DNA of 64,000 bases, from positions 5,047,501 to 5,111,500 of the forward strand of contig NZ_CP033433.1 in NCBI RefSeq assembly GCF_003713065.1. The letters run 5' to 3'. This document shows, one piece after another, positions 1 through 64,000 of this stretch; position 1 is the first letter of the stretch, and every line of letters starts with the position of its first letter. The notes under the pieces were generated by a model. It searched no databases. It was not told where the DNA came from and saw only the letters and a list, made by a program, of their open reading frames with translations. The DNA comes from Cohnella candidum (lineage in GTDB: Bacteria > Bacillota > Bacilli > Paenibacillales > Paenibacillaceae). The translations under genes and the position numbers were made by a program.

Positions 1-1166
1 TCCCATTGAAAAGCCTGCTGACGTTCGGCCTGTCGTTGTTCGCGGCAGGTTCGCTTGTCGGGCTCGTTTCGCAAACCTTCGGAACCGCTCTCCTTGGCAG
101 ATGCCTGCAGTCCGCGGGCGCCGCGGCGCTGCCCGCGATGGCTTTGATCATTCCCGTTCGGTACTTCGCACCGGATAAGCGCGGCTCGGCATTGAGCATG
201 ACGGCGGTCGGGACCGCGCTCGGAGGCGCCCTGGCTCCGGTCGTTTCCGCGTCGATCGTGAGCATCGCGAACTGGCGCTGGCTGTTCCTGCCTTCGTTGT
301 GCATGTTGCTGCTGATTCCGCTGTTCCGCAAATACTTGGAGTTCGAGCCCAAGGGGGCTCCTCGCCCGTTCGATTGGTTAGGCGGGGGGTTGCTTGCCGC
401 ATCCGTCTCGTTTCTCTTGCTCGGAGTGACGAATAGAGACGGGGGATACGCGGCAGCCGGCGCGGCGTCGTTCATCCTGTTTGCCGTAAGGATTCGAACG
501 GCACGCGAACCTTTCGTCCAACCGGCGATTTTCCGCAACGCCAAATATACCGTCGCTCTGGCGTTGGCTTTTCTCATCGCGGGCGTCGGCACCTCCCTTT
601 TTATCCTGACGCCGGTTCTCTTCGCCGGGGTTTACGGGCTGAATGCGGGCATGATCGGCTTCGCCATGGTTCCGGCCGCCGCAGCGGCCGCGATTCTGGG
701 CAGGAGAGGGGGGAAACTCGCGGACCGGAAAGGCAATTTCCGGTTGTATGCCCTGGGTTCTTCCTCTATCATCGCTTGTTTTGCCTTGTTGTCCGTCTTC
801 GCGGGCGTTCCTCCGCTTTGGATCTCTTTCATCCTTATTTTCGGGAATGTCGGCCAGTCTTTCGTTCAAATCGCGATGTCGAATACCGTATCGGGATCGT
901 TGCCTAAGGAACAGGTGGGAGTAGGGATGGGACTGTTCTCCATGACCGGCTTTCTCGCGCAGGGTATCGCCGCCGGCGTCTACGGGATCGTCGCCGCGCA
1001 AGGAGCTCGCGCGGCATGGAATCCTTTGCACATGGTCGACGCAGGAGGATTATTCAGCAATATCTATTTCGTGCTGGCCGTCATCCATATCGGGATTTTG
1101 CTTATCTATCGATATACGTTCGTACGAAGGCGGAGTAAACGGAGAGAGGAAGAGGTAAGCAGATGA
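1..1166 (+). CDS. MFS transporter, DHA2-like (5' end outside window)
   Basis: This is an integral-membrane drug or metabolite exporter of the major facilitator superfamily, probably driven by the proton gradient. The frame is open to the left edge and the visible protein begins in what looks like the third membrane helix of a 12-14 helix carrier, so the start lies upstream; the TTG at base 6 is internal. The segment around residues 58-78 has the small-residue pattern of the motif C helix of exporters (GTALGGALAPVV), followed by NWRWLFL, which is typical of DHA2 carriers. Later hydrophobic segments continue to about residue 375 and the chain ends in a basic tail. It overlaps the next start by 4 bases (ATGA). 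The substrate cannot be read from sequence. Confidence 0.85.
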   Translation, partial: PLKSLLTFGLSLFAAGSLVGLVSQTFGTALLGRCLQSAGAAALPAMALIIPVRYFAPDKRGSALSMTAVGTALGGALAPVVSASIVSIANWRWLFLPSLCMLLLIPLFRKYLEFEPKGAPRPFDWLGGGLLAASVSFLLLGVTNRDGGYAAAGAASFILFAVRIRTAREPFVQPAIFRNAKYTVALALAFLIAGVGTSLFILTPVLFAGVYGLNAGMIGFAMVPAAAAAAILGRRGGKLADRKGNFRLYALGSSSIIACFALLSVFAGVPPLWISFILIFGNVGQSFVQIAMSNTVSGSLPKEQVGVGMGLFSMTGFLAQGIAAGVYGIVAAQGARAAWNPLHMVDAGGLFSNIYFVLAVIHIGILLIYRYTFVRRRSKRREEEVSR

Positions 1167-1492
1167 CCGTTTCAAATCAGGAAAGGATCCGGCAACAATT
1201 GTCGTCATGGCCGGGCGTAACCGTGCAGCCCCATCGTTTCGGAGGCATCGAATTTCTTTACCGCGGCCGGGAAATCGGGCACCTTCATGGCGATTCTCTG
1301 GTCGACCTCACTTTACCGAAGAGGCAACGGGATCAAGCATTGGAGGAGGGGCGGGCAAGGCCGCATCATATTTATCCCGAATCGGGCTGGGTATCCATTT
1401 ATCTCGAGTCGGAGAAGGAATTGGACCAAGCCCTGGCGTTCTTGAGGTTGAATTATGAACGGTTGGCAGCCAAACTTCCGGAGAGCGAATAA
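1163..1492 (+). CDS. DUF5519 / luciferase-family small protein
   Basis: This small soluble protein of 109 residues matches what I recall of the DUF5519 family, whose members are often labelled luciferase family although no light-producing role is established. The recognisable pattern is HRFGGIEFLYRGREIGHLHG near residues 24-43, then a valine-aspartate-leucine strand, a paired histidine near residue 68 and SGWVS with a final LNYER helix. No signal peptide or membrane segment is present. The start overlaps the stop of the MFS gene by four bases, so the two are probably translationally coupled. Biochemical function is unknown. Confidence 0.7.
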   Translation: MTVSNQERIRQQLSSWPGVTVQPHRFGGIEFLYRGREIGHLHGDSLVDLTLPKRQRDQALEEGRARPHHIYPESGWVSIYLESEKELDQALAFLRLNYERLAAKLPESE

Positions 1493-1659
1493 AACGACGC
1501 GCGCACCCTTGGTCTTTTCTTGACTGAGGGTGTTCAACTTTTGTGCAATGAGAGTTAAATTTTATCGTCAACACGGTAGGGGAAATCAAGTCTTCGAACC
1601 TCCGCCCGGTGTACAATAGGGTCAGAATAGCAAAAGAAGGGCTAAGCCCCGGACAAGAA

Positions 1660-1673
1660 AGGAAGCGCTCACA
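1660..1673 (+). promoter_or_regulatory. cre-like site over the RBS of the hexuronate operon
   Basis: AGGAAGCGCTCACA matches the consensus WGNAANCGNWWNCA at all but one fixed position. It covers the ribosome binding region and first base of the start codon of the first operon gene. CcpA roadblock at such a site is plausible, but a single-mismatch match is weak evidence. No convincing sigma-A promoter was seen in 1493-1672; TTGACT (1520-1525) has only a poor -10 partner (TGCAAT at 18 bp). Confidence 0.35.
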
Positions 1674-2800
1674 TGGATCAGGTTCGGATCGGCATCGTCG
1701 GACTCGGCAATATGGGATCGGGACACGCTCGTTACTTAAGCAAGGGCGAGGTAGAAGGGGCCGTGCTGACGGCGGTTTGCGACGGGGACCGGCAGCTGCT
1801 GGAGCGGGTCGCCGGCGAGTGCGGCGAAGGCGTTGCGGCTTTCGACGACGCATCGGCGTTTCTGTCGTCAGGTTTGATCGACGGCGTCCTCATTTGCACG
1901 CCGCACTACAGTCATCCCCCGCTGGCGATCGAAGCGTTCCGCAACGGTCTGCACGTCCTGATCGAGAAACCCGCGGGCGTCTACACGAAGCAAGTCCGTG
2001 AGATGAACGAGGCGGCGGCTGCCACGGACAAAATTTTCGGCATCATGTACAACCAGCGGACGAATCCGATGTACCGCAAGCTGAGAGAGTTGATCCGGCA
2101 AGGGGAGCTCGGAGAGATCCGCCGGCTCAACTGGATCATTACCGACTGGTATCGGCCGCAGCACTATTATAATTCGGGAGGCTGGCGGGCCACGTGGGCG
2201 AAGGAAGGCGGCGGCGTGCTCATGAACCAGGCGCCCCACCAACTGGACCTATGGCAATGGATTGCCGGCATGATGCCGACGCGAATCCGCGCCTTCTGCT
2301 CGTTCGGCAAACGCCGCGACATCGAGGTCGAAAACGAAGTGACGGCCTACGCGGAATACGCGAACGGGGCGACGGCGGTTTTCATTACGTCGACCTGCGA
2401 GACTCCGGGCACGAACCGTTTGGAGGTGACGGGGGATCGAGGCAAAGCGGTCGTCGAAGAAGGCCGCCTGCGGTTCTGGCAGCTGGACGTATCGGAGCCG
2501 GAGTTTAACCGGACGGCGAAGGAGAGCTTCGCGGCGCCGGGTAAACGGGAGATCCCGATCGAGCTGGAACCGGGCGACGGCGAGCAGCACATCGGCATCA
2601 CCCGCGATTGGGTCCGCGCGATCCTGACCGGGTCGCCGCTGCTGGCGCCCGGCGAGGAAGGCATCCGCGGCTTGACGCTCGCCAACGCGATGCTCCTGTC
2701 CACTTGGACGGACGGATGGGCGGAGCTTCCGCTGGATGAAGACTTGTTCTACCGCCTGCTGCAGGAGAAGATCCAAGCTTCCGGGGCGGTCCGCGCATGA
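1673..2800 (+). CDS. Gfo/Idh/MocA family oxidoreductase 1
   Basis: This is a cytoplasmic NAD(P)-dependent sugar or inositol-type oxidoreductase of 375 residues. The N-terminal Rossmann fold shows GIVGLGNMGSGH at residues 8-19, and the family signature EKP is at residues 98-100, where the lysine serves nucleotide and substrate binding. The C-terminal alpha/beta substrate domain starts near residue 130. The ATG follows a purine-rich AAGGAAG. It is the first gene of a tightly packed operon: its stop overlaps the next start by four bases. Context with hexuronate genes suggests oxidation or epimerisation of a uronic acid or derived sugar; the actual substrate is inference. Confidence 0.88.
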   Translation: MDQVRIGIVGLGNMGSGHARYLSKGEVEGAVLTAVCDGDRQLLERVAGECGEGVAAFDDASAFLSSGLIDGVLICTPHYSHPPLAIEAFRNGLHVLIEKPAGVYTKQVREMNEAAAATDKIFGIMYNQRTNPMYRKLRELIRQGELGEIRRLNWIITDWYRPQHYYNSGGWRATWAKEGGGVLMNQAPHQLDLWQWIAGMMPTRIRAFCSFGKRRDIEVENEVTAYAEYANGATAVFITSTCETPGTNRLEVTGDRGKAVVEEGRLRFWQLDVSEPEFNRTAKESFAAPGKREIPIELEPGDGEQHIGITRDWVRAILTGSPLLAPGEEGIRGLTLANAMLLSTWTDGWAELPLDEDLFYRLLQEKIQASGAVRA

Positions 2801-3885
2801 GCAAGCAGGACGGAATGAACTACGCGCCTCAGGGCAAACCGCGACCGGTCGTGAAGCCGGGCGAGTTCGCGGTCGCGGCGGTCCATTTGGATCACGGCCA
2901 CATTTACGGCATGTGCAACGGGTTGAAGGAAGCGGGCGCGTCCGTGAAATGGGTGTACGATCCCGATCCGCGGAAGGTGCGGGACTTCCTACAGGCGTTT
3001 CCGGAAGCGGCGCCGGCCGATTCTCTGGAGCAAGTCCTGCAGGACCCGGAAATCCGGCTCGTGGCCGCCGCGGCGGTGCCGAGCGAGCGCGGGCCGCTGG
3101 GCGTAAGCGTCATGGAGCACGGCAAAGATTATTTCACGGATAAGACGCCGTTCACCGCATTCGCCCATCTCGAGATGGCCGAGGAGACGTGCGAGCGGAC
3201 GGGCCGCAAATATTGGGTTTATTTCAGCGAGAGGCTTCACGTGGAGAGCGCCGTCTATGCGGGACAACTGATCGAGGACGGCGCGATCGGCCGCGTCGTG
3301 CAGGTGCTCGGCCTCGGGCCGCACCGGCTGAACGCGCCGTCGCGACCGGCATGGTTTTTCGAGAAGGAGCGGTATGGCGGCATCCTGTGCGATATCGGAA
3401 GCCATCAGATCGAGCAGTTCCTCCACTACGCAGGTTGCCGCGACGCCAAGGTGCTGCACAGTAAGGTCGCCAATTACCGCAACCCGGAATATCCGGAGCT
3501 GGAGGATTACGGGGATGCGACGCTGCTGGGCGATAACGGGGCGACGAATTATTTTCGCGTGGATTGGCTGACGCCCGCCGGGCTGTCGACCTGGGGCGAC
3601 GGTAGAACGGTCATTCTCGGCACGGACGGGTACATCGAACTCCGAAAATACGTGGACATCGCGCGGGATCCGGAAGGGGACCAGCTGTATTTGGTCAACG
3701 GAGAAGGCGAACGGCGCCTGTCGCTTGCGGGCAAGGTCGGATACCCGTTTTTCGGGGAGATGATCCTCGACGTGCTGAACCGGACGGAGAACGCGATGAC
3801 GCAGGAGCATATCTTCAAAGCGGCCGAACTGTGCCTGTCGGCGCAAACGCAAGCCGTTCGAATCATGGGAGGGGAAACCGAATGA
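2797..3885 (+). CDS. Gfo/Idh/MocA family oxidoreductase 2
   Basis: This second member of the same superfamily, 362 residues, overlaps the first by ATGA and is followed by another ATGA overlap. The usual glycine-rich nucleotide loop is replaced by HLDHGHIYGM near residues 32-41, and the usual EKP reads DKTPF near residues 112-116, so it belongs to a divergent branch. The centre has GGILCDIGSHQIEQFLHYAG, the conserved helix that normally carries the catalytic histidine. Paired Gfo/Idh genes next to a TIM-barrel isomerase commonly act together on sugars or cyclitols through keto intermediates; that role here is inferred from position only. Confidence 0.85.
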   Translation: MSKQDGMNYAPQGKPRPVVKPGEFAVAAVHLDHGHIYGMCNGLKEAGASVKWVYDPDPRKVRDFLQAFPEAAPADSLEQVLQDPEIRLVAAAAVPSERGPLGVSVMEHGKDYFTDKTPFTAFAHLEMAEETCERTGRKYWVYFSERLHVESAVYAGQLIEDGAIGRVVQVLGLGPHRLNAPSRPAWFFEKERYGGILCDIGSHQIEQFLHYAGCRDAKVLHSKVANYRNPEYPELEDYGDATLLGDNGATNYFRVDWLTPAGLSTWGDGRTVILGTDGYIELRKYVDIARDPEGDQLYLVNGEGERRLSLAGKVGYPFFGEMILDVLNRTENAMTQEHIFKAAELCLSAQTQAVRIMGGETE

Positions 3886-4751
3886 CCGATATCCGAATTA
3901 CCGTGTTCACGGTCGCGACGCCCGACTTGGAGCCGGCTCAGCTGGCCGCGGCGGCCAAACGGGCCGGACTCGACGGGATCGAGTGGCGCTACCAGGACGT
4001 GCCGAAGCCGCAGAAGGACGCGCCGTCATCCTTTTGGGGAAATAACAAATGCTCCATTCCGACGGTTTGGGAAGAGAAGGACTTGGAGGTATTCCGCGAA
4101 GCCGCGGCCCGGAGCGGGATCCAGTCGGCGGCGGTCGTGCCGTATTTGACGCCGGGGGACATGGCCGGCACCGAGCGGGTGCTGCGGGCGGCCCGCTACC
4201 TGGGCGCGTCCTTCATCCGGCTGGGAGTCCACGTCTATGACCGCACGCGTCCGTTCGCCGAGCTGTTCGCGCAGCAGCGCCGTTATCTGAAGCAGGCGGA
4301 GGAACTGTGCCGGGCTTACGGGATCAAAGGAATCATCGAAACCCACCACGGCACGATCGCCCCGACCGCGTCGGCCGCCTATCGGCTGGTGGAAGAGTGC
4401 GATCCCGCCCATATCGGCGTTTTGTACGATCCCGGCAACATGGTATACGAAGGGTACGAGAATTACCGGATGGGGATGGAGATTTTGGGACCTTACCTCG
4501 CGCACGTCCATGCCAAAAACGCGGCTTGGGAACAGCTGCCCGAGGACCCGGAGGATGGCGTGACGAGATGGCGCGTGGTCTGGGCGGGACTGAAGAAAGG
4601 CGTAGTCGATTGGAAGCAAGTGATCGACGATCTTCGCGCTGTGGGGTATAAGGGCTGTATCGGCATCGAGGATTTCAGCGGCCAATGGGGCACGGAAGAA
4701 ATGCTCGCCAATTTCGCGGGCTCATTGAGAAAATGGCTCGATCCGAAATAG
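3882..4751 (+). CDS. sugar phosphate isomerase/epimerase-like TIM barrel
   Basis: This protein of 289 residues has the xylose-isomerase/AP-endonuclease-2 TIM-barrel fold. Metal-binding strand ends are visible as IIETHHG (about residue 150), VLYDPGN (about 181), HVHAKN (about 207) and GIEDFSG (about 261). The ATG at 3882 is chosen because GGGAGGGG lies 6-8 bases upstream and it overlaps the preceding stop as ATGA; an upstream in-frame start would run into the previous gene. It is probably co-translated with the two oxidoreductases. Such enzymes isomerise or epimerise ketoses or dehydrate inosose; the exact substrate cannot be read. Confidence 0.85.
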   Translation: MTDIRITVFTVATPDLEPAQLAAAAKRAGLDGIEWRYQDVPKPQKDAPSSFWGNNKCSIPTVWEEKDLEVFREAAARSGIQSAAVVPYLTPGDMAGTERVLRAARYLGASFIRLGVHVYDRTRPFAELFAQQRRYLKQAEELCRAYGIKGIIETHHGTIAPTASAAYRLVEECDPAHIGVLYDPGNMVYEGYENYRMGMEILGPYLAHVHAKNAAWEQLPEDPEDGVTRWRVVWAGLKKGVVDWKQVIDDLRAVGYKGCIGIEDFSGQWGTEEMLANFAGSLRKWLDPK

Positions 4752-4791
4752 GCGCGCGGGACGCAGCGGCAGAGGGGAGGTCGACGGCACG

Positions 4792-5646
4792 ATGACGGGC
4801 GGCAAAACGGAATATTTGGATCTCTCCTATCGGTTGGACGGGCCGCTCGAGCAAGCCTTTCACTCGCATCCCTGGTACGAAGTTTATTATTTCCACGAAG
4901 GCGTCTGCAACTATTTGATCGGGGACCAGATCTACACCTTGAAGCCGGGAGACCTCATCCTCATGAACGGCATGACCCTGCACCGCCCCAAAGTGGATGC
5001 GCGGTTCCCCTACGTCCGTACGGTCATCCACTTCGAGCCGTCGCTGCTGAAGCCGTTTCAGGAACTGCCGCAGGGCGTGCCGTTCCTTCAGCCATTCCAG
5101 ACCTTATCCAACTACCGGATCTCGCTGGAACCGAAGGAGAAGGCGGAGGTCGAACGGCTGCTGGCGGACATGGAAACCCACCGGAGGCAAGGAGGAGCGG
5201 TCGCGAACAGCCGGATGCTGCTCGTCTTCGTCGATTTGCTTCACGTCATTTACGATTTATGCGGTAAACCGATGCGGGGCAGGCCGGACTTTCCATCCGA
5301 GAAGGAACGGACGGTGCAGCGCGTCGTGTCCTACGTGGAGGAGCGGTATACGGAGGATCTCGACATGGACCGGCTGCAAGCCGATCTTCACGTCAGCAAA
5401 TTTTATTTGTCCCGCTTGTTCAAGGAAGTAACCGGCGTGACGATTTTCGATTACGTCTTCCAGAGGCGCATCAACGAGGCCAAAATCATCTTCTTGCTCG
5501 ATCCCGGCCGTTCCGTGACGGACGTCTGCTTTCAGACCGGATTCAAGCATCTGGCGCATTTCAGCCGCTTGTTCAAACGGCAGGTCGGAGTGACGCCCGA
5601 GAAATACCGGAAATCGATACGGGAACGGCAGGGCAGCGCAGGCTGA
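4792..5646 (+). CDS. AraC-family regulator with N-terminal cupin
   Basis: This 284-residue cytoplasmic transcription factor has a cupin-type sensor half (HSHPWYEVYYFHEG near residues 23-36, then KPGDLILMNGMTLHRP) and two AraC helix-turn-helix motifs at about residues 185-280, ending in the family signature HFSRLFKRQVGVTPEKYR. It sits inside the operon, preceded by GGGGAGG and in the same direction as its neighbours. It probably senses a uronate or related intermediate and activates this operon, an inference from position. No direct-repeat operator was identified in front of the operon. Confidence 0.88.
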   Translation: MTGGKTEYLDLSYRLDGPLEQAFHSHPWYEVYYFHEGVCNYLIGDQIYTLKPGDLILMNGMTLHRPKVDARFPYVRTVIHFEPSLLKPFQELPQGVPFLQPFQTLSNYRISLEPKEKAEVERLLADMETHRRQGGAVANSRMLLVFVDLLHVIYDLCGKPMRGRPDFPSEKERTVQRVVSYVEERYTEDLDMDRLQADLHVSKFYLSRLFKEVTGVTIFDYVFQRRINEAKIIFLLDPGRSVTDVCFQTGFKHLAHFSRLFKRQVGVTPEKYRKSIRERQGSAG

Positions 5647-5673
5647 TTCCAAGTACCGACTGAGGAGGGAATC

Positions 5674-6963
5674 GTGAAAATGGGGACGACGGCAGGGGGA
5701 ACGAGCAGATTGAGGGAGTCCGTCAAACGCATCGTTCGCGAGACGCCGGTGACGGACATGCACACGCATTTGTTCGCGCCCGCGTTCGGCGGGTTGAATT
5801 TGTATAGCCTCGACGATCTGCTCACTTACCACTACTTGACCGCGGAGACGATGCGCTGGTCGGATTTGCCTTATGAGCAGTTCTGGTCGCTGTCCAAGCG
5901 CGGTCAGGCGGAGCATATTTGGCAGCAGCTGTTCACCGCCCATTCGCCGATCAGCGAAGCGACGGGCGGCTTGCTTCAGGTCATGAAGGAACTCGGACTC
6001 GACACTTCCTCGCGGGACTTGGAAACCCATCGTTCCGCCTGGGACGCTTGGGACGCTGGAGCGCATGTGGAGCAAGTGCTGGGCGCGGCCCGCGTGCGCG
6101 ACCTCGTGATGACCAACGATCCGTTCGACGATGCGGAAAGAAAGGTATGGGAAGCGGGCGAAGGCCGGAAAGACGCGCGGTTTCACGCCGCGCTCCGCAC
6201 GGATCCGCTGCTGAACGATTGGCCGGCCGCGGCCAGGAAATTGCCCGAGCTCGGCTATCAGGTTTCCGAGGAATGGTCGGAGGAGACGAAGGCGGAGGTT
6301 CGCCGTTTCCTGCGCGAATGGATCGGCAAGATGGACGCGCTGTACCTGGCCGTCTCCATGCCGGGAGACTTCGTCTATCCGGCCGACGATCACCGCTCCC
6401 GGATGATCGACGAGGTCATGATTCCGGTCTGCCGCGAAGCGGGCATCCCGTTCGCCTTGATGATCGGCGTGCGCCGGGGCGTCAATCCGGGGCTGCGGCT
6501 TGCGGGCGACATGAGCATGCGCTCGGATACCGGCGCGGTGGAAGCGTTGTGCCGCCGTTATCCGGAACAAAAGTTCCTCGTCACGATGCTGGCACGGGAG
6601 AATCAGCACGAGCTGGCGGTGCTGGCCCGCAAATTCCGCAACCTGATGATTTTCGGCTGCTGGTGGTTCCTGCACGTGGAATCGATGATGGAAGAAATGA
6701 CGCGGTTCCGCGTCGAGCTGCTGGGAACCAGCTTCATTCCGCAGCATTCGGATTGCCGGGTGTTCGGCCAGCTCATCTACAAATGGGGCCGCTCGCGGGA
6801 AATCATCGGCCGCGTGCTCGCGGACTCGTACGAACGGCTGGCGGGTACGGGATGGCGGGTGGAGGAAGCGGATATCCGCCGGGACGTCCGGGATCTGTTC
6901 GGCAACAACTTTTGGCGGTTCTTGGGCCGTCCGGAGAAAGCGCTGCAAGAGGAGGAAGCGTAA
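5674..6963 (+). CDS. uxaC: uronate isomerase-like amidohydrolase-superfamily protein
   Basis: This probable uronate isomerase, 429 residues, converts D-glucuronate or D-galacturonate to the keto form. It begins with the metal-site strand TDMHTHLF and contains the distant barrel motifs expected of the family, ending in NNFWRFLG. It resembles the divergent uronate isomerase described from Bacillus halodurans (Bh0493, similar length) more than the longer enterobacterial UxaC; that comparison is from memory. The role is supported by the next two genes, an SDR and mannonate dehydratase. The GTG start has GGAGGG four bases upstream; the ATG at 5680 has better spacing and may be the real one. The stop shares one base with the next start. 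Confidence 0.75.
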   Translation: MKMGTTAGGTSRLRESVKRIVRETPVTDMHTHLFAPAFGGLNLYSLDDLLTYHYLTAETMRWSDLPYEQFWSLSKRGQAEHIWQQLFTAHSPISEATGGLLQVMKELGLDTSSRDLETHRSAWDAWDAGAHVEQVLGAARVRDLVMTNDPFDDAERKVWEAGEGRKDARFHAALRTDPLLNDWPAAARKLPELGYQVSEEWSEETKAEVRRFLREWIGKMDALYLAVSMPGDFVYPADDHRSRMIDEVMIPVCREAGIPFALMIGVRRGVNPGLRLAGDMSMRSDTGAVEALCRRYPEQKFLVTMLARENQHELAVLARKFRNLMIFGCWWFLHVESMMEEMTRFRVELLGTSFIPQHSDCRVFGQLIYKWGRSREIIGRVLADSYERLAGTGWRVEEADIRRDVRDLFGNNFWRFLGRPEKALQEEEA

Positions 6964-7742
6964 TGGCAAAGGGCGGTTTGGATCTGTTCGACCTCACCGG
7001 GCGGACGGCCGCCGTGATCGGGGGCAACTCGACGCTCGGATCGGCGATGGCGGAAGCGTTCGGCGCGTATGGAGCCCGAGTCGCGATCGTCGGCCGGAAC
7101 GCGGAATCGGGTGAAGCCGTTTGCCGGCGGATCGAAGCCGCGGGCGGGGCCGCCCGGTTTTTCGCGGCGGATGCGGTGAAGCGGGAGGACTTGGCGCGCG
7201 TTCTTGCCGAAATCACGGAATGGGGCGGCGGCGTGGACATCCTGATGAATTGTCCCGGCCGCAACAGCGCGACCCCGTTTTTCGAGATCCCGGAGGAAGA
7301 ATGGGACGCCATCATGGACGTCAACGCCAAAAGCGTCATGCTCGCCTGCCAGGTTTTCGGCCGGCACATGGTGGAGCGGGGCAGCGGCAGCATCATTAAT
7401 ATTTCTTCCGTTTCTTCGGGACCGCCGCTTTCCCGCGTATTTACCTACTCCGCGTCGAAAGCGGCGGTGAACAGCATGACGCAGTTTCTCGCGCGGGAGT
7501 TTGCCGCATCCGGCGTTCGGGTAAACGCGATCATCCCGGGTTTCTTCCCGGCGGAGCAGAATCGGAAGATCTTAACGGAGGAACGCGTGCAGTCGATCAT
7601 GACGCACACGCCGATGAAGCGGTTCGGGGAGCCGTCCGAGCTGCAGGGCGCGGCTTTGTTTCTGGCGTCCGGGCGGGCGTCCGGTTTCGTGACGGGGACG
7701 CTGCTTCGGGTGGACGGCGGCTTCGGCGCCATGACGATCTAG
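6963..7742 (+). CDS. uxuB: SDR oxidoreductase, probable D-mannonate (fructuronate) reductase
   Basis: This 259-residue short-chain dehydrogenase has a cofactor loop [11 protein letters not shown] near residues 20-30, the NxPG-type strand MNCPGRN, a catalytic serine in NISSVSS and a YSASK tyrosine-lysine pair, ending in VDGG. The ATG overlaps the uronate isomerase stop (TAATG) and lies behind GAGGAGG. In Bacillus the fructuronate reductase UxuB is an SDR rather than the enterobacterial long-chain type, and the position between isomerase and UxuA fits that step: fructuronate to mannonate with NAD(P)H. Assignment is by family plus context; a related ketose reductase remains possible. Confidence 0.72.
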
Positions 7743-7756
7743 GAGGAGGAACGGCC

Positions 7757-8803
7757 ATGTACATGACTTTCCGCTGGTTCGGGGAGAACGATCCGGTAAC
7801 CCTGAAGAATATCCGGCAAATCCCCGGCATGCACGGCATCGTCAGCGCCGTCTATGACGTGCCCGTGGGAGAAGAATGGCCTTACGGGAAAATCGCCGGG
7901 CTCCGCGACCGCGTGGAAGCGGAAGGCTTGAAGCTCAGCGTCATCGAAAGCGTGCCGGTGCACGAAGACATCAAGCTGGGCTTGCCAACGCGTGACCGCT
8001 ATATCGACAACTACTGCCGCACGCTGAAGAATATCGGTAAGGCGGGCATTCCGGTCGTCTGCTACAATTTCATGCCGATCCTCGACTGGACCCGTTCCGG
8101 CTTGGATTTCGAGTGGGAGGACGGCTCGACTTCCTTGATCTACGAGGAAGCATCCGTCGTGCGGATGAACCCTCGTTCAGGTGATCTTGCACTGCCCGGT
8201 TGGGACACCAGCTACTCGAAGGACGAGATCGGCCGCCTATTCCGGGCTTACGAGTCGGTCGATGAAGAGAAGCTGTGGGAAAACCTCGCCTATTTCATCG
8301 AGCGGATCATTCCCGCGGCGGAGGAAGCCGGCGTGCGGATGGCGATCCATCCCGACGATCCGCCGTGGCCGATTTTCGGGCTGCCGCGGATCATGACGAA
8401 CGCGCGCAATTTCGAGCGGTTCCTCACCTTGTCCGACAGCCCGGCCCACGGCATCTGCTTGTGCAGCGGCTCGCTCGGCGCGGATCCGGCCAACGACGTC
8501 GCCGAGATGGTGCGGACTTTCGGCTCGCAAGGCCGGATCCATTTCGCGCATTTGCGGAACGTGCGGATCGACGGGGAAAAGGATTTTAAGGAAACGGCAC
8601 ACCTGTCTTCTGCCGGTTCGCTCGACATGGGCGCCATCGTGGCCGCCTTGTACGCGGTCGGCTTTGACGGTCCCTTCCGTCCCGACCACGGGCGCATGAT
8701 CTGGGGCGAAATCGGCCGCCCGGGGTACGGCTTGTACGACCGGGCGCTCGGCGCGGTCTATTTGAACGGGCTGTGGGAGGGCATCGCCCGGGCCCGTGCG
8801 TAA
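7757..8803 (+). CDS. uxuA: mannonate dehydratase
   Basis: This is mannonate dehydratase, 348 residues, which removes water from D-mannonate to give 2-keto-3-deoxy-D-gluconate. The start [14 protein letters not shown], the middle [12 protein letters not shown], the metal-site stretch [18 protein letters not shown] and LCSGSLG, and the end [10 protein letters not shown] are all characteristic of UxuA. An AGGAGGAGG site precedes the ATG, 14 bases after the SDR stop. With the two preceding genes it completes conversion of hexuronates to KDG; the KDG kinase and aldolase are not in this window. Confidence 0.93.
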
Positions 8804-8896
8804 TACAGGAATAAGACCGGAGCATTCGTCAACTTCCTGAACGCGATGCCAAATACCCGGTTCCTTCGCCATGCTAGGATAGGAGAAAAAGAGGCG

Positions 8897-9733
8897 ATGG
8901 ACATGAAGGTGGATGCGCACCAGCATTTCTGGAACCTGGACCGGGTCCGCTATCCTTGGTTGGTTCCCGAATATGGCCCGATCTATCGGACATTCGAGGC
9001 TCCCGAATTAGAGCCGCTGCTTAAGTCTGCGGGTATCGACCAAACCGTACTGGTGCAGGCGATGGATTCGAGCGAGGACACGGAGTATATGCTGGAAGTC
9101 GCCTCGACCTTCGACTGGATCGGGGGCGTAGTCGGCTGGGTGCCGCTGGACCGCCCGGACGAAGCCGAGCGTTTGCTTACGCGGTACGCGGCGGAGTTCC
9201 CGAAGTTCAAAGGCGTCCGGCACTTGATCCACGAGGAGAAGGATCCCGATTGGGTCATTCGTCCGGATGTGCTGGAGGGATTGAACGTGCTGGCCGATTT
9301 CGGGCTCACGTTCGACGTCGTCGCGGTGTTCCCGAATCACCTGAAGCATATACCGGTGCTGGCGGAGCGGGTACCGAAGCTGAACATGGTGATCGACCAC
9401 CTGGCCAAACCGCCGATGCGGGAACGGGGCTGGGAGCCCTGGGCAAGCCAATTGGCGGAAGCGGCGGCTTGTCCCCGCGTGTTCGCGAAGCTGTCCGGCT
9501 TGAATACGGCTTCAAATCATGGAGTGGCCGAAGAGTGGCAGCCTTATGTCGATCATGCGCTTGCGGTATTCGGAGCGGAGCGTCTCATGTTCGGCAGCGA
9601 CTGGCCCGTGGCGAACCTGAACGGAGATTATGCCTCGGTGTGGAGAGAGACGCTCAATGTCTTGTCCGCACGCACTCCCAAGGAGGTTGAGGCAATCCTG
9701 GGCGGCACGGCGCAACGGTTTTACCGTTTATAG
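8897..9733 (+). CDS. amidohydrolase-type sugar lactonase, probable L-fuconolactonase
   Basis: This 278-residue metal-dependent hydrolase belongs to the amidohydrolase-2 group that includes L-fuconolactonase and L-rhamnono-lactonase. It begins VDAHQHFWNLDRVRYPWL, keeps HLIHEE and IDHLAKPP, and ends with FGSDWPVANL, the classic final metal-aspartate motif. The ATG at 8897 lies 11 bases after AGGAG; ATG 8903, eight bases after GAGG, is an equal candidate, while the longer upstream frame has no RBS. A 93-base gap separates it from uxuA and a strong terminator follows. It probably supplies the lactone-opening step for the fucose genes that start 1.2 kb downstream, which is inference. Confidence 0.78.
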   Translation: MDMKVDAHQHFWNLDRVRYPWLVPEYGPIYRTFEAPELEPLLKSAGIDQTVLVQAMDSSEDTEYMLEVASTFDWIGGVVGWVPLDRPDEAERLLTRYAAEFPKFKGVRHLIHEEKDPDWVIRPDVLEGLNVLADFGLTFDVVAVFPNHLKHIPVLAERVPKLNMVIDHLAKPPMRERGWEPWASQLAEAAACPRVFAKLSGLNTASNHGVAEEWQPYVDHALAVFGAERLMFGSDWPVANLNGDYASVWRETLNVLSARTPKEVEAILGGTAQRFYRL

Positions 9734-9747
9734 CGATACGTACGGAC

Positions 9748-9775
9748 AAGACTCCTTTGCGGGAGTCTTTTTTTT
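9748..9775 (+). terminator. rho-independent terminator
   Basis: A perfect 8-bp stem (AAGACTCC / GGAGTCTT) with a 6-base loop is followed by a run of T. It ends the hexuronate-lactonase operon and lies between it and the convergent AraC gene. Confidence 0.9.
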
Positions 9776-9803
9776 GGTTGCACCCGATACCGAGCGCTGA
9801 TTT

Positions 9804-9824
9804 AAGTGTGCAATATCGAACTGC
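9804..9824 (+). repeat. dispersed 21-bp intergenic repeat, copy 1
   Basis: A 21-base unit beginning AAGTGTGCAA and ending CGAACTGC recurs at 32935-32955 and 32985-33005 with two or three substitutions in the centre. It lies in the 131-base gap between two convergent genes. Function unknown. Confidence 0.7.
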
Positions 9825-9864
9825 TGCTGCAATCGTCCGGCAATCCTGGTAACCCCGTCCGGCA

Positions 9865-10728
9865 TCACAGCCCGGAAAACGGCCGAAGCCGGTATTGCCT
9901 CGGGCTCACGCCGTAATAGGCGCCGAAATGGCGGGTGAACGGATGGATCGAAGGATAGCCGAGTTTTTCGGCGATGGCCGTCACGCTCAGGTCGCTTTCC
10001 TGAAGGAGGTGGGACGCCCTCTTCATCAGCAGGTTATGCTGGTACGCCTTGGGCGTCAGCCCGGTTTCCCGAAGGAACAGCTCGTGAAAATACGTCCGCT
10101 TCAGTCCGCAGAATTTCCACCACGTCTCTACGGGCTCCCGGCGTTCGGGGAAGGCGTCGAGCTGGGCAAGCAGCCGGACGATCCGGTAATCGCTGGGCTG
10201 CCGGGTATGGAGGGCGTTGTACCAATTGAGGAACCAGGCATAAAGCAGGCTGTTCAGCGCTTCATGGCGGTAGAAAGAAGACTGGTCGAACACCTTCGTC
10301 ATCTGCAGCAGTCCGTCATACAGAATCGGATGGGACTGCAGCGAATAGATACTCGGAAACGCAGCCAGCTCCTCGCATGGTTCTGCCGGCGTCGAAGTGT
10401 GGGGCTGGTAAGGCTCGGGATAGCGGAAAAACGTCCGGTTGAGAGAGACAGGCTGCTCCGTCGGCCATAAGTCGAAATATAGATTCCAGGATGACAGCGG
10501 GTGCGTCGGAGAAATATGGAAGGCGTGCGGCTGCCCCGGACGGAGGAACACGAGCGTTTTGTTCGCGATGGGATAACGCTTGCCGTCGATCTCCATTTCG
10601 CCGGGCCCGTCGGTAAAGAGGTGGATGGCGTATACGTTGCAGGTGCGCAGCCCCTCGTTGGAACTGCCGTCGTACAGATAAGGCATGGAGTCCCCGAGAA
10701 AGGGCTTCAGGTCGGACAAACGTTTCAT
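9865..10728 (-). CDS. AraC-family regulator of the fucose operon (probable)
   Basis: This 287-residue regulator has a cupin-like sensor (EMEIDGKRYPIANKTLVFL, then RPGQPHAFHI near residues 50-75) and a C-terminal double helix-turn-helix ending in YGVSPRQYRL. The start at 10728 is chosen over the longer frame because GGAGG stands 11 bases upstream and the protein then starts just before the sensor domain. It is transcribed divergently from the SDR gene at 10914, and the shared 185-base gap holds three direct repeats suited to AraC-type binding. It most likely responds to L-fucose or a pathway intermediate; this is inferred from arrangement. Confidence 0.85.
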   Translation of the reverse strand: MKRLSDLKPFLGDSMPYLYDGSSNEGLRTCNVYAIHLFTDGPGEMEIDGKRYPIANKTLVFLRPGQPHAFHISPTHPLSSWNLYFDLWPTEQPVSLNRTFFRYPEPYQPHTSTPAEPCEELAAFPSIYSLQSHPILYDGLLQMTKVFDQSSFYRHEALNSLLYAWFLNWYNALHTRQPSDYRIVRLLAQLDAFPERREPVETWWKFCGLKRTYFHELFLRETGLTPKAYQHNLLMKRASHLLQESDLSVTAIAEKLGYPSIHPFTRHFGAYYGVSPRQYRLRPFSGL

Positions 10729-10798
10729 CGAATGGCGCGCCTCCGTTCGCATGCTCAGATGCATTTCACAAATTACCGGATAAAACGTCAAATCAATG

Positions 10799-10872
10799 GA
10801 TGCGGTATCAAATACGACATCCTGATCTGATGATACGATATGGGCAGAGTTTCGGGAAGATGATGCGATATG
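10799..10872. promoter_or_regulatory. three direct repeats, probable AraC operator
   Basis: GATGATACGATATG (10829-10842) and GATGATGCGATATG (10859-10872) differ at one base and are 30 bp apart, about three helical turns. A third, shorter copy GATGCGGTAT occurs at 10799-10808. All lie between the divergent AraC and SDR genes. Direct repeats on one face of the helix are the usual form of AraC-family sites; which promoter they serve is not proven. Confidence 0.6.
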
Positions 10873-10913
10873 CAGCGGATGATTTTGCAACAAGAAATTC
10901 GGGAGGAGTGCGC

Positions 10914-11699
10914 ATGGAGTTCGCAAACCGGACGGTCATCGTCACGGGCGGAGGTTCGGGAATCGGAGAAGCCTGCGCCGAATTGTTCGCCGAGAGGGGC
11001 GCCTCCGTGGTTATTGCCGACCGAAACGAGGCGGAGGGGACCCGAGCTGCCGACAGGATCAACGCCGAGCTTCCGGCTGTAACGGCCGGCGGACCTCCCC
11101 GCGCGTCGGCGATCCGGACGGACGTCTCCCGGGACATGGAAGTCGCCGCGTTGGTGGAGCAGACGCTCTGGACGTACGGCAGGATCGACGTTCTCGTCAA
11201 CAACGCCGCGGTGATATGGCCGCGCTTCTTGGAGGAAATCGGCGAATCCGACTTCGATCGTGTGATCTCTGTCAACCTCAAGGGCGTGTTCCTCATGATC
11301 AAGCATGCGATCCCGCATTTGCGAAGAACACGGGGAGCGATCGTGAATTTGGCGTCGCTGAACGGCCTCGTCGGACAGCGGCAAAACCCGGTTTACGCGG
11401 CGGCCAAAGGCGGCGTCATCGCGATGAGCAAATCGCTGGCGCTGGATTATGCGGCCGATGGGGTCCGCATTAACTGCGTCTGCCCCGCCGGGGTCATGAC
11501 GCCGCTGCTAGAAGAATGGACCCGGCAGCAGGAAGATCCCGCGGCGACCGTGCAGGCTCTGAACGACATGCATCCGTTGGGCAGGCCCGCGACCCCCGAA
11601 GAGATCGCGCAGGCCGTCGCCTATCTGGCGGGAGCGCGATCCGGGTTCGTCACCGGCGTCGCGCTGCCGGTCGACGGGGGCGCTTCGCTCGGCTATTAA
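10914..11699 (+). CDS. SDR dehydrogenase, probable L-fucose dehydrogenase
   Basis: This 261-residue short-chain dehydrogenase has the cofactor loop TGGGSGIGEA at about residues 11-20, NNAAV, a catalytic serine (NLASLNG), YAAAK and a final VDGG. The ATG at 10914 follows GGGAGGAG by five bases; upstream in-frame starts lie in the operator region. It opens an operon with a dehydratase, a second SDR, a FAH hydrolase and a fucosidase. The first SDR of such sets oxidises the free sugar to its lactone with NAD(P)+. The assignment to L-fucose rests on the downstream GH95 enzyme, not on the SDR sequence itself. Confidence 0.75.
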   Translation: MEFANRTVIVTGGGSGIGEACAELFAERGASVVIADRNEAEGTRAADRINAELPAVTAGGPPRASAIRTDVSRDMEVAALVEQTLWTYGRIDVLVNNAAVIWPRFLEEIGESDFDRVISVNLKGVFLMIKHAIPHLRRTRGAIVNLASLNGLVGQRQNPVYAAAKGGVIAMSKSLALDYAADGVRINCVCPAGVMTPLLEEWTRQQEDPAATVQALNDMHPLGRPATPEEIAQAVAYLAGARSGFVTGVALPVDGGASLGY

Positions 11700-11724
11700 T
11701 CCGCATCCGCAAAGGAGAACGACG

Positions 11725-12822
11725 ATGAAAATCACCAAAGTGAAAACGTTCGTGCTTCACGTTCCGATTACCCCGCCGATCACCGATGCCATCAACGTCG
11801 CGACCCATTGGGGGCTGTCCGGCGTTCGGATCTTCACGGACGAAGGCTTCGTCGGCTACGGGTATACGGGCACTTGCGCGCAGGGGGACGAGATGATCGT
11901 CGATACGATCGACCGATACTACGCCCCCGAGCTGATCGGCAAGGATCCGTTCATGGTCAAGGAGATCTGGGATTCGCTGCGGTTCGGCAAAATGCACTGG
12001 ATCGGCAGGGCCGGCGTGACCCACATGGCGCTGGCCGCCGTCGACATCGCTCTGTGGGACATTATGGCGAAGGCATCGAACAAGCCTCTGTGGCAGTACC
12101 TCGGCGGACATAAGAGCAAAGGCATCAAGGCCTACAACACGAACGGCGGGTGGTTGAACTGGAGCAAGGAACGCCTGCTTAAAGACGTGACGGAGATCGT
12201 CGAGCAAGGCTTCACCGGGGTCAAAATCAAAGTGGGCAAACCGGATCCCCGGGAGGATTACGACCGCGTGAAGGCGGTAAGGAAGGCGATCGGGGACGAC
12301 GTCATTTTCATGATCGACGTGAATCAGCAGTGGAACGTCAACACGGCGATGACCTGGGGCAAAAAGCTGGAGGAATTCGACCTGTTCTGGCTGGAAGAGC
12401 CGCTGAATCCCGACGACATCCTCGGCCATAAGAAATTGGCGGACGAGCTGAACGTGCCGATCGCGCTGGGCGAGCACGTGTATACCAAATACGCGTTCCG
12501 CGACTATATCCACCACGGCGCCGTGGAGTATTGCCAGGTCGACGTGACGCGCGTTGCCGGCATTACCGAATGGCTGCAGGTGGCGGGACTGGCGGCGGCA
12601 TATGACGTCCCCGTTTGCCCGCACGTCGGGGACATGGGGCAGATTCACCAGCATCTGGTCGCGGCGACGCAGGGCTCGATCATGCTGGAGTACATTCCGT
12701 GGATCCGGGACATTTTCGTGGAACCGGCCACCGTGCGGAACGGGTTTTACGTGCTGCCCGAGATGCCGGGCGCGTCGACGGAAATCCTGCCCGCCTATTT
12801 CGAGAAATACAGAATCCGTTAA
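11725..12822 (+). CDS. enolase-superfamily acid-sugar dehydratase (probable L-fuconate dehydratase)
   Basis: This enzyme of 365 residues is in the mandelate racemase subgroup. Visible catalytic elements are the K167-x-K169 motif (VKIKVG), metal ligands D198 (MIDVNQ), E224 (LEEP) and E250 (GEHV), and the D273/H300 dyad (VDVTR, CPHV). These have the same spacing as mandelate racemase K164/K166, D195, E221, E247 and D270/H297. Such enzymes dehydrate aldonates to 2-keto-3-deoxy acids. Its neighbours make L-fuconate the likeliest substrate; L-rhamnonate or galactarate cannot be ruled out. AAAGGAG precedes the ATG by seven bases. Confidence 0.85.
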   Translation: MKITKVKTFVLHVPITPPITDAINVATHWGLSGVRIFTDEGFVGYGYTGTCAQGDEMIVDTIDRYYAPELIGKDPFMVKEIWDSLRFGKMHWIGRAGVTHMALAAVDIALWDIMAKASNKPLWQYLGGHKSKGIKAYNTNGGWLNWSKERLLKDVTEIVEQGFTGVKIKVGKPDPREDYDRVKAVRKAIGDDVIFMIDVNQQWNVNTAMTWGKKLEEFDLFWLEEPLNPDDILGHKKLADELNVPIALGEHVYTKYAFRDYIHHGAVEYCQVDVTRVAGITEWLQVAGLAAAYDVPVCPHVGDMGQIHQHLVAATQGSIMLEYIPWIRDIFVEPATVRNGFYVLPEMPGASTEILPAYFEKYRIR

Positions 12823-12843
12823 GCCGGGGAGGGAGACGGACCG

Positions 12844-13617
12844 ATGAGACTCCAAGACAAAACGGCGCTGATCACGGGTGCGGGCTCCGGAATCGGGCGG
12901 GCAGCCGCGGAACGGTTCGCGAAGGAAGGCGCCACGGTCATCGTCAATGACCTGGACGAGAGCAAAGGACGCGAGACCGTGGAGCGGATCGCCTCGTCCG
13001 GAGGGAACGCCTTGTTTCTTCAGGCGGACGTGACCGACGCCGATTCGGTTCAGACGATGATCCGAGAAGCGCTGAAAGCCTGCTCGAAAATCGACGTGCT
13101 GTTCAATAACGCCGGCATCAGCGGGGTGGGCGCCATTCACGAAATCGAACCCGAGGACTGGGACCGGGTCGTCCGCGTCAACCTGCGGGGCGTCTTCCTG
13201 CCGTCCAAATACGTGCTGCCCCATATGATGCAGCGGATGTCGGGAAACGTCATTAACATGTCTTCGTGCATCGCCGAGATCGGTTTGGCGCGCCGCGCCT
13301 CCTATTCGGCGACGAAGGGCGCGGTTCTGGCTCTGACGAAGTCGATGCAGGTGGACTACGCCCCCTACGGCATCCGCGTGAACGCGCTTCTGCCGGGTAC
13401 CATTTTAACGCCGTTCGTCGAGCAATACCTCCGCAACTCTTACGAGGATCCCGAGGCGGCGCTCGCGGCCATCAAATCCAGGCAATTAAGCGGCGACCTC
13501 GGCAAGCCGGAGGACGTGGCGAACGCGGCTTTGTTCCTGGCTTCGGACGAATCGAAATTCATGATGGGCTCCCCGCTCTACGTCGACGGCGGCGTCGTAT
13601 TCGGGAAAAACGCGTAA
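12844..13617 (+). CDS. SDR dehydrogenase, probable 2-keto-3-deoxy-L-fuconate dehydrogenase
   Basis: This 257-residue SDR has TGAGSGIGRA near residues 12-21, NNAGISG, INMSSC, YSATKGA and a VDGG end. It lies 21 bases after the dehydratase and 36 before the FAH hydrolase. In the Xanthomonas-type L-fucose pathway a short-chain dehydrogenase oxidises 2-keto-3-deoxy-L-fuconate to the 2,4-diketo acid, which a FAH-family hydrolase then cleaves; the order here matches. The two SDRs of the operon are different enough to be two separate steps rather than a recent duplication. Confidence 0.75.
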   Translation: MRLQDKTALITGAGSGIGRAAAERFAKEGATVIVNDLDESKGRETVERIASSGGNALFLQADVTDADSVQTMIREALKACSKIDVLFNNAGISGVGAIHEIEPEDWDRVVRVNLRGVFLPSKYVLPHMMQRMSGNVINMSSCIAEIGLARRASYSATKGAVLALTKSMQVDYAPYGIRVNALLPGTILTPFVEQYLRNSYEDPEAALAAIKSRQLSGDLGKPEDVANAALFLASDESKFMMGSPLYVDGGVVFGKNA

Positions 13618-13653
13618 CTGCGCACAACATGCTTAAAAGGGGCGGTTTACGAA

Positions 13654-14553
13654 ATGAAGCTTGTGACGATCGACGGGGACGGCGGCGGCCGCCTCGGCGT
13701 CAAGTGGGACGAGGGAATCCTGGATATCCGGGCTGCGCTTTCAATGGTACCGGATCCGGAAGTGCCGGCGGACGTGATGGCGCTCCTCGAGGGCGGAGAG
13801 ACGGCACTTGCCGCATTGGGGGACTACTTGCAGCGGTTGAAAGTTTCAGGAAATGACTCTCGCTGCCTTCTCCCGGAGGAGGAGGTCATCTTCGGCCCCT
13901 GTGTCACGCGGCCGAACAAAATCGTCTGCGTCGGGTTGAACTACCGGAAACACGCGGCCGAGACGAACGCGGCCATTCCGGCTTTCCCCATTCTGTTCAA
14001 CAAATTCCATAATGCGCTCATCGGCCATCGGAAGGACGTTCCGCTTCCGGAACGGGTAAGTTCGGAAGTCGACTATGAGGCGGAGCTGGCGATCGTGATC
14101 GGCAAAACCGCCAAGTACGTCGAGAAGGAGAACGCCTTGGAGCACGTTTTCGGATATTGCTGCGCGAACGACCTTTCCGCGCGCGATCTGCAAATGCGGA
14201 CGCCTCAGTGGCTGCTGGGCAAGTCATGCGACGGCTTCAGCCCGCTCGGCCCTTATCTGGTCACGGCCGATGAGGTCGGAGACCCGAACGATCTGGGGAT
14301 CCGGTGCGCCGTCAATGGGGAAGTTCGCCAGCGGTCCCGCACGTCGGACATGATTTTCGGCTGCGACGAGATCGTCAGCTACGTTTCCCGGCACATGACG
14401 CTCGTTCCCGGAGACGTCATTCTGACCGGGACGCCGGAAGGAGTCGTGCTCGGGTATCCGAAGGACCGGCGGGTTTATTTGCGGGCGGGCGACGTCGTAA
14501 CCGTCGAAATAGAGAAGCTGGGCAGTCTGACGAACCGAATGATCGGAGAATAG
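13654..14553 (+). CDS. FAH-family hydrolase (2,4-diketo-3-deoxy-L-fuconate hydrolase-like)
   Basis: This 299-residue hydrolase belongs to the fumarylacetoacetate hydrolase / acylpyruvase family. It shows the core PNKIVCVGLNYRKHA (about residues 87-101), the metal-binding EVDYEAELAIVIGK (about 132-145), YCCANDLSARDLQ and the C-terminal GDVILTGTPEGVVLGY. It would split a 2,4-diketo acid into pyruvate and a hydroxy acid (L-lactate in the fucose route). Its place right after the second SDR is the main support for a non-aldolase, non-phosphorylated pathway. The ATG follows AAAAGGGGCGG. Confidence 0.85.
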   Translation: MKLVTIDGDGGGRLGVKWDEGILDIRAALSMVPDPEVPADVMALLEGGETALAALGDYLQRLKVSGNDSRCLLPEEEVIFGPCVTRPNKIVCVGLNYRKHAAETNAAIPAFPILFNKFHNALIGHRKDVPLPERVSSEVDYEAELAIVIGKTAKYVEKENALEHVFGYCCANDLSARDLQMRTPQWLLGKSCDGFSPLGPYLVTADEVGDPNDLGIRCAVNGEVRQRSRTSDMIFGCDEIVSYVSRHMTLVPGDVILTGTPEGVVLGYPKDRRVYLRAGDVVTVEIEKLGSLTNRMIGE

Positions 14554-14563
14554 GAGATGCGGC

Positions 14564-16873
14564 ATGGGAGAGACGAAACTTCGGTATGATGGGCCCGCGG
14601 ACAAATGGGCGCAAGGGCTGCCGGTCGGTAACGGAAGGCTGGGCGCGGTGATATACGGGGGAGCGGATCGCGAAACGTGGAGCGTGACGGAATCGACCTA
14701 CTGGTCCGGCAAACCGGAACGGACCCCCGCCAAGATGAACGGCAAAGCGGATTTGGAGGAGATGAGGCGCTGTTTCTTCGCCGGAGATTATGCACGCGGG
14801 GAAGAATTGGCGGGACAGCTGCTGCAGCCGGAGAAGGGCAATTTCGGGACGAACCTGCCCTTGTGCGCCGTACATCTCACGTTCGGCCATATAGGCGGTA
14901 AGCTGCAACGGGAGCTGGATTTGGAGGATGCGGCGGTCCGCCTTTCCTATGAAGCGGGCGGGACGGCTTACTGCCGCGAAACTTTCGCCACCCATGCGGA
15001 CGGCGTCCTCGTTTCGCGAATCCGGAGCGACGGACCGGACAAGGTTTCGTTCACCCTGCGGCTGGAGGCGGAGACGGAGCGCTTCGAGGCATGGCCGGAT
15101 GGCGATACGCTCGCCTTCAGCGGCCAAGCCACGGAACGAATCCATAGCGACGGGGAATGCGGGGTTTCTTGCCGAGGAGTCGTCATGATAACGGCAAGCG
15201 GGGGAACCGTGGCGATCGGCGGAAACGGCATCGCGGTGCGGAACGCAGAAGAGGCGGTCATCTGGCTGAGCGTCGCCACGGATTACGGCCAAGACGGCGA
15301 GCTTTGGGCGGACGAGGCGGAACGCCGTCTACGCGATGCCGTCGCCAAAGGCTTTGCCCGCGTCAAGGAAGACCATTTGGCGGACTACCGGCCTTTATTC
15401 GGACGAGTGTCGCTCGACTTGGGGGACGCCGGACGGACGGGATTACCGTTGGACCACAGGCTCCGGCTGCTCCGGGAAGACGCCGGCGACGATCCCGGCC
15501 TGTATGAGCTGTTTTTCCAATACGGCAGGTATTTGATGATCGCCGGTTCTCGGGAAGACTCGCCTCTCCCCCTGCATCTGCAAGGAATATGGAACGACGG
15601 CGAAGCCAACCGCATGGCTTGGAGCTGCGACTACCATTTGGACGTCAACACCGAAATGAACTACTATCCGACGGAGGCATGCAATCTGGCGGAAAGCCAT
15701 GTCCCGTTGATGCGGTTCGTGGAGCGGTTGGCCGAAGCCGGCCGGGAAGCCGCGCGCGACTTCTACGGCTCCGAAGGCTGGGTGGCGCACGTGTTCACCA
15801 ACGCATGGGGATTCTCCGCGCCGGGATGGCACTATTCCTGGGGATTAAACGTAACGGGAGGCTTGTGGATCGCGGCCCAACTCCGCGAGCATTACGAATA
15901 CAACCTGGACGGGGTTTTCCTGAAAGAAACGGCGTATCCCGTGCTCAAGGAGGCGGCGCTTTTCTTCCTGGATTACATGACGGTCCATCCGGTCCATGGC
16001 TGGCTCGTCACCGGCCCTTCCAATTCGCCGGAAAACAGCTTTTACGCCGATGCTTCCGCCTCCTCATCCTACGCTTTGTCGATGGGCTCGACGATGGACC
16101 AGCAACTGGTTCGCGACTTGTTCGATTTCTGTCTGTCCGCGGCGGAGCGGCTCAGGGTGGACACGGAGTTTCAAGAGCGGCTGAGGCGGGCCATCGTCCA
16201 GTTGCCGCCCCTTCAGATCGGCCGCAAAGGGCAGCTGCAGGAATGGCTGGAGGATTACGGCGAAGCTCAGCCTGACCACCGGCACCTGGCCCATCTCTGG
16301 GCATTGTACCCCGGCAGCCAAATTACGCCGGAGGAAACGCCGGACCTGGCCGAAGCGGCGAGAGTGACGCTGGACAACCGGATGAGAGGGGAAGGCCTCG
16401 AAGACGTCGAATTCACGCTGGCCTTATTCGCGGCGAGCTACGCCCGTCTCGGGGACGCCGAGAAGGCTAGGGACAGCTTGTCTTATCTCGTCGGCCAGCT
16501 CTGCTTCGATAACCTGCTCACGTATTCCAAGCCGGGCATCGCGGGCGCGGAAACGAATATTTTCGTCGTGGACGGCAATTTCGGCGGCACGTCGGCGATC
16601 GCGGAGATGCTCCTGCAGAGCCGCGCCGGTGACATCCATCTGCTGCCCGCGATGCCGGCGGGATGGCCCACGGGGCGGTTCACGGGGTTGCGGGCCAAAG
16701 GGAACGCCGAAGTATCGGCCGCTTGGGAGAACGGGGAATTGACGGAGGCGGTCATCCGGCCTTTCTCTACGCTGCGCACCCGCTTGCGATACGGCGGCAG
16801 GACAGTCACCCTTGAGCTGGAGCCAGGCCGCGAATACGCGGTGGACCGGGATTTGCGCATCACCGAACGATAG
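14564..16873 (+). CDS. GH95 alpha-L-fucosidase
   Basis: This 769-residue glycoside hydrolase of family 95 has the family opening RYDGPADKWAQGLPVGNGRLG, then YWSGKPER, HLQGIWND, MNYYPTEACNLAESH, WLEDYGEAQPDHRHLAHL and NFGGTSAIAEMLL with LLPAMP near the end. Family members remove alpha-1,2-L-fucose (some alpha-L-galactose) from glycans. There is no signal peptide, so it probably acts inside the cell on imported oligosaccharides. The segment usually N-x-N before T-E-M-N-Y reads D-V-N, which could alter the water-activating pair. It is the last gene of the fucose operon; a terminator follows. Confidence 0.9.
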   Translation: MGETKLRYDGPADKWAQGLPVGNGRLGAVIYGGADRETWSVTESTYWSGKPERTPAKMNGKADLEEMRRCFFAGDYARGEELAGQLLQPEKGNFGTNLPLCAVHLTFGHIGGKLQRELDLEDAAVRLSYEAGGTAYCRETFATHADGVLVSRIRSDGPDKVSFTLRLEAETERFEAWPDGDTLAFSGQATERIHSDGECGVSCRGVVMITASGGTVAIGGNGIAVRNAEEAVIWLSVATDYGQDGELWADEAERRLRDAVAKGFARVKEDHLADYRPLFGRVSLDLGDAGRTGLPLDHRLRLLREDAGDDPGLYELFFQYGRYLMIAGSREDSPLPLHLQGIWNDGEANRMAWSCDYHLDVNTEMNYYPTEACNLAESHVPLMRFVERLAEAGREAARDFYGSEGWVAHVFTNAWGFSAPGWHYSWGLNVTGGLWIAAQLREHYEYNLDGVFLKETAYPVLKEAALFFLDYMTVHPVHGWLVTGPSNSPENSFYADASASSSYALSMGSTMDQQLVRDLFDFCLSAAERLRVDTEFQERLRRAIVQLPPLQIGRKGQLQEWLEDYGEAQPDHRHLAHLWALYPGSQITPEETPDLAEAARVTLDNRMRGEGLEDVEFTLALFAASYARLGDAEKARDSLSYLVGQLCFDNLLTYSKPGIAGAETNIFVVDGNFGGTSAIAEMLLQSRAGDIHLLPAMPAGWPTGRFTGLRAKGNAEVSAAWENGELTEAVIRPFSTLRTRLRYGGRTVTLELEPGREYAVDRDLRITER

Positions 16874-16898
16874 ATTTCAGCCTTAACCTGCAAGGACG

Positions 16899-16939
16899 GG
16901 AAGCGGCTGCGATGCCTCGCATCGCGGCGGCTTCCTTTT
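16899..16939 (+). terminator. rho-independent terminator of the fucose operon
   Basis: A 17-bp stem with one mismatch and one wobble pair (arms begin GGAAGC and end GCTTCC) is followed by TTTT. It lies 26 bases after the fucosidase stop. Confidence 0.8.
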
Positions 16940-17022
16940 GCGGTATTGGGTGCCGACAAGCGGTTTCATGCAAAATACTCATGTTCACGCGCAACGATTT
17001 CATAGATAATAGGAATACGTTT

Positions 17023-17036
17023 TGATAACGCTGTCA
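17023..17036 (+). promoter_or_regulatory. cre-like site upstream of the membrane AraC gene
   Basis: TGATAACGCTGTCA matches the TGWAANCGNTNWCA consensus at all but one fixed position and lies 20 bases before the next start codon. It would place the transporter regulator under CcpA; low to moderate support. Confidence 0.45.
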
Positions 17037-17055
17037 TGGCGGGAGGGGGGCGTTC

Positions 17056-19356
17056 ATGCCGAGACATTCCCGGGTTTTCAGAAGCTTCCTGATTTCCTAT
17101 ATCGTCATTTTGATCATACCGAGCATCGCCGGCTACATGTCCTACCGCACGTCCATTTCCGTGACGCAAAACCTCGCGATCGAGAACAGCGTCACGCAGC
17201 TCCAGAAAAGCAAGGAGATTCTGGAGCGCCGCATGGCCGAGGTCGAAGGCTTCACCAGGCAGCTCGCGATCAATCAGGATTTGAACATTCTCATGAATGA
17301 GAAGAAGTCGGGAGACCAAACAAACGTTTACGGGATTTGGAAAATGATGCGGGACATCCTGACGTTCGGCCAAACGAACGACTTTTTGCAGAACTTTTTC
17401 ATCTACCTCGCCAACTACAACGTGATCCTGACGCCCGGGTCCGCGTATTTCCGGCCCGAGCATTATTACGAGAACTTCCATTACAACGATCTGACGCTCG
17501 CCGAGTGGAAGCAGACGATTCTCGGGAAGACGCACCGGAGCGAGGTCCTGCCGCTGCGTCCGTTCGTTTCCAAAGGAGTGCAAACGGCCGTCCTGACGTA
17601 CATGCAGTCGCTTCCGTTGGACAGCTTCAGCGGGTCGTCTCCGGCGACCGTCGTCGTGCTGATCGACAAGAATACGATCGGGAGCCTGCTGTCGGGCATC
17701 ACCGACCGTTATGGCGGTTGGGCCCACATCAGCGACGGCGAAGGCCGCACCGTCGCCGCGAAGGGCATCGGCGAACCCGACATGGAAGCTTTGGCCGCGG
17801 ACGCGCGCTTCGACAAGGATAAGGTCAGCCAATTTTACGACGACGACCTGGTCATCACCATCCGTTCCGACGCGAGCGGGTGGGTGTACCGGGCGGGTAT
17901 CCCGAGGCAGGTGTTGCTCGAGAACGCCAACAAGATCAAGTCGATTACCTGGACCGTCACCGGCATCGCATTGGGGGTCGGCCTGCTCGTCGGGCTCTTC
18001 CTCGCTTACCGGAACAGCGCTCCGATCAACCGGCTCGTCACCGTCATGAAAGAGCAGTTCGGGACGGACGCCGGCGAGGGGCGCAACGAATACGACTTCC
18101 TTCACGGCAACATTTCCGACATGATCACGAACAACAAGCGGCTGGAGTCCGAGCTTCACCGTCAACTCCCGCTCGTCCGGGACGCATTCCTCAAACGCCT
18201 GATCGCCGGCGAATTCCAATCGCGGGAAGAAATTCTGGCTGCCGCGGCGCAGGCGAATACCGGGATTTACGGCAATTCGGGTTACGTCTGCATTTTGCAA
18301 ATCAACGGCTACTCCGGCATGGACAGCGTCGAAATCCTGAACGAGCTGAACGCGGCCCGTTTGATTCTGAAACAAGCCATGTTCGACCTGGCAGGGTTCC
18401 TGCTGATGACGGATCTGGGATCGGACAAAATCGTGATCGTATTTGCGTCCAAAGAAGCGGAAACGGGCAGCGAGCTTGGAAGAAACGAGATCGGGGGCTT
18501 GCTTCATCAGCTTTCCGAACGCGCCTTCAGCGAATACCGGATTTCCGTTACCGCGGCGCTCGGCGATCGTTTCGCGGCGGAGACGGAAGTCAGCCAATCT
18601 TTCGAGCGGGCGAAAATGACGCTGGAATACGCCGTCAACAGCAACAGGAAGGGCATTTTGTGGTTTGACGAAATCCAGGTCGAAAGCGCCACTTATTACT
18701 ACCCGCTCGACGCGGAGCTGCGGCTGATCGGCACGATCCGCGCGGGAGAGATCGAGGAAGCGAAGCGGATCTTCCAATCGATCATGGTTCAGAATACGGA
18801 GAACCGCGAATTGTCCGTCGAAATGAAGCATCAGCTGGTCGGTGAATTAAAAGGAACGTTCCTGAAGCTGCTGGACCAGAAAACGTTCCTGGAATCGGAT
18901 CTGTTCGAGAGTCTCAAAAACCGGATCATCGGCATACAGGAGACGGAGAAAACCGAGACGATCCAGGCCGAAATCGACGGAGTCATGGAAATCTTGTGCG
19001 GCTTGATCACGAGCAGGAAGAACGACAGCCATACGAGAACGGTCGAGCAAATCAAGCAATTTATCGCGGAAAACTATTCGTATTCCGAGCTTACGCTTTA
19101 CCGGGTGGCCGAGCAGGTCGAACGGCCGGAGAAATACATCTCCCAACTGTTCAAGGAAGTCACCGGGATGAATTTGTCCGACCATCTGGAGAAAGTCAGA
19201 ATGGATCACGCCGTCCGGCTGCTACGGCAGAACGCCTATACGGTCGACGAAATTTCGATGAAGGTCGGCTATAACAGCTCGCATTCCTTCCGGAGAGCAT
19301 TCAAGCGGGTAACCGGGGTATCCCCCAGCTCGTACCGCCAAACCGAGGAAGATTGA
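17056..19356 (+). CDS. membrane-bound AraC-family regulator of sugar uptake
   Basis: This 766-residue regulator has one N-terminal membrane helix (about residues 11-28), a large external sensor region, a second helix at about 297-318 (WTVTGIALGVGLLVGLFL), an internal linker domain with a degenerate nucleotide-cyclase-like look, and a C-terminal AraC double helix-turn-helix (about 665-763) ending in VTGVSPSSYRQ. Such proteins are common in Paenibacillus next to Lpl-type sugar ABC transporters and combine sensing and DNA binding. The ATG lies behind GGAGGGGGG. It is followed after 15 bases by a solute-binding protein gene, so it probably senses the sugar carried by that transporter. Confidence 0.88.
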   Translation: MPRHSRVFRSFLISYIVILIIPSIAGYMSYRTSISVTQNLAIENSVTQLQKSKEILERRMAEVEGFTRQLAINQDLNILMNEKKSGDQTNVYGIWKMMRDILTFGQTNDFLQNFFIYLANYNVILTPGSAYFRPEHYYENFHYNDLTLAEWKQTILGKTHRSEVLPLRPFVSKGVQTAVLTYMQSLPLDSFSGSSPATVVVLIDKNTIGSLLSGITDRYGGWAHISDGEGRTVAAKGIGEPDMEALAADARFDKDKVSQFYDDDLVITIRSDASGWVYRAGIPRQVLLENANKIKSITWTVTGIALGVGLLVGLFLAYRNSAPINRLVTVMKEQFGTDAGEGRNEYDFLHGNISDMITNNKRLESELHRQLPLVRDAFLKRLIAGEFQSREEILAAAAQANTGIYGNSGYVCILQINGYSGMDSVEILNELNAARLILKQAMFDLAGFLLMTDLGSDKIVIVFASKEAETGSELGRNEIGGLLHQLSERAFSEYRISVTAALGDRFAAETEVSQSFERAKMTLEYAVNSNRKGILWFDEIQVESATYYYPLDAELRLIGTIRAGEIEEAKRIFQSIMVQNTENRELSVEMKHQLVGELKGTFLKLLDQKTFLESDLFESLKNRIIGIQETEKTETIQAEIDGVMEILCGLITSRKNDSHTRTVEQIKQFIAENYSYSELTLYRVAEQVERPEKYISQLFKEVTGMNLSDHLEKVRMDHAVRLLRQNAYTVDEISMKVGYNSSHSFRRAFKRVTGVSPSSYRQTEED

Positions 19357-19371
19357 AAGGAGGGTTTCGCG

Positions 19372-21018
19372 TTGAAAAAGGCTTCAAGCATCCTTCTTAT
19401 CGCCGTCCTATTCAGCGTGTTTCTTTCGGCTTGCTCCTCAAGGAAGAATGCGGTCCCGCCTTCCCCCAGCCCGATCGAGATCAGCGTCTTCGCGCAGCAG
19501 GATGCGACTCAGGATTTGAAGACAAATGAGTTCACGAGGCTTCTGGAGAATAAATTCGGCGTGAAGTTCGACTGGGAGCTGGTTCCCACGGAAGGCGCCA
19601 AAGAAAAGAGGCAAATCTCCATGGCGAGCGGGAAATATCCCGACGCTTATATCCTGACGAGCTTTGTCGATCAATTCTCGCAGGCGGACGTTCTCCGGTA
19701 CGGGAAACAAGGGGTTTTCTATCCGTTGAACGATTTGATCGACAAATACGCTCCTCATATTAAAGCAGCCATGGAGAGCAACGCCGATCTCCGGGCTTTA
19801 AGTACGGCCCCGGACGGCAACATTTACGGTCTTGTCGGTTACAGCGAGTGCTATCACTGCTCCTATCCGAACAAGATGTGGCTGAACACCGCTTGGCTGA
19901 AAAAGCTCCACCTGGCAATGCCCGTGACGACCGAGGATTTCCGGTCGGTGCTCCGGGCGTTCAAGAACCGTGATCCGAACGGAAACGGCATCGCGGACGA
20001 AATTCCGCTCAGCGGATCCACCGAGGACTTCGGGGTGCGCGTCATTCCCTATTTGATGAACGGATTCATCTATGATGACGATCGTACCTACCTGACGATG
20101 AACGGCGGGAAAGCGGGATTGGCTCCGGATAAGGAGGAGTGGAGGGAAGGGCTGCGGTACATCAAGTCCCTCTATGACGAAGACTTGATCGATCCGGGCG
20201 CCTTCACGCAGAGCGCGGACGTCTTCCGGAAAATCGGGGAAAACGAGAACGCGCAAATTCTGGGCGCGGGAGCGGCCATGCATCCGGACATCTTCGTCGA
20301 TACGGGACCCGGTAACCGCCGGGGAAGCGACTATAACCCGCTGCCCCCGCTGAAGGGACCGCATGCCGCTTATTCCGTTTTCTATGAATCCGGCATTAAT
20401 TCCGGCGCCAAATTCGTCATTACCGATAAGGCCAGCGAGGAAGCGAGAATCGCGCTGATCAAGATCGCCGACTACATGTATACGCCGGAAGGACAGGCCA
20501 ATGCGGAAGTCGGCAAAGAAGGCGTGGACTGGAGGAGACCGGCGGCGGGCGAGAATGCGCTCGGTCCGGACAGCACGCCGGAATTCACGCGAATTCCCGT
20601 CAAGGCAGGGGAGAAGCCTCACAATACGGCGTGGGGAGGCATGGGACATTTCTACATGCCCAGGGAATACCGGGACAGCTGGACGCAGGGCATGGACATT
20701 TACGCGCCGGACGGTTATGAACGCAGACTATACGAAGCTACTAAGCTGTACGACGGTACGCAGCCGAAGGAAGTTTACCCGATCTGGAGCGTATGGATCG
20801 ACGCAGCGGCTGCGGACGAAGAGAACATTTTGCAGACGAACATCAAAAACTACGTCGATGAGAGCGCGGTTCAGTTCATCACGGGGGACAAAGATTTAAA
20901 CAAGGACTGGGATACCTACTTACAAGGCCTGAAAACGCTCGGGTCGGCACGTTATCTCGAGATCATGCAGCGAGCGTATGACGATTGGGCTTCCCTAAAC
21001 GGCTCGGAACATCCATGA
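19372..21018 (+). CDS. sugar ABC transporter solute-binding lipoprotein 1
   Basis: This 548-residue extracellular binding protein has a lipoprotein signal peptide (lysine pair, hydrophobic run, lipobox LSAC at residues 18-21). It is of the LplA type: EKRQISMASGKYPDAYI and LYDEDLIDPGAFTQ are conserved in the paralogue at 23351. A TTG start eight bases after AAAGGAGG is the only good start. It is transcribed with the membrane AraC regulator and is separated from the permeases by a strong terminator, so its level can differ from theirs. The ligand is unknown; context favours an oligosaccharide carrying galactose or fucose. Confidence 0.88.
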   Translation: MKKASSILLIAVLFSVFLSACSSRKNAVPPSPSPIEISVFAQQDATQDLKTNEFTRLLENKFGVKFDWELVPTEGAKEKRQISMASGKYPDAYILTSFVDQFSQADVLRYGKQGVFYPLNDLIDKYAPHIKAAMESNADLRALSTAPDGNIYGLVGYSECYHCSYPNKMWLNTAWLKKLHLAMPVTTEDFRSVLRAFKNRDPNGNGIADEIPLSGSTEDFGVRVIPYLMNGFIYDDDRTYLTMNGGKAGLAPDKEEWREGLRYIKSLYDEDLIDPGAFTQSADVFRKIGENENAQILGAGAAMHPDIFVDTGPGNRRGSDYNPLPPLKGPHAAYSVFYESGINSGAKFVITDKASEEARIALIKIADYMYTPEGQANAEVGKEGVDWRRPAAGENALGPDSTPEFTRIPVKAGEKPHNTAWGGMGHFYMPREYRDSWTQGMDIYAPDGYERRLYEATKLYDGTQPKEVYPIWSVWIDAAAADEENILQTNIKNYVDESAVQFITGDKDLNKDWDTYLQGLKTLGSARYLEIMQRAYDDWASLNGSEHP

Positions 21019-21133
21019 AATGAACGGTTTGCTTCGCCGCCTGGTTCCGAGTTCCGGAATCCGGCGGTTACTTGCGTTTAGGGGACCTTTCAAAAAATCG
21101 AACATCGGGACGAATGGCATGGAACCCGCACAG

Positions 21134-21160
21134 CCGACCGCAGCCGCGGTCGGTTTTTTT
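21134..21160 (+). terminator. rho-independent terminator
   Basis: A perfect 8-bp GC-rich stem (CCGACCGC / GCGGTCGG) with a 4-base loop is followed by seven T. It separates binding protein 1 from the permease operon. The surrounding 393-base gap holds no convincing gene; a 140-codon open frame there has no RBS and lacks recognisable content. Confidence 0.92.
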
Positions 21161-21363
21161 CGTTCTCCGCAACAAAGCCCTCCTCATCGCACCGATTCTG
21201 CCCGGTATCGCGAAACCCCGACGTCTCTCGGTTTTCCGCCACCCACAAGCCGAAATGTCCGCCCGCCGGACAAATGGCCCCCCCGAAATCGGGGAAACTG
21301 TACGCAAAACAACGTAATTGTACCTACCCCGAAACGGCGGGTTTCCCCTAAGATCGGTCGTAA

Positions 21364-21377
21364 GGAAAGCGCTATCA
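21364..21377 (+). promoter_or_regulatory. cre-like site in front of the permease operon
   Basis: GGAAAGCGCTATCA matches TGWAANCGNTNWCA at 13 of 14 positions, failing only at the first base. It lies 35 bases upstream of the permease start. CcpA control of a sugar transporter is expected biology; the site itself is a candidate. Confidence 0.5.
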
Positions 21378-21411
21378 CATCAAGAATCGCAAATATGCAG
21401 GGGGGATTGTA

Positions 21412-22335
21412 TTGGAGGCAGCAACGAAAAGATTCAGTGTAAGAAAGAGCTTCGCCAAACATTGGCAACTGTATTTGATAACGCTTCCGCCGCTGTTGTT
21501 TTTCCTGATTTTCAAGTACTACCCGATGATCAACGCGGTGCTGGCCTTCAAGGATTACTACGTCACGAAGGGGATTTTCGGAAGTCCCTGGGTCGGGTTT
21601 CGGAATTTCGACATGTTCTTCTCGAACCCCTTGTTCTGGTCGCTGATCAAGAACACGCTGACAATCAGCTTCTATCTCGTGCTGGCTGGCTTTCCGATTC
21701 CGATCATTCTCGCTTTGATGCTGAACGAAGTGCGAAACCAGAAATTCAAAAGGTTCGTGCAACTCGTTACCTTCGCGCCTTATTTCATATCCACGGTCGT
21801 CATGGTCTCGATTATCATGCTGTTTCTGGCACCGAGGCTTGGATTCCTTAACCTGTTTCTGAATTTGTTCGGCATGGATTCGGTTAATTTGCTCGGCAAA
21901 CCGGGATTGTTCTCTTCGATTTATGTTTGGTCCGACATCTGGCAAACAGCCGGTTATTCCGCCGTCGTTTATCTGGCGGCCCTGGCGGCAGTTGATCCGA
22001 CGTTGTACGAGGCGGCGAAAGTGGACGGCGCTTCGAGATTCCAGAAGATCCGGAATATCGATTTGCCCGGGATTCTGCCGACCATAACGATTATCCTCAT
22101 CCTGAACGTGGGGAACGTCATGGCGCTCGGCTTCGAGAAGGTCTATCTGCTGCAGAACAAGCTCAACATCGCCAGTTCCGAGATTATCTCCACGTACGTC
22201 TACAGCATCGGACTGCTTAATGCGAATTACAGCTTCGCCACGGCGGTCGGACTGTTCAATTCCGTGATCAACCTCATCCTTTTGGTAACGGTAAACGGAT
22301 TGGCGCGGCGCGTGACGAAAACCAGCATTTGGTAA
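21412..22335 (+). CDS. sugar ABC transporter permease 1 (LplB-like)
   Basis: This is an inner-membrane permease of 307 residues with about six helices. It has the YYPMINAVLAFKDY opening typical of LplB proteins and the EAA loop YEAAKVDGASRFQKIRNIDLPGI near residues 201-223 that contacts the ATPase. The TTG start follows a GGGGGG run; no better start exists. It pairs with the next gene to form the transmembrane channel. No ATPase gene is nearby; these CUT1 importers commonly share an unlinked MsmX-type ATPase. Confidence 0.9.
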   Translation: MEAATKRFSVRKSFAKHWQLYLITLPPLLFFLIFKYYPMINAVLAFKDYYVTKGIFGSPWVGFRNFDMFFSNPLFWSLIKNTLTISFYLVLAGFPIPIILALMLNEVRNQKFKRFVQLVTFAPYFISTVVMVSIIMLFLAPRLGFLNLFLNLFGMDSVNLLGKPGLFSSIYVWSDIWQTAGYSAVVYLAALAAVDPTLYEAAKVDGASRFQKIRNIDLPGILPTITIILILNVGNVMALGFEKVYLLQNKLNIASSEIISTYVYSIGLLNANYSFATAVGLFNSVINLILLVTVNGLARRVTKTSIW

Positions 22336-22350
22336 AAGAGGAGTGTTTTC

Positions 22351-23250
22351 ATGGCATCCGTGCGCACTACGATTAAAGAATCGACGGGCGATAAGATTTT
22401 TCTGGCTGCAATCTACACGATATTGTGCATCGTGCTGATCGTCGTCCTATATCCCCTGATTTATATCCTGAGCAGCTCGTTCAGCAGCCCGGCTGCCGTA
22501 TCATCCGGCCAAGTGTGGTTGTGGCCCGTGGATTTCTCGATAAAGGGATACGAAGCACTGCTCAATACGCCGCAAATCCTGACGGGTTACGCGAATTCTT
22601 TGTTCTATACATCGGCCGGCACGCTCGTCAGCGTCACGCTTACCGTCATGATCGCCTATCCGCTGTCCCGCAAAACGTTTTTCGGCCGCAACGCGCTCAT
22701 GATGCTCGTCACGTTCACCATGCTGTTCAGCGGCGGACTGATTCCTACGTACATGGTCGTCAAGGAGCTCGGCATGATCGATACCCGGTGGGCGCTGCTC
22801 ATCCCGAACGCGGTCTGGGTGTGGCAGGTGATCATCGCCCGCTCGTTTTTCCAGTCTTCCATCCCGGAAGAATTGCTTGAAGCGAGCGAAATGGATGGCT
22901 GCAGCGATCTGAGGTTCATCTGGAGCGTTGTCCTTCCGCTCTCCAAGCCGATACTCGCCGTGCTCGTCCTGATGTATGCCGTCGGCCAATGGAACGCGTA
23001 TTTCGACGCCCTCATCTACCTGAAGAGCGCCGACAAGTTCCCGCTGCAGCTTATCCTCCGAAGCATCATCATTCAGAACAACAGCGGCAATACCGTCGCT
23101 GACGTTGGAACGCAGATCCAAAGGCAGCAGCTCTCCGATTTGCTGAAATTCTCGCTGATCGTCGTCGCCACCTTGCCTGTACTGCTGATCTATCCCTTCG
23201 TGCAGCGCTTTTTCGTGCAAGGGATGCTGGTCGGCTCCGTCAAGGGCTGA
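22351..23250 (+). CDS. sugar ABC transporter permease 2 (LplC/YtcP-like)
   Basis: This second membrane subunit, 299 residues, has about six helices, with VVLYPLIYILSSSFSSP near the start, LFSGGLIPTYMVVKELGMIDT in the middle, the EAA loop LLEASEMDGCSDLRFIWSVVLPLSKP near residues 175-200, and the YPFVQRFFVQGMLVGSVKG end that is standard for this subfamily. It lies 15 bases downstream of permease 1 behind AAGAGGAG, and the second binding protein follows. Confidence 0.92.
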   Translation: MASVRTTIKESTGDKIFLAAIYTILCIVLIVVLYPLIYILSSSFSSPAAVSSGQVWLWPVDFSIKGYEALLNTPQILTGYANSLFYTSAGTLVSVTLTVMIAYPLSRKTFFGRNALMMLVTFTMLFSGGLIPTYMVVKELGMIDTRWALLIPNAVWVWQVIIARSFFQSSIPEELLEASEMDGCSDLRFIWSVVLPLSKPILAVLVLMYAVGQWNAYFDALIYLKSADKFPLQLILRSIIIQNNSGNTVADVGTQIQRQQLSDLLKFSLIVVATLPVLLIYPFVQRFFVQGMLVGSVKG

Positions 23251-23350
23251 TCCTGGAGCAAGCATTTGGGAGGGGTGATGAATATGTAACCCGCCGTCCT
23301 GGAAGAAAATGAATTTTCAAACGATTACAATGAAAAGGGAGCGAATCAAT

Positions 23351-25048
23351 TTGAAAAAGAGAATCGTAAGCCTGCTTGCCGTCGTGTTGATGTTCAGCAT
23401 GGTCCTGGCGGCTTGTGGCGGCAACAAAAACGAGTCTGCCGCATCTTCTTCTCCATCGAGTTCAGACGCGGGCGCGTCTCCTTCCGCATCGGGCTCGGCG
23501 GCGCCTTCCGCGCCGGTTGACCTCAAGGTATTCGCCGTGCAGGAACCGAACATCGATCTGGCAACGAACAAATTCACGAAATTCGCGGAAGAAAAGTTCA
23601 ACATCAAGTTCAATTTCGAGACCGTAACCTCGGACGGTGCCAAAGAAAAGCGGCAAATCTCGCTGGCCAGCGGCGACTATCCGGACGCATACATGCTGAC
23701 GGCGTATATCGACCAATTTACACAGGGAGATATTTTGAAATACGGCAAACAAGGCGTTCTCATTCCGCTGAACGACTTGATCGACCAATATGCTCCGAAC
23801 ATTAAGCAAGCGCTAGATTCGAACTCCGACTTCAAGGCGTTCGCGACGGCACCGGACGGCAACATCTACGGTCTGCCCGCTTACGCCCAGTGTTTCCATT
23901 GCTCTTATCCGAACAAATACTGGATCAACACGAAGTGGCTCGATCAATTGAAGCTTCCGATGCCGAAAACGACGGACGATTTCAAAAAAGTTTTGGAAGC
24001 GTTTAAAAACCAAGATCCGAACGGCAACGGCGCCAAAGACGAAGTGCCGCTCAGCGGATCGACGGAAGATTACGGCGTACGCATCGTGCCCTTCCTGATG
24101 AACGCTTTCGTCTACGATGACGACCGCAACCATCTGATGCTGAAAGACGGCAAAGTGCAATCTGCCGCCATCACGCCGGAGTGGAAGCAAGGCTTGGCTT
24201 ATATCAAGTCCTTATACGACGAAGGATTGATCGATCCGGGAGCGTTCACGCAAAACAACGAAGCTTACAAGAAAATCGGCGAACACGGCGACACGCAAAT
24301 CCTGGGCGTAGGCGCAGGCATGCACCCGGCTATCTTCGTCAACATCGACAAAGGCAACAAAAACTCGAAGGATTACAACCCGGTGCCTCCTCTGACGGGA
24401 CCGAACGGCGTTTCTCTTGCGACGCATGACGGCGGCGGCGTCTCTCCGGGCGCTAAATTCGCGATCACGAACAAAGCCAGCAAAGAGGCGCAAATCGCGC
24501 TCATCAAGCTTGTCGACTACATGTTCACGCCGGAAGGGCAAACGAACGGCGCGAGCGGCATGAAAGGCATTGACTGGACGGATCCGGCTCCTGGCGACAA
24601 GGCTCTGGGCGAAGGCGTACAACCGAAAGTCAAGCCGATCCCGGCCGTCGAAGGAGAAGCGCCTCATAACGCCGGATGGAGCGGCATGGCACACTTCTAC
24701 ATGCCGAAGGAATACCGCGACAGCTGGGTGCAAGGAGACGACATCTACGATTCCGCCAACTATGAGCGCAGGCTGTACCAAGCCACCCTTCAGTACCAAG
24801 GCCACGAGCCGAAGGATCTGTTCCCGATTTGGTCTCTTTGGGTTGATCCCGCGACGACGGACGAGGTCAGCATCCTGCAGACGAACATCCGGACTTACAT
24901 CGACCAGAATACGCTGCAGTTCGTCACCGGCAATAAGAGCCTGGATAAGGATTGGGACTCTTACGTCAAGGGACTGCAGGATTTGAAGCTCGACCGTTAT
25001 CTCGAGATCCTGCAAAAGGCGTACGACTCTTCTACGTTCAAGAAATAA
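23351..25048 (+). CDS. sugar ABC transporter solute-binding lipoprotein 2
   Basis: This 565-residue binding lipoprotein has a signal peptide ending in a lipobox LAAC (about residue 21), then a serine/proline/alanine-rich linker of about 30 residues and an LplA-type binding domain. It is clearly paralogous to the 19372 gene: both share EKRQIS, the NDLID strand, CFHCSYPNK/CYHCSYPNK, LSGSTEDYGVR and the FYMPKEYRDSW tail. The TTG at 23351 is chosen because AAGGGAG precedes it and a normal signal peptide follows; the ATGs at 23309 and 23330 would add an odd polar extension. Confidence 0.88.
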   Translation: MKKRIVSLLAVVLMFSMVLAACGGNKNESAASSSPSSSDAGASPSASGSAAPSAPVDLKVFAVQEPNIDLATNKFTKFAEEKFNIKFNFETVTSDGAKEKRQISLASGDYPDAYMLTAYIDQFTQGDILKYGKQGVLIPLNDLIDQYAPNIKQALDSNSDFKAFATAPDGNIYGLPAYAQCFHCSYPNKYWINTKWLDQLKLPMPKTTDDFKKVLEAFKNQDPNGNGAKDEVPLSGSTEDYGVRIVPFLMNAFVYDDDRNHLMLKDGKVQSAAITPEWKQGLAYIKSLYDEGLIDPGAFTQNNEAYKKIGEHGDTQILGVGAGMHPAIFVNIDKGNKNSKDYNPVPPLTGPNGVSLATHDGGGVSPGAKFAITNKASKEAQIALIKLVDYMFTPEGQTNGASGMKGIDWTDPAPGDKALGEGVQPKVKPIPAVEGEAPHNAGWSGMAHFYMPKEYRDSWVQGDDIYDSANYERRLYQATLQYQGHEPKDLFPIWSLWVDPATTDEVSILQTNIRTYIDQNTLQFVTGNKSLDKDWDSYVKGLQDLKLDRYLEILQKAYDSSTFKK

Positions 25049-25058
25049 AGCGTTTAAA

Positions 25059-25103
25059 GGAACCAGGTGTTTTATTGCGATCCCGGATAAAGCACCTGGT
25101 TTT
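25059..25103 (+). terminator. hairpin between binding protein and GH27 gene
   Basis: Arms AACCAGGTG (25061-25069) and CACCTGGTT (25093-25101) enclose a 23-base loop and run into TTTT. It could be a partial terminator that lowers readthrough from the transporter genes into the large hydrolase gene, or a 3' stabilising structure. Confidence 0.6.
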
Positions 25104-25132
25104 CCATTCCATCGGCAAAGGAGATGAATGAC

Positions 25133-28100
25133 GTGGCTCACGCGATGAAGAAATCCCGGATGTGGTTGTTGGTTATCTTGCTGTTTGCCGCGCAGCTCGG
25201 CACCTTGATTTCGGACAAGAACACGGCGTCGGCATCCTCGGCCTCATCCGTCAGCCCATTGGCTTCGAAGCCTTACATGGGCTGGAGCAGCTACAGCATG
25301 CAGGTATACTCGGGCAACGGACAATGGATTACCGCCGACCAAATCAAAGCTCAGTCCGACGCCATGCACGAGAAACTCCAGTCTCACGGGTACAACTACA
25401 TCAACGTGGACGCCGCGTGGAACGGCGGCATGGACGGTTACGGCCGGCCGATTCCGAGCACGACGCTGTACCCCGAAGGCTTTACCAAGTTGATCGATTA
25501 CGTGCACGCCAACGGGCAGAAATTCGGAATCTATCTGATACCCGGACTTTCCCCGCAGGCGTACAAGGACGACTTGCCGATTTACGGAACGACGGATTGC
25601 ACGATGCGGGACATCGCCGCGCAGCCGCTCAGAACGGCGGATTATTGGGGCATCGGCTATAAGATCGATTTCGCGAGCCCGTGCGCCCAGAAATACATCG
25701 ATTCCATAGCCGACCTCATCGCGAGCTGGGGCGTCGACTTCGTCAAGTTCGACAGCGTGACGCCGGGCTCCGGCCATAATGATACGACGATCGACGCGCG
25801 CGACGACGTGAAGGCCTGGTCGCAAGCCTTAAAGCGCCATAACATTTGGCTGGAGCTGTCTTGGGCGCTCGACATCAATTACGCGGATACCTGGAAGGAA
25901 TACGCGGACGGCTGGCGCGTGGAATGGGACATCGAGTGCTACTGCGGAACCGGCGGCTTGACCAAGTGGGACAACATCGCCCGCCTGTTCCCCAAAGCGG
26001 AGCAATGGTGGCGGCACGCGGGACCCGATTCGGGCTGGAACGATTTCGATTCCTTGAACGTCGGCAACGGCGCCATGGACGGCATCACCCCGGACGAACG
26101 CCGCACGGCCATGACGCTGTGGGCGGTCTCGTCGGCTCCGCTGTACATCGGCAATGACATGACGAAGCTGGACGATTTCGGCTTGTCGTTGCTGACAAAC
26201 GACGAAGTGATCGCGGTGAACCAGGCCGGCCGGCCCGCGCATCCCGTCTCCACGGCAACGACCCGGCAGGTGTGGTATGCGAACAACGGGGACGGAACCT
26301 ATACGGTCGCCTTGTTCAATCTCGGCAGCTCTCCTGCCGACGTGAACGTGAACTGGAGCGAGATCGGCCTGCAAGGACCGGCCGCCGTTCGCGACCTGTG
26401 GAGCCATTCCGATCTGGGTACGTTCGCTTCCGGCTACTCGGCGTCGAACGTACCCTCGCACGGTACGCGGCTGTTCCGGGTGACGGCATTCGGCGGTACG
26501 TCCACCGTCAATGACGACGATACCGGGATCCGGTATTCGGGAGACTGGAAGCGCAACGACGGCCGGGAACTCGCCGCGGCCGCCCAGAACCTGATCGTCG
26601 ACGTGCTCGATCACACGGCGGCGAACAGCACCATCGCCCCGACGACGGCCGTATTCGATAAAAAGGTTTCCGCGCAGGCAGACGTATCCACAACAATGGC
26701 GTTAAAAGGAAATACGCTGAGCGCGATCCGGGTGGACGGAACCGCTTTGTCCCCCGGCAGCGACTATTCGGTTTCGGGCAGCGAAGTCACGATCCGGAAG
26801 GAATACCTGGCCGGACGTCCGGTCGGGACGACCGGCTTGACGTTCGTCTTCAGCGCGGGAGCGCCGCAGACGCTGACGATCGCGGTGAGCGACACGACGA
26901 TCCGCGACAGCCGGGTGAATCCGGCGACGGTGAGCTTCGACCGCAATCCCTCCGCTCAGGGCGACGTCTCGCTGACCCTGGAGGCGAGCGGAAACAGCCT
27001 GACCGGGATTACGCAGGGAAGCCGTCCGCTTGCGGAGGGAGCCGACTATTCGGTTTCCGGCAACGCGATCGTGCTGAAGAAAGCGTATCTGGCGAGCCTT
27101 CCGACCGGAACGTCGGATATGACGTTCTCGTTCAGCGGCGGTGCGCCTCAGACTGTCACTCTCGTCGTTCGGGACTCTTCGCAGGGCGCAATCGTCGTGC
27201 TGAACGACGACGATCCGTCGATCTCGTACGCAGGCGCGTGGAACCGCAGCACGGGACGGGGCCTCGGGGACTACAAGGATGACGTCCACTGGACCGAGAC
27301 CGCCGGCGACTCGTTCGAATACGCGTTTACGGGCACGGGCGTCGAGCTCGTGACGGAGATGGATCCGTCTCAAGGCGCAATCGATATTTACGTAGACGGG
27401 GAGTTCAAGCAGACGGTCAGCACTTACAACATCGGCCGCCTCGCTCAGCAAACCGTATTCAACGTTACCGGTCTTCCTTATGGGCCGCATACGGTGAAGG
27501 CCGTCAAAAAACAATCGGGCTTTTTCATGCTGCTCGACCAGGTGAGGGTTCTGCTGCCCGATCTCGTGACGCCGACCGCGGCCGGTTTCGATAAAGCCGC
27601 GCCTGCCGACGTTTCCGTCACGACCGCCGTCTACGGAGGTGCGCTCTCCGGCATTCGCAACGGCGGCAGTACGCTGGTACCGGACGGCGATTATGCGGTG
27701 ACCGGAAATACCGTCACGGTCAAGCAAAGTTACCTGGCGAACCAGCCGATCGGTCAAACGAACCTCAGTTTCGCCTTCTCCGGCGGGGCTTCGCAGACGC
27801 TGGCGATCGCGGTGACGGATTCGGCGGCCAACAACAGCGCGATCAGCCCGGCCTCGGGAAGCTTCGATAAGAAAGCCGGATCGCAGGCCGACGTCGTCGC
27901 GACGCTCGAGCTGAACGGCAACACCCTCGTCGGAATCTCGAACGGAGGGACGGCTTTGTCCGCGGGCGCCGATTACGCAGTCAGCGGGAACGAAGTCGCC
28001 ATCAAGAAAGAATATCTGGCCGCGCGGCCCGTCGGCATCACCAAGCTGATCTTCGCTTTCAGCGCAGGCGCTTCTCAGACCCTGACGATCGAGGTCCGCG

Positions 28101-30013
28101 ACACGACTCCCGCGAACAGCGCGGTCAGCCCGTCGTCCGCGAGCTTTGACCAGAACGCTTCGCTGCAAGCGGATCTCTCCGCCGCGTTGACGCTGAACGG
28201 CAACGAGCTGACCGGCATCGCGAACGGCGGAGCGGCGCTGACGGAAGGCACAGACTATACCGTTTCCGGAAGCCAGATTGCGATCCGCAAACAATATCTC
28301 GCTTCTTTGCCGGAAGGCATGCAGACACTCACTTTCTCGTTCAGCGGAGGCGCGCCGCAAACGATGGACATCGCCGTCACCGATTCTTCCCGAGGACGCT
28401 ACGTGGTCCTGAACGACGATGACGCGGGCATTTCGTACACGGGCGCCTGGAACCGAAGCTGGAACCGGGGCCTCGGGGATTTCAAGGATGACGTGCATTA
28501 CGCCGAAACGAACGGAGATGCTTTCGAGGCCGCTTTCACGGGAACCGGAGTGGAAGTGGTCACCGAGAAGGATTCGTCGCAGGGCGACGTCGAGATCTAT
28601 CTGGACGGCGTTTACCAGCGCACGGTGAGCACTTACGCGCCAAGCAGGCAAGTCCGGCAAACGGTCTTCGCCGCGGCGGGGCTGCCGGACGGCGCCCATA
28701 CGCTGAAGGTCGTGAAGAAATCCGGCTATTACATGCTGCTCGATCAGCTGAAATTCCGAATCCCGGATTTAATCAAGCCGGATAAAGCCGCGTTCGACAA
28801 AACCGCGCCTGAAGACGTGACGGTATCGCTGACGATCGACGGCAGCGGCTTGCTCGGCGTTTCGGCCGGCGGCACGCCGCTCACGCGGGGAACCGATTAT
28901 ACGGTTTCGGGCAACCAAGTGACGATCAAGCAATCTTACTTGGCGACCCGTCCGACGGGCGCGGTCCAGCTGGCCTTCTCCTTCCGGGGCGACCTCCAGG
29001 ACGATATCCATTACGCCGCGAATAACGGCGACAGCTTCACCTACGTCTTCACCGGCACGGGCCTGGAGTGGATCTCGGCCAAAGGTCCTTCGCAAGGAGA
29101 CGCGGCGGTCTATGTGGACGGCGTCTACAAAGGGACGGTCAGCGCCTACGGCGCCGCGCGCCAAACCGCCCAGACGTTGTTCCGGCTCACGGGTCTGCCG
29201 AATGGGACGCATACGTTCAAAGCCGTGAAAAAATCCGGCGAGATGATGCTCACGGACGGCTTGCGGTATACAGTGGCTTCCCCGGTGTCCGTGAACGACT
29301 CGGATGCCGGCATCAAATACAAAGGAAATTGGAAGGTCAGCACCGGCAGAGGGCTCGGCGACTATGGGGATGACGTCCATTACACCGAGCGGAACGGCGA
29401 CTTCCTCCAATTCAAGTTCGAGGGAACGGGGGTTGAGCTGGTCACCGAGACGGACGCCTCCGAGGGAGAGATCGATATCTATCTGGACGATCAATACCAG
29501 CAGACGATCAGCGCATACAGTCCGGAACGAAAGTCTGGGCAGACCGTATACCGCGTAACCGGGCTGCCGGACGGCAACCACGTGCTCAAAGCCTTGAAGA
29601 AATCCGGGACCTATATGCTGCTGGACCAATTCAGGGTCATCACGGGGGACGCCCAGTACAACGATAACGATACGAGCATCTCTTACGCCGGCTCTTGGGC
29701 GGTCAGCAGCGGCCGCGGCCTCGGGGATTTCAACGATGACGTTCATTTCACCGAAACGAACGGCGATGCCTTCACTTTCACGTTCCGGGGACGCGGAGTC
29801 GAATTGCTGACGGAGAAAGACGCTTCCCAAGGCGACATCGATATTTACGTCGACGGCAAATTCGTGAAGACGGTCAGCACTTACAGCCAGACCCGCCTGA
29901 CCGGGCAGTCCGTTTACGCCGTCGACAACCTCTCGAACGGCACGCACACGCTAAAGGCCGTCAAGAAATCGGGAACCTTCATGCTGTTGGATTCCTTGAA
30001 AGTCAGTCCTTAA
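25133..30013 (+). CDS. secreted multi-module GH27 alpha-galactosidase
   Basis: This 1626-residue secreted protein has a signal peptide in the first 35 residues and a GH27 catalytic domain at about 45-455, with probable nucleophile D207 (VKFDS) and acid/base D306 (GWNDFDSL). The rest is a module mosaic: X2-like Ig domains near residues 496-590, 595-685, 809-898, 900-991, 993-1084 and 1211-1289; a beta-sandwich module starting NDDD...RGLGD near 688-809, 1090-1209, 1385-1502 and 1508-1625; and broken copies near 459-480 (front only) and 1287-1382 (front missing). The GTG at 25133 sits nine bases after AAGGAG; the ATG at 25124 is too close to it. The tail probably binds polysaccharide or cell wall. 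Confidence 0.9.
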   Translation: MAHAMKKSRMWLLVILLFAAQLGTLISDKNTASASSASSVSPLASKPYMGWSSYSMQVYSGNGQWITADQIKAQSDAMHEKLQSHGYNYINVDAAWNGGMDGYGRPIPSTTLYPEGFTKLIDYVHANGQKFGIYLIPGLSPQAYKDDLPIYGTTDCTMRDIAAQPLRTADYWGIGYKIDFASPCAQKYIDSIADLIASWGVDFVKFDSVTPGSGHNDTTIDARDDVKAWSQALKRHNIWLELSWALDINYADTWKEYADGWRVEWDIECYCGTGGLTKWDNIARLFPKAEQWWRHAGPDSGWNDFDSLNVGNGAMDGITPDERRTAMTLWAVSSAPLYIGNDMTKLDDFGLSLLTNDEVIAVNQAGRPAHPVSTATTRQVWYANNGDGTYTVALFNLGSSPADVNVNWSEIGLQGPAAVRDLWSHSDLGTFASGYSASNVPSHGTRLFRVTAFGGTSTVNDDDTGIRYSGDWKRNDGRELAAAAQNLIVDVLDHTAANSTIAPTTAVFDKKVSAQADVSTTMALKGNTLSAIRVDGTALSPGSDYSVSGSEVTIRKEYLAGRPVGTTGLTFVFSAGAPQTLTIAVSDTTIRDSRVNPATVSFDRNPSAQGDVSLTLEASGNSLTGITQGSRPLAEGADYSVSGNAIVLKKAYLASLPTGTSDMTFSFSGGAPQTVTLVVRDSSQGAIVVLNDDDPSISYAGAWNRSTGRGLGDYKDDVHWTETAGDSFEYAFTGTGVELVTEMDPSQGAIDIYVDGEFKQTVSTYNIGRLAQQTVFNVTGLPYGPHTVKAVKKQSGFFMLLDQVRVLLPDLVTPTAAGFDKAAPADVSVTTAVYGGALSGIRNGGSTLVPDGDYAVTGNTVTVKQSYLANQPIGQTNLSFAFSGGASQTLAIAVTDSAANNSAISPASGSFDKKAGSQADVVATLELNGNTLVGISNGGTALSAGADYAVSGNEVAIKKEYLAARPVGITKLIFAFSAGASQTLTIEVRDTTPANSAVSPSSASFDQNASLQADLSAALTLNGNELTGIANGGAALTEGTDYTVSGSQIAIRKQYLASLPEGMQTLTFSFSGGAPQTMDIAVTDSSRGRYVVLNDDDAGISYTGAWNRSWNRGLGDFKDDVHYAETNGDAFEAAFTGTGVEVVTEKDSSQGDVEIYLDGVYQRTVSTYAPSRQVRQTVFAAAGLPDGAHTLKVVKKSGYYMLLDQLKFRIPDLIKPDKAAFDKTAPEDVTVSLTIDGSGLLGVSAGGTPLTRGTDYTVSGNQVTIKQSYLATRPTGAVQLAFSFRGDLQDDIHYAANNGDSFTYVFTGTGLEWISAKGPSQGDAAVYVDGVYKGTVSAYGAARQTAQTLFRLTGLPNGTHTFKAVKKSGEMMLTDGLRYTVASPVSVNDSDAGIKYKGNWKVSTGRGLGDYGDDVHYTERNGDFLQFKFEGTGVELVTETDASEGEIDIYLDDQYQQTISAYSPERKSGQTVYRVTGLPDGNHVLKALKKSGTYMLLDQFRVITGDAQYNDNDTSISYAGSWAVSSGRGLGDFNDDVHFTETNGDAFTFTFRGRGVELLTEKDASQGDIDIYVDGKFVKTVSTYSQTRLTGQSVYAVDNLSNGTHTLKAVKKSGTFMLLDSLKVSP

Positions 30014-30028
30014 CGAGGAGAAGAACAG

Positions 30029-31183
30029 GTGGAAGCAAGATTGAACGGAATACGTTATGCGAATCCGCGAAGGGGACTGCCTCACACGGAAGCCAAACTT
30101 CGCGCACGGGAGCCCGTGACCGTTGCTTTTCTGGGAGGGTCGATCACCGAGGGGTACGGGGCGGTCGACCCCGATGCGGGCAGTTGGCGGGCTTTGACCG
30201 AAGCCTACTTGGAAGAGAGGTTTCCGTTGACGGTCTTCAACTTCGTGAACGCAGGGGTAGGCGGCACGAATTCGGCGCTCGGCGCGCATCGCCTGCAGGA
30301 ACACGTATTTTCCGGAGGCGCGGTCGATCTGCTGTTCGTGGAGTTTTGCGTGAACGACAGCGAAGGCCGCGGCCATTCGGAGGAGGATCGGATCGCTTCG
30401 ATCCGGGGAATGGAGGGAATCGTCCGGCAATGCCGGCGGATTTCGCCGGATACGGACATCGTTTTTCTCTACGCGGCGGACGACAAGAACCGAAACGAAC
30501 GCTTGCCGTTCTATGCGGCCGTTCATGAAGAAGTCGCGGCCCGCTATGAAATTCCGTCGGTCAACTTCGTGGCGGGGGTGTTCGAAACGGTCGCGTCCGG
30601 CGCCAAAAGATGGGAGCAGCTCGCGCCGGACGGCGTCCACCCGAACGACGAAGGATACTCCCTGTACGCCGGCTGGCTGCGGGACTTTCTCGATCGGTAC
30701 CTGAGGCCGGCGGCCGGCGCGGCTGCCGCTTCTGAGGTCGAACCGTTGCTCCCGGAACCTCTCGTGCGGGACAATTTCGAGTTCGCCCGCACGCTGGGCA
30801 TTCGTGAGGCAACTTCCGTAGACCGCATGGATTGGAGCGGCGAAGCGCCGATCCCGTTGATCAACTGGAGGTACGGTCCGGAGCATCTTTACACGGAACA
30901 AGCCGGAGCGGGAATCACATTCGAAGCCGAAGGGCGCGGCGCAGGGCTGCTGCTGCTCTGCGGACCGGATACCGGCATCTTCGAATACTCGGTCGACGAA
31001 GGATCCTTCGTGCCGTACAACCCGTTCGACGCTTGGTGCCCCGGCGTTTACCGGCCCGTCTTGGCGTTGTTTCCCTTCCGCGAAGAACGGTCCGTCATGC
31101 GCGTAACGGTTCGGAACGCAGATGGCAAAGACGAACGGAGCATCGGCAACGGTCTTCGGATTTTAAGGCTTCTCGCGCGTTGA
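30029..31183 (+). CDS. SGNH/GDSL-family esterase
   Basis: This 384-residue hydrolase of the SGNH fold has block I FLGGSITEG (serine near residue 38), block II NAGVGGTNS (glycine), block III FVEFCVND (asparagine) and block V DGVHPND (aspartate-histidine). The C-terminal third (about 240-380) is a beta-rich domain resembling the accessory half of carbohydrate acetylesterases. There is no signal peptide, so it acts in the cytoplasm. GTG is the start, eight bases after GAGGAG and 15 bases after the GH27 stop, so it is probably co-transcribed. It likely removes acetyl groups from imported oligosaccharides; this is inferred. Confidence 0.82.
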   Translation: MEARLNGIRYANPRRGLPHTEAKLRAREPVTVAFLGGSITEGYGAVDPDAGSWRALTEAYLEERFPLTVFNFVNAGVGGTNSALGAHRLQEHVFSGGAVDLLFVEFCVNDSEGRGHSEEDRIASIRGMEGIVRQCRRISPDTDIVFLYAADDKNRNERLPFYAAVHEEVAARYEIPSVNFVAGVFETVASGAKRWEQLAPDGVHPNDEGYSLYAGWLRDFLDRYLRPAAGAAAASEVEPLLPEPLVRDNFEFARTLGIREATSVDRMDWSGEAPIPLINWRYGPEHLYTEQAGAGITFEAEGRGAGLLLLCGPDTGIFEYSVDEGSFVPYNPFDAWCPGVYRPVLALFPFREERSVMRVTVRNADGKDERSIGNGLRILRLLAR

Positions 31184-31205
31184 GTCCCATGCTGCTTCGC
31201 CTCAT

Positions 31206-31235
31206 TTGTCTCCCTCTGTTGTCGGTTGCTATAAT
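31206..31235 (+). promoter_or_regulatory. sigma-A promoter of lepB
   Basis: TTGTCT (31206-31211) and TATAAT (31230-31235) are spaced 18 bp, with an extended -10 (TGC before TATAAT). The next gene starts 39 bases downstream. Confidence 0.7.
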
Positions 31236-31274
31236 AGAACCAGTGAGCCTTGGGAGAGAGGGGAACGGCGGCAA

Positions 31275-31823
31275 ATGAAATACCTGAGAGAAATCCGAAG
31301 TTGGTTAGGATCGTTCGGCATCGCGTTCCTGATCGCTCTAGTCGTAGGCATTTTCGTGTTCCAGCCTTACCGCGTGGACGGACATTCGATGGATCCGACG
31401 CTTCATGACGGGGAACGCGTTTATGTCTCGAAATTGTCCCACACCTTCGATTACATGCCGGCATACGGGGATATCGTCATCATCGACAGCCGGGTCGACC
31501 GCAAACGCACGTTCATGGACGAAATCAAGGACCATCCCTTCTTCGCGTGGTTCGAAAGCGGCAATGATCATACTTATTACGTGAAGCGGGTCATCGGCAA
31601 GCCCGGCGATTTCATCGAAATCAAGGGCGGCAAGCTGTACCGCAATGGGAAGGCGCTCGACGAGCCTTATACGAAGGAACCGATGACCGACGTCGGGGAT
31701 CAGACCTGGACCGTGCCGAAGGACAGCATTTTCGTCATGGGGGACAACCGGAACAACAGCGAGGACAGCCGGGCGATCGGGTACATTCCGCTCGATCACG
31801 TCATGGGCATCATGAAGTTCTGA
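31275..31823 (+). CDS. lepB: signal peptidase I
   Basis: This type I signal peptidase, 182 residues, removes signal peptides from exported proteins at the outer membrane face. One N-terminal helix (about 10-30) anchors it; Ser38 lies in GHSMDPTL and Lys104 in YVKRVIGKPGD, the catalytic dyad, and MGDNRNNSEDSR is box E. Between them is an extra loop of about 20 residues compared with SipS-type enzymes. The ATG at 31275 gives a normal length; the frame upstream overlaps the promoter. It has its own promoter and a strong hairpin after it. Confidence 0.95.
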   Translation: MKYLREIRSWLGSFGIAFLIALVVGIFVFQPYRVDGHSMDPTLHDGERVYVSKLSHTFDYMPAYGDIVIIDSRVDRKRTFMDEIKDHPFFAWFESGNDHTYYVKRVIGKPGDFIEIKGGKLYRNGKALDEPYTKEPMTDVGDQTWTVPKDSIFVMGDNRNNSEDSRAIGYIPLDHVMGIMKF

Positions 31824-31841
31824 AAATGGCACGCCTCATAA

Positions 31842-31875
31842 GGAAGGCCGGCTGGAAAACTCCAGCCGGCCTTCC
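31842..31875. terminator. strong hairpin between convergent genes
   Basis: A perfect 15-bp stem (arms begin GGAAGGCCGG) with a 4-base AAAC loop lies between lepB and the convergent aldo/keto reductase. There is no long T run on either strand, so it may act by structure or with Rho. Confidence 0.65.
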
Positions 31876-31881
31876 CCGCGT

Positions 31882-32784
31882 TCAGCGGTGGTCTGCGTAT
31901 ACGTTCGCCTTGCTTAGAGCCCGGATCGCCGCGATCTCCTCTTCCGTCAACGGAGGGATATCGGCGGCGCCAAGATTATGCTCGAGCTGCGCTTCCGAAC
32001 TCGCTCCGGGAATAACGGCGGCCACCGCCGGATGGGAGAGCGAGTAGCGGATCGCCAGCTGCGCCATGTTTCGCCCGGGAACGGCCAGACGTTCCAAACC
32101 TTCGCGCACCAGAAGCAGCTCCTCCACGCCGTAGTCCAGGTAACCCTTCTCGATCGCCCTGCCTTGCGCCAACCGGCCGCTGGCGACCGGCCCGCGAGCG
32201 ATAACGCTGATCCCGCGTTCCTTCAAAAGCGGTAATACCGACTCTTCCGCTCGGCGGTCCAAGATACTGTATTGGTTCATCACGCTCGCGATCGAAGAGC
32301 GCGACGCGTATTCCCGAATCACGTTGGGGCGGATGGAGGATATCCCGTAATGACGGATCAAGCCTTCGCGTTTCAACTGCTCGAACGCCTCGATGGTTTC
32401 GTCGATCGGGTCCCCGATCGTACCGCCGTGCAGTTGATAGAGATCGATATAGTCGGTTTGCAGCCTGCGGAGGCTTTCCCGGATGGCCGATAGAATGTAC
32501 GCCTTGGAAGGGTCCCAACTCCAGCCTTCTTGGCCGGGCACGCGGCGGTTTCCCACTTTGGTTGCGAGAACGACCCGATCGCGCCTTCCCTGGATCGCTT
32601 TCCCTACGATTTCCTCGTTACGCCCCGAGTCGTACAAATCCGCCGTATCCAGCAGGTTCACCCCGCGGTCCAACGCCTTATGGATGATGGCAGCAGCTTT
32701 GCCCTCTTCGGTTCCGAGCGACATGCAGCCGAGGCCGATTTCGCTCACCGTCAGATCGGACGAGCCGAGCTTGTTCATTTTCAC
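31882..32784 (-). CDS. aldo/keto reductase 1
   Basis: This 300-residue NADPH-dependent reductase has an (alpha/beta)8 barrel. The family features are LGLGCMSLG-type opening, the catalytic aspartate/tyrosine stretch LLDTADLYDSGRNEEIVGKAI (about residues 43-63), lysine in VLATKVG (about 77) and the histidine in DLYQLHGG (about 121). The GTG at 32784 is favoured because AAAGGACG lies 11 bases upstream; the in-frame ATG two codons later is possible. It is a single gene convergent with lepB. Its physiological substrate is unknown. Confidence 0.9.
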   Translation of the reverse strand: MKMNKLGSSDLTVSEIGLGCMSLGTEEGKAAAIIHKALDRGVNLLDTADLYDSGRNEEIVGKAIQGRRDRVVLATKVGNRRVPGQEGWSWDPSKAYILSAIRESLRRLQTDYIDLYQLHGGTIGDPIDETIEAFEQLKREGLIRHYGISSIRPNVIREYASRSSIASVMNQYSILDRRAEESVLPLLKERGISVIARGPVASGRLAQGRAIEKGYLDYGVEELLLVREGLERLAVPGRNMAQLAIRYSLSHPAVAAVIPGASSEAQLEHNLGAADIPPLTEEEIAAIRALSKANVYADHR

Positions 32785-32808
32785 GATTGTCCACGTCCTT
32801 TCTCGATA

Positions 32809-32836
32809 AAACCGCTGAAATTAATTATAGCGGTTT
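32809..32836 (-). promoter_or_regulatory. TATAAT with overlapping inverted repeat
   Basis: On the minus strand a perfect TATAAT (32824-32829) is flanked by an inverted repeat AAACCGCT (32809-32816) and AGCGGTTT (32829-32836) with a 12-base centre. The -35 is poor (TTCTCC at 17 bp). This looks like a regulated promoter for the aldo/keto reductase with an operator just downstream of the -10. Confidence 0.45.
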
Positions 32837-32934
32837 ATCCGACAGGGGAGAAACAGACGCGCTAGCCGCCTGCAGTTCGAAAATGCATACTTAAAACGTA
32901 CGAATCCATAGAGGCTGTTCCAAAACTGCGCGGC

Positions 32935-32955
32935 AAGTGTGCAAAACCGAACTGC
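32935..32955 (+). repeat. dispersed 21-bp intergenic repeat, copy 2
   Basis: The unit begins AAGTGTGCAA and ends CGAACTGC, as at 9804. Copy 3 follows 50 bases downstream. The 417-base gap 32785-33201 holds the two copies, a promoter and a cre box, but no gene. Confidence 0.7.
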
Positions 32956-32984
32956 AGTAAAACTTTCGGCAAAAAGGCGGATGC

Positions 32985-33005
32985 AAGTGTGCAATAACGA
33001 ACTGC
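32985..33005 (+). repeat. dispersed 21-bp intergenic repeat, copy 3
   Basis: The same 21-base unit, with the centre closest to copy 1. Copies 2 and 3 are in direct orientation with a 50-base period. Confidence 0.7.
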
Positions 33006-33039
33006 GTGCACTGCGTCTATTCCCCGTATAAATCGAATA

Positions 33040-33068
33040 TTGAAATCGATTTCATTTTTCCGTATGAT
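33040..33068 (+). promoter_or_regulatory. promoter of the GH5 gene with perfect cre box over the -35
   Basis: TTGAAA (33040-33045) and TATGAT (33063-33068) are spaced 17 bp. TGAAATCGATTTCA at 33041-33054 is a full palindrome and matches the cre consensus TGWAANCGNTNWCA at every position, covering most of the -35. Repression by CcpA in glucose is the natural reading, although a LacI-family regulator with the same half-site is possible. A weaker cre-like sequence occurs at 33140-33153. Confidence 0.8.
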
Positions 33069-33201
33069 GGGTATAGGACCAATGGGAGGTGATTGTCCCG
33101 AGGAGAAACGCATTCTCTTGTCGCCATGTCGGGCAATACTGGCAGCGCTTACACAGAGAGGCACAATCAAGCTTGACCATTAAACGGAGGTGTAATGATT
33201 C

Positions 33202-34842
33202 ATGAAAAAAAGCTTCATCGCCACGCTTTGTTTAGCGGTATTGCTGTCTACGCTGCTGACGGTCGTCGGGCCTTCCCGCGCGAGCGCGGCGTTCGGCTCC
33301 GCCGATTTTCTCAAGGCGAACGGCACCGTGCTGCGAAACAATTCCGGCAACGGGGCGATCGTCAACCTGAGGGGGACGAACCTGGGCGGCTGGCTGCTGC
33401 AGGAGGATTGGATGTCCCCGCTCGGCGCGGCGGATGAGTATTCGATGCGGCGGACGCTGATCAACCGGTTCGGGGAAGCCGGCGCGCAGTCGTTGATTAA
33501 CGGCTACCAGGATACGTGGATCCAAGCGAGCGACCTGGACAACATCAAGAGCATGGGGATGAACGTCGTCCGCGTGCCCATGTATTGGGAAGATTTCATG
33601 TACACGAACGGGACGATGAAGCCGGACTCCGTCACGTTCCGCAAGCTGGATTGGCTCGTATCCCAAGCGAGCGCCCGCAACATTTACGTCATCCTGGACC
33701 TGCACGGCGCGCCGGGAGGCGATTGCCCGTGGCAATCATGCGGCATTTCGAACTCCAACCAACTGTGGAGCAACGCAACTTATCAGAACTGGACGGTGCA
33801 GATTTGGCAGCGGCTGGCGACGCATTATAACGGAAATCCGACGATCGCGGCTTACGATTTGCTTAACGAGCCTCTCGTCGTCATGAGCGGCAGTGAAAGC
33901 TCGTCGCAAATCCAGCAGAAAATGAACTTTTTCAACCGCATGTACCAAGCGGTCCGCGCCATCGATCCGAACCACGTCATCATTATCGCCGCATTTTACG
34001 ATTGGCCGAACGCTTATGCGCCTTCCACCTTCGGCTGGACGAACGTCATGTACCAGACGCATCATTACCAGTTCACGAACTACGACGACTGGAACCTGAC
34101 GAATTCGGAAATCGACCGCTGGCTGAAGGACCTCACGCAATATCAGCGGAACTGGAACATCCCGATCTATGCCGGCGAGTTCTCGTTCGGGCAGAACGAC
34201 CTTTACGAGAAATGGCTGAACGGGTTGAACGCCCTGAACGCCAACTGGACGAACTGGACCTACAAAGTGAAGGGCGGCGGCAACTGGGGCTATTACATCA
34301 ACAACGGCAATCCTTCTCCCGACCTGAACAACGACAGCTCCGCCACGATCGCTTCCAAATGGAACAAGTTCAGCACGGCTAATTTCACCCCGAACACGAC
34401 TTTCACCAACCTCGTGAAGAAATACACGACGGCGGCGCCGGTGACGACGACTTGGTCGAGCCTCAAGGCGATCGCCAACGGCAACTTCGTGACGGCCGAT
34501 AACTCCGGAGCCGATCCGCTCGTCGCCAACCGCACGGCAGTGAACGACTGGGAGCGGTTCAAGGTGATCAACAACGCCGACGGAACGATCTCGCTCTGGT
34601 CGATGGCCAACAACAAATACGTACAGGCCGACTTGAACAACGGGGGAAGGCTGATCGCTTCCGCCTCCTTCATTAATGCCTGGGAGAAGTTCACGCGCGT
34701 CGATCTCGGCAACGGCCAGGTCGCGCTGAAATCCGTCGCCAACAACCAGTATGTGTGCGCGGATCTTAACGTCGGAGGCGTGCTGTACGCGAACCGCGCA
34801 TCGGCCTCCGGCTGGGAAGCGTTCGTGATCGCGAACTCCTAA
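33202..34842 (+). CDS. secreted GH5 glucanase with fascin-like domain
   Basis: This 546-residue secreted hydrolase has a signal peptide with cleavage near ASA (residues 28-30) and a GH5 barrel resembling exo-1,3-beta-glucanases (VNLRGTNLGGWLLQEDW near residues 54-70). The probable acid/base is E223 (LLNEP) and the nucleophile E326 (YAGEFSF). Residues about 420-546 form a beta-trefoil fascin-like domain with three internal repeats (WERFKV, WEKFTR, WEAFVI), likely carbohydrate binding. ATG follows GGAGGTG. It is a single gene with its own cre-controlled promoter and terminator. Confidence 0.9.
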   Translation: MKKSFIATLCLAVLLSTLLTVVGPSRASAAFGSADFLKANGTVLRNNSGNGAIVNLRGTNLGGWLLQEDWMSPLGAADEYSMRRTLINRFGEAGAQSLINGYQDTWIQASDLDNIKSMGMNVVRVPMYWEDFMYTNGTMKPDSVTFRKLDWLVSQASARNIYVILDLHGAPGGDCPWQSCGISNSNQLWSNATYQNWTVQIWQRLATHYNGNPTIAAYDLLNEPLVVMSGSESSSQIQQKMNFFNRMYQAVRAIDPNHVIIIAAFYDWPNAYAPSTFGWTNVMYQTHHYQFTNYDDWNLTNSEIDRWLKDLTQYQRNWNIPIYAGEFSFGQNDLYEKWLNGLNALNANWTNWTYKVKGGGNWGYYINNGNPSPDLNNDSSATIASKWNKFSTANFTPNTTFTNLVKKYTTAAPVTTTWSSLKAIANGNFVTADNSGADPLVANRTAVNDWERFKVINNADGTISLWSMANNKYVQADLNNGGRLIASASFINAWEKFTRVDLGNGQVALKSVANNQYVCADLNVGGVLYANRASASGWEAFVIANS

Positions 34843-34856
34843 CCCCAAATTTGTCG

Positions 34857-34895
34857 AAAGCCGTTCAGGATCCCATAGATCCCGGACGGCTTTTT
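34857..34895 (+). terminator. rho-independent terminator after the GH5 gene
   Basis: Outer arms AAAGCCGT and ACGGCTTT with an inner GGAT/ATCC pair are followed by five T. Confidence 0.8.
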
Positions 34896-35033
34896 GTTGT
34901 CCGTATAAGGGGGGCTGATAGAACTTATAAAATCATTCGAATTGCCCCGCAACCCCGTGTGTGGTAGGTTCAGTAGAGGGATATTAGAGTGTGACCATCA
35001 AATGCAATGCATGCTGCGCGGGGTGAATGTAAA

Positions 35034-36860
35034 TTGGAACTTCAAGTCACGAATAGTCCTTTTAACCAAGAACAAGTCGAATTGCTGAACCGGCTGCTGC
35101 CTTCCTTGACGGAAGCGCAGCGCAGCTGGCTGAGCGGATACATGGCGGCGCTGCAGTTTCAGGGAGCCGTAGTTGGCCTGACCGGAGCGGCTCCGGCGGC
35201 GTCCGTTCAGGCGCCGAGCGCGCCGGCGGTTCCCCAAGAGGCGACGATCCTGTTCGGGTCGCAAACCGGCAACTCGTCCGGATTGGCCAAGAAGCTGTCC
35301 AAAAAGCTGACCGACCAAGGGGTCCAGGTTACGCTCTCTTCCATGAGCGATTTCAAGCCGAACAACCTCAAAAAGGTGCAAAACCTGTTCATCATCGTCA
35401 GTACGCACGGAGAAGGAGAACCGCCGGACAACGCCGTTTCCTTCTATGAGTTCCTCCACAGCAAGCGGGCTCCGCAGCTGGAAGGCACTCGTTTCTCCGT
35501 GCTGGCTTTGGGCGATACGTCTTACGAATTTTTCTGCCAGACCGGCAAGGACTTCGACAAAAGGCTGGAAGAGCTCGGTGCACGTCGTGTGGCCGACCGC
35601 GTCGACTGCGACGTCGATTTCGAGCAGCCGGCGGCGGGGTGGCTGGAAGCCGTCGCGAAGGCTATGGGCGAAACGTCCGGCGGCACGGCAGCTGCGGCTA
35701 CCACGGCAACCGCCGCAACGGCCGGAGCGGAGTCGGAGTATTCCCGTTCGAATCCGTTCCATGCGGAAGTGTTGGAAAACCTGAACCTGAACGGGCGCGG
35801 CTCGGAGAAGGAAACGAGGCACGTGGAAATCTCCCTTGAAGGGTCGAACCTTCAATACGAACCGGGCGACAGCATCGGCATTTATCCCGAAAACGACCCG
35901 AGGCTCGTGGACGAGCTGATCGCGGCAGCGGGCTGGAATGCGGACGAAACCGTCTCCGACAAAAACGGGGAGAGCCTGAAGCTGCGCGATGCGCTGCTCC
36001 GTTATTACGAAATCACCGTGCTGACGAAGCCGCTGATCGAGCAAGTTTCCAAGCTGGCCGCGACAAGCGATCTCCGCAAGCTCCTGGAACCGGGAAGCGA
36101 GCAGGAGCTCAAAGCATACATCAAGAGCCGGGACCTTCTGGACCTGGTCCAGGATTACGGGCTGAAGGGCGTGCCCGCGGGCGACTTCGTGTCCCTCCTG
36201 CGGAAGATTCCGCCGCGGCTGTACTCGATCTCGAGCTCCCCGAAAGCGACGCCGGACGAGGTGCACGTCACCGTCCGCGCCGTGCGTTACGAGGCGAACG
36301 GCCGCGAACGGTACGGCGTTTGCTCCGTCCATCTCGCGGAACGCGCGGAGCCGGGCGCCCAGCTGCCTGTGTTCGTCCAGCATAACCCGAACTTCAAGCT
36401 GCCGGAAAACCCGGAAACGCCGATCATCATGATCGGTCCGGGCACGGGCGCGGCACCGTTCCGGGCTTTCATGATGGACAAGGAAGAGAGCGGCGCCGAA
36501 GGGAAAACGTGGATGTTCTTCGGCGACCAGCGCTTCAGAACCGACTTCCTGTACCAGACCGAGTGGCAGCGCTGGCTCAAGGACGGCGTGCTGACCCGGA
36601 TGGACGTAGCGTTCTCCCGCGACACGGATCAGAAAGTGTACGTACAGCATCGCATGCTCGAGAAGGCACGCGATCTGTACGAGTGGCTGCAGGAAGGCGC
36701 CGTGGTGTACGTCTGCGGCGACGAGAGCCGGATGGCTCACGACGTCCATGCGGCGCTGATCACGATTTTGAAGCAAGAAGGCGGCATGAACGACGAGCAG
36801 GCGGCCGAATACTTGGCCCGCATGCAGCAAGATAAACGTTACCAACGGGACGTGTATTGA
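35034..36860 (+). CDS. cysJ: sulfite reductase flavoprotein, alpha subunit
   Basis: This NADPH:sulfite reductase flavoprotein, 608 residues, carries electrons from NADPH through FAD and FMN to the haemoprotein CysI. The flavodoxin domain (about 70-215) begins [14 protein letters not shown], a linker rich in Ala/Thr follows, then the FAD domain with [10 protein letters not shown] (about residue 395) and the NADPH domain with [14 protein letters not shown] and [14 protein letters not shown]. The TTG at 35034 follows GGGGTGA; the ATG at 35007 has no RBS. cysI begins 40 bases downstream, so the two form one operon of assimilatory sulfate reduction. Confidence 0.93.
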
Positions 36861-36900
36861 TCGGGTTCCCGTAGAAAGACCGCGAGAGGAGATTACCAGC

Positions 36901-38625
36901 ATGTCGGAAAACCATTTGCTCTCCAAGAACAGCGCGCCGCACAGCGACGTCGAGGAGATCAAAAAACGCAGCAACTATTTGCGGGGCAGCTTGCTCGAGA
37001 CCATGGAAGACCGGATCACCGCTTCGATTCCCGAAGACGATAACCGGCTCATGAAACACCACGGCAGTTACATGCAGGACGACCGGGACCTGAGAGGCGA
37101 ACGCCAGAAGCAGAAGCTCGAGCCCGCCTACCAATTCATGCTCCGCGTCCGCGCGGCCGGCGGCGTCGTCACGCCCGCCCAATGGCTGATGATGGACAGC
37201 GTCGCGCAGAAGTACGCGAACGGCACGATCCGGCTGACGACGCGCCAATCGTTCCAGCTGCACGGCGTGCTGAAGTGGGACATGAAGAAAACGATCCGCG
37301 AAGTCAACGACGCCATGCTCAGCACGCTGGCCGCGTGCGGCGACGTCAACCGCAACGTCATGTGCAACCCGAACCCGTACCAGTCGGATGTGCACGGCGA
37401 AGTTTACGAGCTGGCAGGCAAGATCAGCAGCCATCTTGATCCCAAATCCCGCGCTTATTACGAAATTTGGCTGGACGAGGAGAAAGTGGCGGACAGCCGG
37501 GATTTCGACCGCGAGCAAGAGCCGATCTATGGGCCGGTTTACTTGCCTCGCAAGTTTAAAATCGGCATCGCCGTACCGCCTTCCAACGACGTCGACGTGT
37601 TTTCCCAGGACCTCGGTTTCATCGCGATCGTGGAAAACGGCCGCCTGGCCGGCTTTAACGTCAGCGTCGGCGGCGGCATGGGCATGACGCACGGCGATCC
37701 GAAGACGTACCCGCAGGTCGGCCAAGTGATCGGCTTCATTACGCCGGACCAGATCATCGACGTGGCGGAGAAAACGGTCACGATCCAACGCGACTACGGG
37801 GATCGTTCCGTGCGCAAGCACGCCCGTTTCAAGTATACGATCGACGACCGCGGCATCGATTGGTTCATCGGCGAACTGACCGAGCGTCTCAGCTGGAAGC
37901 TGCAGCCCGCTCGCCCGTTCCATTTCGATCATAATGGAGACCGCTATGGCTGGGTGAAGGGCAGCGACGGCAAATGGCATCTCACGCTGTTCATCCAGAA
38001 CGGCCGCGTCAAGGACGAGGAAGGCTATCAACTGATGACGGGCCTCCGCGAAATCGCCAAGGTGCACGGCGGGGATTTCCGGCTGACGCCGAACCAGAAC
38101 CTCATCATCGCGGGAGTCAAATCCCAGCAGAAGAAGAAAATCGAAGAACTGGTTCAGAAATACGGGCTGACGGACGGCGCGCATCTGACCGCCCTCGTCC
38201 GCAACTCGATGGCTTGCGTCGCGCTTCCGACTTGCGGACTGGCGATGGCGGAGTCGGAGCGCTATATGCCCGAGCTGCTGAACAAAATCACGCCGATCCT
38301 CGAAGAAAACGGTTTGAGCGAGACGGACATCGTCATCCGGATGACCGGCTGTCCGAACGGATGCGCGAGACCCGCGCTCGCGGAAATCGCGTTCATCGGC
38401 AAAGCGCCCGGACGGTATAACATGTATCTGGGCGGCGGTTTCGCCGGCGACCGATTGAACAAGATGTACAAGGAGAACATCGGAGAAGCGGAAATCCTGG
38501 ATTCCCTGCGCCAACTCTTGGCCCACTATGCCAAAGAGCGGAATGCAGGCGAGCATTTCGGCGATTTCGCCATCCGGGCCGGTTACGTCAAGGAAGTCCG
38601 TTCCGGTCAAGAGTTCCACGCTTAA
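36901..38625 (+). CDS. cysI: sulfite reductase haemoprotein, beta subunit
   Basis: This 574-residue siroheme and 4Fe-4S enzyme reduces sulfite to sulfide. The cluster ligands are visible as C439 and C445 (CVALPTC) and C484 and C488 (CPNGC), the canonical spacing. [12 protein letters not shown] near residue 108 and the [10 protein letters not shown] loop are siroheme-binding features of the family. AGAGGAG precedes the ATG. Together with cysJ it provides cysteine synthesis from sulfite. No CymR-type operator or S-box was recognised upstream of cysJ. Confidence 0.96.
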
Positions 38626-38630
38626 ACGAC

Positions 38631-38667
38631 AAAGGAGCGTATCCCGTCCAAGGGGTACGCTCCTTTT
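38631..38667 (+). terminator. rho-independent terminator of cysJI
   Basis: An 11-bp stem (AAAGGAGCGTA / TACGCTCCTTT) begins five bases after the cysI stop and ends in TTTT. Confidence 0.85.
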
Positions 38668-38743
38668 CGATTGGCGCGCTCGACGAAGGACTTGGGGAGT
38701 AGCATAATAAAGGCAGCGAAATCGCGAATGGAGGGCATCGATA

Positions 38744-40180
38744 TTGGCATTTAACGTGGAAGAAGCGACGATACGGGGCATGCAGGCTGCGATGGCGGCG
38801 GGGGAAATCACTTCCCGGCAACTCACGGCGATGTATTTGGAGAGGATCGCGGAGCACGACAAATCCGGCATACGCCTCAATACCGTTTTGGAAATCAATC
38901 CGGACGCCTTGTACATAGCGGAAAATCTGGACATCGAGCGAGCGGAGGGCAAAGTGCGGGGCCATCTGCACGGGATTCCGGTGCTGCTGAAGGACAACAT
39001 CGACACCGCCGACAAAATGCATACGAGCGCGGGTTCGCTCGCGCTGGCGAATTCGTTCGCGCAGCGGGACGCTTTCCTGGTGCGGCGTCTGCGGGAAGAG
39101 GGAGCCGTCATCCTGGGCAAAGCCAACATGACGGAATGGGCCAACTTCATGACGACGGGGATGCCCAGCGGCTACAGCTCGCGCGGCGGCCAAGTCTTGA
39201 ATCCTTACGGCCCCGGAAAGCATACGCCGGGCGGCTCGAGCTCGGGCTCCGCATCCTCGGTCGCCGCGAATCTATGTGCCGTCGCGGTCGGCACGGAAAC
39301 TTCGGGCTCCATCTTGCATCCCGCCTGCTACAACAGCATCGTCGGGATCAAACCGACGCTCGGCCTGATCAGCCGAACCGGCATCATCCCGATTACCTAC
39401 ACGCAGGATACGGCCGGGCCGTTCGGACGAACGGTCGAAGACGCGGCGATCCTGCTCGGGGCGCTCGCCGGCGAAGACGCCGAGGACGCCGCGACTCGGC
39501 CGTCGCGCGGACAAGCGCATCCCGACTACACGAAGTTTCTGGACCGTAAGGGATTGAAAGGCGCGCGAATCGGCATCAACCGCGGCTACCAAGGCGATTT
39601 CACGAAAGAAGAAAAGGAACTCGTCGATCGAGCCGTCGAGGTGCTGAGGCAGTGCGGGGCGGAAATCGTGGAAGATACCAACCTGCATCACGTGGCCGAC
39701 CATTCCTCCGTTTTGCTGAACGAATTCAAGTCCGCGCTGAACCGGTATTTCGCGTTTTTGGGTCCCCATGCGCCGGTCAAATCGCTGCGCGACGTCATCG
39801 ACTTCAATAACCGGAACCAGGAGAAAGCGCTGAAGTTCGGGCAAACCTGGATGCTGCGCGCTGAATACGAGACGTCCGGCACGATGACGGAACCGGAATA
39901 TATCCGCGACAGGCTGAAGGATTGGCGGATGTCGAGGGAAGAGGGCATCGACAAGCTGATGGAGAAGCATAAGCTCGACGCCTTGTTCTGCCCGGGAGTC
40001 ACCGACTCGCCTGCCGTGTCGGGGTATCCCGCGGTGATGGTCCCGGCCGGCTACCGCGAGGACGGCTTGCCGTTCGGCGTATCGTTCGCCGGCAAGCCGT
40101 ATAGCGAACCCGCGCTGCTCCGTTTCGCCTACGCTTTCGAGCAGGCTTATCCGGTGCGGGTTCCTCCGAACTTGTCTTAG
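38744..40180 (+). CDS. amidase (amidase signature family)
   Basis: This 478-residue serine amidase has the signature fold: Lys83 in VLLKDNID, the GGSSSGSASS loop that holds the cis-serine (about residues 163-172), and the probable nucleophile S189 in TETSGSIL. It resembles the GatA-like amidases of Bacillus and Paenibacillus but stands alone without gatB or gatC, so it is more likely an amide or peptide-amide hydrolase than part of tRNA amidation. TTG is the start, eight bases after GGAGGG. No signal peptide is visible. Confidence 0.88.
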   Translation: MAFNVEEATIRGMQAAMAAGEITSRQLTAMYLERIAEHDKSGIRLNTVLEINPDALYIAENLDIERAEGKVRGHLHGIPVLLKDNIDTADKMHTSAGSLALANSFAQRDAFLVRRLREEGAVILGKANMTEWANFMTTGMPSGYSSRGGQVLNPYGPGKHTPGGSSSGSASSVAANLCAVAVGTETSGSILHPACYNSIVGIKPTLGLISRTGIIPITYTQDTAGPFGRTVEDAAILLGALAGEDAEDAATRPSRGQAHPDYTKFLDRKGLKGARIGINRGYQGDFTKEEKELVDRAVEVLRQCGAEIVEDTNLHHVADHSSVLLNEFKSALNRYFAFLGPHAPVKSLRDVIDFNNRNQEKALKFGQTWMLRAEYETSGTMTEPEYIRDRLKDWRMSREEGIDKLMEKHKLDALFCPGVTDSPAVSGYPAVMVPAGYREDGLPFGVSFAGKPYSEPALLRFAYAFEQAYPVRVPPNLS

Positions 40181-40389
40181 TGATCGGGAGCCGATCGGCG
40201 ATCGAACCGGTCCAAGGATCGGGTCTTCACGAGCTCGAGGACGAGCATGCCCAAATCTTCGTAAGACATCTCCCGGATATGGGATTCGATTCGCTCATCT
40301 GCGATGTCCTCCGGGCGAAAAATTTCATGGATGATGTTCAGCACCGCTTCTACTCTCTCTTCGTGCTGAATCGGCGTGACGTTTCTCAT
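40177..40389 (-). CDS. small hypothetical protein
   Basis: This 70-residue acidic, helical protein (EERVEAVLNIIHEIF, then MSYEDLGMLVLELVKTRSLDRF) has no motif I recognise. The ATG at 40389 follows CAGGGG; a longer frame to 40488 adds an arginine-rich stretch with no RBS. It is convergent with the amidase and overlaps its stop by four bases. The reading is supported by an amino-acid mix more like a real protein than the overlapping frames, but it is uncertain. Confidence 0.5.
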   Translation of the reverse strand: MRNVTPIQHEERVEAVLNIIHEIFRPEDIADERIESHIREMSYEDLGMLVLELVKTRSLDRFDRRSAPDH

Positions 40390-40555
40390 TGGTTCGGACC
40401 CCTGTTGATCATATTCGGTTTGCCCGGATCGTTTCGCGTCTAATGGGGAATGATGGATGGCAAACCGTCGACGGCTCGATTCTAGCACGCTTGCCGGGTC
40501 AAGGTTTCATTCCTTAAAGGATTGTCATGTTTCTCATAAAACGGGAGGGACGAAG

Positions 40556-41539
<984 letters not shown>

Positions 41540-41610
41540 AAACCATACAGGATTTTCCTCCGCATATCGCATATAATCGAGTCATATCGGCCAATGGCCG
41601 ATCCCGTACC

Positions 41611-41639
41611 GAACCCCGCTGAGCTTATCAGCGGGGTTC
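41611..41639 (+). terminator. hairpin after aldo/keto reductase 2
   Basis: A perfect 12-bp stem (GAACCCCGCTGA / TCAGCGGGGTTC) with a 5-base loop. The following T run is short, so termination may be partial. Confidence 0.7.
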
Positions 41640-41670
41640 TTGGCGGGAGTGAGGCGGAGGAGACGGAACG

Positions 41671-42789
41671 TTGAAACAGAGGCTCGATTATTTGGACAAT
41701 TTGCGGACGGCTTTGACGATGCTGGTGGTGGTGTTCCATACCTCCATCGCCTACGGGGCCGCCGGCTCTTGGATACTCGAAGACGTCGACAAAAGCGAAA
41801 TGACGATCTCGGTCATCCTGCTGACGATTTTTACGGCGGTAAATCAGGCATACTTCATGGGACTGTTCTTTTTCCTGTCATCTTATTTCATTCCATCTTC
41901 TTACGATCGCAAGGGGCCCGTCCGCTTTTTGAAAGACAGGTTCGTACGGCTCGGCATTCCGCTAGCGTTCTATTATTTCGCGATCGGCCCGGTGACGGCG
42001 TGGTACGCACGGAATCGGACTGAAATGGGGCTCGGGGAGTATTACCGGAAATACGTTTGGAGCTTCGACAGTACTTTCTTCGGACCCGCGTGGTTTCTGG
42101 AGGCGTCGATTTATTTCGCGATTCTGTACGTTTTGTATCGTTTGATCGCGAGGAGGCCGGCGGAGGATCGGGCTCCGGTTCCGTTCCCGAGCACGCCCAA
42201 ACTGCTGGTGGCAGCCGTTTTGCTTGGTCTGATCGCCTTCGCCGTCCGTCTCGCGTATCCGACGGGCACGGGGCCGCTCGAGCTTCAGCTGGGCTATTTT
42301 CCGTCTTATATCCTGTTGTTCATCGTGGGGATCGTCGCCTATCGAAACGGGTGGCTGTTCAACGTCCCGCCCCGCTTGCGCACCGTCTGGAAATGGATCG
42401 GCGTCGGCGCCATCCCCGTACTGCCCGTCGGGTTAATCGCCATGGGGGCGTTGGATACGGGAATATCCGTAGACGGCGGCGCGAATCCGCAAGCATTCTT
42501 GTACGCGATGTGGGAGCCGTTCGTGTGCATCGGCCTTGTCATCACGCTGATTACCTGGTTTCAGCGCAGATTCGCCGACGCGGGTCCTTTTCGAAAATGG
42601 CTTTCCGCCCACGCCTATACGGTGTTTCTGATCCACCCTCCCATCGTCGTCGGATGGACGATCGCGTTCCACGGCGTCGCGCTTCCTCCGATGGTCAAAT
42701 GGGTGATCGTCTCGGTGCTGGCCGTCGCCGTTTGCTTCGGAGCCGCCGGGCTCATCCGGATGATTCCGGGCGCCAGGAAAATGTTATAA
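41671..42789 (+). CDS. membrane acyltransferase (acyltransferase 3 family)
   Basis: This integral-membrane O-acyltransferase of 372 residues has about ten helices. The start RLDYLDNLRTALTMLVVVFHTS carries the conserved aspartate, arginine and histidine of the family; FLKDRFVRLGIPL is the second conserved loop and GPAWFLEASI is also typical. It would transfer acyl groups to a glycan or lipid at the membrane, partner unknown. TTG start behind GGAGGAG. The next gene begins 22 bases downstream, so weak co-transcription with nicotinate phosphoribosyltransferase is possible. Confidence 0.88.
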   Translation: MKQRLDYLDNLRTALTMLVVVFHTSIAYGAAGSWILEDVDKSEMTISVILLTIFTAVNQAYFMGLFFFLSSYFIPSSYDRKGPVRFLKDRFVRLGIPLAFYYFAIGPVTAWYARNRTEMGLGEYYRKYVWSFDSTFFGPAWFLEASIYFAILYVLYRLIARRPAEDRAPVPFPSTPKLLVAAVLLGLIAFAVRLAYPTGTGPLELQLGYFPSYILLFIVGIVAYRNGWLFNVPPRLRTVWKWIGVGAIPVLPVGLIAMGALDTGISVDGGANPQAFLYAMWEPFVCIGLVITLITWFQRRFADAGPFRKWLSAHAYTVFLIHPPIVVGWTIAFHGVALPPMVKWVIVSVLAVAVCFGAAGLIRMIPGARKML

Positions 42790-42811
42790 AAGTCCAAGGG
42801 AGGTTGTGAGG

Positions 42812-44266
42812 ATGAACGACCGACATCATTTAACCCTGCATACGGACAAATACCAGATCAACATGATGTACGCCCACTGGGTTCAGGGCACGTTGAACCA
42901 GCGGGCCGTTTTCGAGGCCTATTTCCGCAAGCTTCCTTTCGGCAACGGGTATGCCGTATTCGCCGGCTTGGAGCGGATCGTCCGCTACATGCAGGAGCTT
43001 CGCTTCGAGGAAGAGGAAATCGCGTATTTGCGGACGCAAGAGGAGAATTACCGCGAGGAATTCCTTGAGGAGCTTCGGAACTTCCGCTTCACCGGCCAAC
43101 TCGACATGGTGCCGGAGGGGACGATCGTTTTTCCGAACGAGCCGCTGATCCGGGTCGAAGCCCGCGTGTTCGAAGCGCAATTGATCGAGACGGCGATGCT
43201 GAACTTCATGAACTATCAGACGCTGATCGCCACCAAGGCGTCCCGGATCAAACGGGCGGCGCCGAACGATCTGCTGCTGGAATTCGGCACGAGGCGGGCG
43301 CAGGAAGCGGATGCCGCGTTGTGGGGAGCCAGAGCCGCCTATATCGCCGGCTTTCACGCCACTTCCAACCTGCGGGCCGGCATGCTGTTCGGCATCCCGG
43401 TCCAGGGGACGCATTCGCACGCCTGGGTGCAGGGCCATGACGACGAGGAAGACGCGTTCCGGCAATACGCCGAGGCGCTGCCGGATCAGGTGACGCTGCT
43501 GGTCGACACCTACGATACGCTCAGAAGCGGCGTTCCGAACGCGATCCGGGTCGCGAAGCTGCTCGAGGCTCAGGGCAAACGCATGATGGCCATCCGGATC
43601 GACAGCGGCGACCTGGCGTATTTGTCCCAGCGTTCCCGCGAGATGCTGGCCGAGGCGGGACTGCCTTACGTGCGGATCGTCGCTTCAGGCGATCTGGACG
43701 AGAACATCATTTTCGACCTGAAAGCCCAAAACGCGAAAGTCGACGTCTGGGGAGTCGGCACGCAGCTCATCACGGCGGCGGACCAACCGGCGCTCGGCGG
43801 CGTCTACAAGCTCGTCGCCCGGGAGAAGGACGGCCGCGAAGAGCCGGTCATCAAGCTGTCCGGCAATCCGGAGAAGGTCACGAACCCGGGGCGCAAGGAG
43901 CTGTACCGGCTCGTGAACCGGAAGACCGGCAAAGCGGAAGCGGGCTACTTGGCGATGACGGACGAGGACGATGTCCGGAACGGGGAGACGATCCGCGTGT
44001 TCGATCCGGTTCATCCGTACCTGTCCAAGCATCTGGACGATTACGAAGCCGTTCCGCTGCTGACGCCGATTTTCGCGGACGGCAAGCAGGTATATGAGCT
44101 GCCCTCTCTGGAGGAGATCCGCGCGTATCACGAGCGGCAGCTCGAGCTGTTCTGGCCGCAATACATGCGCAAGCTGAATCCGGAAGTGTTCCGCGTGTCG
44201 CTCAGCGAGAAGCTGTGGCAGCTGAAAGCGGATCTGATGAAGCAGCACCAGCAATTCGGCAAATAG
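42812..44266 (+). CDS. pncB: nicotinate phosphoribosyltransferase
   Basis: This 484-residue enzyme joins nicotinate and PRPP to give nicotinate mononucleotide in NAD salvage. It has LHTDKYQINMMYAHW at the start, the family block LLEFGTRRAQ with VQGTHSHAWVQ (active-site histidine near residue 210), IRIDSGDLAYLS and the GVGTQLITA phosphate loop. ATG 42812 lies eight bases from GGGAGG; the GTG at 42806 is too close. Cytoplasmic. Confidence 0.95.
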   Translation: MNDRHHLTLHTDKYQINMMYAHWVQGTLNQRAVFEAYFRKLPFGNGYAVFAGLERIVRYMQELRFEEEEIAYLRTQEENYREEFLEELRNFRFTGQLDMVPEGTIVFPNEPLIRVEARVFEAQLIETAMLNFMNYQTLIATKASRIKRAAPNDLLLEFGTRRAQEADAALWGARAAYIAGFHATSNLRAGMLFGIPVQGTHSHAWVQGHDDEEDAFRQYAEALPDQVTLLVDTYDTLRSGVPNAIRVAKLLEAQGKRMMAIRIDSGDLAYLSQRSREMLAEAGLPYVRIVASGDLDENIIFDLKAQNAKVDVWGVGTQLITAADQPALGGVYKLVAREKDGREEPVIKLSGNPEKVTNPGRKELYRLVNRKTGKAEAGYLAMTDEDDVRNGETIRVFDPVHPYLSKHLDDYEAVPLLTPIFADGKQVYELPSLEEIRAYHERQLELFWPQYMRKLNPEVFRVSLSEKLWQLKADLMKQHQQFGK

Positions 44267-44336
44267 CGGCTTCGGCCGCTATTTCGCGTGCAGGAGGGGT
44301 GCACGGGGAGTCTCTGCCGTAACCGGGTTTTTCCTT

Positions 44337-44515
44337 CTCCAACGTTATTTATTAGCGTTACAGAGACGAAGGATCGAACTTGTTCCGCTCCAGCGTTAAT
44401 TTTTAACGTTGGAGTAGGATTTGTAGAAGTTTGAAGTGTTGCAACGCTACTTTTTAGCGCTGCAGCAAGAGAGGACGGGGTTTGCGGCGCTCCAGCGTTA
44501 CTTTTTAACGTTAGC
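44337..44515. repeat. array of four palindromic repeats with 50-52 bp period
   Basis: Four hairpin units start at 44337, 44388, 44440 and 44490. Units 1, 2 and 4 have the core CCA(A/G)CGTTA...TAACGTT; unit 3 is TGCAACGCTA...TAGCGCTGCA. The second is a 12-bp stem with one wobble and a 3-base loop. The 24-26 base segments between them are unrelated to each other. They fill most of the 299-base gap between pncB and the next gene, which otherwise holds nothing I can identify. Confidence 0.75.
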
Positions 44516-44565
44516 TATTCATGCGTACCTGTTCTGAAAGCCATCGTGATCAGGAGGGAAACGGA

Positions 44566-45399
44566 ATGAGACTGGGAGGACAAGTGTATCCGGAACGGCA
44601 GGATCCGGAAAGCTGGGTGGACGCCGTTCGCAAAGCGGGATTCCGCGCGGCGGTGTGTCCCGTGAACCACGAAGCGGACGGAGCGCTCATCCGCGCTTAC
44701 CGGGACGCGGCGGCCGCGAACGATATCTTCATCGCCGAGGTAGGCGCGTGGAGCAATCCGATCAGCGCGGATCCGGAAGTGCGGCGTCAGGCCATGGAGT
44801 ATTGCGCGAAGCAGCTCGCCTTGGCGGAGGAGATTGGGGCCGGGTGCTGCGTCAATATCGCGGGGTCGCGAGGCGAACAGTGGGACGGGCCGCACCCGGA
44901 CAATTTTTCGGACGAGACCTTCGATCTCATCGTGGAGACGGTGCGCGGCATCATCGACCAAGTGAACCCGTCCCGGACGTTCTTCACGCTGGAGACGATG
45001 CCTTGGACGTACCCCGATTCTGCGGACACCTATTTGGCGCTGCTCAGGGCCATCGACCGTCCGGCGTTCGCCGTCCATCTGGACCCGGTCAACATGATCT
45101 CCAGCCCCCGCACGTATTATCGGAACGGCGAGATGATCCGTGATTTCATTGCCAAGCTCGGGCCCTATATCAAGAACTGCCATGCGAAGGACATCAAGCT
45201 GGCCGGCAAACTGACCGTTCACTTGGACGAGGTGCTGCCCGGGACGGGCGCGCTCGATTACCGGACGTTTCTGACGGAGCTGGGCAAGCTGGGACCCGAT
45301 ACGCCGCTGATCATCGAACATCTCGCCACGGAGCAAGACTATGCCGCCGCAGCGGCTTTCATCCGCGGTACCGCATCCGAGCTGGGAATCTCCCTGTAA
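44566..45399 (+). CDS. sugar phosphate isomerase/epimerase-like protein
   Basis: This 277-residue TIM-barrel protein of the xylose-isomerase-like family has metal-site strands IAEVGAW, TLETMPW, HLDPVNM, NCHAKDIKL and IIEHLA. It resembles the 3882 gene product in fold but not closely in sequence. ATG 44566 follows CAGGAGGG; the upstream frame would run into the repeat array. It is a lone gene, preceded by the repeats and followed by a separate promoter. Substrate unknown; many relatives are in inositol or sugar catabolism. Confidence 0.85.
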   Translation: MRLGGQVYPERQDPESWVDAVRKAGFRAAVCPVNHEADGALIRAYRDAAAANDIFIAEVGAWSNPISADPEVRRQAMEYCAKQLALAEEIGAGCCVNIAGSRGEQWDGPHPDNFSDETFDLIVETVRGIIDQVNPSRTFFTLETMPWTYPDSADTYLALLRAIDRPAFAVHLDPVNMISSPRTYYRNGEMIRDFIAKLGPYIKNCHAKDIKLAGKLTVHLDEVLPGTGALDYRTFLTELGKLGPDTPLIIEHLATEQDYAAAAAFIRGTASELGISL

Positions 45400-45406
45400 G
45401 ACGGGA

Positions 45407-45435
45407 TTGACAAGTTTTGGGGCGTTTCCGATAAT
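45407..45435 (+). promoter_or_regulatory. sigma-A promoter of the DHA2 exporter
   Basis: TTGACA (45407-45412) and GATAAT (45430-45435) are spaced 17 bp, and the exporter starts 48 bases downstream. This is a near-consensus promoter. Confidence 0.8.
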
Positions 45436-45483
45436 GATTTAGCTTGCTTCGTATCTCCTTAATCGAAAGAAGGCGCACTTCCC

Positions 45484-46878
45484 ATGACCCATACCAATGT
45501 CAAAATGGTTACCGCCGGCCTGCTCGCCGCGCTGTTCATCGGCGCGCTCGACGTTACCGTCGTGGCGACGGCCATGCCCAAAATTACCGAAGAGCTTCAG
45601 GGAATGAGCCTGATGAGCTGGGTATTCTCGATTTATACGCTGACGACGTGCGTCACCACGCCGATTTTCGGCAAACTGACCGACCTGTTCGGGCGCAAAA
45701 TGGTGTTCGTCATCGGCATCGTCTTTTTCGTGCTCGGTTCGATCCTGTGCGGGATGGCCCAATCGATGACGGCGCTCGTGCTGTTCCGTGCCCTGCAAGG
45801 AATCGGCGCCGGCGCGTTGAACCCGGTCTGCTTCACGATCGTCGGGGACATTTTCCCCGGCGAGAAACGCGCGCGCATGATGGGCGTGTTCGGCTCCGTC
45901 TGGTCCATCGCCGGACTTCTCGGTCCTTTGGTCGGAGGTTATTTCGTCGATCAGGTGTCCTGGCGCTGGATTTTCTACATCAACGTGCCGATCGGTATCG
46001 TCGCCGCAGTTCTCGTCGTCGGGTTCCTGCACGAAAATTTCGAACGCAAAAAGAAGAAAATCGACTACCTCGGCGCCCTTACGTTTACGGTCGCGCTTTC
46101 CTCGCTCATGTACGCGTTGCTTAGCGGAGGAGGGGACCACCCTTGGGATTCCGGCCTTATCATTGGCTTGTTCGCCGTCGCGGTCATTTTCGCCGCCTTG
46201 TTCCTGCTCGTCGAGAAATACGCGGAAGAGCCGATGGTGCCGCTGTCGATTTTCAAAATCCGCGTCCTGAACGTGGTGAACGTCAGCGGGTTCCTCGCCT
46301 TCAGCGTCACGACCGGCGTCACGATTTACGCGCCGATCTGGATCCAGTCGGTGCTCGGCCATTCTGCGACCAATTCCGGCTTTACGGTCATGCCGATGTC
46401 GCTGGCTTGGCCGCTGGCCGCCACGATCGTCGGAAGAATCATGTACCGCGTCGGCATCAAAGCCTCGGTGGTGTTCGGATCGGTCGCCGTGGTCGCCGCA
46501 GGCGCATGGCTGACCGGGCTGAACGTCGATTCCCCGTACGCCTTCTGGGTCGGCATCATGATCATTTTCGGCTTCGGCATGGGGTTCGTGTCGACGCCTC
46601 AGACGGTCATCGTCCAGTCGGTCGTCGGCTGGGAAATGCGGGGCGTCGCCAACGCCTCGAACTCCTTGATGCGCTCGCTCGGGCAGACCGTGGGCGTGGC
46701 GATTTTCGGAACGATCTTCAACCACTACGTGACTTCCGATCCGGGAACGATCCCGGAGCTCACCGCGGGCATGCATGCGGTATTCGTGCTGCTGTTCGCG
46801 ATTACGGCCGCCAATTTGCTCACGATGGCGTTCCTGCCCTCCCACGGCCGGATCATGGAGCAGCAGAAGTCCCGTTAA
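45484..46878 (+). CDS. MFS drug exporter, DHA2 (EmrB/QacA) family
   Basis: This 464-residue proton-driven exporter has about 14 helices. It opens with ALFIGALDVTVVATAMPKI (motif D1 of DHA2), has GKLTDLFGRKMVF (motif A, residues about 62-74), LFRALQGIGAGAL (motif B) and GPLVGGYFVDQVSWRWIFYINVPIG (motif C). It lies behind a near-consensus promoter and ends in a TTCG-capped terminator, so it is monocistronic. Likely substrates are hydrophobic drugs or dyes; the exact range is unknown. Confidence 0.92.
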   Translation: MTHTNVKMVTAGLLAALFIGALDVTVVATAMPKITEELQGMSLMSWVFSIYTLTTCVTTPIFGKLTDLFGRKMVFVIGIVFFVLGSILCGMAQSMTALVLFRALQGIGAGALNPVCFTIVGDIFPGEKRARMMGVFGSVWSIAGLLGPLVGGYFVDQVSWRWIFYINVPIGIVAAVLVVGFLHENFERKKKKIDYLGALTFTVALSSLMYALLSGGGDHPWDSGLIIGLFAVAVIFAALFLLVEKYAEEPMVPLSIFKIRVLNVVNVSGFLAFSVTTGVTIYAPIWIQSVLGHSATNSGFTVMPMSLAWPLAATIVGRIMYRVGIKASVVFGSVAVVAAGAWLTGLNVDSPYAFWVGIMIIFGFGMGFVSTPQTVIVQSVVGWEMRGVANASNSLMRSLGQTVGVAIFGTIFNHYVTSDPGTIPELTAGMHAVFVLLFAITAANLLTMAFLPSHGRIMEQQKSR

Positions 46879-46892
46879 TCGCAAAGACACCC

Positions 46893-46923
46893 AAACGGCG
46901 AATCTTCGGATTCGTCGTTTTAT
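46893..46923 (+). terminator. rho-independent terminator with TTCG tetraloop
   Basis: A 12-bp stem (AAACGGCGAATC / GATTCGTCGTTT, one wobble) is capped by TTCG and followed by a T-rich stretch. Confidence 0.88.
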
Positions 46924-46929
46924 TTGGCA

Positions 46930-46974
46930 TTGAACTTTGGATTGGAATCCTTTATTATGGACAATACAGGTCTA
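46930..46974 (+). promoter_or_regulatory. promoter and candidate operator of the Rrf2 gene
   Basis: TTGAAC (46930-46935) and TATTAT (46953-46958) are spaced 17 bp. The -10 runs into TATGGACAATACAGGTCTA (46956-46974), which is shared at 15 of 19 positions with a site before the flavoprotein gene. Autoregulation by the Rrf2 protein is the likely reading. Confidence 0.7.
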
Positions 46975-47005
46975 CAATAAGGATGATCAAAAGCGAGGTG
47001 AAAAC

Positions 47006-47491
47006 ATGCAATTCTCCAAAAGTACGGATTATGCCCTCCACGCCTTGATTCATCTGGGACACTCGGAGCGTTCCAGCAACGTCGGGATCAAGGAATTATC
47101 CGGGGCGCTTAACGTTTCCGAGAGTTATTTATCCAAAATCATGTCCAAGCTGAGGCAGGATGGAATCGTACGTGCCGTTCCGGGAGTTAACGGGGGTTAC
47201 GAACTTGCGAGGCCGGCCGATCAGATTACCTTTCTGGATGTCATTCAAGTGATTGAAGGAAGACAGCAGTTATTCGAGTGTTCCAATTCGAATTCGCGGC
47301 AGCATCGGTTGTTGGCGGAAGAAGGGGGTGCGCAAGGGGATCAGCAACGTCCGATCAAAAACGAATGTTTGGTGGAGAAGGTCATGAACGGCGCGGAACA
47401 GCATCTGTACCAATACTTGCAAGAACATACGATTCAGTCGGTTTTGAATGAGGCATCCCAGCGGTCGAACCGCGAGGTAAACAAGAAGTGA
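47006..47491 (+). CDS. Rrf2-family transcriptional regulator
   Basis: This 161-residue regulator has the Rrf2 winged-helix domain: the opening MQFSKSTDYALHALIHL, the recognition helix in VSESYLSKIMSKLRQ, and the wing GVNGGYELARP. There is one cysteine in the sensor region (FECSNS) and one near residue 120 (NECLVEK), but not the three-cysteine cluster of IscR, so iron-sulfur binding is unlikely; redox or ligand sensing is open. ATG 47006 follows GCGAGGTG. It probably regulates itself and the next gene through the shared 19-base sites. Confidence 0.9.
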   Translation: MQFSKSTDYALHALIHLGHSERSSNVGIKELSGALNVSESYLSKIMSKLRQDGIVRAVPGVNGGYELARPADQITFLDVIQVIEGRQQLFECSNSNSRQHRLLAEEGGAQGDQQRPIKNECLVEKVMNGAEQHLYQYLQEHTIQSVLNEASQRSNREVNKK

Positions 47492-47503
47492 CGCACTTCT
47501 TGT
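47481..47503 (+). terminator. hairpin over the Rrf2 stop codon
   Basis: A perfect 10-bp inverted repeat ACAAGAAGTG / CACTTCTTGT with a 3-base centre covers the stop codon. It may be a weak terminator or structure element between the two genes; a protein-binding site is also possible. Confidence 0.5.
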
Positions 47504-47511
47504 ATTCTAAA

Positions 47512-47530
47512 TATGGATATTATAGATCTA
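47512..47530 (+). promoter_or_regulatory. candidate Rrf2 operator before the flavoprotein gene
   Basis: TATGGATATTATAGATCTA matches the site at 46956-46974 at 15 of 19 positions and contains a TATTAT that could be the -10. It ends 15 bases before the next start. Confidence 0.6.
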
Positions 47531-47545
47531 TGGAGGTTGTGACTT

Positions 47546-48466
47546 ATGGAGAATAAAGAACTTCTCGATGTGGCCATTATTGGCGGCGGACCGGCTGGAT
47601 TGAACGCGGCCCTGGTGCTTGGGAGGGCAAAGAAAAAAGCGGCGGTGATCGATGCGGGCCGTCCCCGAAACGCCGTGACTCGCGAAGTTCACGGGTTTCT
47701 TACGCGCGACGGGATCAGTCCGAGCGAGTTTCGGCGAATTGCGAAGGAAGAGATCGGTGCCTATCCCTCCGTATCTTTCGCGGCGGATACGGCGGTGTCC
47801 ATCGCGGGAGCCGACGGCCGGTTTCGAGTGGAGACGGAGCAAGGACAAACGTTCGCAAGCAAAAAAATATTGTTTACCGTCGGCATGAAGGATCGGCCGC
47901 TTGACGTTCCGGGACTTGCGGAGGTATACGGGAAGAGCGCTTTCGTCTGCCCGTATTGCGACGGCTGGGAATTAAGGGATCAGCCGCTTGTCATCATCCA
48001 TAAAGGAACTGAGCTAATGCACTTTGCTCCCGTCATATCCGGATGGACGAACCGATTTACCGTCTGCACGAACGGACCTGATGAACTGACGGATGCCGAA
48101 CGTGAGGAACTCCTGCTGAATGGAGTGCCTCTTTACGACTCGCCGATCCGGCACATCGACTCTAGCGAAGGGATCGTTCGTCAAGTCATCCTGGAAGACG
48201 GGACGACCGTTCCATGTAGGGGCATCTTTTTCAAACCGAATCTGGTTATAGGATCGGACTTGCCGCAGACGATCGGTTGCGAGATTTCGGAATTCGGGGA
48301 GATCGTCGTCGATGAATTCGGTAAAACGAACATTCCGGGTGTATACAGTGCCGGCGATGCAGCATCGCGAATGCATCAGGCCATCGCTGCGGCTTCAAGG
48401 GGGGCGTTTGTCGCCGCGGTCATCAACGGTGCACTGAATACAGAGGCTTGGAGAAGAAACGAATGA
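47546..48466 (+). CDS. thioredoxin-reductase-like FAD oxidoreductase
   Basis: This 306-residue flavoprotein is of the thioredoxin reductase fold. It has the FAD motif IIGGGPAGLNAALVLGRA (about residues 10-27), a redox-active CPYC (about residue 135) in the usual NADPH-domain place, and the C-terminal FAD motif GVYSAGDAASRMHQAIAAA. The NADPH-binding glycine motif is not obvious (LVIIHKGTELMHFAPVI), so the electron donor may differ from TrxB. ATG follows GGAGGTTG. It is paired with and probably controlled by the upstream Rrf2 regulator, suggesting a redox-response function. Confidence 0.87.
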   Translation: MENKELLDVAIIGGGPAGLNAALVLGRAKKKAAVIDAGRPRNAVTREVHGFLTRDGISPSEFRRIAKEEIGAYPSVSFAADTAVSIAGADGRFRVETEQGQTFASKKILFTVGMKDRPLDVPGLAEVYGKSAFVCPYCDGWELRDQPLVIIHKGTELMHFAPVISGWTNRFTVCTNGPDELTDAEREELLLNGVPLYDSPIRHIDSSEGIVRQVILEDGTTVPCRGIFFKPNLVIGSDLPQTIGCEISEFGEIVVDEFGKTNIPGVYSAGDAASRMHQAIAAASRGAFVAAVINGALNTEAWRRNE

Positions 48467-48518
48467 TCGATTTCATGCTCCGAATGACTTTTTTTGTTCC
48501 CGAAAATTCGAAAACCCG

Positions 48519-48561
48519 TTGACTTCGAGCCGGTACAGGGGGATAATGTACGCGTGTACAT
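48519..48561 (+). promoter_or_regulatory. promoter and palindromic operator of the LacI gene
   Basis: TTGACT (48519-48524) and GATAAT (48542-48547) are spaced 17 bp. Immediately downstream, ATGTAC (48546-48551) and GTACAT (48556-48561) form an inverted repeat over the transcription start, a normal place for LacI-type autorepression. Confidence 0.75.
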
Positions 48562-48594
48562 TTTGCAAACCACAAGAAAGAGCGGAACGATCCG

Positions 48595-49638
48595 ATGACT
48601 ACACGCAAAGAGGTGGCCGAGCTCGCCGGCGTTTCGGAGGCGACGGTATCGCGCGTCCTGAACGGCGTCGGGCCGATGAAGGAATCGACCCGCAAACGTG
48701 TCCTCGAGGCGGCCGAACGCCTCGGGTACCACCTGAACGCCGTCGCGTCGAGCTTCGCGAGGGGAAGAAGCGGAAACCTCGGCGTCGTCATGCCGCACGT
48801 GCCCAAGGTCCACTTGTTTTCGACGTACTACTTCTCCGAGCTCTTGAGCGGAATCGGGGGAGCGGTTCATGAGCGCGGCTACGGCTTGCTGCTGCTGTTC
48901 CGGAATCCGGCGGAAGTCTACGACTACGTTTCGTTGTTCCGAACGCTGCGGGTCGATGGCGCGATCGTGCTCGGAGCCAGCTCCCTCCCGTCCGAGATGG
49001 CGGGAATCCGCGAGGCCGCGGCGGAAGGATTGCCTTGCTGCGTCATGGACCAGCACTTCGCAGATATCCGCATCGGCACGGTCGCCGCGGACCACGTGGA
49101 GGGCGCTTACCGCGCGGTGAAGCACCTGCTCGGCAAGGGCTACAGGCGAATCGGATTCCTGAACGGCTCGCCCCAGTATTCCAACAGCGCGGACCGGTTG
49201 ACCGGATACCGCAAGGCGCTGGCGGAGGCGGGCATCGAGCCGGACGATTCCCTGCTGTATGCGGGGAACTACAGTTGGACGAGCGGCAACGCCGCGGCGG
49301 AGAAAATCTACGCGGACTTGGACCGGCTGGACGCCTTGTTCGTGTCCAACGACCGGATGGCGATCGGCCTCATGAAGGGCCTTCGCGACCGCGGGTGTTC
49401 GCTGCCCGAGGATCTCGCGATCGTCGCTTACGACGATTCCGATGCCGCCCGGTTCAGCGAGCCGCCGCTGACGACGGTTCACGTGCCGTTTTACGACATG
49501 GGCAAGCTCGCGGCGGAGCGGGTGTTGGATCGCATTCTAGATGCCGCGGAAGGTGAACAGGAACCGATTTGCGACGTGCTCGAGCCCAGGCTCGTGGTCC
49601 GGAAGTCGTGCGGGACAACGAAGGAGGATTCGTTTTGA
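48595..49638 (+). CDS. LacI-family transcriptional regulator
   Basis: This 347-residue repressor has the LacI helix-turn-helix KEVAELAGVSEATVSRVLNG at residues about 5-24, a hinge helix LGYHLNAVASSFARG, and a periplasmic-binding-like sugar sensor (about 60-335) with ALFVSNDRMAIGLMKGL and IVAYDDSDAARF. The first codon follows a short purine run. It overlaps the ThuA gene start by four bases, so the three genes LacI-ThuA-Gfo/Idh form one self-regulated operon, probably for a sugar or sugar derivative whose identity is not evident. Confidence 0.92.
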   Translation: MTTRKEVAELAGVSEATVSRVLNGVGPMKESTRKRVLEAAERLGYHLNAVASSFARGRSGNLGVVMPHVPKVHLFSTYYFSELLSGIGGAVHERGYGLLLLFRNPAEVYDYVSLFRTLRVDGAIVLGASSLPSEMAGIREAAAEGLPCCVMDQHFADIRIGTVAADHVEGAYRAVKHLLGKGYRRIGFLNGSPQYSNSADRLTGYRKALAEAGIEPDDSLLYAGNYSWTSGNAAAEKIYADLDRLDALFVSNDRMAIGLMKGLRDRGCSLPEDLAIVAYDDSDAARFSEPPLTTVHVPFYDMGKLAAERVLDRILDAAEGEQEPICDVLEPRLVVRKSCGTTKEDSF

Positions 49639-50300
49639 AAAAAGCGCTTATCGTATGGGGCGGTTGGGACGGCCATCAACCGAGAGAGGTTGCGGGCATT
49701 TTCCAGGAACTGCTCGAGAAGGAAGGATTCGAAGTCGAAGTATCGGACACCCTGCAGGCTTTCGCCGACGGGGAGAAGCTGAAGGGCCTCGATCTCATCA
49801 TTCCGGTATGGACGATGGATAAAATCGATCAGAAGCTCGTGGACAACGTGTCCCAAGCGGTGCAGTCCGGCGTGGGATTGGCGGGCTGCCACGGCGGCAT
49901 GTGCGACGCGTTCCGCGAGAACGTGGACTGGCAGTTCATGACAGGCGGCCAATGGGTTGCTCATCCCGGCAATGACGGCGTGGAGTACACGGTCAACGTA
50001 TCGAACAGCTCCAGCCCATTAGTGGAGGGACTCGAGGATTTCACCGTGCGGAGCGAGCAATATTACATGCACGTCGACCCTGCGGTCGAAGTGCTCGCGA
50101 CGACGCGCTTTCCGGTCGTGCCGGGGCCGCATTCACTCAACAAAGCGGTCGACATGCCGGTGGTTTGGACGAAACGCTGGGGAGTCGGCCGGGTGTATTA
50201 CAACTCGCTCGGCCATCAGGCGAACATCGTGGAAATGCCGCCGGTGCTGGAACTCATGCGGCGGGGATTTCTCTGGGCCGCGCAAGGCAAACAATCCTGA
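49635..50300 (+). CDS. ThuA-like protein
   Basis: This 221-residue protein belongs to the ThuA (trehalose utilisation) family with a class-I glutamine-amidotransferase-like fold. Visible features are ALIVWGGWDGHQPREVAGIF at the start, GLAGCHGGMCDAFR at the nucleophile-elbow position (residues about 83-96) and GVGRVYYNSLGHQ near the end, the family's typical histidine motif. TTG is the start, seven bases after AAGGAGG and overlapping the LacI stop. ThuA proteins with Gfo/Idh partners convert keto-glycosides in several bacteria, which may apply here. Confidence 0.88.
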   Translation: MKKALIVWGGWDGHQPREVAGIFQELLEKEGFEVEVSDTLQAFADGEKLKGLDLIIPVWTMDKIDQKLVDNVSQAVQSGVGLAGCHGGMCDAFRENVDWQFMTGGQWVAHPGNDGVEYTVNVSNSSSPLVEGLEDFTVRSEQYYMHVDPAVEVLATTRFPVVPGPHSLNKAVDMPVVWTKRWGVGRVYYNSLGHQANIVEMPPVLELMRRGFLWAAQGKQS

Positions 50301-50330
50301 TCGGGGATCAATGAAGGAGACGGGAACCTT

Positions 50331-51431
50331 ATGGAGAAACTGAAAGTCGGCATTATCGGAACGGGCAACATCAGCGGCATTTATTTTCAGAACGGCAAAC
50401 GATTCGAGTCGATGGAAGTCGTCGCCTGCGCGGACATCGACGTCGAACGCGCGAAAGCGAAAGCGGCCGAGCACGGCGTGCGCGGATGCTCGGTAGACGA
50501 GCTGCTGGCAGATCCGGAAGTCCAAATGGTCATCAACCTGACGATTCCGCAGGCGCATGCCTCGGTCTGCATGAAAGCCCTTGAAGCGGGCAAACACGTT
50601 TACGTCGAGAAGCCGCTCTCCGTTACCCGCGAGGAAGGCAAACAGCTGCTGGAGCTTGCCGAGCGCAAGGGACTTCGCGTCGGCTGCGCGCCGGACACGT
50701 TCCTCGGCGGCGGCATACAGACGAGCATCAAGCTGATCGAAGACGGCTGGATCGGCACGCCGATCGGCGCCACGGCCTTCATGACCAGCAGCGGCCCGGA
50801 AAGCTGGCACCCGGCTCCGGAGTTCTTCTACCAAATCGGCGGCGGCCCTATGTTCGACATGGGACCGTACTATTTGACGGCGATGGTCGCCATGCTCGGC
50901 CCCATCACCCGCGTCACCGGCTCTGCGCGGATCTCCCATGCGGAGCGGACGATCACGAGCCAGCCGAAATTCGGGCAAGTCGTGAAGGTTGAAACGCCGA
51001 CGCACATCGCGGGCGTACTCGACTTCGCTTCCGGTCCGGTGGGCACGCTGCTCACCAGCTTCGACATCGCGGGCGGCTCCACGCTTCCGCGCATCGAAGT
51101 GTACGGCAGCCAAGGCACGCTGCTGGTGCCGGATCCGAACACGTTCGGCGGCCCTGTGTCCGTCTGGCGCGCGGGATCCCGCGAGTGGTCGCAGATTCCG
51201 CTCACCCACGGCAAAGCGGAGAACGCCCGCGGCGTCGGCGCGGCGGACATGGCCAAAGCCATCCTGACCGGCCGCAAGCACCGCGCGAACGGCGCGATGG
51301 CTAACCACGTGCTCGAGGCGATGCACGGCTTCCACGATGCATCGGCGCAAGGCAAGCATTACATCATGCAAAGCACCTGCGAGAAGCCGGCTCCGCTGCC
51401 GCTCGGACTGGGCGACCACGAGCTGGACTGA
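50331..51431 (+). CDS. Gfo/Idh/MocA family oxidoreductase 3
   Basis: This 366-residue oxidoreductase has the Rossmann motif GIIGTGNISGIYF (about residues 8-20), YVEKPLSVT (about 95-103) carrying the conserved EKP lysine, and the active-site helix GPMFDMGPYYLTAMVAMLGP with the tyrosine of this branch in place of the usual histidine. ATG lies behind GAAGGAGAC, 30 bases after ThuA. It is the last gene of the LacI operon; a strong bidirectional terminator follows. Confidence 0.9.
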   Translation: MEKLKVGIIGTGNISGIYFQNGKRFESMEVVACADIDVERAKAKAAEHGVRGCSVDELLADPEVQMVINLTIPQAHASVCMKALEAGKHVYVEKPLSVTREEGKQLLELAERKGLRVGCAPDTFLGGGIQTSIKLIEDGWIGTPIGATAFMTSSGPESWHPAPEFFYQIGGGPMFDMGPYYLTAMVAMLGPITRVTGSARISHAERTITSQPKFGQVVKVETPTHIAGVLDFASGPVGTLLTSFDIAGGSTLPRIEVYGSQGTLLVPDPNTFGGPVSVWRAGSREWSQIPLTHGKAENARGVGAADMAKAILTGRKHRANGAMANHVLEAMHGFHDASAQGKHYIMQSTCEKPAPLPLGLGDHELD

Positions 51432-51445
51432 GCCGCTAATTTAAA

Positions 51446-51483
51446 AAAGCTCCTCCCTTGCCAACAGGCGAAGGAGGAGCTTT
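51446..51483. terminator. bidirectional terminator
   Basis: A 17-bp stem with one mismatch (arms begin AAAGCTCCTCC and end GGAGGAGCTTT) and an AACA loop lies between convergent genes. The T run is good on the minus strand (CTTTTTTAA) and short on the plus strand. Confidence 0.88.
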
Positions 51484-51506
51484 CCGTCTATAAGGCCGGT
51501 TGTCAT

Positions 51507-52535
51507 CTAACCTACGATTTCCTTGATTTTGACGGAACCGTCTTTGCTCAGGTCGATGAACTCGTCGTCGAGCGAGACGAGGGGGCTCGTCGGATAGTTC
51601 GGATTGATGAGCAAGATCCGGCCTTTCCGTTCATCGGAGAGAATGACTTCGCTGCCGATCTGCGCGGCCATCAGCCCGTTCAGGAAGGTCAGGCCGATCG
51701 CCGAATCGAAGCGGCCTTGGATGATTTGCTTGTGGATCTCGTGGATGACTTCGTAGAAAGCATACGCCTCCCTGTAGGGGCGCGCCGAAGTCATCGCTAC
51801 GTACACGTCGGCCAGGGCGATGATTTTGCTTAAGGGGTCGATCTCGCTCCCTTTAATCCCTTGAGGGTAACCGCTGCCGTCTTCCCGCTCATGATGCTGC
51901 AGGGCGACCCGGGCGATGCGGGGGTCCACTCCTGACTCCAGAAGAAGCTCGTATCCCAGCATAGCGTGCTCTTTCATGATCTCCCGCTCGCTGGGGAGCA
52001 GCCTCTCCGGTTTCTTGAGCAAATAGGAGGGGAGTTTGACCGAGCCGATATCGTAGAGGCTGGCCGCCGAATTGAGCAAGGAAAGCTCCTTCTGGTCGAG
52101 GTGCAGCCATTTGCCCAGCATGGCGGACATGACGACGACGCCGATGCTCTGCTTGTAGCGGTAATCCGCCATCGACTTGAGATCCGCGAAGAGTTGGAAC
52201 AGGTTGCGTTTACGGGCGGCCTCCATGATGACCGGGAGCACTTTCTCCTCGAGTTCGAGCACCGGAACCGTTCCGTTGGCTTGCACGAAATGATCGATGT
52301 CCTGCAGCCGGGCAGCCGTTTTGTTGACCAGCTCCCTCACTTCCGCCTGATTGGCGGGACCCGTTTCGACTTCCTGGACGATGACGTCGAAAACGTCGAC
52401 CTTGAAGTTGGCCATCAGCTCGATATGGTGCTCCGTTAAAACCGTGCCCTCTGGAATGAGCAGCAGCCCTTTGTTGTCCATGACGTGATGAAGAACGCGT
52501 TTGCCGCCCAGATGGGAATATTCGTCGTACCGCAT
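51507..52535 (-). CDS. degenerate HD-GYP domain protein
   Basis: This 342-residue soluble protein has a helical N-terminal half and a C-terminal HD-GYP domain (about 150-310). The C-terminal signature HHEREDGSGYPQG is intact, but the metal-binding HD pair reads YD (LYDIGSVKLP), and the first histidine of the domain reads Y (YKQSIGVVV). It therefore probably lacks c-di-GMP phosphodiesterase activity and may act as a c-di-GMP binder or scaffold. ATG 52535 follows AAGGAGG; the longer frame starts inside the leader. A c-di-GMP-I riboswitch lies in its 5' leader. Confidence 0.88.
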   Translation of the reverse strand: MRYDEYSHLGGKRVLHHVMDNKGLLLIPEGTVLTEHHIELMANFKVDVFDVIVQEVETGPANQAEVRELVNKTAARLQDIDHFVQANGTVPVLELEEKVLPVIMEAARKRNLFQLFADLKSMADYRYKQSIGVVVMSAMLGKWLHLDQKELSLLNSAASLYDIGSVKLPSYLLKKPERLLPSEREIMKEHAMLGYELLLESGVDPRIARVALQHHEREDGSGYPQGIKGSEIDPLSKIIALADVYVAMTSARPYREAYAFYEVIHEIHKQIIQGRFDSAIGLTFLNGLMAAQIGSEVILSDERKGRILLINPNYPTSPLVSLDDEFIDLSKDGSVKIKEIVG

Positions 52536-52626
52536 GGCAGCCTCCTTGGGGTGTTGTGCCGTCAGACAGCCCACAAAGCCTTGGAGCAGCGAGAAAACGC
52601 TTACCTTTTGCCGCGTATCCGGGTAT

Positions 52627-52667
52627 AAAAAAACATCCAACCTTCGCTCAAGAAGATAGGATGTTTT
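52627..52667 (-). terminator. terminator in the riboswitch leader
   Basis: On the minus strand AAAACATCC (52667-52659) pairs with GGATGTTTT (52638-52630), the stem extends through a CTT/GAAG pair, and seven U follow. It sits between the aptamer and the coding start and is the probable expression platform. Confidence 0.82.
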
Positions 52668-52689
52668 GTCGGGACAAAGAAGTAGGGGT

Positions 52690-52785
52690 CTCCCTATGCT
52701 TCGGCAACTCGGCCGCCATGGGGCTTTCGCCCGGTAGGCCCGTAGCTTTGCGTCCTTATCTTTCGATAAGTTTGCCTTTCTCGTG
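52690..52785 (-). ncRNA. cyclic di-GMP-I (GEMM-I) riboswitch
   Basis: Reading the minus strand, the aptamer shows GGCAAAC, a stem capped by GAAA (TATCGAAAGATA), GGACGCAAAGC, CGGGCCTA, a second GAAA-capped stem (GGGCGAAAGCCC), then ATGGCGGCCGAGTTGCCG. These are the conserved blocks of the c-di-GMP-I class in the right order, including the tetraloop and the G of the ligand pocket. It precedes the HD-GYP gene, so c-di-GMP level probably sets its expression. Confidence 0.92.
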
Positions 52786-52795
52786 GTCAGGTCAG

Positions 52796-52824
52796 ATTAT
52801 AAGGTATTTTGGCATGGAAGTCCA
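52796..52824 (-). promoter_or_regulatory. promoter of the riboswitch transcript
   Basis: On the minus strand TGGACT (52824-52819) and a perfect TATAAT (52801-52796) are spaced 17 bp, placing the start just upstream of the aptamer. Confidence 0.65.
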
Positions 52825-52852
52825 TACAAATAATGGGACCAGCGTCCCAGTC

Positions 52853-52881
52853 TAGTCAACGGCCCGGATCTGTGCTATCCT
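52853..52881 (+). promoter_or_regulatory. promoter of the queF transcript
   Basis: TAGTCA (52853-52858) and TATCCT (52876-52881) are spaced 17 bp, with TGC before the -10 as an extended element. It lies about 50 bases before the preQ1 aptamer. Confidence 0.45.
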
Positions 52882-52931
52882 ATCGGATGACAACTGAACA
52901 AGAAAATCCGGTTTCGCCTCGGCGATCCGGG

Positions 52932-52963
52932 AGAGGTTCGCGAACTCCCTCTATAAAAAACTA
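52932..52963 (+). ncRNA. preQ1-I riboswitch
   Basis: AGAGGTTC, then the loop, CCCTCT and the A-rich tail TATAAAAAACTA form the compact H-type pseudoknot aptamer of preQ1-I, with the complementary AGAGG/CCTCT stem and conserved A-rich strand. An imperfect hairpin ending in seven T (53035-53041) could be the terminator. It leads queF and a precursor transporter, which fits regulation by the product of the pathway. Confidence 0.92.
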
Positions 52964-53129
52964 TAGCAAGCGACCGCTTCAGCCGGCTCGCTCTTCGCTT
53001 TGTGCGCAGAGATTCGGCAGATAGACGATCGCTGTTTTTTTGGAGTTCCTTCGGATGCGAATCTCGTTCTTGTTCCCGGTCCCGGCTGCCGTACCTATGA
53101 GCCGAGGGAGACAAGGAGGAGATTTTTTT

Positions 53130-53633
53130 ATGTCCCATGCAGGACGCGGCAAGGAAGAATTGCAGGATATCACGCTGCTTGGCAATCAAGGCACGAAATA
53201 CCCGTTCAACTATGCGCCGGAAGTGCTCGAGTCGTTCGACAACAAGCATACGGGCCGGGATTACTTCGTGAAATTCAATTGTCCCGAGTTTACGAGCCTG
53301 TGCCCGATCACGGGCCAGCCCGACTTCGCGACGATCTACATCTCCTACATTCCGGACGTGAAAATGGTGGAGAGCAAGTCCCTGAAGCTCTACCTGTTCA
53401 GCTTTCGCAACCACGGGGATTTCCACGAGGATTGCATGAACATCATCATGAACGACCTCATCAAACTGATGGAGCCGCGCTACATCGAGGTATGGGGAAA
53501 ATTCACCCCTAGAGGCGGCATTTCGATCGATCCTTATTGCAATTGGGGGCGCCCGGGCACGAAGTACGAAGAGATGGCTTTCCATCGTTTGATGAATCAC
53601 GATATGTATCCCGAGAAAGTCGACAACCGTTAA
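53130..53633 (+). CDS. queF: NADPH-dependent 7-cyano-7-deazaguanine reductase
   Basis: This 167-residue unimodular QueF reduces preQ0 to preQ1 in queuosine synthesis. The catalytic cysteine C58 is in [14 protein letters not shown], the signature [23 protein letters not shown] holds the NADPH-binding and substrate glutamate region, and [13 protein letters not shown] ends the fold. The ATG at 53130 lies 9-10 bases after AAGGAGGAG. The preQ1-I riboswitch is in its leader, and the next gene is 15 bases downstream. Confidence 0.96.
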
Positions 53634-53648
53634 GGAGGAGAAGAACGA

Positions 53649-54194
53649 ATGTTGAAAACGGTGCTGGTTCTGCTGTATCTGCTGGCGATCGTGATGGCGA
53701 ACGTCATTACGGCGAACAACGATCCTGTCCTGTGGGGCAAATTGATCATCCCGGCGGGCTCGTTCCTGATCGGGGCGACGTTCATTCTGAGAGACTTGGT
53801 GCAGAACACGATCGGACGCAAACTCACGTACGGCGCGATCGGAGCGGCGATGGTCCTGTCGGCGGTCTCGTCGTATTTGCTCGGCGATACGCTGTGGATC
53901 GTGGCGGCGTCCACGATCACGTTCTTGTTCTCGGAGACGGCCGATACGGAGATTTACTCCAGGCTGCGGCTTCCGATGTCGCTGAGGGTGCTGTACAGCG
54001 GTCTCGTCGGCGGCATGTTCGACAGCGTCATCTTCGTCGTCATCGGCTTGTCGCCGATCGGCGCGGGCTTCCTGCCGTGGGATTTGGTCGGCTACGCGAT
54101 CGCGGGGCAGATCGTCGTCAAAGTCGGGATGCAATGCATCGGCGCGCTCATCGTGCAGCTCATGCCGAAGCCGCGCGTTACGGCGAAAGCTTGA
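53649..54194 (+). CDS. queuosine precursor transporter (VUT/YhhQ-like)
   Basis: This 181-residue membrane protein has about six helices and is of the VUT family, whose YhhQ member imports preQ0 or queuosine precursors. Recognisable stretches are LAIVMANVITAN at the start, IPAGSFLIGATFILRDLVQNTIGRK and SETADTEIYSRLR, the last typical of the family. AAGGAGGAG precedes the ATG, 15 bases after queF. Co-regulation by the preQ1 riboswitch supports a preQ0/preQ1 salvage role. Confidence 0.9.
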   Translation: MLKTVLVLLYLLAIVMANVITANNDPVLWGKLIIPAGSFLIGATFILRDLVQNTIGRKLTYGAIGAAMVLSAVSSYLLGDTLWIVAASTITFLFSETADTEIYSRLRLPMSLRVLYSGLVGGMFDSVIFVVIGLSPIGAGFLPWDLVGYAIAGQIVVKVGMQCIGALIVQLMPKPRVTAKA

Positions 54195-54202
54195 GATTTC
54201 GG

Positions 54203-54241
54203 AAAAAAGCCTTCTTCCGGTTCGACGGAAGAAGGCTTTTT
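54203..54241. terminator. bidirectional terminator
   Basis: A perfect 16-bp stem (arms AAAAAGCCTTCTTCCG and its complement) with a 6-base loop has T-rich ends on both strands. It ends the queF operon and the convergent BNR-repeat gene. Confidence 0.92.
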
Positions 54242-54245
54242 CGTT

Positions 54246-55472
54246 TTAGGCGGAGGGTTTGTCGAACGTATGAACGAGCTTCCAATTCGCGCCGCCGTCC
54301 GAAGTCACGTACATTTTCGAAGGTTCTTGGCCGTCCGTGTTGATCCACCAGACGTGATCGGCGTCCGCCGCGGCGATCTGTTGGACGTCGAAGCCGGAAT
54401 ACTCCGGCTTCAGGTTGACCCAGGTTTCGCCGCCGTCCGTCGTTTTGCCGAGCCGGTTCGGTTTGTCGCAAGCTTGGCATTGGCCGCCCATGAAGGCGAC
54501 GTCCGGGCTCGCGACATACAGCGTGCCGGGGGAGTTTCCGCCGTTACGGGGCACCTTTTTCTCATCCATCGTGAAGCCCGGGGCCGGACCGGAGCCCGCG
54601 CCGGAGTTGGCGAGGACCGGCTGCCAGCTCTTGCCGCCGTCGCGGGTATGGAACAGCGAGTAGGAGGTTTGGGACATGCCCGAACCGCCCACCACTTCGA
54701 CCCAGGCGTCGTTTTTGCCCGCCGACCGGATCACCGAATTCGTCGGCGGGACGTCGGAGTCTTTCGACAGTACGGTCGTCCACGTTTTGCCGCCGTCCGA
54801 CGTCTTGCGGATCGAGAATCCGTGCTGCCCGTTCGTGACCGCCCATCCGTTCTTGGCGTCGTGGAAGTAGACGTCCCCGACCGTCTTGCCCGGCGTCGTC
54901 ATAGGGGTCCAAGTTTTGCCGCCGTCGGTCGTATGGGCGTCGCCGCTGAACGCCTCGAGGTCCGATACGAAGTGGAAAAACGAGTCGTTCGGCACCGTTC
55001 CGCCATCTTCCCAGTGTTTGCCTCCGTCAGTTGTACGGACCAGCTTCACGCTCTTGTGATCCCCGCTGGCCAGCGATGCCCACGCTTTGTCCTTATTCAG
55101 GGCGAAAATCTGATGCACGACGTTCTGAGGCCGAAGCTGGATGCTCCAATGTGCGCCGCCGTCGGCCGTTCCGGCGATCCATCCGTCGCCGCCCGCCCAG
55201 CCGATCATCGGATTCGCCAGCCGGACCGCCGTGACCTTGCCCGTCTTCGTCGAATCGGTACCCGGATCCGCCGAATCGGCAGGCGGGCTGGCGGACGTTG
55301 GCGCGGCGGATGCCGATTCGTTCGGCGATGCGGCGGGCGACGCGGCCGGCGACGACACCGGTGAGCTGCCGGACGGCGAGGCTCCGTTGTTGCCGGCGGA
55401 ACAGCCGGCGGCGCCGATTAGCAGAATCGAGCAAAGCAGCAGGAGGGTATGCGATCGTCTCAGTTTTCCCAT
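54246..55472 (-). CDS. BNR/Asp-box repeat lipoprotein
   Basis: This 408-residue lipoprotein has a signal peptide with lipobox GAAGC (about residue 24) and a long Ser/Pro/Ala linker to about residue 75. The rest is a beta-propeller of six or seven Asp-box blades (repeats such as TTDGGKTW, TSDGGKTW, TRDGGKSW, TTDGGETW, TSDGGANW). Such propellers occur in sialidases and in Ycf48-like assembly factors; no catalytic residues of sialidases were found, so a structural or ligand-binding role at the outer face is likelier. ATG 55472 lies nine bases from AAGGAG; the ATG at 55481 is too close. Confidence 0.85.
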   Translation of the reverse strand: MGKLRRSHTLLLLCSILLIGAAGCSAGNNGASPSGSSPVSSPAASPAASPNESASAAPTSASPPADSADPGTDSTKTGKVTAVRLANPMIGWAGGDGWIAGTADGGAHWSIQLRPQNVVHQIFALNKDKAWASLASGDHKSVKLVRTTDGGKHWEDGGTVPNDSFFHFVSDLEAFSGDAHTTDGGKTWTPMTTPGKTVGDVYFHDAKNGWAVTNGQHGFSIRKTSDGGKTWTTVLSKDSDVPPTNSVIRSAGKNDAWVEVVGGSGMSQTSYSLFHTRDGGKSWQPVLANSGAGSGPAPGFTMDEKKVPRNGGNSPGTLYVASPDVAFMGGQCQACDKPNRLGKTTDGGETWVNLKPEYSGFDVQQIAAADADHVWWINTDGQEPSKMYVTSDGGANWKLVHTFDKPSA

Positions 55473-55708
55473 GTTGGCCATCTCCTTTTTTCGATTACCT
55501 TTTAGACGGTGGAAAGTTCGATAAAGTTAAATTTTTATGATGCATTTCGCAGAGCCCGTTTATACGCCGGAAGGGGCAGATATGTATATTTCACCCTTTT
55601 TCTTCTGATTTTTTCCTTTACGCTGCCGGCGATTTCCGATTATGATCGATGGGACGAGATCGGACGGGAACAAGAGACCGTCCATTCGAAAGGGAGAGCG
55701 CGAAAATA

Positions 55709-56662
55709 ATGGCAACGGAACGGGCATATGCCGGGATTGATTTGGGCGGGACGAAAATATTGGCGGTTATCGTGGACCCGGAAGGAACGGTGTTGGCTTC
55801 CGAAGAGCAGCCGACGCTCGCCGCCGAGGGACCGGAGAGCGTGATGGCGAGAATGGCGGACATGGTCCGGCGGCTGATCGCCGCCAGCGGCCGAGAAGTG
55901 TCGGCGCTGGGCGTGGCGACGGCGGGCACGCTCGATCCGGAAACGGGGACCGTTCTGTTCGCGGGGAATTTGGGGTGGACCCGCGTGCCGCTCGGGCAGA
56001 CGCTGGAGCGCGAGCTTGGCCTGAAGGTACGGGTCGAAAACGACGCCAACGCCGCGGCTTACGGGGAGTGGAAAGCGGGAGCCGGCAGGGGCACGCGCCA
56101 TTGCGTGTTCGTCACCGTCTCAACGGGCATCGGCGGGGGGTTGATTTGCGACGGCCGTTTGGTCCGGGGGCTCACGGCGAGCGCCGGAGAGATCGGGCAT
56201 ATCACGATCGATTGGAATGGACCGGTATGCGGCTGCGGCAACGTCGGCTGCATGGAACTGTATGCTTCCGGGACGGCTATCGGCAAGGCCGGCTCGGCGG
56301 CTGCCGCGGCGGATCCCGCCGCCGGACGCGCAATGCTGGATTTGGCGGGCGGCGAGGCTTCCCGCATCACGTCCCGGGAAGTGGCGGCTGCCGCGGCAGG
56401 CGGCGACCCGCTGGCTTCGAAGCTGCTGCGGGATGCCGGCAGGGCGCTCGGCGTCGGTCTGGCCAGCGTCGTTCATTTGGCCAATCCCGAGTTGATCATT
56501 CTGGGCGGAGGCGCATCCAAGATCGGAGCACCTCTGCTGCAGCCGATGGAAGAAGCGCTTCGGCGCCACGTGATCCCGTCGCTGGGCGAGAACGTGCGCA
56601 TCGTGCCTCCGCAGCTGGGGGTTCCGGCGGGCGCGATCGGCGCGGCTTTGATTACGGAGTAA
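55709..56662 (+). CDS. ROK-family sugar kinase
   Basis: This 317-residue kinase of the ROK family has the phosphate loop IDLGGTKI (residues about 9-16), NDANAAAYGEW (catalytic aspartate region) and the zinc motif GHITIDWNGPVCGCGNVGCMELY with the paired CxCGxxGC cysteines. The family includes glucokinase and N-acetylmannosamine kinase; without helix-turn-helix this one is a kinase rather than a repressor. ATG 55709 follows AAAGGGAGAG. A possible promoter TTTACG-18-TATGAT (55617-55646) lies upstream. The sugar is unknown. Confidence 0.9.
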   Translation: MATERAYAGIDLGGTKILAVIVDPEGTVLASEEQPTLAAEGPESVMARMADMVRRLIAASGREVSALGVATAGTLDPETGTVLFAGNLGWTRVPLGQTLERELGLKVRVENDANAAAYGEWKAGAGRGTRHCVFVTVSTGIGGGLICDGRLVRGLTASAGEIGHITIDWNGPVCGCGNVGCMELYASGTAIGKAGSAAAAADPAAGRAMLDLAGGEASRITSREVAAAAAGGDPLASKLLRDAGRALGVGLASVVHLANPELIILGGGASKIGAPLLQPMEEALRRHVIPSLGENVRIVPPQLGVPAGAIGAALITE

Positions 56663-56726
56663 ACCGTTGCCTGCGAAAGAGTAGGCGAGCGCCAGAACCG
56701 TCAGGATAATGTGGATTTCCGTAGCC

Positions 56727-56753
56727 AAAACCCGCCTAAATCGGCGGGTTTTT
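56727..56753 (+). terminator. rho-independent terminator after the ROK gene
   Basis: A 10-bp stem (AAAACCCGCC / GGCGGGTTTT) with a 6-base loop and a T tail. Confidence 0.88.
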
Positions 56754-56756
56754 GCC

Positions 56757-56785
56757 TTGACGGGGCCGGGAACCGCTTCTAAACT
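56757..56785 (+). promoter_or_regulatory. promoter of the Fsr-like exporter
   Basis: TTGACG (56757-56762) and TAAACT (56780-56785) are spaced 17 bp, directly after the terminator. Confidence 0.55.
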
Positions 56786-56813
56786 GAGGGACATACATAA
56801 AGGGGGGACCCCA

Positions 56814-58052
56814 TTGTCGTCAATCGCGGATTCTCGCAAAGCAACGCTCGTTACGGTTACCGTATTGCCGGTGCTGCTCGCCGTCAGTCTCGTTCACCTG
56901 CTGAACGATTCCATGCAGGCCGTCGTGCCCGCCATGTTCACCATTTTGGAAGAATCGCTGCACTTGACCTACACCCAGGTCGGCTGGATCCTGTTCGCGC
57001 TCAACATGACCTCTTCCGTCATGCAGCCCGTCGTCGGGTCCTATACCGACCGCCGGTCATCCCCCTATATGATGCCGTTCGGCATGGGATTGAGCCTGCT
57101 TGGAATGGTCGGCATCGCCTATGCTCCGAACTTCTGGTACGTGCTGCTGGCGGTCGTGTTCATCGGCCTGGGATCCGCCATATTCCATCCTGAAGGCTCG
57201 CGGATCGTCTATCTCGCGGCCGGAGGGCGGCGGGGTTTCGCCCAGTCCGTCTACCAAGTCGGGGGCAATGCGGGAAGTTCGCTGGCTCCGCTGATGACGG
57301 TGTACATTTTCGCCCCGCTCGGACAGATCGGCGCGGCTTGGGGGACGATTCTGGCTGCGCTGGCGATCGCGGTGCTGCTGGTCCTTGCGCCGTGGTACAA
57401 GAAGCGGTTGGCCGATTGGGAAGAACTCAAGGCGCAGCGCCGTGCCTCCTCGAAGCCGGGCGTTCTGCCGGGGCAGGAAACCAGCCATCCGCGCGTGAAA
57501 TTCGCCATGGGATTGCTCATCTTCCTCGTGTTCGCGCGATCCTGGTACCATGCTTCGATCAGCAGCTTTTATCAGTTTTTCTTGAAAAACGATTATGGGC
57601 TGACGACCGAACAAGCGCAAATCCCGCTTTTCCTGTTCCTGGCGGCGGGCGTGGTCGGCACCTTCTTCGGAGGCGTCATGGCCGACCGGTTCGGCATGAA
57701 GAATACGATCGTCTTCTCGATCGCCGGGGGTGCTCCGCTCGCTCTCGCGCTTCCCTATTTGCCGCTGTTTTGGGTTTATCCGCTCATCACGGTGCTCGGA
57801 TTCATCATTCTTTCGGGGTTCTCCGTCACCGTCGTCTACGCGCAATTCCTCATGCCTTCCAAAGTCGGCATGGCTTCCGGTTTGACCACGGGACTCGCGT
57901 TCGGCATGGGCGCGATCGGCGCCGTCGCCTTGGGTAAAGCATCCGACTTGTTCGGACTGACGGACGTCATGCGATTCTGCAGTTTTCTGCCGCTTGTTGG
58001 GTTGCTAGCCATACTGCTTCCTTCCGATCGGGAAACGCGCAAGGCGAGCTGA
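56814..58052 (+). CDS. MFS exporter, fosmidomycin-resistance-like
   Basis: This 412-residue carrier has about 12 helices and resembles Fsr-type MFS proteins: VSLVHLLNDSMQAVVPAMF in helix 1, GSYTDRRSSPYMMPFGM, and the family-typical FHPEGSRIVYLAAGGRRGFAQSVYQVGGNAGSSLAP. TTG 56814 is the start, behind AAAGGGGGG. It is a stand-alone gene between two terminators. Fosmidomycin resistance is the family label; natural substrates are unknown. Confidence 0.88.
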   Translation: MSSIADSRKATLVTVTVLPVLLAVSLVHLLNDSMQAVVPAMFTILEESLHLTYTQVGWILFALNMTSSVMQPVVGSYTDRRSSPYMMPFGMGLSLLGMVGIAYAPNFWYVLLAVVFIGLGSAIFHPEGSRIVYLAAGGRRGFAQSVYQVGGNAGSSLAPLMTVYIFAPLGQIGAAWGTILAALAIAVLLVLAPWYKKRLADWEELKAQRRASSKPGVLPGQETSHPRVKFAMGLLIFLVFARSWYHASISSFYQFFLKNDYGLTTEQAQIPLFLFLAAGVVGTFFGGVMADRFGMKNTIVFSIAGGAPLALALPYLPLFWVYPLITVLGFIILSGFSVTVVYAQFLMPSKVGMASGLTTGLAFGMGAIGAVALGKASDLFGLTDVMRFCSFLPLVGLLAILLPSDRETRKAS

Positions 58053-58070
58053 CGATCTCTTTTTCCTTCG

Positions 58071-58113
58071 ATAACCACCTGGATCCTAAGCGGGATCACG
58101 GGTGGTTATTTTT
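58071..58113 (+). terminator. rho-independent terminator
   Basis: Arms ATAACCACC and GGTGGTTAT with an inner ATCC/GGAT pair are followed by a T run. Confidence 0.88.
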
Positions 58114-58223
58114 GTCAATCCTTTTTTCAAAAAAAATGGCGAATGTTGGTTTGAGTCACCGAGGACGAGGTGAAAAGAAGGAAGAAACACATCATTCCCT
58201 TAAATGGGACAGGAGGATGGAGT

Positions 58224-59252
58224 ATGAAAAAGTGGGTTTCTGTGCTGCTTGGTGCCGTCGTCGCGTTCGCTACGCCCGTAAGCGCTTTTGCGACGGATAA
58301 GAATGACGACGCCAAATCTCAGGTCGTCCTGGCCGCCAAAGAGGACGCGACGATCTCGATCGACGGCAAAGTCGATCCGGTCTGGGCATTCGCGCTGCGT
58401 GCCCCGTTCGACGATGCGAAATCGGGACTGACCGGACACTACCGCCTGATGTGGGACGAGGATAATCTGTACGGTTTGGTGGAACTGCACGGAGCCGCCA
58501 AAGCTTGGAAGGACACTTACAAGCCGATCATGTTCTCTCTCTGGTTCAACGGCGACGACCAGAACGCCACGGTCAAATCGGACGGGTACCTCGTTCTGAC
58601 TTGGCCGGACATGAAGGTGTACGACAACGGCCTGCATCTCGGATGGTTCAAGCCGGGCAAGCTCGTGAAGTCTTACGCCATCGTAGGCGACGACGTCGTG
58701 CTGGAGTTCAAGCTTCCTTGGGAAAACGCCAACGGCGTGAAGTTGAACAGCAACTCGACGTTCGGCCTGAATCTGGATTTCGTCCAGCTGCAAGCCGCGA
58801 TCGACGCTAACGGCACGATCCAATTCCCGATCCTCACGGATGCCATCATCAATGCCAGCAAACCCACTGTATTCTCCGTCACTCCGATGAAATGGCTGGC
58901 CACGACGATCGGCGCAGGCGTTGATCTGCCGGGTACGGGCACGGGCGGCAGCACCGGCGGTAGCACGGGCGGCAACACTGGCGGCAACACGGGTGGAAGC
59001 ACCGGCGGCGACACCGGCACGGGCAGCAACACCGGCGGCAGCACGGGTGGAAGCACGGGCGGAAGCACCGGCGGAAGCACCGGCGGCAGCACGGGTGGAA
59101 GCACCGGCGGCAGCACGGGTGGAAGCACCGGCGGCAGCACCGGCGGTAACACTGGCGGCGGCACGGCCGTCGGCGGCGTAACGGACGAAGGCGTCATTCC
59201 GGGCGGCATGCCGCAAACGGGCGGCGGCGGCGCGAGCGAGTGGACGGACTGA
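58224..59252 (+). CDS. secreted binding protein with Gly/Ser/Thr repeats and MPQTG tail
   Basis: This 342-residue secreted protein has a signal peptide cleaved near AFAT (about residue 24). Residues 30-220 resemble the CBM9-like/DOMON sandwich (VDPVWAFA, YRLMWDEDNLYGLVELHG, VVLEFKLPW), which binds sugars. Residues about 238-318 are a low-complexity chain of GGSTGG units, and MPQTG lies at 329-333, nine residues before the end. A sortase-type motif is thus present, but the hydrophobic helix and positive tail are missing. ATG 58224 follows AGGAGG; a class F sortase gene begins six bases after its stop. Confidence 0.8.
   Translation: MKKWVSVLLGAVVAFATPVSAFATDKNDDAKSQVVLAAKEDATISIDGKVDPVWAFALRAPFDDAKSGLTGHYRLMWDEDNLYGLVELHGAAKAWKDTYKPIMFSLWFNGDDQNATVKSDGYLVLTWPDMKVYDNGLHLGWFKPGKLVKSYAIVGDDVVLEFKLPWENANGVKLNSNSTFGLNLDFVQLQAAIDANGTIQFPILTDAIINASKPTVFSVTPMKWLATTIGAGVDLPGTGTGGSTGGSTGGNTGGNTGGSTGGDTGTGSNTGGSTGGSTGGSTGGSTGGSTGGSTGGSTGGSTGGSTGGNTGGGTAVGGVTDEGVIPGGMPQTGGGGASEWTD
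58938..59165 (+). repeat. tandem 9-12 bp repeats coding for GGSTGG
   Basis: Units of the form GGCGGCAGCACC and near variants (also GGCGGTAACACT) repeat about 20 times in frame and encode Gly-Gly-Ser/Asn-Thr. The tract can expand or contract without breaking the frame, so its length may vary between strains. Confidence 0.85.
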
Positions 59253-59257
59253 GCAAC

Positions 59258-60031
59258 ATGCGCAAACTCTTTCTGATTCCGATCGTATGCTCGCTGCTGA
59301 TAGCCGGCTGCGGCGGGGAAAAGAAAGAGCCGCAAGCCAGCATCTCTACGGAGAGCGTCGAACCAGCGGCATCTCCGGCGGCCGAGACGGGGTCTGAGAC
59401 CCCGTCCCTGCCGAGCTCGGATCCGGCAGCTTCCCCGTCCCAGTCTGCGTCCCCGTCTACGTCTGCATCTCCTTCTGCATCTGATTCTCCGTCTCCGTCC
59501 GTGTCTCCGTCAGCAAGCCCGTCCCAACCGGCGGCGAAGCCCCAGACAGAGCCCAAGGCGGAACAGACGGTCGAAGGAATCGTGCCGTCGGAAATCGATA
59601 TCCCGGATATCGGAGTGGACGCGGACGTGATCTCCCTTGGTTTAACCAAGGACGGAGCCATGGACGTTCCCTCGGACGCGGACGATGTCGGTTGGTTTAA
59701 GCCGGGTTACCGTCCCGGCATCCCGGGGCACGCGGTCGTCGCGGGCCATGTGGATTCCAAAACGGGACCTGCCGTATTCTATAAGCTGAAAACGCTGAAG
59801 AAGGGCAGCAAAATCATTTTGCGGAGCAAGAAAGGCGAAGAGATGGTGTTCCGCGTCGTGGGCTCGGAGAAGTACCCTTACAACGACGCCCCGCTCGAGA
59901 AAATTTTCGGGCCTTCGGACAAGCCTCTGCTGAACCTGATTACTTGCACCGGCCTGTTCAGCCGTTCGAAAGGGACGCACCAGGAAAGGCTCGTTGTGAC
60001 GGCCGAACTGGTTCCTCCATCGGCTGCCTGA
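59258..60031 (+). CDS. class F sortase-like lipoprotein
   Basis: This 257-residue protein has a lipoprotein signal peptide (lipobox IAGC, about residues 15-18), a Ser/Pro-rich linker to about residue 100 and a class F sortase domain (about 110-250). The catalytic triad is visible: H164 in VAGHVDS, C230 in LITCTG and R244 in HQERLVV. Anchoring by lipid rather than a membrane helix is unusual for a sortase. ATG 59258 is taken because it is six bases after the previous stop; the GTG at 59240 has no RBS. The upstream MPQTG protein is a likely substrate, by position. Confidence 0.85.
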   Translation: MRKLFLIPIVCSLLIAGCGGEKKEPQASISTESVEPAASPAAETGSETPSLPSSDPAASPSQSASPSTSASPSASDSPSPSVSPSASPSQPAAKPQTEPKAEQTVEGIVPSEIDIPDIGVDADVISLGLTKDGAMDVPSDADDVGWFKPGYRPGIPGHAVVAGHVDSKTGPAVFYKLKTLKKGSKIILRSKKGEEMVFRVVGSEKYPYNDAPLEKIFGPSDKPLLNLITCTGLFSRSKGTHQERLVVTAELVPPSAA

Positions 60032-60035
60032 ACAA

Positions 60036-60072
60036 AGAAAGGGGCTGTCCCATGATGGGACGGCCTCTTTTC
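60036..60072 (+). terminator. rho-independent terminator
   Basis: A long stem (AAAGGGGCTGTCCC with its near-complement, wobbles allowed) ends in TTTT, just after the sortase stop. Confidence 0.82.
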
Positions 60073-60180
60073 GCACTCTCCGAACTTTCAGCCGATCTTC
60101 AGCGGGGTTTCATCCCCATTTAAGCCTAGGAGTCCAAACTGTACCTTGTAACACCAAACCCATAAGCAGGAGGCAATGAA

Positions 60181-60924
60181 ATGAAAAAGACGGTAAAAGC
60201 GATCGGCCTGACGGCAGCCTTGGCTGTCATGGTTCCTCTCAGCGCATATGCGGCAACGGTCGGCACTTCGTCATCGGGATCGACGTCGACGTCAACATCT
60301 ACGGCAACGACGGATGCGGCGAAATCGGCGGCCAAAGGGTTCCATTTCGGCAAAGGCGCAGTGGACCAAACCGTTCTGGATCTGCTGAAGCTGGACCAAG
60401 CGACGCTTCAATCGAAACTGCGATCCGGCAAAACGCTGGCGGAGATCGCCACTGAGCAGGGCGTTTCGCGCGACGCGCTGAAGCAGGCGTTGACCGATGC
60501 GAACAACAAGCGGCTGGAAGAGCAGAAGCAGGCGTTCTCCTCCAACCTGGACAACATGATCGACTCGAAAGGCGGGGCTTTCCTGGGGCAAGGAAGAGGC
60601 GGCTTCAAAGGCTTCGAAGCTCATGATCTGAGCGCCGCGGCAACGATCTTGGGAGTAACGGAAAGCGATCTTCAAACTTCCCTGAAATCCGGCAAATCGC
60701 TGGCGGATCTGGCGAAGGAGAAGAACGTGGACGTGCAGAAACTGATCGACGCGGAAAAAGCGGCCATCACGAAGGCGATCAACCAAGCCGTAACGGACGG
60801 CAAGCTGACGCAAGCCCAAGCGGACAAGCTGCTGGCGAACGCGGCCGCCGAGGCGCAAGAGTTCGTCAACGACACGCACGAGCGCGGCGGCCGCGGTCAC
60901 GGCGGCGGCAGAGGACATCGGTGA
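60181..60924 (+). CDS. secreted hypothetical protein with two helical repeats
   Basis: This 247-residue exported protein has a signal peptide ending SAYA (about residue 25) and a Ser/Thr linker. Two repeats of a short helical unit follow, near residues 62-110 and 150-200: LDLLKLDQATLQSKLRSGKTLAEIA and LGVTESDLQTSLKSGKSLADLA. Each is followed by a second helix. The C-terminus is a Gly/His/Arg tail (GGRGHGGGRGHR) that could bind metal or nucleic acid. I do not recognise a function. AGGAGG precedes the ATG; monocistronic with its own terminator. Confidence 0.82.
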   Translation: MKKTVKAIGLTAALAVMVPLSAYAATVGTSSSGSTSTSTSTATTDAAKSAAKGFHFGKGAVDQTVLDLLKLDQATLQSKLRSGKTLAEIATEQGVSRDALKQALTDANNKRLEEQKQAFSSNLDNMIDSKGGAFLGQGRGGFKGFEAHDLSAAATILGVTESDLQTSLKSGKSLADLAKEKNVDVQKLIDAEKAAITKAINQAVTDGKLTQAQADKLLANAAAEAQEFVNDTHERGGRGHGGGRGHR

Positions 60925-60944
60925 GATACTTACAATAGAACCGG

Positions 60945-60974
60945 AAAAGCGGCTGGCTTTCAGCCGCTTTTTTT
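60945..60974 (+). terminator. rho-independent terminator
   Basis: A perfect 11-bp stem (AAAAGCGGCTG / CAGCCGCTTTT) with a 5-base loop and a T run. Confidence 0.93.
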
Positions 60975-61192
60975 CATGTTCGCACCGCCGTGCTCCCGTC
61001 CACATGACGCGCATAAGCCGGAATTTTGTCCATCAGGTTATTTGCAAAGTGTTAGGTCATTTGGGCAGTGGATACCTCGTAATGTCTTTATTTTATTGGA
61101 TTTAAGGAAATACGCTAATGGCTTTTTGTTGAAAAACGAATCGCCATTTTGTAAGATGGATGAGACGATAAGAGCAAGAGAGGGGGCAGGCT

Positions 61193-62056
61193 TTGTTGCT
61201 GCAGGAATACGACTATGAGTTCGCGCAATTCCTCTACTATACGCCCGGATATATCGAGAAAGAAGGGCAGCTGTGGCCCGTGCGCGCCGGCCGGAGCATC
61301 GCCAAACCCCACTACAAGGTCGGACCGAAAAGGATCGAATGTTACAGCCTTCATTTCGTCCATGAAGGAATCGTCCGATTTGAATTTGACGACGGCAAAT
61401 GGATCGACCTGCGGCGAGGGGACCTGTTTTGCTTGTTCCCCGGACGAACTTACCACTATCGCCAGGTGCCTTCGGAAAATCCTCTCCGATTGAGCTGGCT
61501 CGCTTTGAACGGCAACAGGGTCAAACCTTTATTGGAGCTCTCCGGACTGACGCCGGGAAAGCCGTTTCTTAAAACGGTTCCCCCTGCGGTTTGGGATTCG
61601 GCCGAACGGGTCATTCAAGCGCTATCCGACGGAGAACGGTGGACGCCGGCCACTGCCATGAAGCTGCAGACGTCGATTTGCGGTTTGTTCTCCGACTTCA
61701 TTTCGGATTCTGCACTCCATGATGCAGTCGAGCCTTCCGGATGGATCCACGAATGCATGGATTTCATGGAGCTTCACGCTACCGAGGGGATAACCGTTCA
61801 GCAAGTCGCGGCTTTCGCGGGCGTGCACCGTTCCTACTTTACCAGCGTGTTTACAGGTCAAGTCGGCATGACGCCCCAGAGATACATCCAGAAAATCCGG
61901 ATGGAGAAGGCTGAGCGGCTGCTGAAGGAGACGGGCGCGACGGTTACGGAAATCGCCATGTCTTTGGGTTACCCAAACTTATATGCCTTCACCAGAGCGT
62001 TCTCGGTTTATCATAAAGTCTCTCCCGTCGCATTTCGGGCAGCGGGCAGCGAATAG
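61193..62056 (+). CDS. AraC-family transcriptional regulator
   Basis: This 287-residue regulator has a cupin-like sensor half (SLHFVHEGIVRFEF, then RRGDLFCLFPGRTYHY) and a C-terminal double helix-turn-helix (about 185-285) with IAMSLGYPNLYAFTRAFSVYHKVSP. TTG start, behind GAGGGGG. It precedes a two-component pair in the same direction with a 68-base gap and may regulate the transport genes that would follow beyond the window. The target is unknown. Confidence 0.85.
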   Translation: MLLQEYDYEFAQFLYYTPGYIEKEGQLWPVRAGRSIAKPHYKVGPKRIECYSLHFVHEGIVRFEFDDGKWIDLRRGDLFCLFPGRTYHYRQVPSENPLRLSWLALNGNRVKPLLELSGLTPGKPFLKTVPPAVWDSAERVIQALSDGERWTPATAMKLQTSICGLFSDFISDSALHDAVEPSGWIHECMDFMELHATEGITVQQVAAFAGVHRSYFTSVFTGQVGMTPQRYIQKIRMEKAERLLKETGATVTEIAMSLGYPNLYAFTRAFSVYHKVSPVAFRAAGSE

Positions 62057-62072
62057 TTTTTTCTCAAAAAAA

Positions 62073-62086
62073 TGTAAGCGTTTTCC
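62073..62086 (+). promoter_or_regulatory. cre-like site before the histidine kinase gene
   Basis: TGTAAGCGTTTTCC matches TGWAANCGNTNWCA at 13 of 14 positions, failing only at the last base. It lies 38 bases upstream of the kinase start, a usual place for CcpA repression. Confidence 0.5.
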
Positions 62087-62124
62087 ATTGATTTCCCACA
62101 TCATGTACAAGGAGACTTTGCGAC

Positions 62125-63918
62125 ATGAAGCTTTTGAACCCTCGCAGGTGGATAACGCCCAGAGGTATGCAAGGGAAAATATTTATCGGGTTCGCTCTTG
62201 TTACCCTGCTGTCCATCGTCTCCGTTACAAGCATCGTGTACGTGAATATGCGCGATACGATCAAGCAGAATGCGGTCACCTCAGTATCGGACAGTATCCG
62301 TCAGGCGGATGAGTCTCTCAATATCATGCTCCAAGAAATCGACCGGTTGAACACGGTCGTCGTCACCAACAAGAATACGGTAATCGATACGATCCTGAGC
62401 CCGAATGAGGAAATCAGCTATGAATGGTTTATGGAGCAAAAGCGGATTACGGAGTTCCTCGCGGGACTTATCGATTATAAGCCTTACATAACAAGGATTG
62501 CCGTAATCGGCACGAACGGAAAAGTGTTCTTTACCGGAAGTCCTTGGCTAGACCGCAGCTTTATAGAAACGCCGATGATAAAGGCGATTCTCCGTGACGG
62601 GTCGCGCCACGCGTATTTCAAGCCGGCCGGAACGGACGACGCCATTACCGTCGGCCGCGAAATCCGTTACGACCGCCAAGCGATCGGAGTCGTCATGGTG
62701 GATTTGAATTATGCTTTCATCAAGAAAACGTACGGCGTAAAGCCGACCGAGGACAGCATGCTGTACGTGCTGGATGAAAACGACGGATTCGTCTACCAAT
62801 CCGAATCTTCGCAGGATTCCGTCGCTCCCGCGGTGGAGACGATCGTCAAGGTGAACAGGCAATTCGCGGGACGAGGCGTGGCGGACCGAGTCATCGACGG
62901 GAAATCCTATATCGTCGTCAAACAACAGTCGGCTTATACCGGCTGGACGACGCTGGCGCTCATCCCCATGGATTCCCTGCTCAGCGAATCCACCAAAATC
63001 CGGAATTTGATGATCGAAGTCTCGGTCATCGTCTTTATCCTCGTTCTGATCGGATCGCTGCAGATGTCTTTCCGGACGACGATCCATATCCGGAAGCTGA
63101 AATCCATGATGTTTCGTGTGAGGGAAGGTAATTTATCCTTTCCGAGGACGGAGATCAAATCCAAGGACGAAATCGGGGATCTTTACCGCGTTTTTATCGA
63201 TATGGTCGAGGAATTGAAACGGCTGATGGAAGGGATTCGAGTCAGCGAGAAAAACAAACGCGAGGCGGAATTGACCGCTCTGCAGGCGCAGATCCGCCCG
63301 CATTTTCTATACAACTCTCTCAATACCATCAAGTATCTGGCCAAGCTTAACGGAGTGCCCAATATCGAAGAAGTGTCGGGTTCGTTAATCGAACTCATGC
63401 GGGGCGTGCTGGGCAACTCCAATGAATTTCTAACCCTGCGGGAGGAATTGGACTACGTTTCCAGCTATGTGTCGATCGAGAAATACAAGTATATGGAGCC
63501 GATTCGCGTGACGACGCAAATAGAAGACGACTCCTTGCTGGAGTGCAGGGTGCTCAAACTGATGGTGCAGCCTCTCGTGGAAAACGCCATCATCCATGGT
63601 ATCGGACGGCTCGGCCAGGAAGGATTCGTGCGGATTCGCGTCTACGCGGAGCTTCACGACCTCCGAATCGAGGTCACGGACAACGGCAAAGGGATGTCCG
63701 AGGAAGAAATCGCGATCCTATTGGGCGAGGCGGGCAAGGAGAAGAGTTCTTCCCGCTTCAGCGGCATGGGCGTTCGCAACGTACATGAAAGGATCGTTCG
63801 GATGTTCGGTGAGCCGTACGGCGTCAAGATTTACAGCGAACCGGGACAGTACACGAAGGCGGAAATCAGATTTCCGCGATTCATGGAACAGGGAAGCTCC
63901 GCGAAAGAGGTGGGTTAA
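62125..63918 (+). CDS. sensor histidine kinase, YesM/LytS-type
   Basis: This 597-residue kinase has a first helix at about residues 18-42, an external sensor of the dCache kind to about 288, a second helix at about 290-312, a HAMP linker, the His_kinase domain with H393 in QIRPHFLYNSLNTIK, and an ATPase domain with LVENAIIHG (N box) and DNGKGMSEEE (G1). The pairing of this type of kinase with an AraC-type response regulator is standard in Paenibacillus for sugar uptake control. AAGGAG precedes the ATG by ten bases; the response regulator starts three bases after its stop. Confidence 0.93.
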   Translation: MKLLNPRRWITPRGMQGKIFIGFALVTLLSIVSVTSIVYVNMRDTIKQNAVTSVSDSIRQADESLNIMLQEIDRLNTVVVTNKNTVIDTILSPNEEISYEWFMEQKRITEFLAGLIDYKPYITRIAVIGTNGKVFFTGSPWLDRSFIETPMIKAILRDGSRHAYFKPAGTDDAITVGREIRYDRQAIGVVMVDLNYAFIKKTYGVKPTEDSMLYVLDENDGFVYQSESSQDSVAPAVETIVKVNRQFAGRGVADRVIDGKSYIVVKQQSAYTGWTTLALIPMDSLLSESTKIRNLMIEVSVIVFILVLIGSLQMSFRTTIHIRKLKSMMFRVREGNLSFPRTEIKSKDEIGDLYRVFIDMVEELKRLMEGIRVSEKNKREAELTALQAQIRPHFLYNSLNTIKYLAKLNGVPNIEEVSGSLIELMRGVLGNSNEFLTLREELDYVSSYVSIEKYKYMEPIRVTTQIEDDSLLECRVLKLMVQPLVENAIIHGIGRLGQEGFVRIRVYAELHDLRIEVTDNGKGMSEEEIAILLGEAGKEKSSSRFSGMGVRNVHERIVRMFGEPYGVKIYSEPGQYTKAEIRFPRFMEQGSSAKEVG

Positions 63919-63921
63919 GAC

Positions 63922-64000
63922 ATGATCAACGTGCTGATCGTTGACGACGAGCCCTTGGTCCGCCATCATTTGTCGACATTATCGGATTGGAAAAGACACG
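63922..64000 (+). CDS. response regulator, YesN-like (3' end outside window)
   Basis: Only the first 26 codons are inside the window. They read as the start of a receiver domain: INVLIVDDEPLVRHHL, with the acidic pair that binds Mg next to the later phospho-aspartate. ATG follows GAGGTGGG and lies three bases after the kinase stop. By partner type it is expected to be a receiver plus AraC helix-turn-helix protein, which the visible part cannot show. Confidence 0.88.
   Translation, partial: MINVLIVDDEPLVRHHLSTLSDWKRH

Follow-up and report, generated by a model that had tools for sequence, protein, structure and literature searches.

The locus described here occupies positions 8897 to 16873 of a window of 64,000 nucleotides (the whole stretch of DNA analysed) from Cohnella candidum (GCF_003713065.1, NZ_CP033433.1, forward-strand positions 5,047,501 to 5,111,500). 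Every gene named in an earlier note on this DNA was found in its place and with its family, using the list of open reading frames and matches to profiles and a structure library. The locus and its neighbours comprise:

5674 to 6963, plus strand: BH0493-like uronate isomerase of the upstream unit (503 bits to PDB BH0493)
6960 to 7742, plus strand: mannonate-oxidoreductase-like SDR of the upstream unit (NF006132, 260.6 bits, below the cut-off of 281)
7757 to 8803, plus strand: UxuA mannonate dehydratase of the upstream unit (PF03786, 493 bits)
8897 to 9733, plus strand: COG3618/Amidohydro_2 lactonase, probable L-fucono-lactonase (NF052480; PDB 4dlf, 121.5 bits)
9748 to 9769, plus strand: hairpin of nine pairs followed by a T-run, resembling an intrinsic terminator (hairpin scan)
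9865 to 10728, minus strand: AraC-family regulator (family match), divergent from the SDR1 unit
10914 to 11699, plus strand: SDR1, probable L-fucose 1-dehydrogenase (NF052481)
11725 to 12822, plus strand: mandelate racemase (MR)-subgroup dehydratase, probable L-fuconate dehydratase (alignment to X. campestris FucD)
12844 to 13617, plus strand: SDR2, type-2 L-2-keto-3-deoxyfuconate 4-dehydrogenase by its R-T-Y-R signature
13654 to 14553, plus strand: FAH-family hydrolase, probable 2,4-diketo-3-deoxy-L-fuconate hydrolase (NF053535; PDB 8gsr, LRA6, 194 bits)
14564 to 16873, plus strand: GH95 glycosidase, probable alpha-L-fucosidase (PF22124, 492 bits; 2rdy, 465 bits)
16906 to 16928, plus strand: terminator-like hairpin 3' of GH95 (hairpin scan)
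within 17056 to 25048, plus strand: HTH regulator that matches a Cache domain weakly (below cut-off), a conserved neighbour
19372 to 21018, plus strand: solute-binding protein, a conserved neighbour
21412 to 22335 and 22351 to 23250, plus strand: two ABC permease genes, conserved neighbours
23309 to 25048, plus strand: second probable solute-binding lipoprotein, a conserved neighbour recognized by eye only

The genes had been described as a single operon, which is doubtful since a hairpin lies 3' of the lactonase gene, the AraC gene is on the opposite strand and the lactonase gene, starting 93 bases after UxuA, is the last of a co-directional uronate cluster. The locus therefore looks like two units. 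It is the position of the hairpin that carries weight and not the number of such sites, as the scan gave 14 against 10.7 ± 3.2 in shuffled sequence, a count not above chance. The longest AraC reading frame reaches 10926, and the shorter start at 10728 was chosen from its likeness to the orthologue in related locus L039. A GGAGGAG-like ribosome-binding site lies directly 5' of SDR1.

The dehydratase has the hallmarks of MR-subgroup acid-sugar dehydratases: three metal-binding acids, the MR_MLE fold and, as had been read from the sequence and as aligning it with the structure of L-fuconate dehydratase bears out, a KxK motif (K167/K169) and an Asp-His dyad (D273/H300). Across the catalytic barrel it is 39% identical (89/226) to X. 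campestris FucD, the barrel's best match among solved structures whose substrate is named, and the barrel scores 172.7 bits to FucD, 156 to talarate/galactarate dehydratase and 73 to rhamnonate dehydratase. Sixteen of 17 mapped FucD positions are conserved, among them all nine that we take to be catalytic, metal-binding or substrate-binding (K218/K220, D248, N250, E274, E301, D324, H351 and E382), while the position of T189 is occupied by Asn.

Over the whole protein the ranking is different, with enolase-superfamily structure 3tj4/4h19, presumably from Agrobacterium, closest (3tj4, 371 bits), followed by 3,6-anhydro-L-galactonate cycloisomerase (228), talarate/galactarate dehydratase (212) and FucD (206). 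Of 13 papers matched in a literature search for the function of 3tj4/4h19, the eight listed were all unrelated, and transfer of function from these structures was dropped. No NCBIfam cut-off was reached, the best model being talarate/galactarate dehydratase (274 of 500 bits). Assignment to the FucD/ENOSF1 type (approximately 440 residues), as an orthologue of XCC4069, failed on length (365 residues), barrel identity and the closer match to 3tj4. In databases, the named members of the clade carry no label more specific than 'mandelate racemase/muconate lactonizing enzyme' or 'epimerase-like' protein. Three relatives with 46 to 50% identity are on proteobacterial plasmids (3 of 284 records inspected); two of them adjoin TRAP transporters and none of the three has fucose genes around it. 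Simple transfer from such relatives is weakened because the contexts inspected differ.

SDR2 has a Ser-Tyr-Lys triad and the R-T-Y-R signature, together with RQ, of type-2 L-2-keto-3-deoxyfuconate 4-dehydrogenase (L-KDFDH; PMC11199699), at sites corresponding to 148/183/192/214 of the H. huttiense enzyme, located by motif spacing rather than full alignment. Among 29 distinct SDR2 sequences, including that of the window, the first Arg and the Thr are invariant, Tyr is present in 26 (Phe in three) and RQL in 28, the remaining sequence being truncated. DGG is followed by Val, which counts against the L-fucose reading if, as we guess, this is the site of the methyl-contacting Trp252 of the H. huttiense enzyme.

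The SDR2 signature bears on whether the substrate might be L-rhamnose, degraded by the corresponding dehydrogenase/hydrolase pathway ('route 3'). The diketo intermediate is common to the fucose and rhamnose routes, and the top model for the FAH-family enzyme is 2,4-didehydro-3-deoxy-L-rhamnonate hydrolase (NF053535, 234.7 bits, cut-off 500). However, L-KDFDH acts on 4(S)-hydroxy acids while the rhamnose enzyme, L-KDRDH, reportedly has the reverse preference at C4 and is believed to rely on basic residues at other positions; rhamnose is therefore disfavoured, if the signature transfers to SDR2. The low barrel score to rhamnonate dehydratase also argues against it. Furthermore, in a check of 34 long unassigned neighbours (at least 680 residues; 36 of 173 were listed), no rhamnosidase domain was among the 25 commonest of their 103 Pfam families, which leaves room for single cases. 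Rhamnose is thus the least probable substrate considered here, to be given hardly any credence. Two of the 34 long neighbours bear a GarD/UxaA-type dehydratase domain.

As a point against the L-fucose reading, none of the lactonase, SDR1 or FAH-family enzyme reached a fucose-specific NCBIfam cut-off: the lactonase scored 193.9 of 400 bits with the L-fucono-1,5-lactonase model (NF052480) and SDR1 182.1 of 300 with that for L-fucose dehydrogenase (NF052481). Of the 25 models listed for each of SDR1 and SDR2, the sole one passed is a generic 'glucose 1-dehydrogenase' subfamily model, and the top PDB match of SDR1 is 7djs, followed by 17-beta-HSD14 chains. Although the lactonase gene lies in the upstream unit, an orthologue with 70% identity is directly 3' of the dehydratase gene in two related loci (L056 and L058).

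The glycosidase belongs to GH95, having SPEN (general-acid Glu) and DGNFG (activating Asp) motifs, together with YHLDVN; no signal peptide was seen by eye. The first Asn of the paired base of AfcA (N421/N423) is Asp in this protein, as it is in all 27 orthologous reading frames of at least 57% identity, and 8zbv, a named alpha-L-fucosidase, aligns Asp at the same position. GH95 also includes a proven alpha-L-galactosidase (PMC4491172), and the cluster might mainly serve L-galactose, with GH95 as an alpha-L-galactosidase and pyruvate and L-glycerate as products. L-2-keto-3-deoxygalactonate is the second-best substrate of L-KDFDH, 5.3-fold below L-KDF. His replaces the Thr of the galactosidase, but its use as a discriminator was abandoned because this position is reported not to control specificity (PMC8245568).

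The neighbourhood of the dehydratase gene favours L-fucose over L-galactose. In a survey of 80 related loci, GH95 or GH29 was within 8 kb of the dehydratase gene in 32. GH29, a fucosidase family, was that close in 13; Pfam confirmed it on one representative, to which 12 of the 13 (itself included) are at least 74% identical. SDR1, SDR2 and FAH occurred together in 21 loci, all five enzymes in five, and the full gene order in six, with AraC in the same place and orientation; another 21, which count against the reading, showed no scored partner within the stretch examined. Among 394 genomes of the family, SDR2 was present in 73 of the 75 with the dehydratase versus 49 of the 319 without it. FAH (75/75) and a COG3618 relative (71/75) were searched for in the dehydratase genomes alone, so these figures have no background rate. 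In a sister-genus locus without this dehydratase (L126), SDR2-FAH is beside an L-fucose-mutarotase-like gene, which again argues against L-galactose. L-galactose, the part of the earlier note's alternatives that stands as the main rival, is accordingly possible but unlikely. A pentose (D-arabinose or D-xylose) degraded by route 3 to pyruvate and glycolate has only a slim chance, scarcely better than rhamnose: L-KDFDH accepts D-2-keto-3-deoxypentonate at a 12-fold lower level and PMC6336799 describes an L-fucose dehydrogenase of dual specificity that also takes D-arabinose, but the neighbours near the dehydratase are of fucosidase families.

The dehydratase active site, the SDR2 signature, the fucosidase-family neighbours and genome co-occurrence thus support the non-phosphorylative L-fucose route first put forward, for which the set looks complete, with candidates for aldose dehydrogenase, lactonase, acid dehydratase, 4-dehydrogenase and diketo-acid hydrolase. 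On this comparative evidence, the cluster very probably encodes route 3 for L-fucose. The neighbouring ABC system may import a fucosylated oligosaccharide, from which cytoplasmic GH95 would free L-fucose. SDR1 would convert this to L-fuconolactone, to be opened by the COG3618 lactonase supplied by the upstream unit, and the MR-type enzyme would convert L-fuconate to 2-keto-3-deoxy-L-fuconate. Following C4 oxidation with NAD+ by SDR2, the FAH-family enzyme would yield pyruvate and L-lactate. Gene families, conserved active-site residues, the gene order of relatives and co-occurrence among genomes are what the analysis shows; all substrates and products in this strain, induction by fucose, the import route and the linkage cleaved by GH95 are inferred.

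The order of reactions is like that in the L-fucose pathway of X. campestris (XCC4067, XCC4069 FucD), where the dehydratase is likewise of the MR subgroup and shares its catalytic residues and the 4-dehydrogenase is also an SDR; the superfamilies of the other steps match the known pathway, with a lactonase from Burkholderia and a hydrolase of the LRA6/FucG type. However, the X. campestris dehydratase has approximately 441 residues and is not orthologous, its SDR 4-dehydrogenase is type 1 while SDR2 is type 2, and no mutarotase, an enzyme that the route can do without, was recognized in the Cohnella cluster (by eye, among reading frames of at least 90 amino acids between 5000 and 21000). Closer to hand, a type-2 L-KDFDH with the same R-T-Y-R signature (PEH01S_RS21285) was purified in 2024 from the related bacterium Paenibacillus ehimensis, as the only enzyme purified in that work, and was tied to L-fucose through gene context (PMC11199699). 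The route is therefore not new for the family. As this kind of pathway is already known and recurs in related bacteria, the cluster is largely explained. No report joining Cohnella, L-fucose and fucosidase was found in a literature search outside which most subscription-journal papers lay.

What may be new is the 365-residue dehydratase, in a clade set off from both the FucD/ENOSF1 and the UxaA type. L126 shares the SDR2-FAH pair, its SDR2 likewise bearing the R-T-Y-R signature and Val after DGG, but its dehydratase is of the UxaA/GarD type (PF04295/PF20629). On balance we favour a separate, strongly conserved clade of MR-subgroup L-fuconate dehydratases, so that Paenibacillaceae would have assembled the route on at least two occasions using distinct dehydratases, many species also running the fucI route, perhaps for other fucosylated glycans or oxygen conditions. 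Annotators would gain an L-fucose (or L-fucose/L-galactose) assignment for a clade present in 75 of the 394 genomes sampled.

It had been suggested that the cluster takes the place of the isomerase/kinase/aldolase route, but this is unsupported, since a fucI-aldolase-kinase-fucU operon that looks complete is present in the genome as well, and absence of the isomerase route was rejected. The FucU-like gene, elsewhere in the genome, scores 137.8 bits (cut-off 141). A second fucose route would therefore be redundant, and the existing cover for fucose is a point in favour of L-galactose. The absence of fucI predicted for relatives does not hold either: fucI occurs more often where the dehydratase is present (67/75) than where it is not (199/319), which also favours L-galactose. 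Oxidative and isomerase genes for fucose thus commonly coexist in Paenibacillaceae, and why cells keep both is a testable question.

The genes at 8897 to 16873 are best read as a non-phosphorylative L-fucose pathway, and this reading is very probably correct. This route, known as route 3, runs through a dehydrogenase, a lactonase, a dehydratase, a 4-dehydrogenase and an FAH-family hydrolase to pyruvate and L-lactate. The pathway itself is already known from Xanthomonas, Burkholderia, Herbaspirillum and Campylobacter, and in Paenibacillus from one enzyme and its gene context (PMC11199699); the present cluster adds to it. Its points of interest are the dehydratase clade, the strong conservation of that clade and why both fucose routes are retained. 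The window (bases 5047501-5111500) comes from a genome of 5.29 Mb in one contig and has these features:

8897-9733: COG3618 lactonase, on the same strand as a uronate cluster that has a BH0493-like uronate isomerase, a mannonate-oxidoreductase-like SDR and UxuA
9748-9769: terminator-like hairpin and T-run, directly after the lactonase
9865-10728, minus strand: AraC regulator, opposite to the second unit
10914-11699: SDR1, probable L-fucose 1-dehydrogenase
11725-12822: dehydratase
12844-13617: SDR2
13654-14553: FAH-family hydrolase (FAH)
14564-16873: GH95 glycosidase
16906-16928: terminator-like hairpin, ending the SDR1-dehydratase-SDR2-FAH-GH95 unit

ORF and family searches confirmed all seven genes named in the earlier note. 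Its single operon, judged from sequence only, is probably two units, given the hairpin after the lactonase and the opposed AraC gene; terminator-like sites in the whole region (14, against 10.7 ± 3.2 in shuffles) show no significant excess. The uronate isomerase (5674-6963), which is of the BH0493 kind, scores 503 bits to the solved structure, yet neither Pfam nor NCBIfam gave a hit at E ≤ 0.001.

SDR2 provides the chief argument about the sugar. Akagashi and colleagues (PMC11199699) showed that L-2-keto-3-deoxyfuconate (L-KDF) 4-dehydrogenase relies on an arginine pattern to recognise the carboxylate of its substrate, and that a Paenibacillus ehimensis 'type 2' protein with the pattern R-T-Y-R, near PDB 4DQX, oxidises L-KDF with a kcat/Km of 2520 per min per mM. 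The pattern is present in SDR2 (RASY; T; Y nine residues further; RQ), whose second-best PDB match is 4dqx. Among 29 distinct sequences from related loci (≥ 60% identity, window copy included; seven that failed the pattern search were scored by eye), the first Arg and the Thr occur in 29/29, Tyr in 26 (Phe in three) and RQL in 28, the remaining sequence being truncated. A narrower initial pattern matched 28/36 ORFs, duplicates counted. According to the same paper, L-KDF 4-dehydrogenase acts on 4(S)-hydroxy acids: L-KDF is its best substrate, followed by L-2-keto-3-deoxygalactonate and D-2-keto-3-deoxypentonate. The corresponding enzyme of the rhamnose route prefers the opposite configuration (PMC11199699). 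This argues for L-fucose or L-galactose and against L-rhamnose. An L-galactose pathway, whose keto acid ranks second to L-KDF, is the main rival and is unlikely.

The dehydratase has MR_MLE_N and MR_MLE_C domains and belongs to the mandelate racemase subgroup. Compared over its full length, its closest solved relatives are 3tj4 (371 bits), 3,6-anhydro-L-galactonate cycloisomerase (228), talarate/galactarate dehydratase (212) and the X. campestris L-fuconate dehydratase FucD (206). With the catalytic barrel only, the order is 3tj4 (221), FucD (172.7), talarate/galactarate dehydratase (156) and cycloisomerase (144.5), with rhamnonate dehydratase far lower (73 bits); the rank of FucD thus varies with the stretch compared. 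The dehydratase is not orthologous to FucD, being 365 residues long and nearer to 3tj4. It reaches no NCBIfam cut-off, the top model being talarate/galactarate dehydratase (274 of 500 bits). Aligned with FucD it is identical at 89/226 positions, and 16 of 17 mapped positions are conserved (K218/K220, D248, N250, E274, E301, D324, H351, E382, Y188, T190, W194, L195, Q251, W253, H302), only T189 being changed, to Asn. Across six fully syntenic loci, chosen by similarity of the dehydratase itself, its identity is 88 to 92%, against 57 to 81% for the neighbours.

No signal sequence is evident by eye in GH95, so it would probably act on imported oligosaccharide. The motif HLD[VI]N occurs in 27/27 GH95 orthologue ORFs at ≥ 57% identity (17 from one locus set and 10 from a second partly repeating it). 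In this clade Asp replaces the first catalytic Asn (HxDxN). An Asn pair is the catalytic base at this site in AfcA and BACOVA_03438 (PMC4491172, PMC10154630), and FucOB aligns Asn there. A His/Thr position once proposed to split fucose from L-galactose was later reported as non-decisive (PMC8245568), so GH95 by itself cannot fix the sugar.

The probable L-fucose pathway genes were followed through the best 80 of 353 related loci, a sample skewed to close relatives, with some short contigs. Within 8 kb of the dehydratase were SDR1 in 53/80, SDR2 and FAH in 22/80 each (all three jointly in 21/80) and a COG3618 lactonase in 10/80; five loci (L037, L056, L058, L068, L097) held all five enzymes. 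GH95 lay equally near in 20/80, GH29 (Pfam-checked on one representative, 298 bits) in 13/80 and either in 32/80. The complete order AraC (minus strand), SDR1, dehydratase, SDR2, FAH, GH95, Cache-HTH was found in 6/80. In L056 and L058 a lactonase 70% identical to that of the window lies directly 3' of the dehydratase, tying the window lactonase to the pathway despite its location in the adjoining unit; in the other eight loci identity is 35 to 39%. The scored partners were absent from the whole examined stretch in 21/80 loci, 11 of which carry a GntR-type cluster gene (representative GntR/FCD by Pfam).

The dehydratase clade (E ≤ 1e-150) occurs in 75 of 394 family genomes, a set overlapping in species with the sampled loci. 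SDR2 (E ≤ 1e-90) is present in 73/75 of these and 49/319 others (Fisher p = 1.4e-43, uncorrected for relatedness). In searches confined to the 75, which give no background rate, FAH was found in 75/75 and a COG3618 relative in 71/75 (≥ 60% identity in 13/75). Partners are thus often located away from the dehydratase. Mutual exclusion with the isomerase route had been expected; the reverse was seen, L-fucose isomerase being carried by 67/75 dehydratase genomes and 199/319 others. The host genome has an apparently complete phosphorylating fucose operon (L114, G000:C1:2129000-2145000), in which a regulator that looks LacI-like by eye stands with genes for L-fucose isomerase (1099 bits against a cut-off of 775), a class II aldolase (PF00596, 158.5 bits, above cut-off), a rhamnulokinase-like kinase (480 bits against 528) and an L-fucose-mutarotase-like protein, fucU (137.8 bits against 141). 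A second L-fucose isomerase gene is paired with ribulokinase (L115, G000:C1:2893000-2909000).

Loci were sampled from eight of the 49 genomes with SDR2 but without the dehydratase clade. In four (L125, L127 and L129 by sequence resemblance, L126 by Pfam) the stretch with SDR2-FAH also contains a GarD/UxaA-like dehydratase gene, and this type is a candidate for another L-fuconate dehydratase of the family. L126 also has L-fucose-mutarotase-like and LacI-like genes, linking the SDR2-FAH pair to a fucose gene in one more setting. No such dehydratase was found among the ORFs listed for L124, L128, L130 and L131; L124 and L131 contain other sugar genes. Different genera may thus use unrelated proteins for the dehydratase step. 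One kind does not always rule out the other, since 2/34 long neighbours of the MR-type dehydratase have a GarD/UxaA domain.

Other sugar clusters were seen. A second cluster in the host genome, resembling route 3 (L123:5041-12325, G000:C1:1521040-1528324), has a GH36-like gene, an MR-type dehydratase (31% identical to the window's), SDR, DUF4432, a zinc-type dehydrogenase (by eye) and an FAH that shares 63% identity with that of the window. In another genus (L128:7771-13882), SDR2 and an IclR-like gene adjoin IolE-type, two Gfo/Idh/MocA and AraC relatives matching the genes at 1673-5646 of the window at 46 to 70% identity, which hints at a glycan containing both fucose and uronate. At 25124-31183 is a 1629-residue protein with Melibiase_2 (GH27-like), six CBM_X2 and CE2_N matches, which by the look of its start may be secreted, followed by a GDSL/SGNH esterase. 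Relatives that fall into its BLAST cluster are found close to the dehydratase in three related loci (L102, Pfam-checked, L104 and L109).
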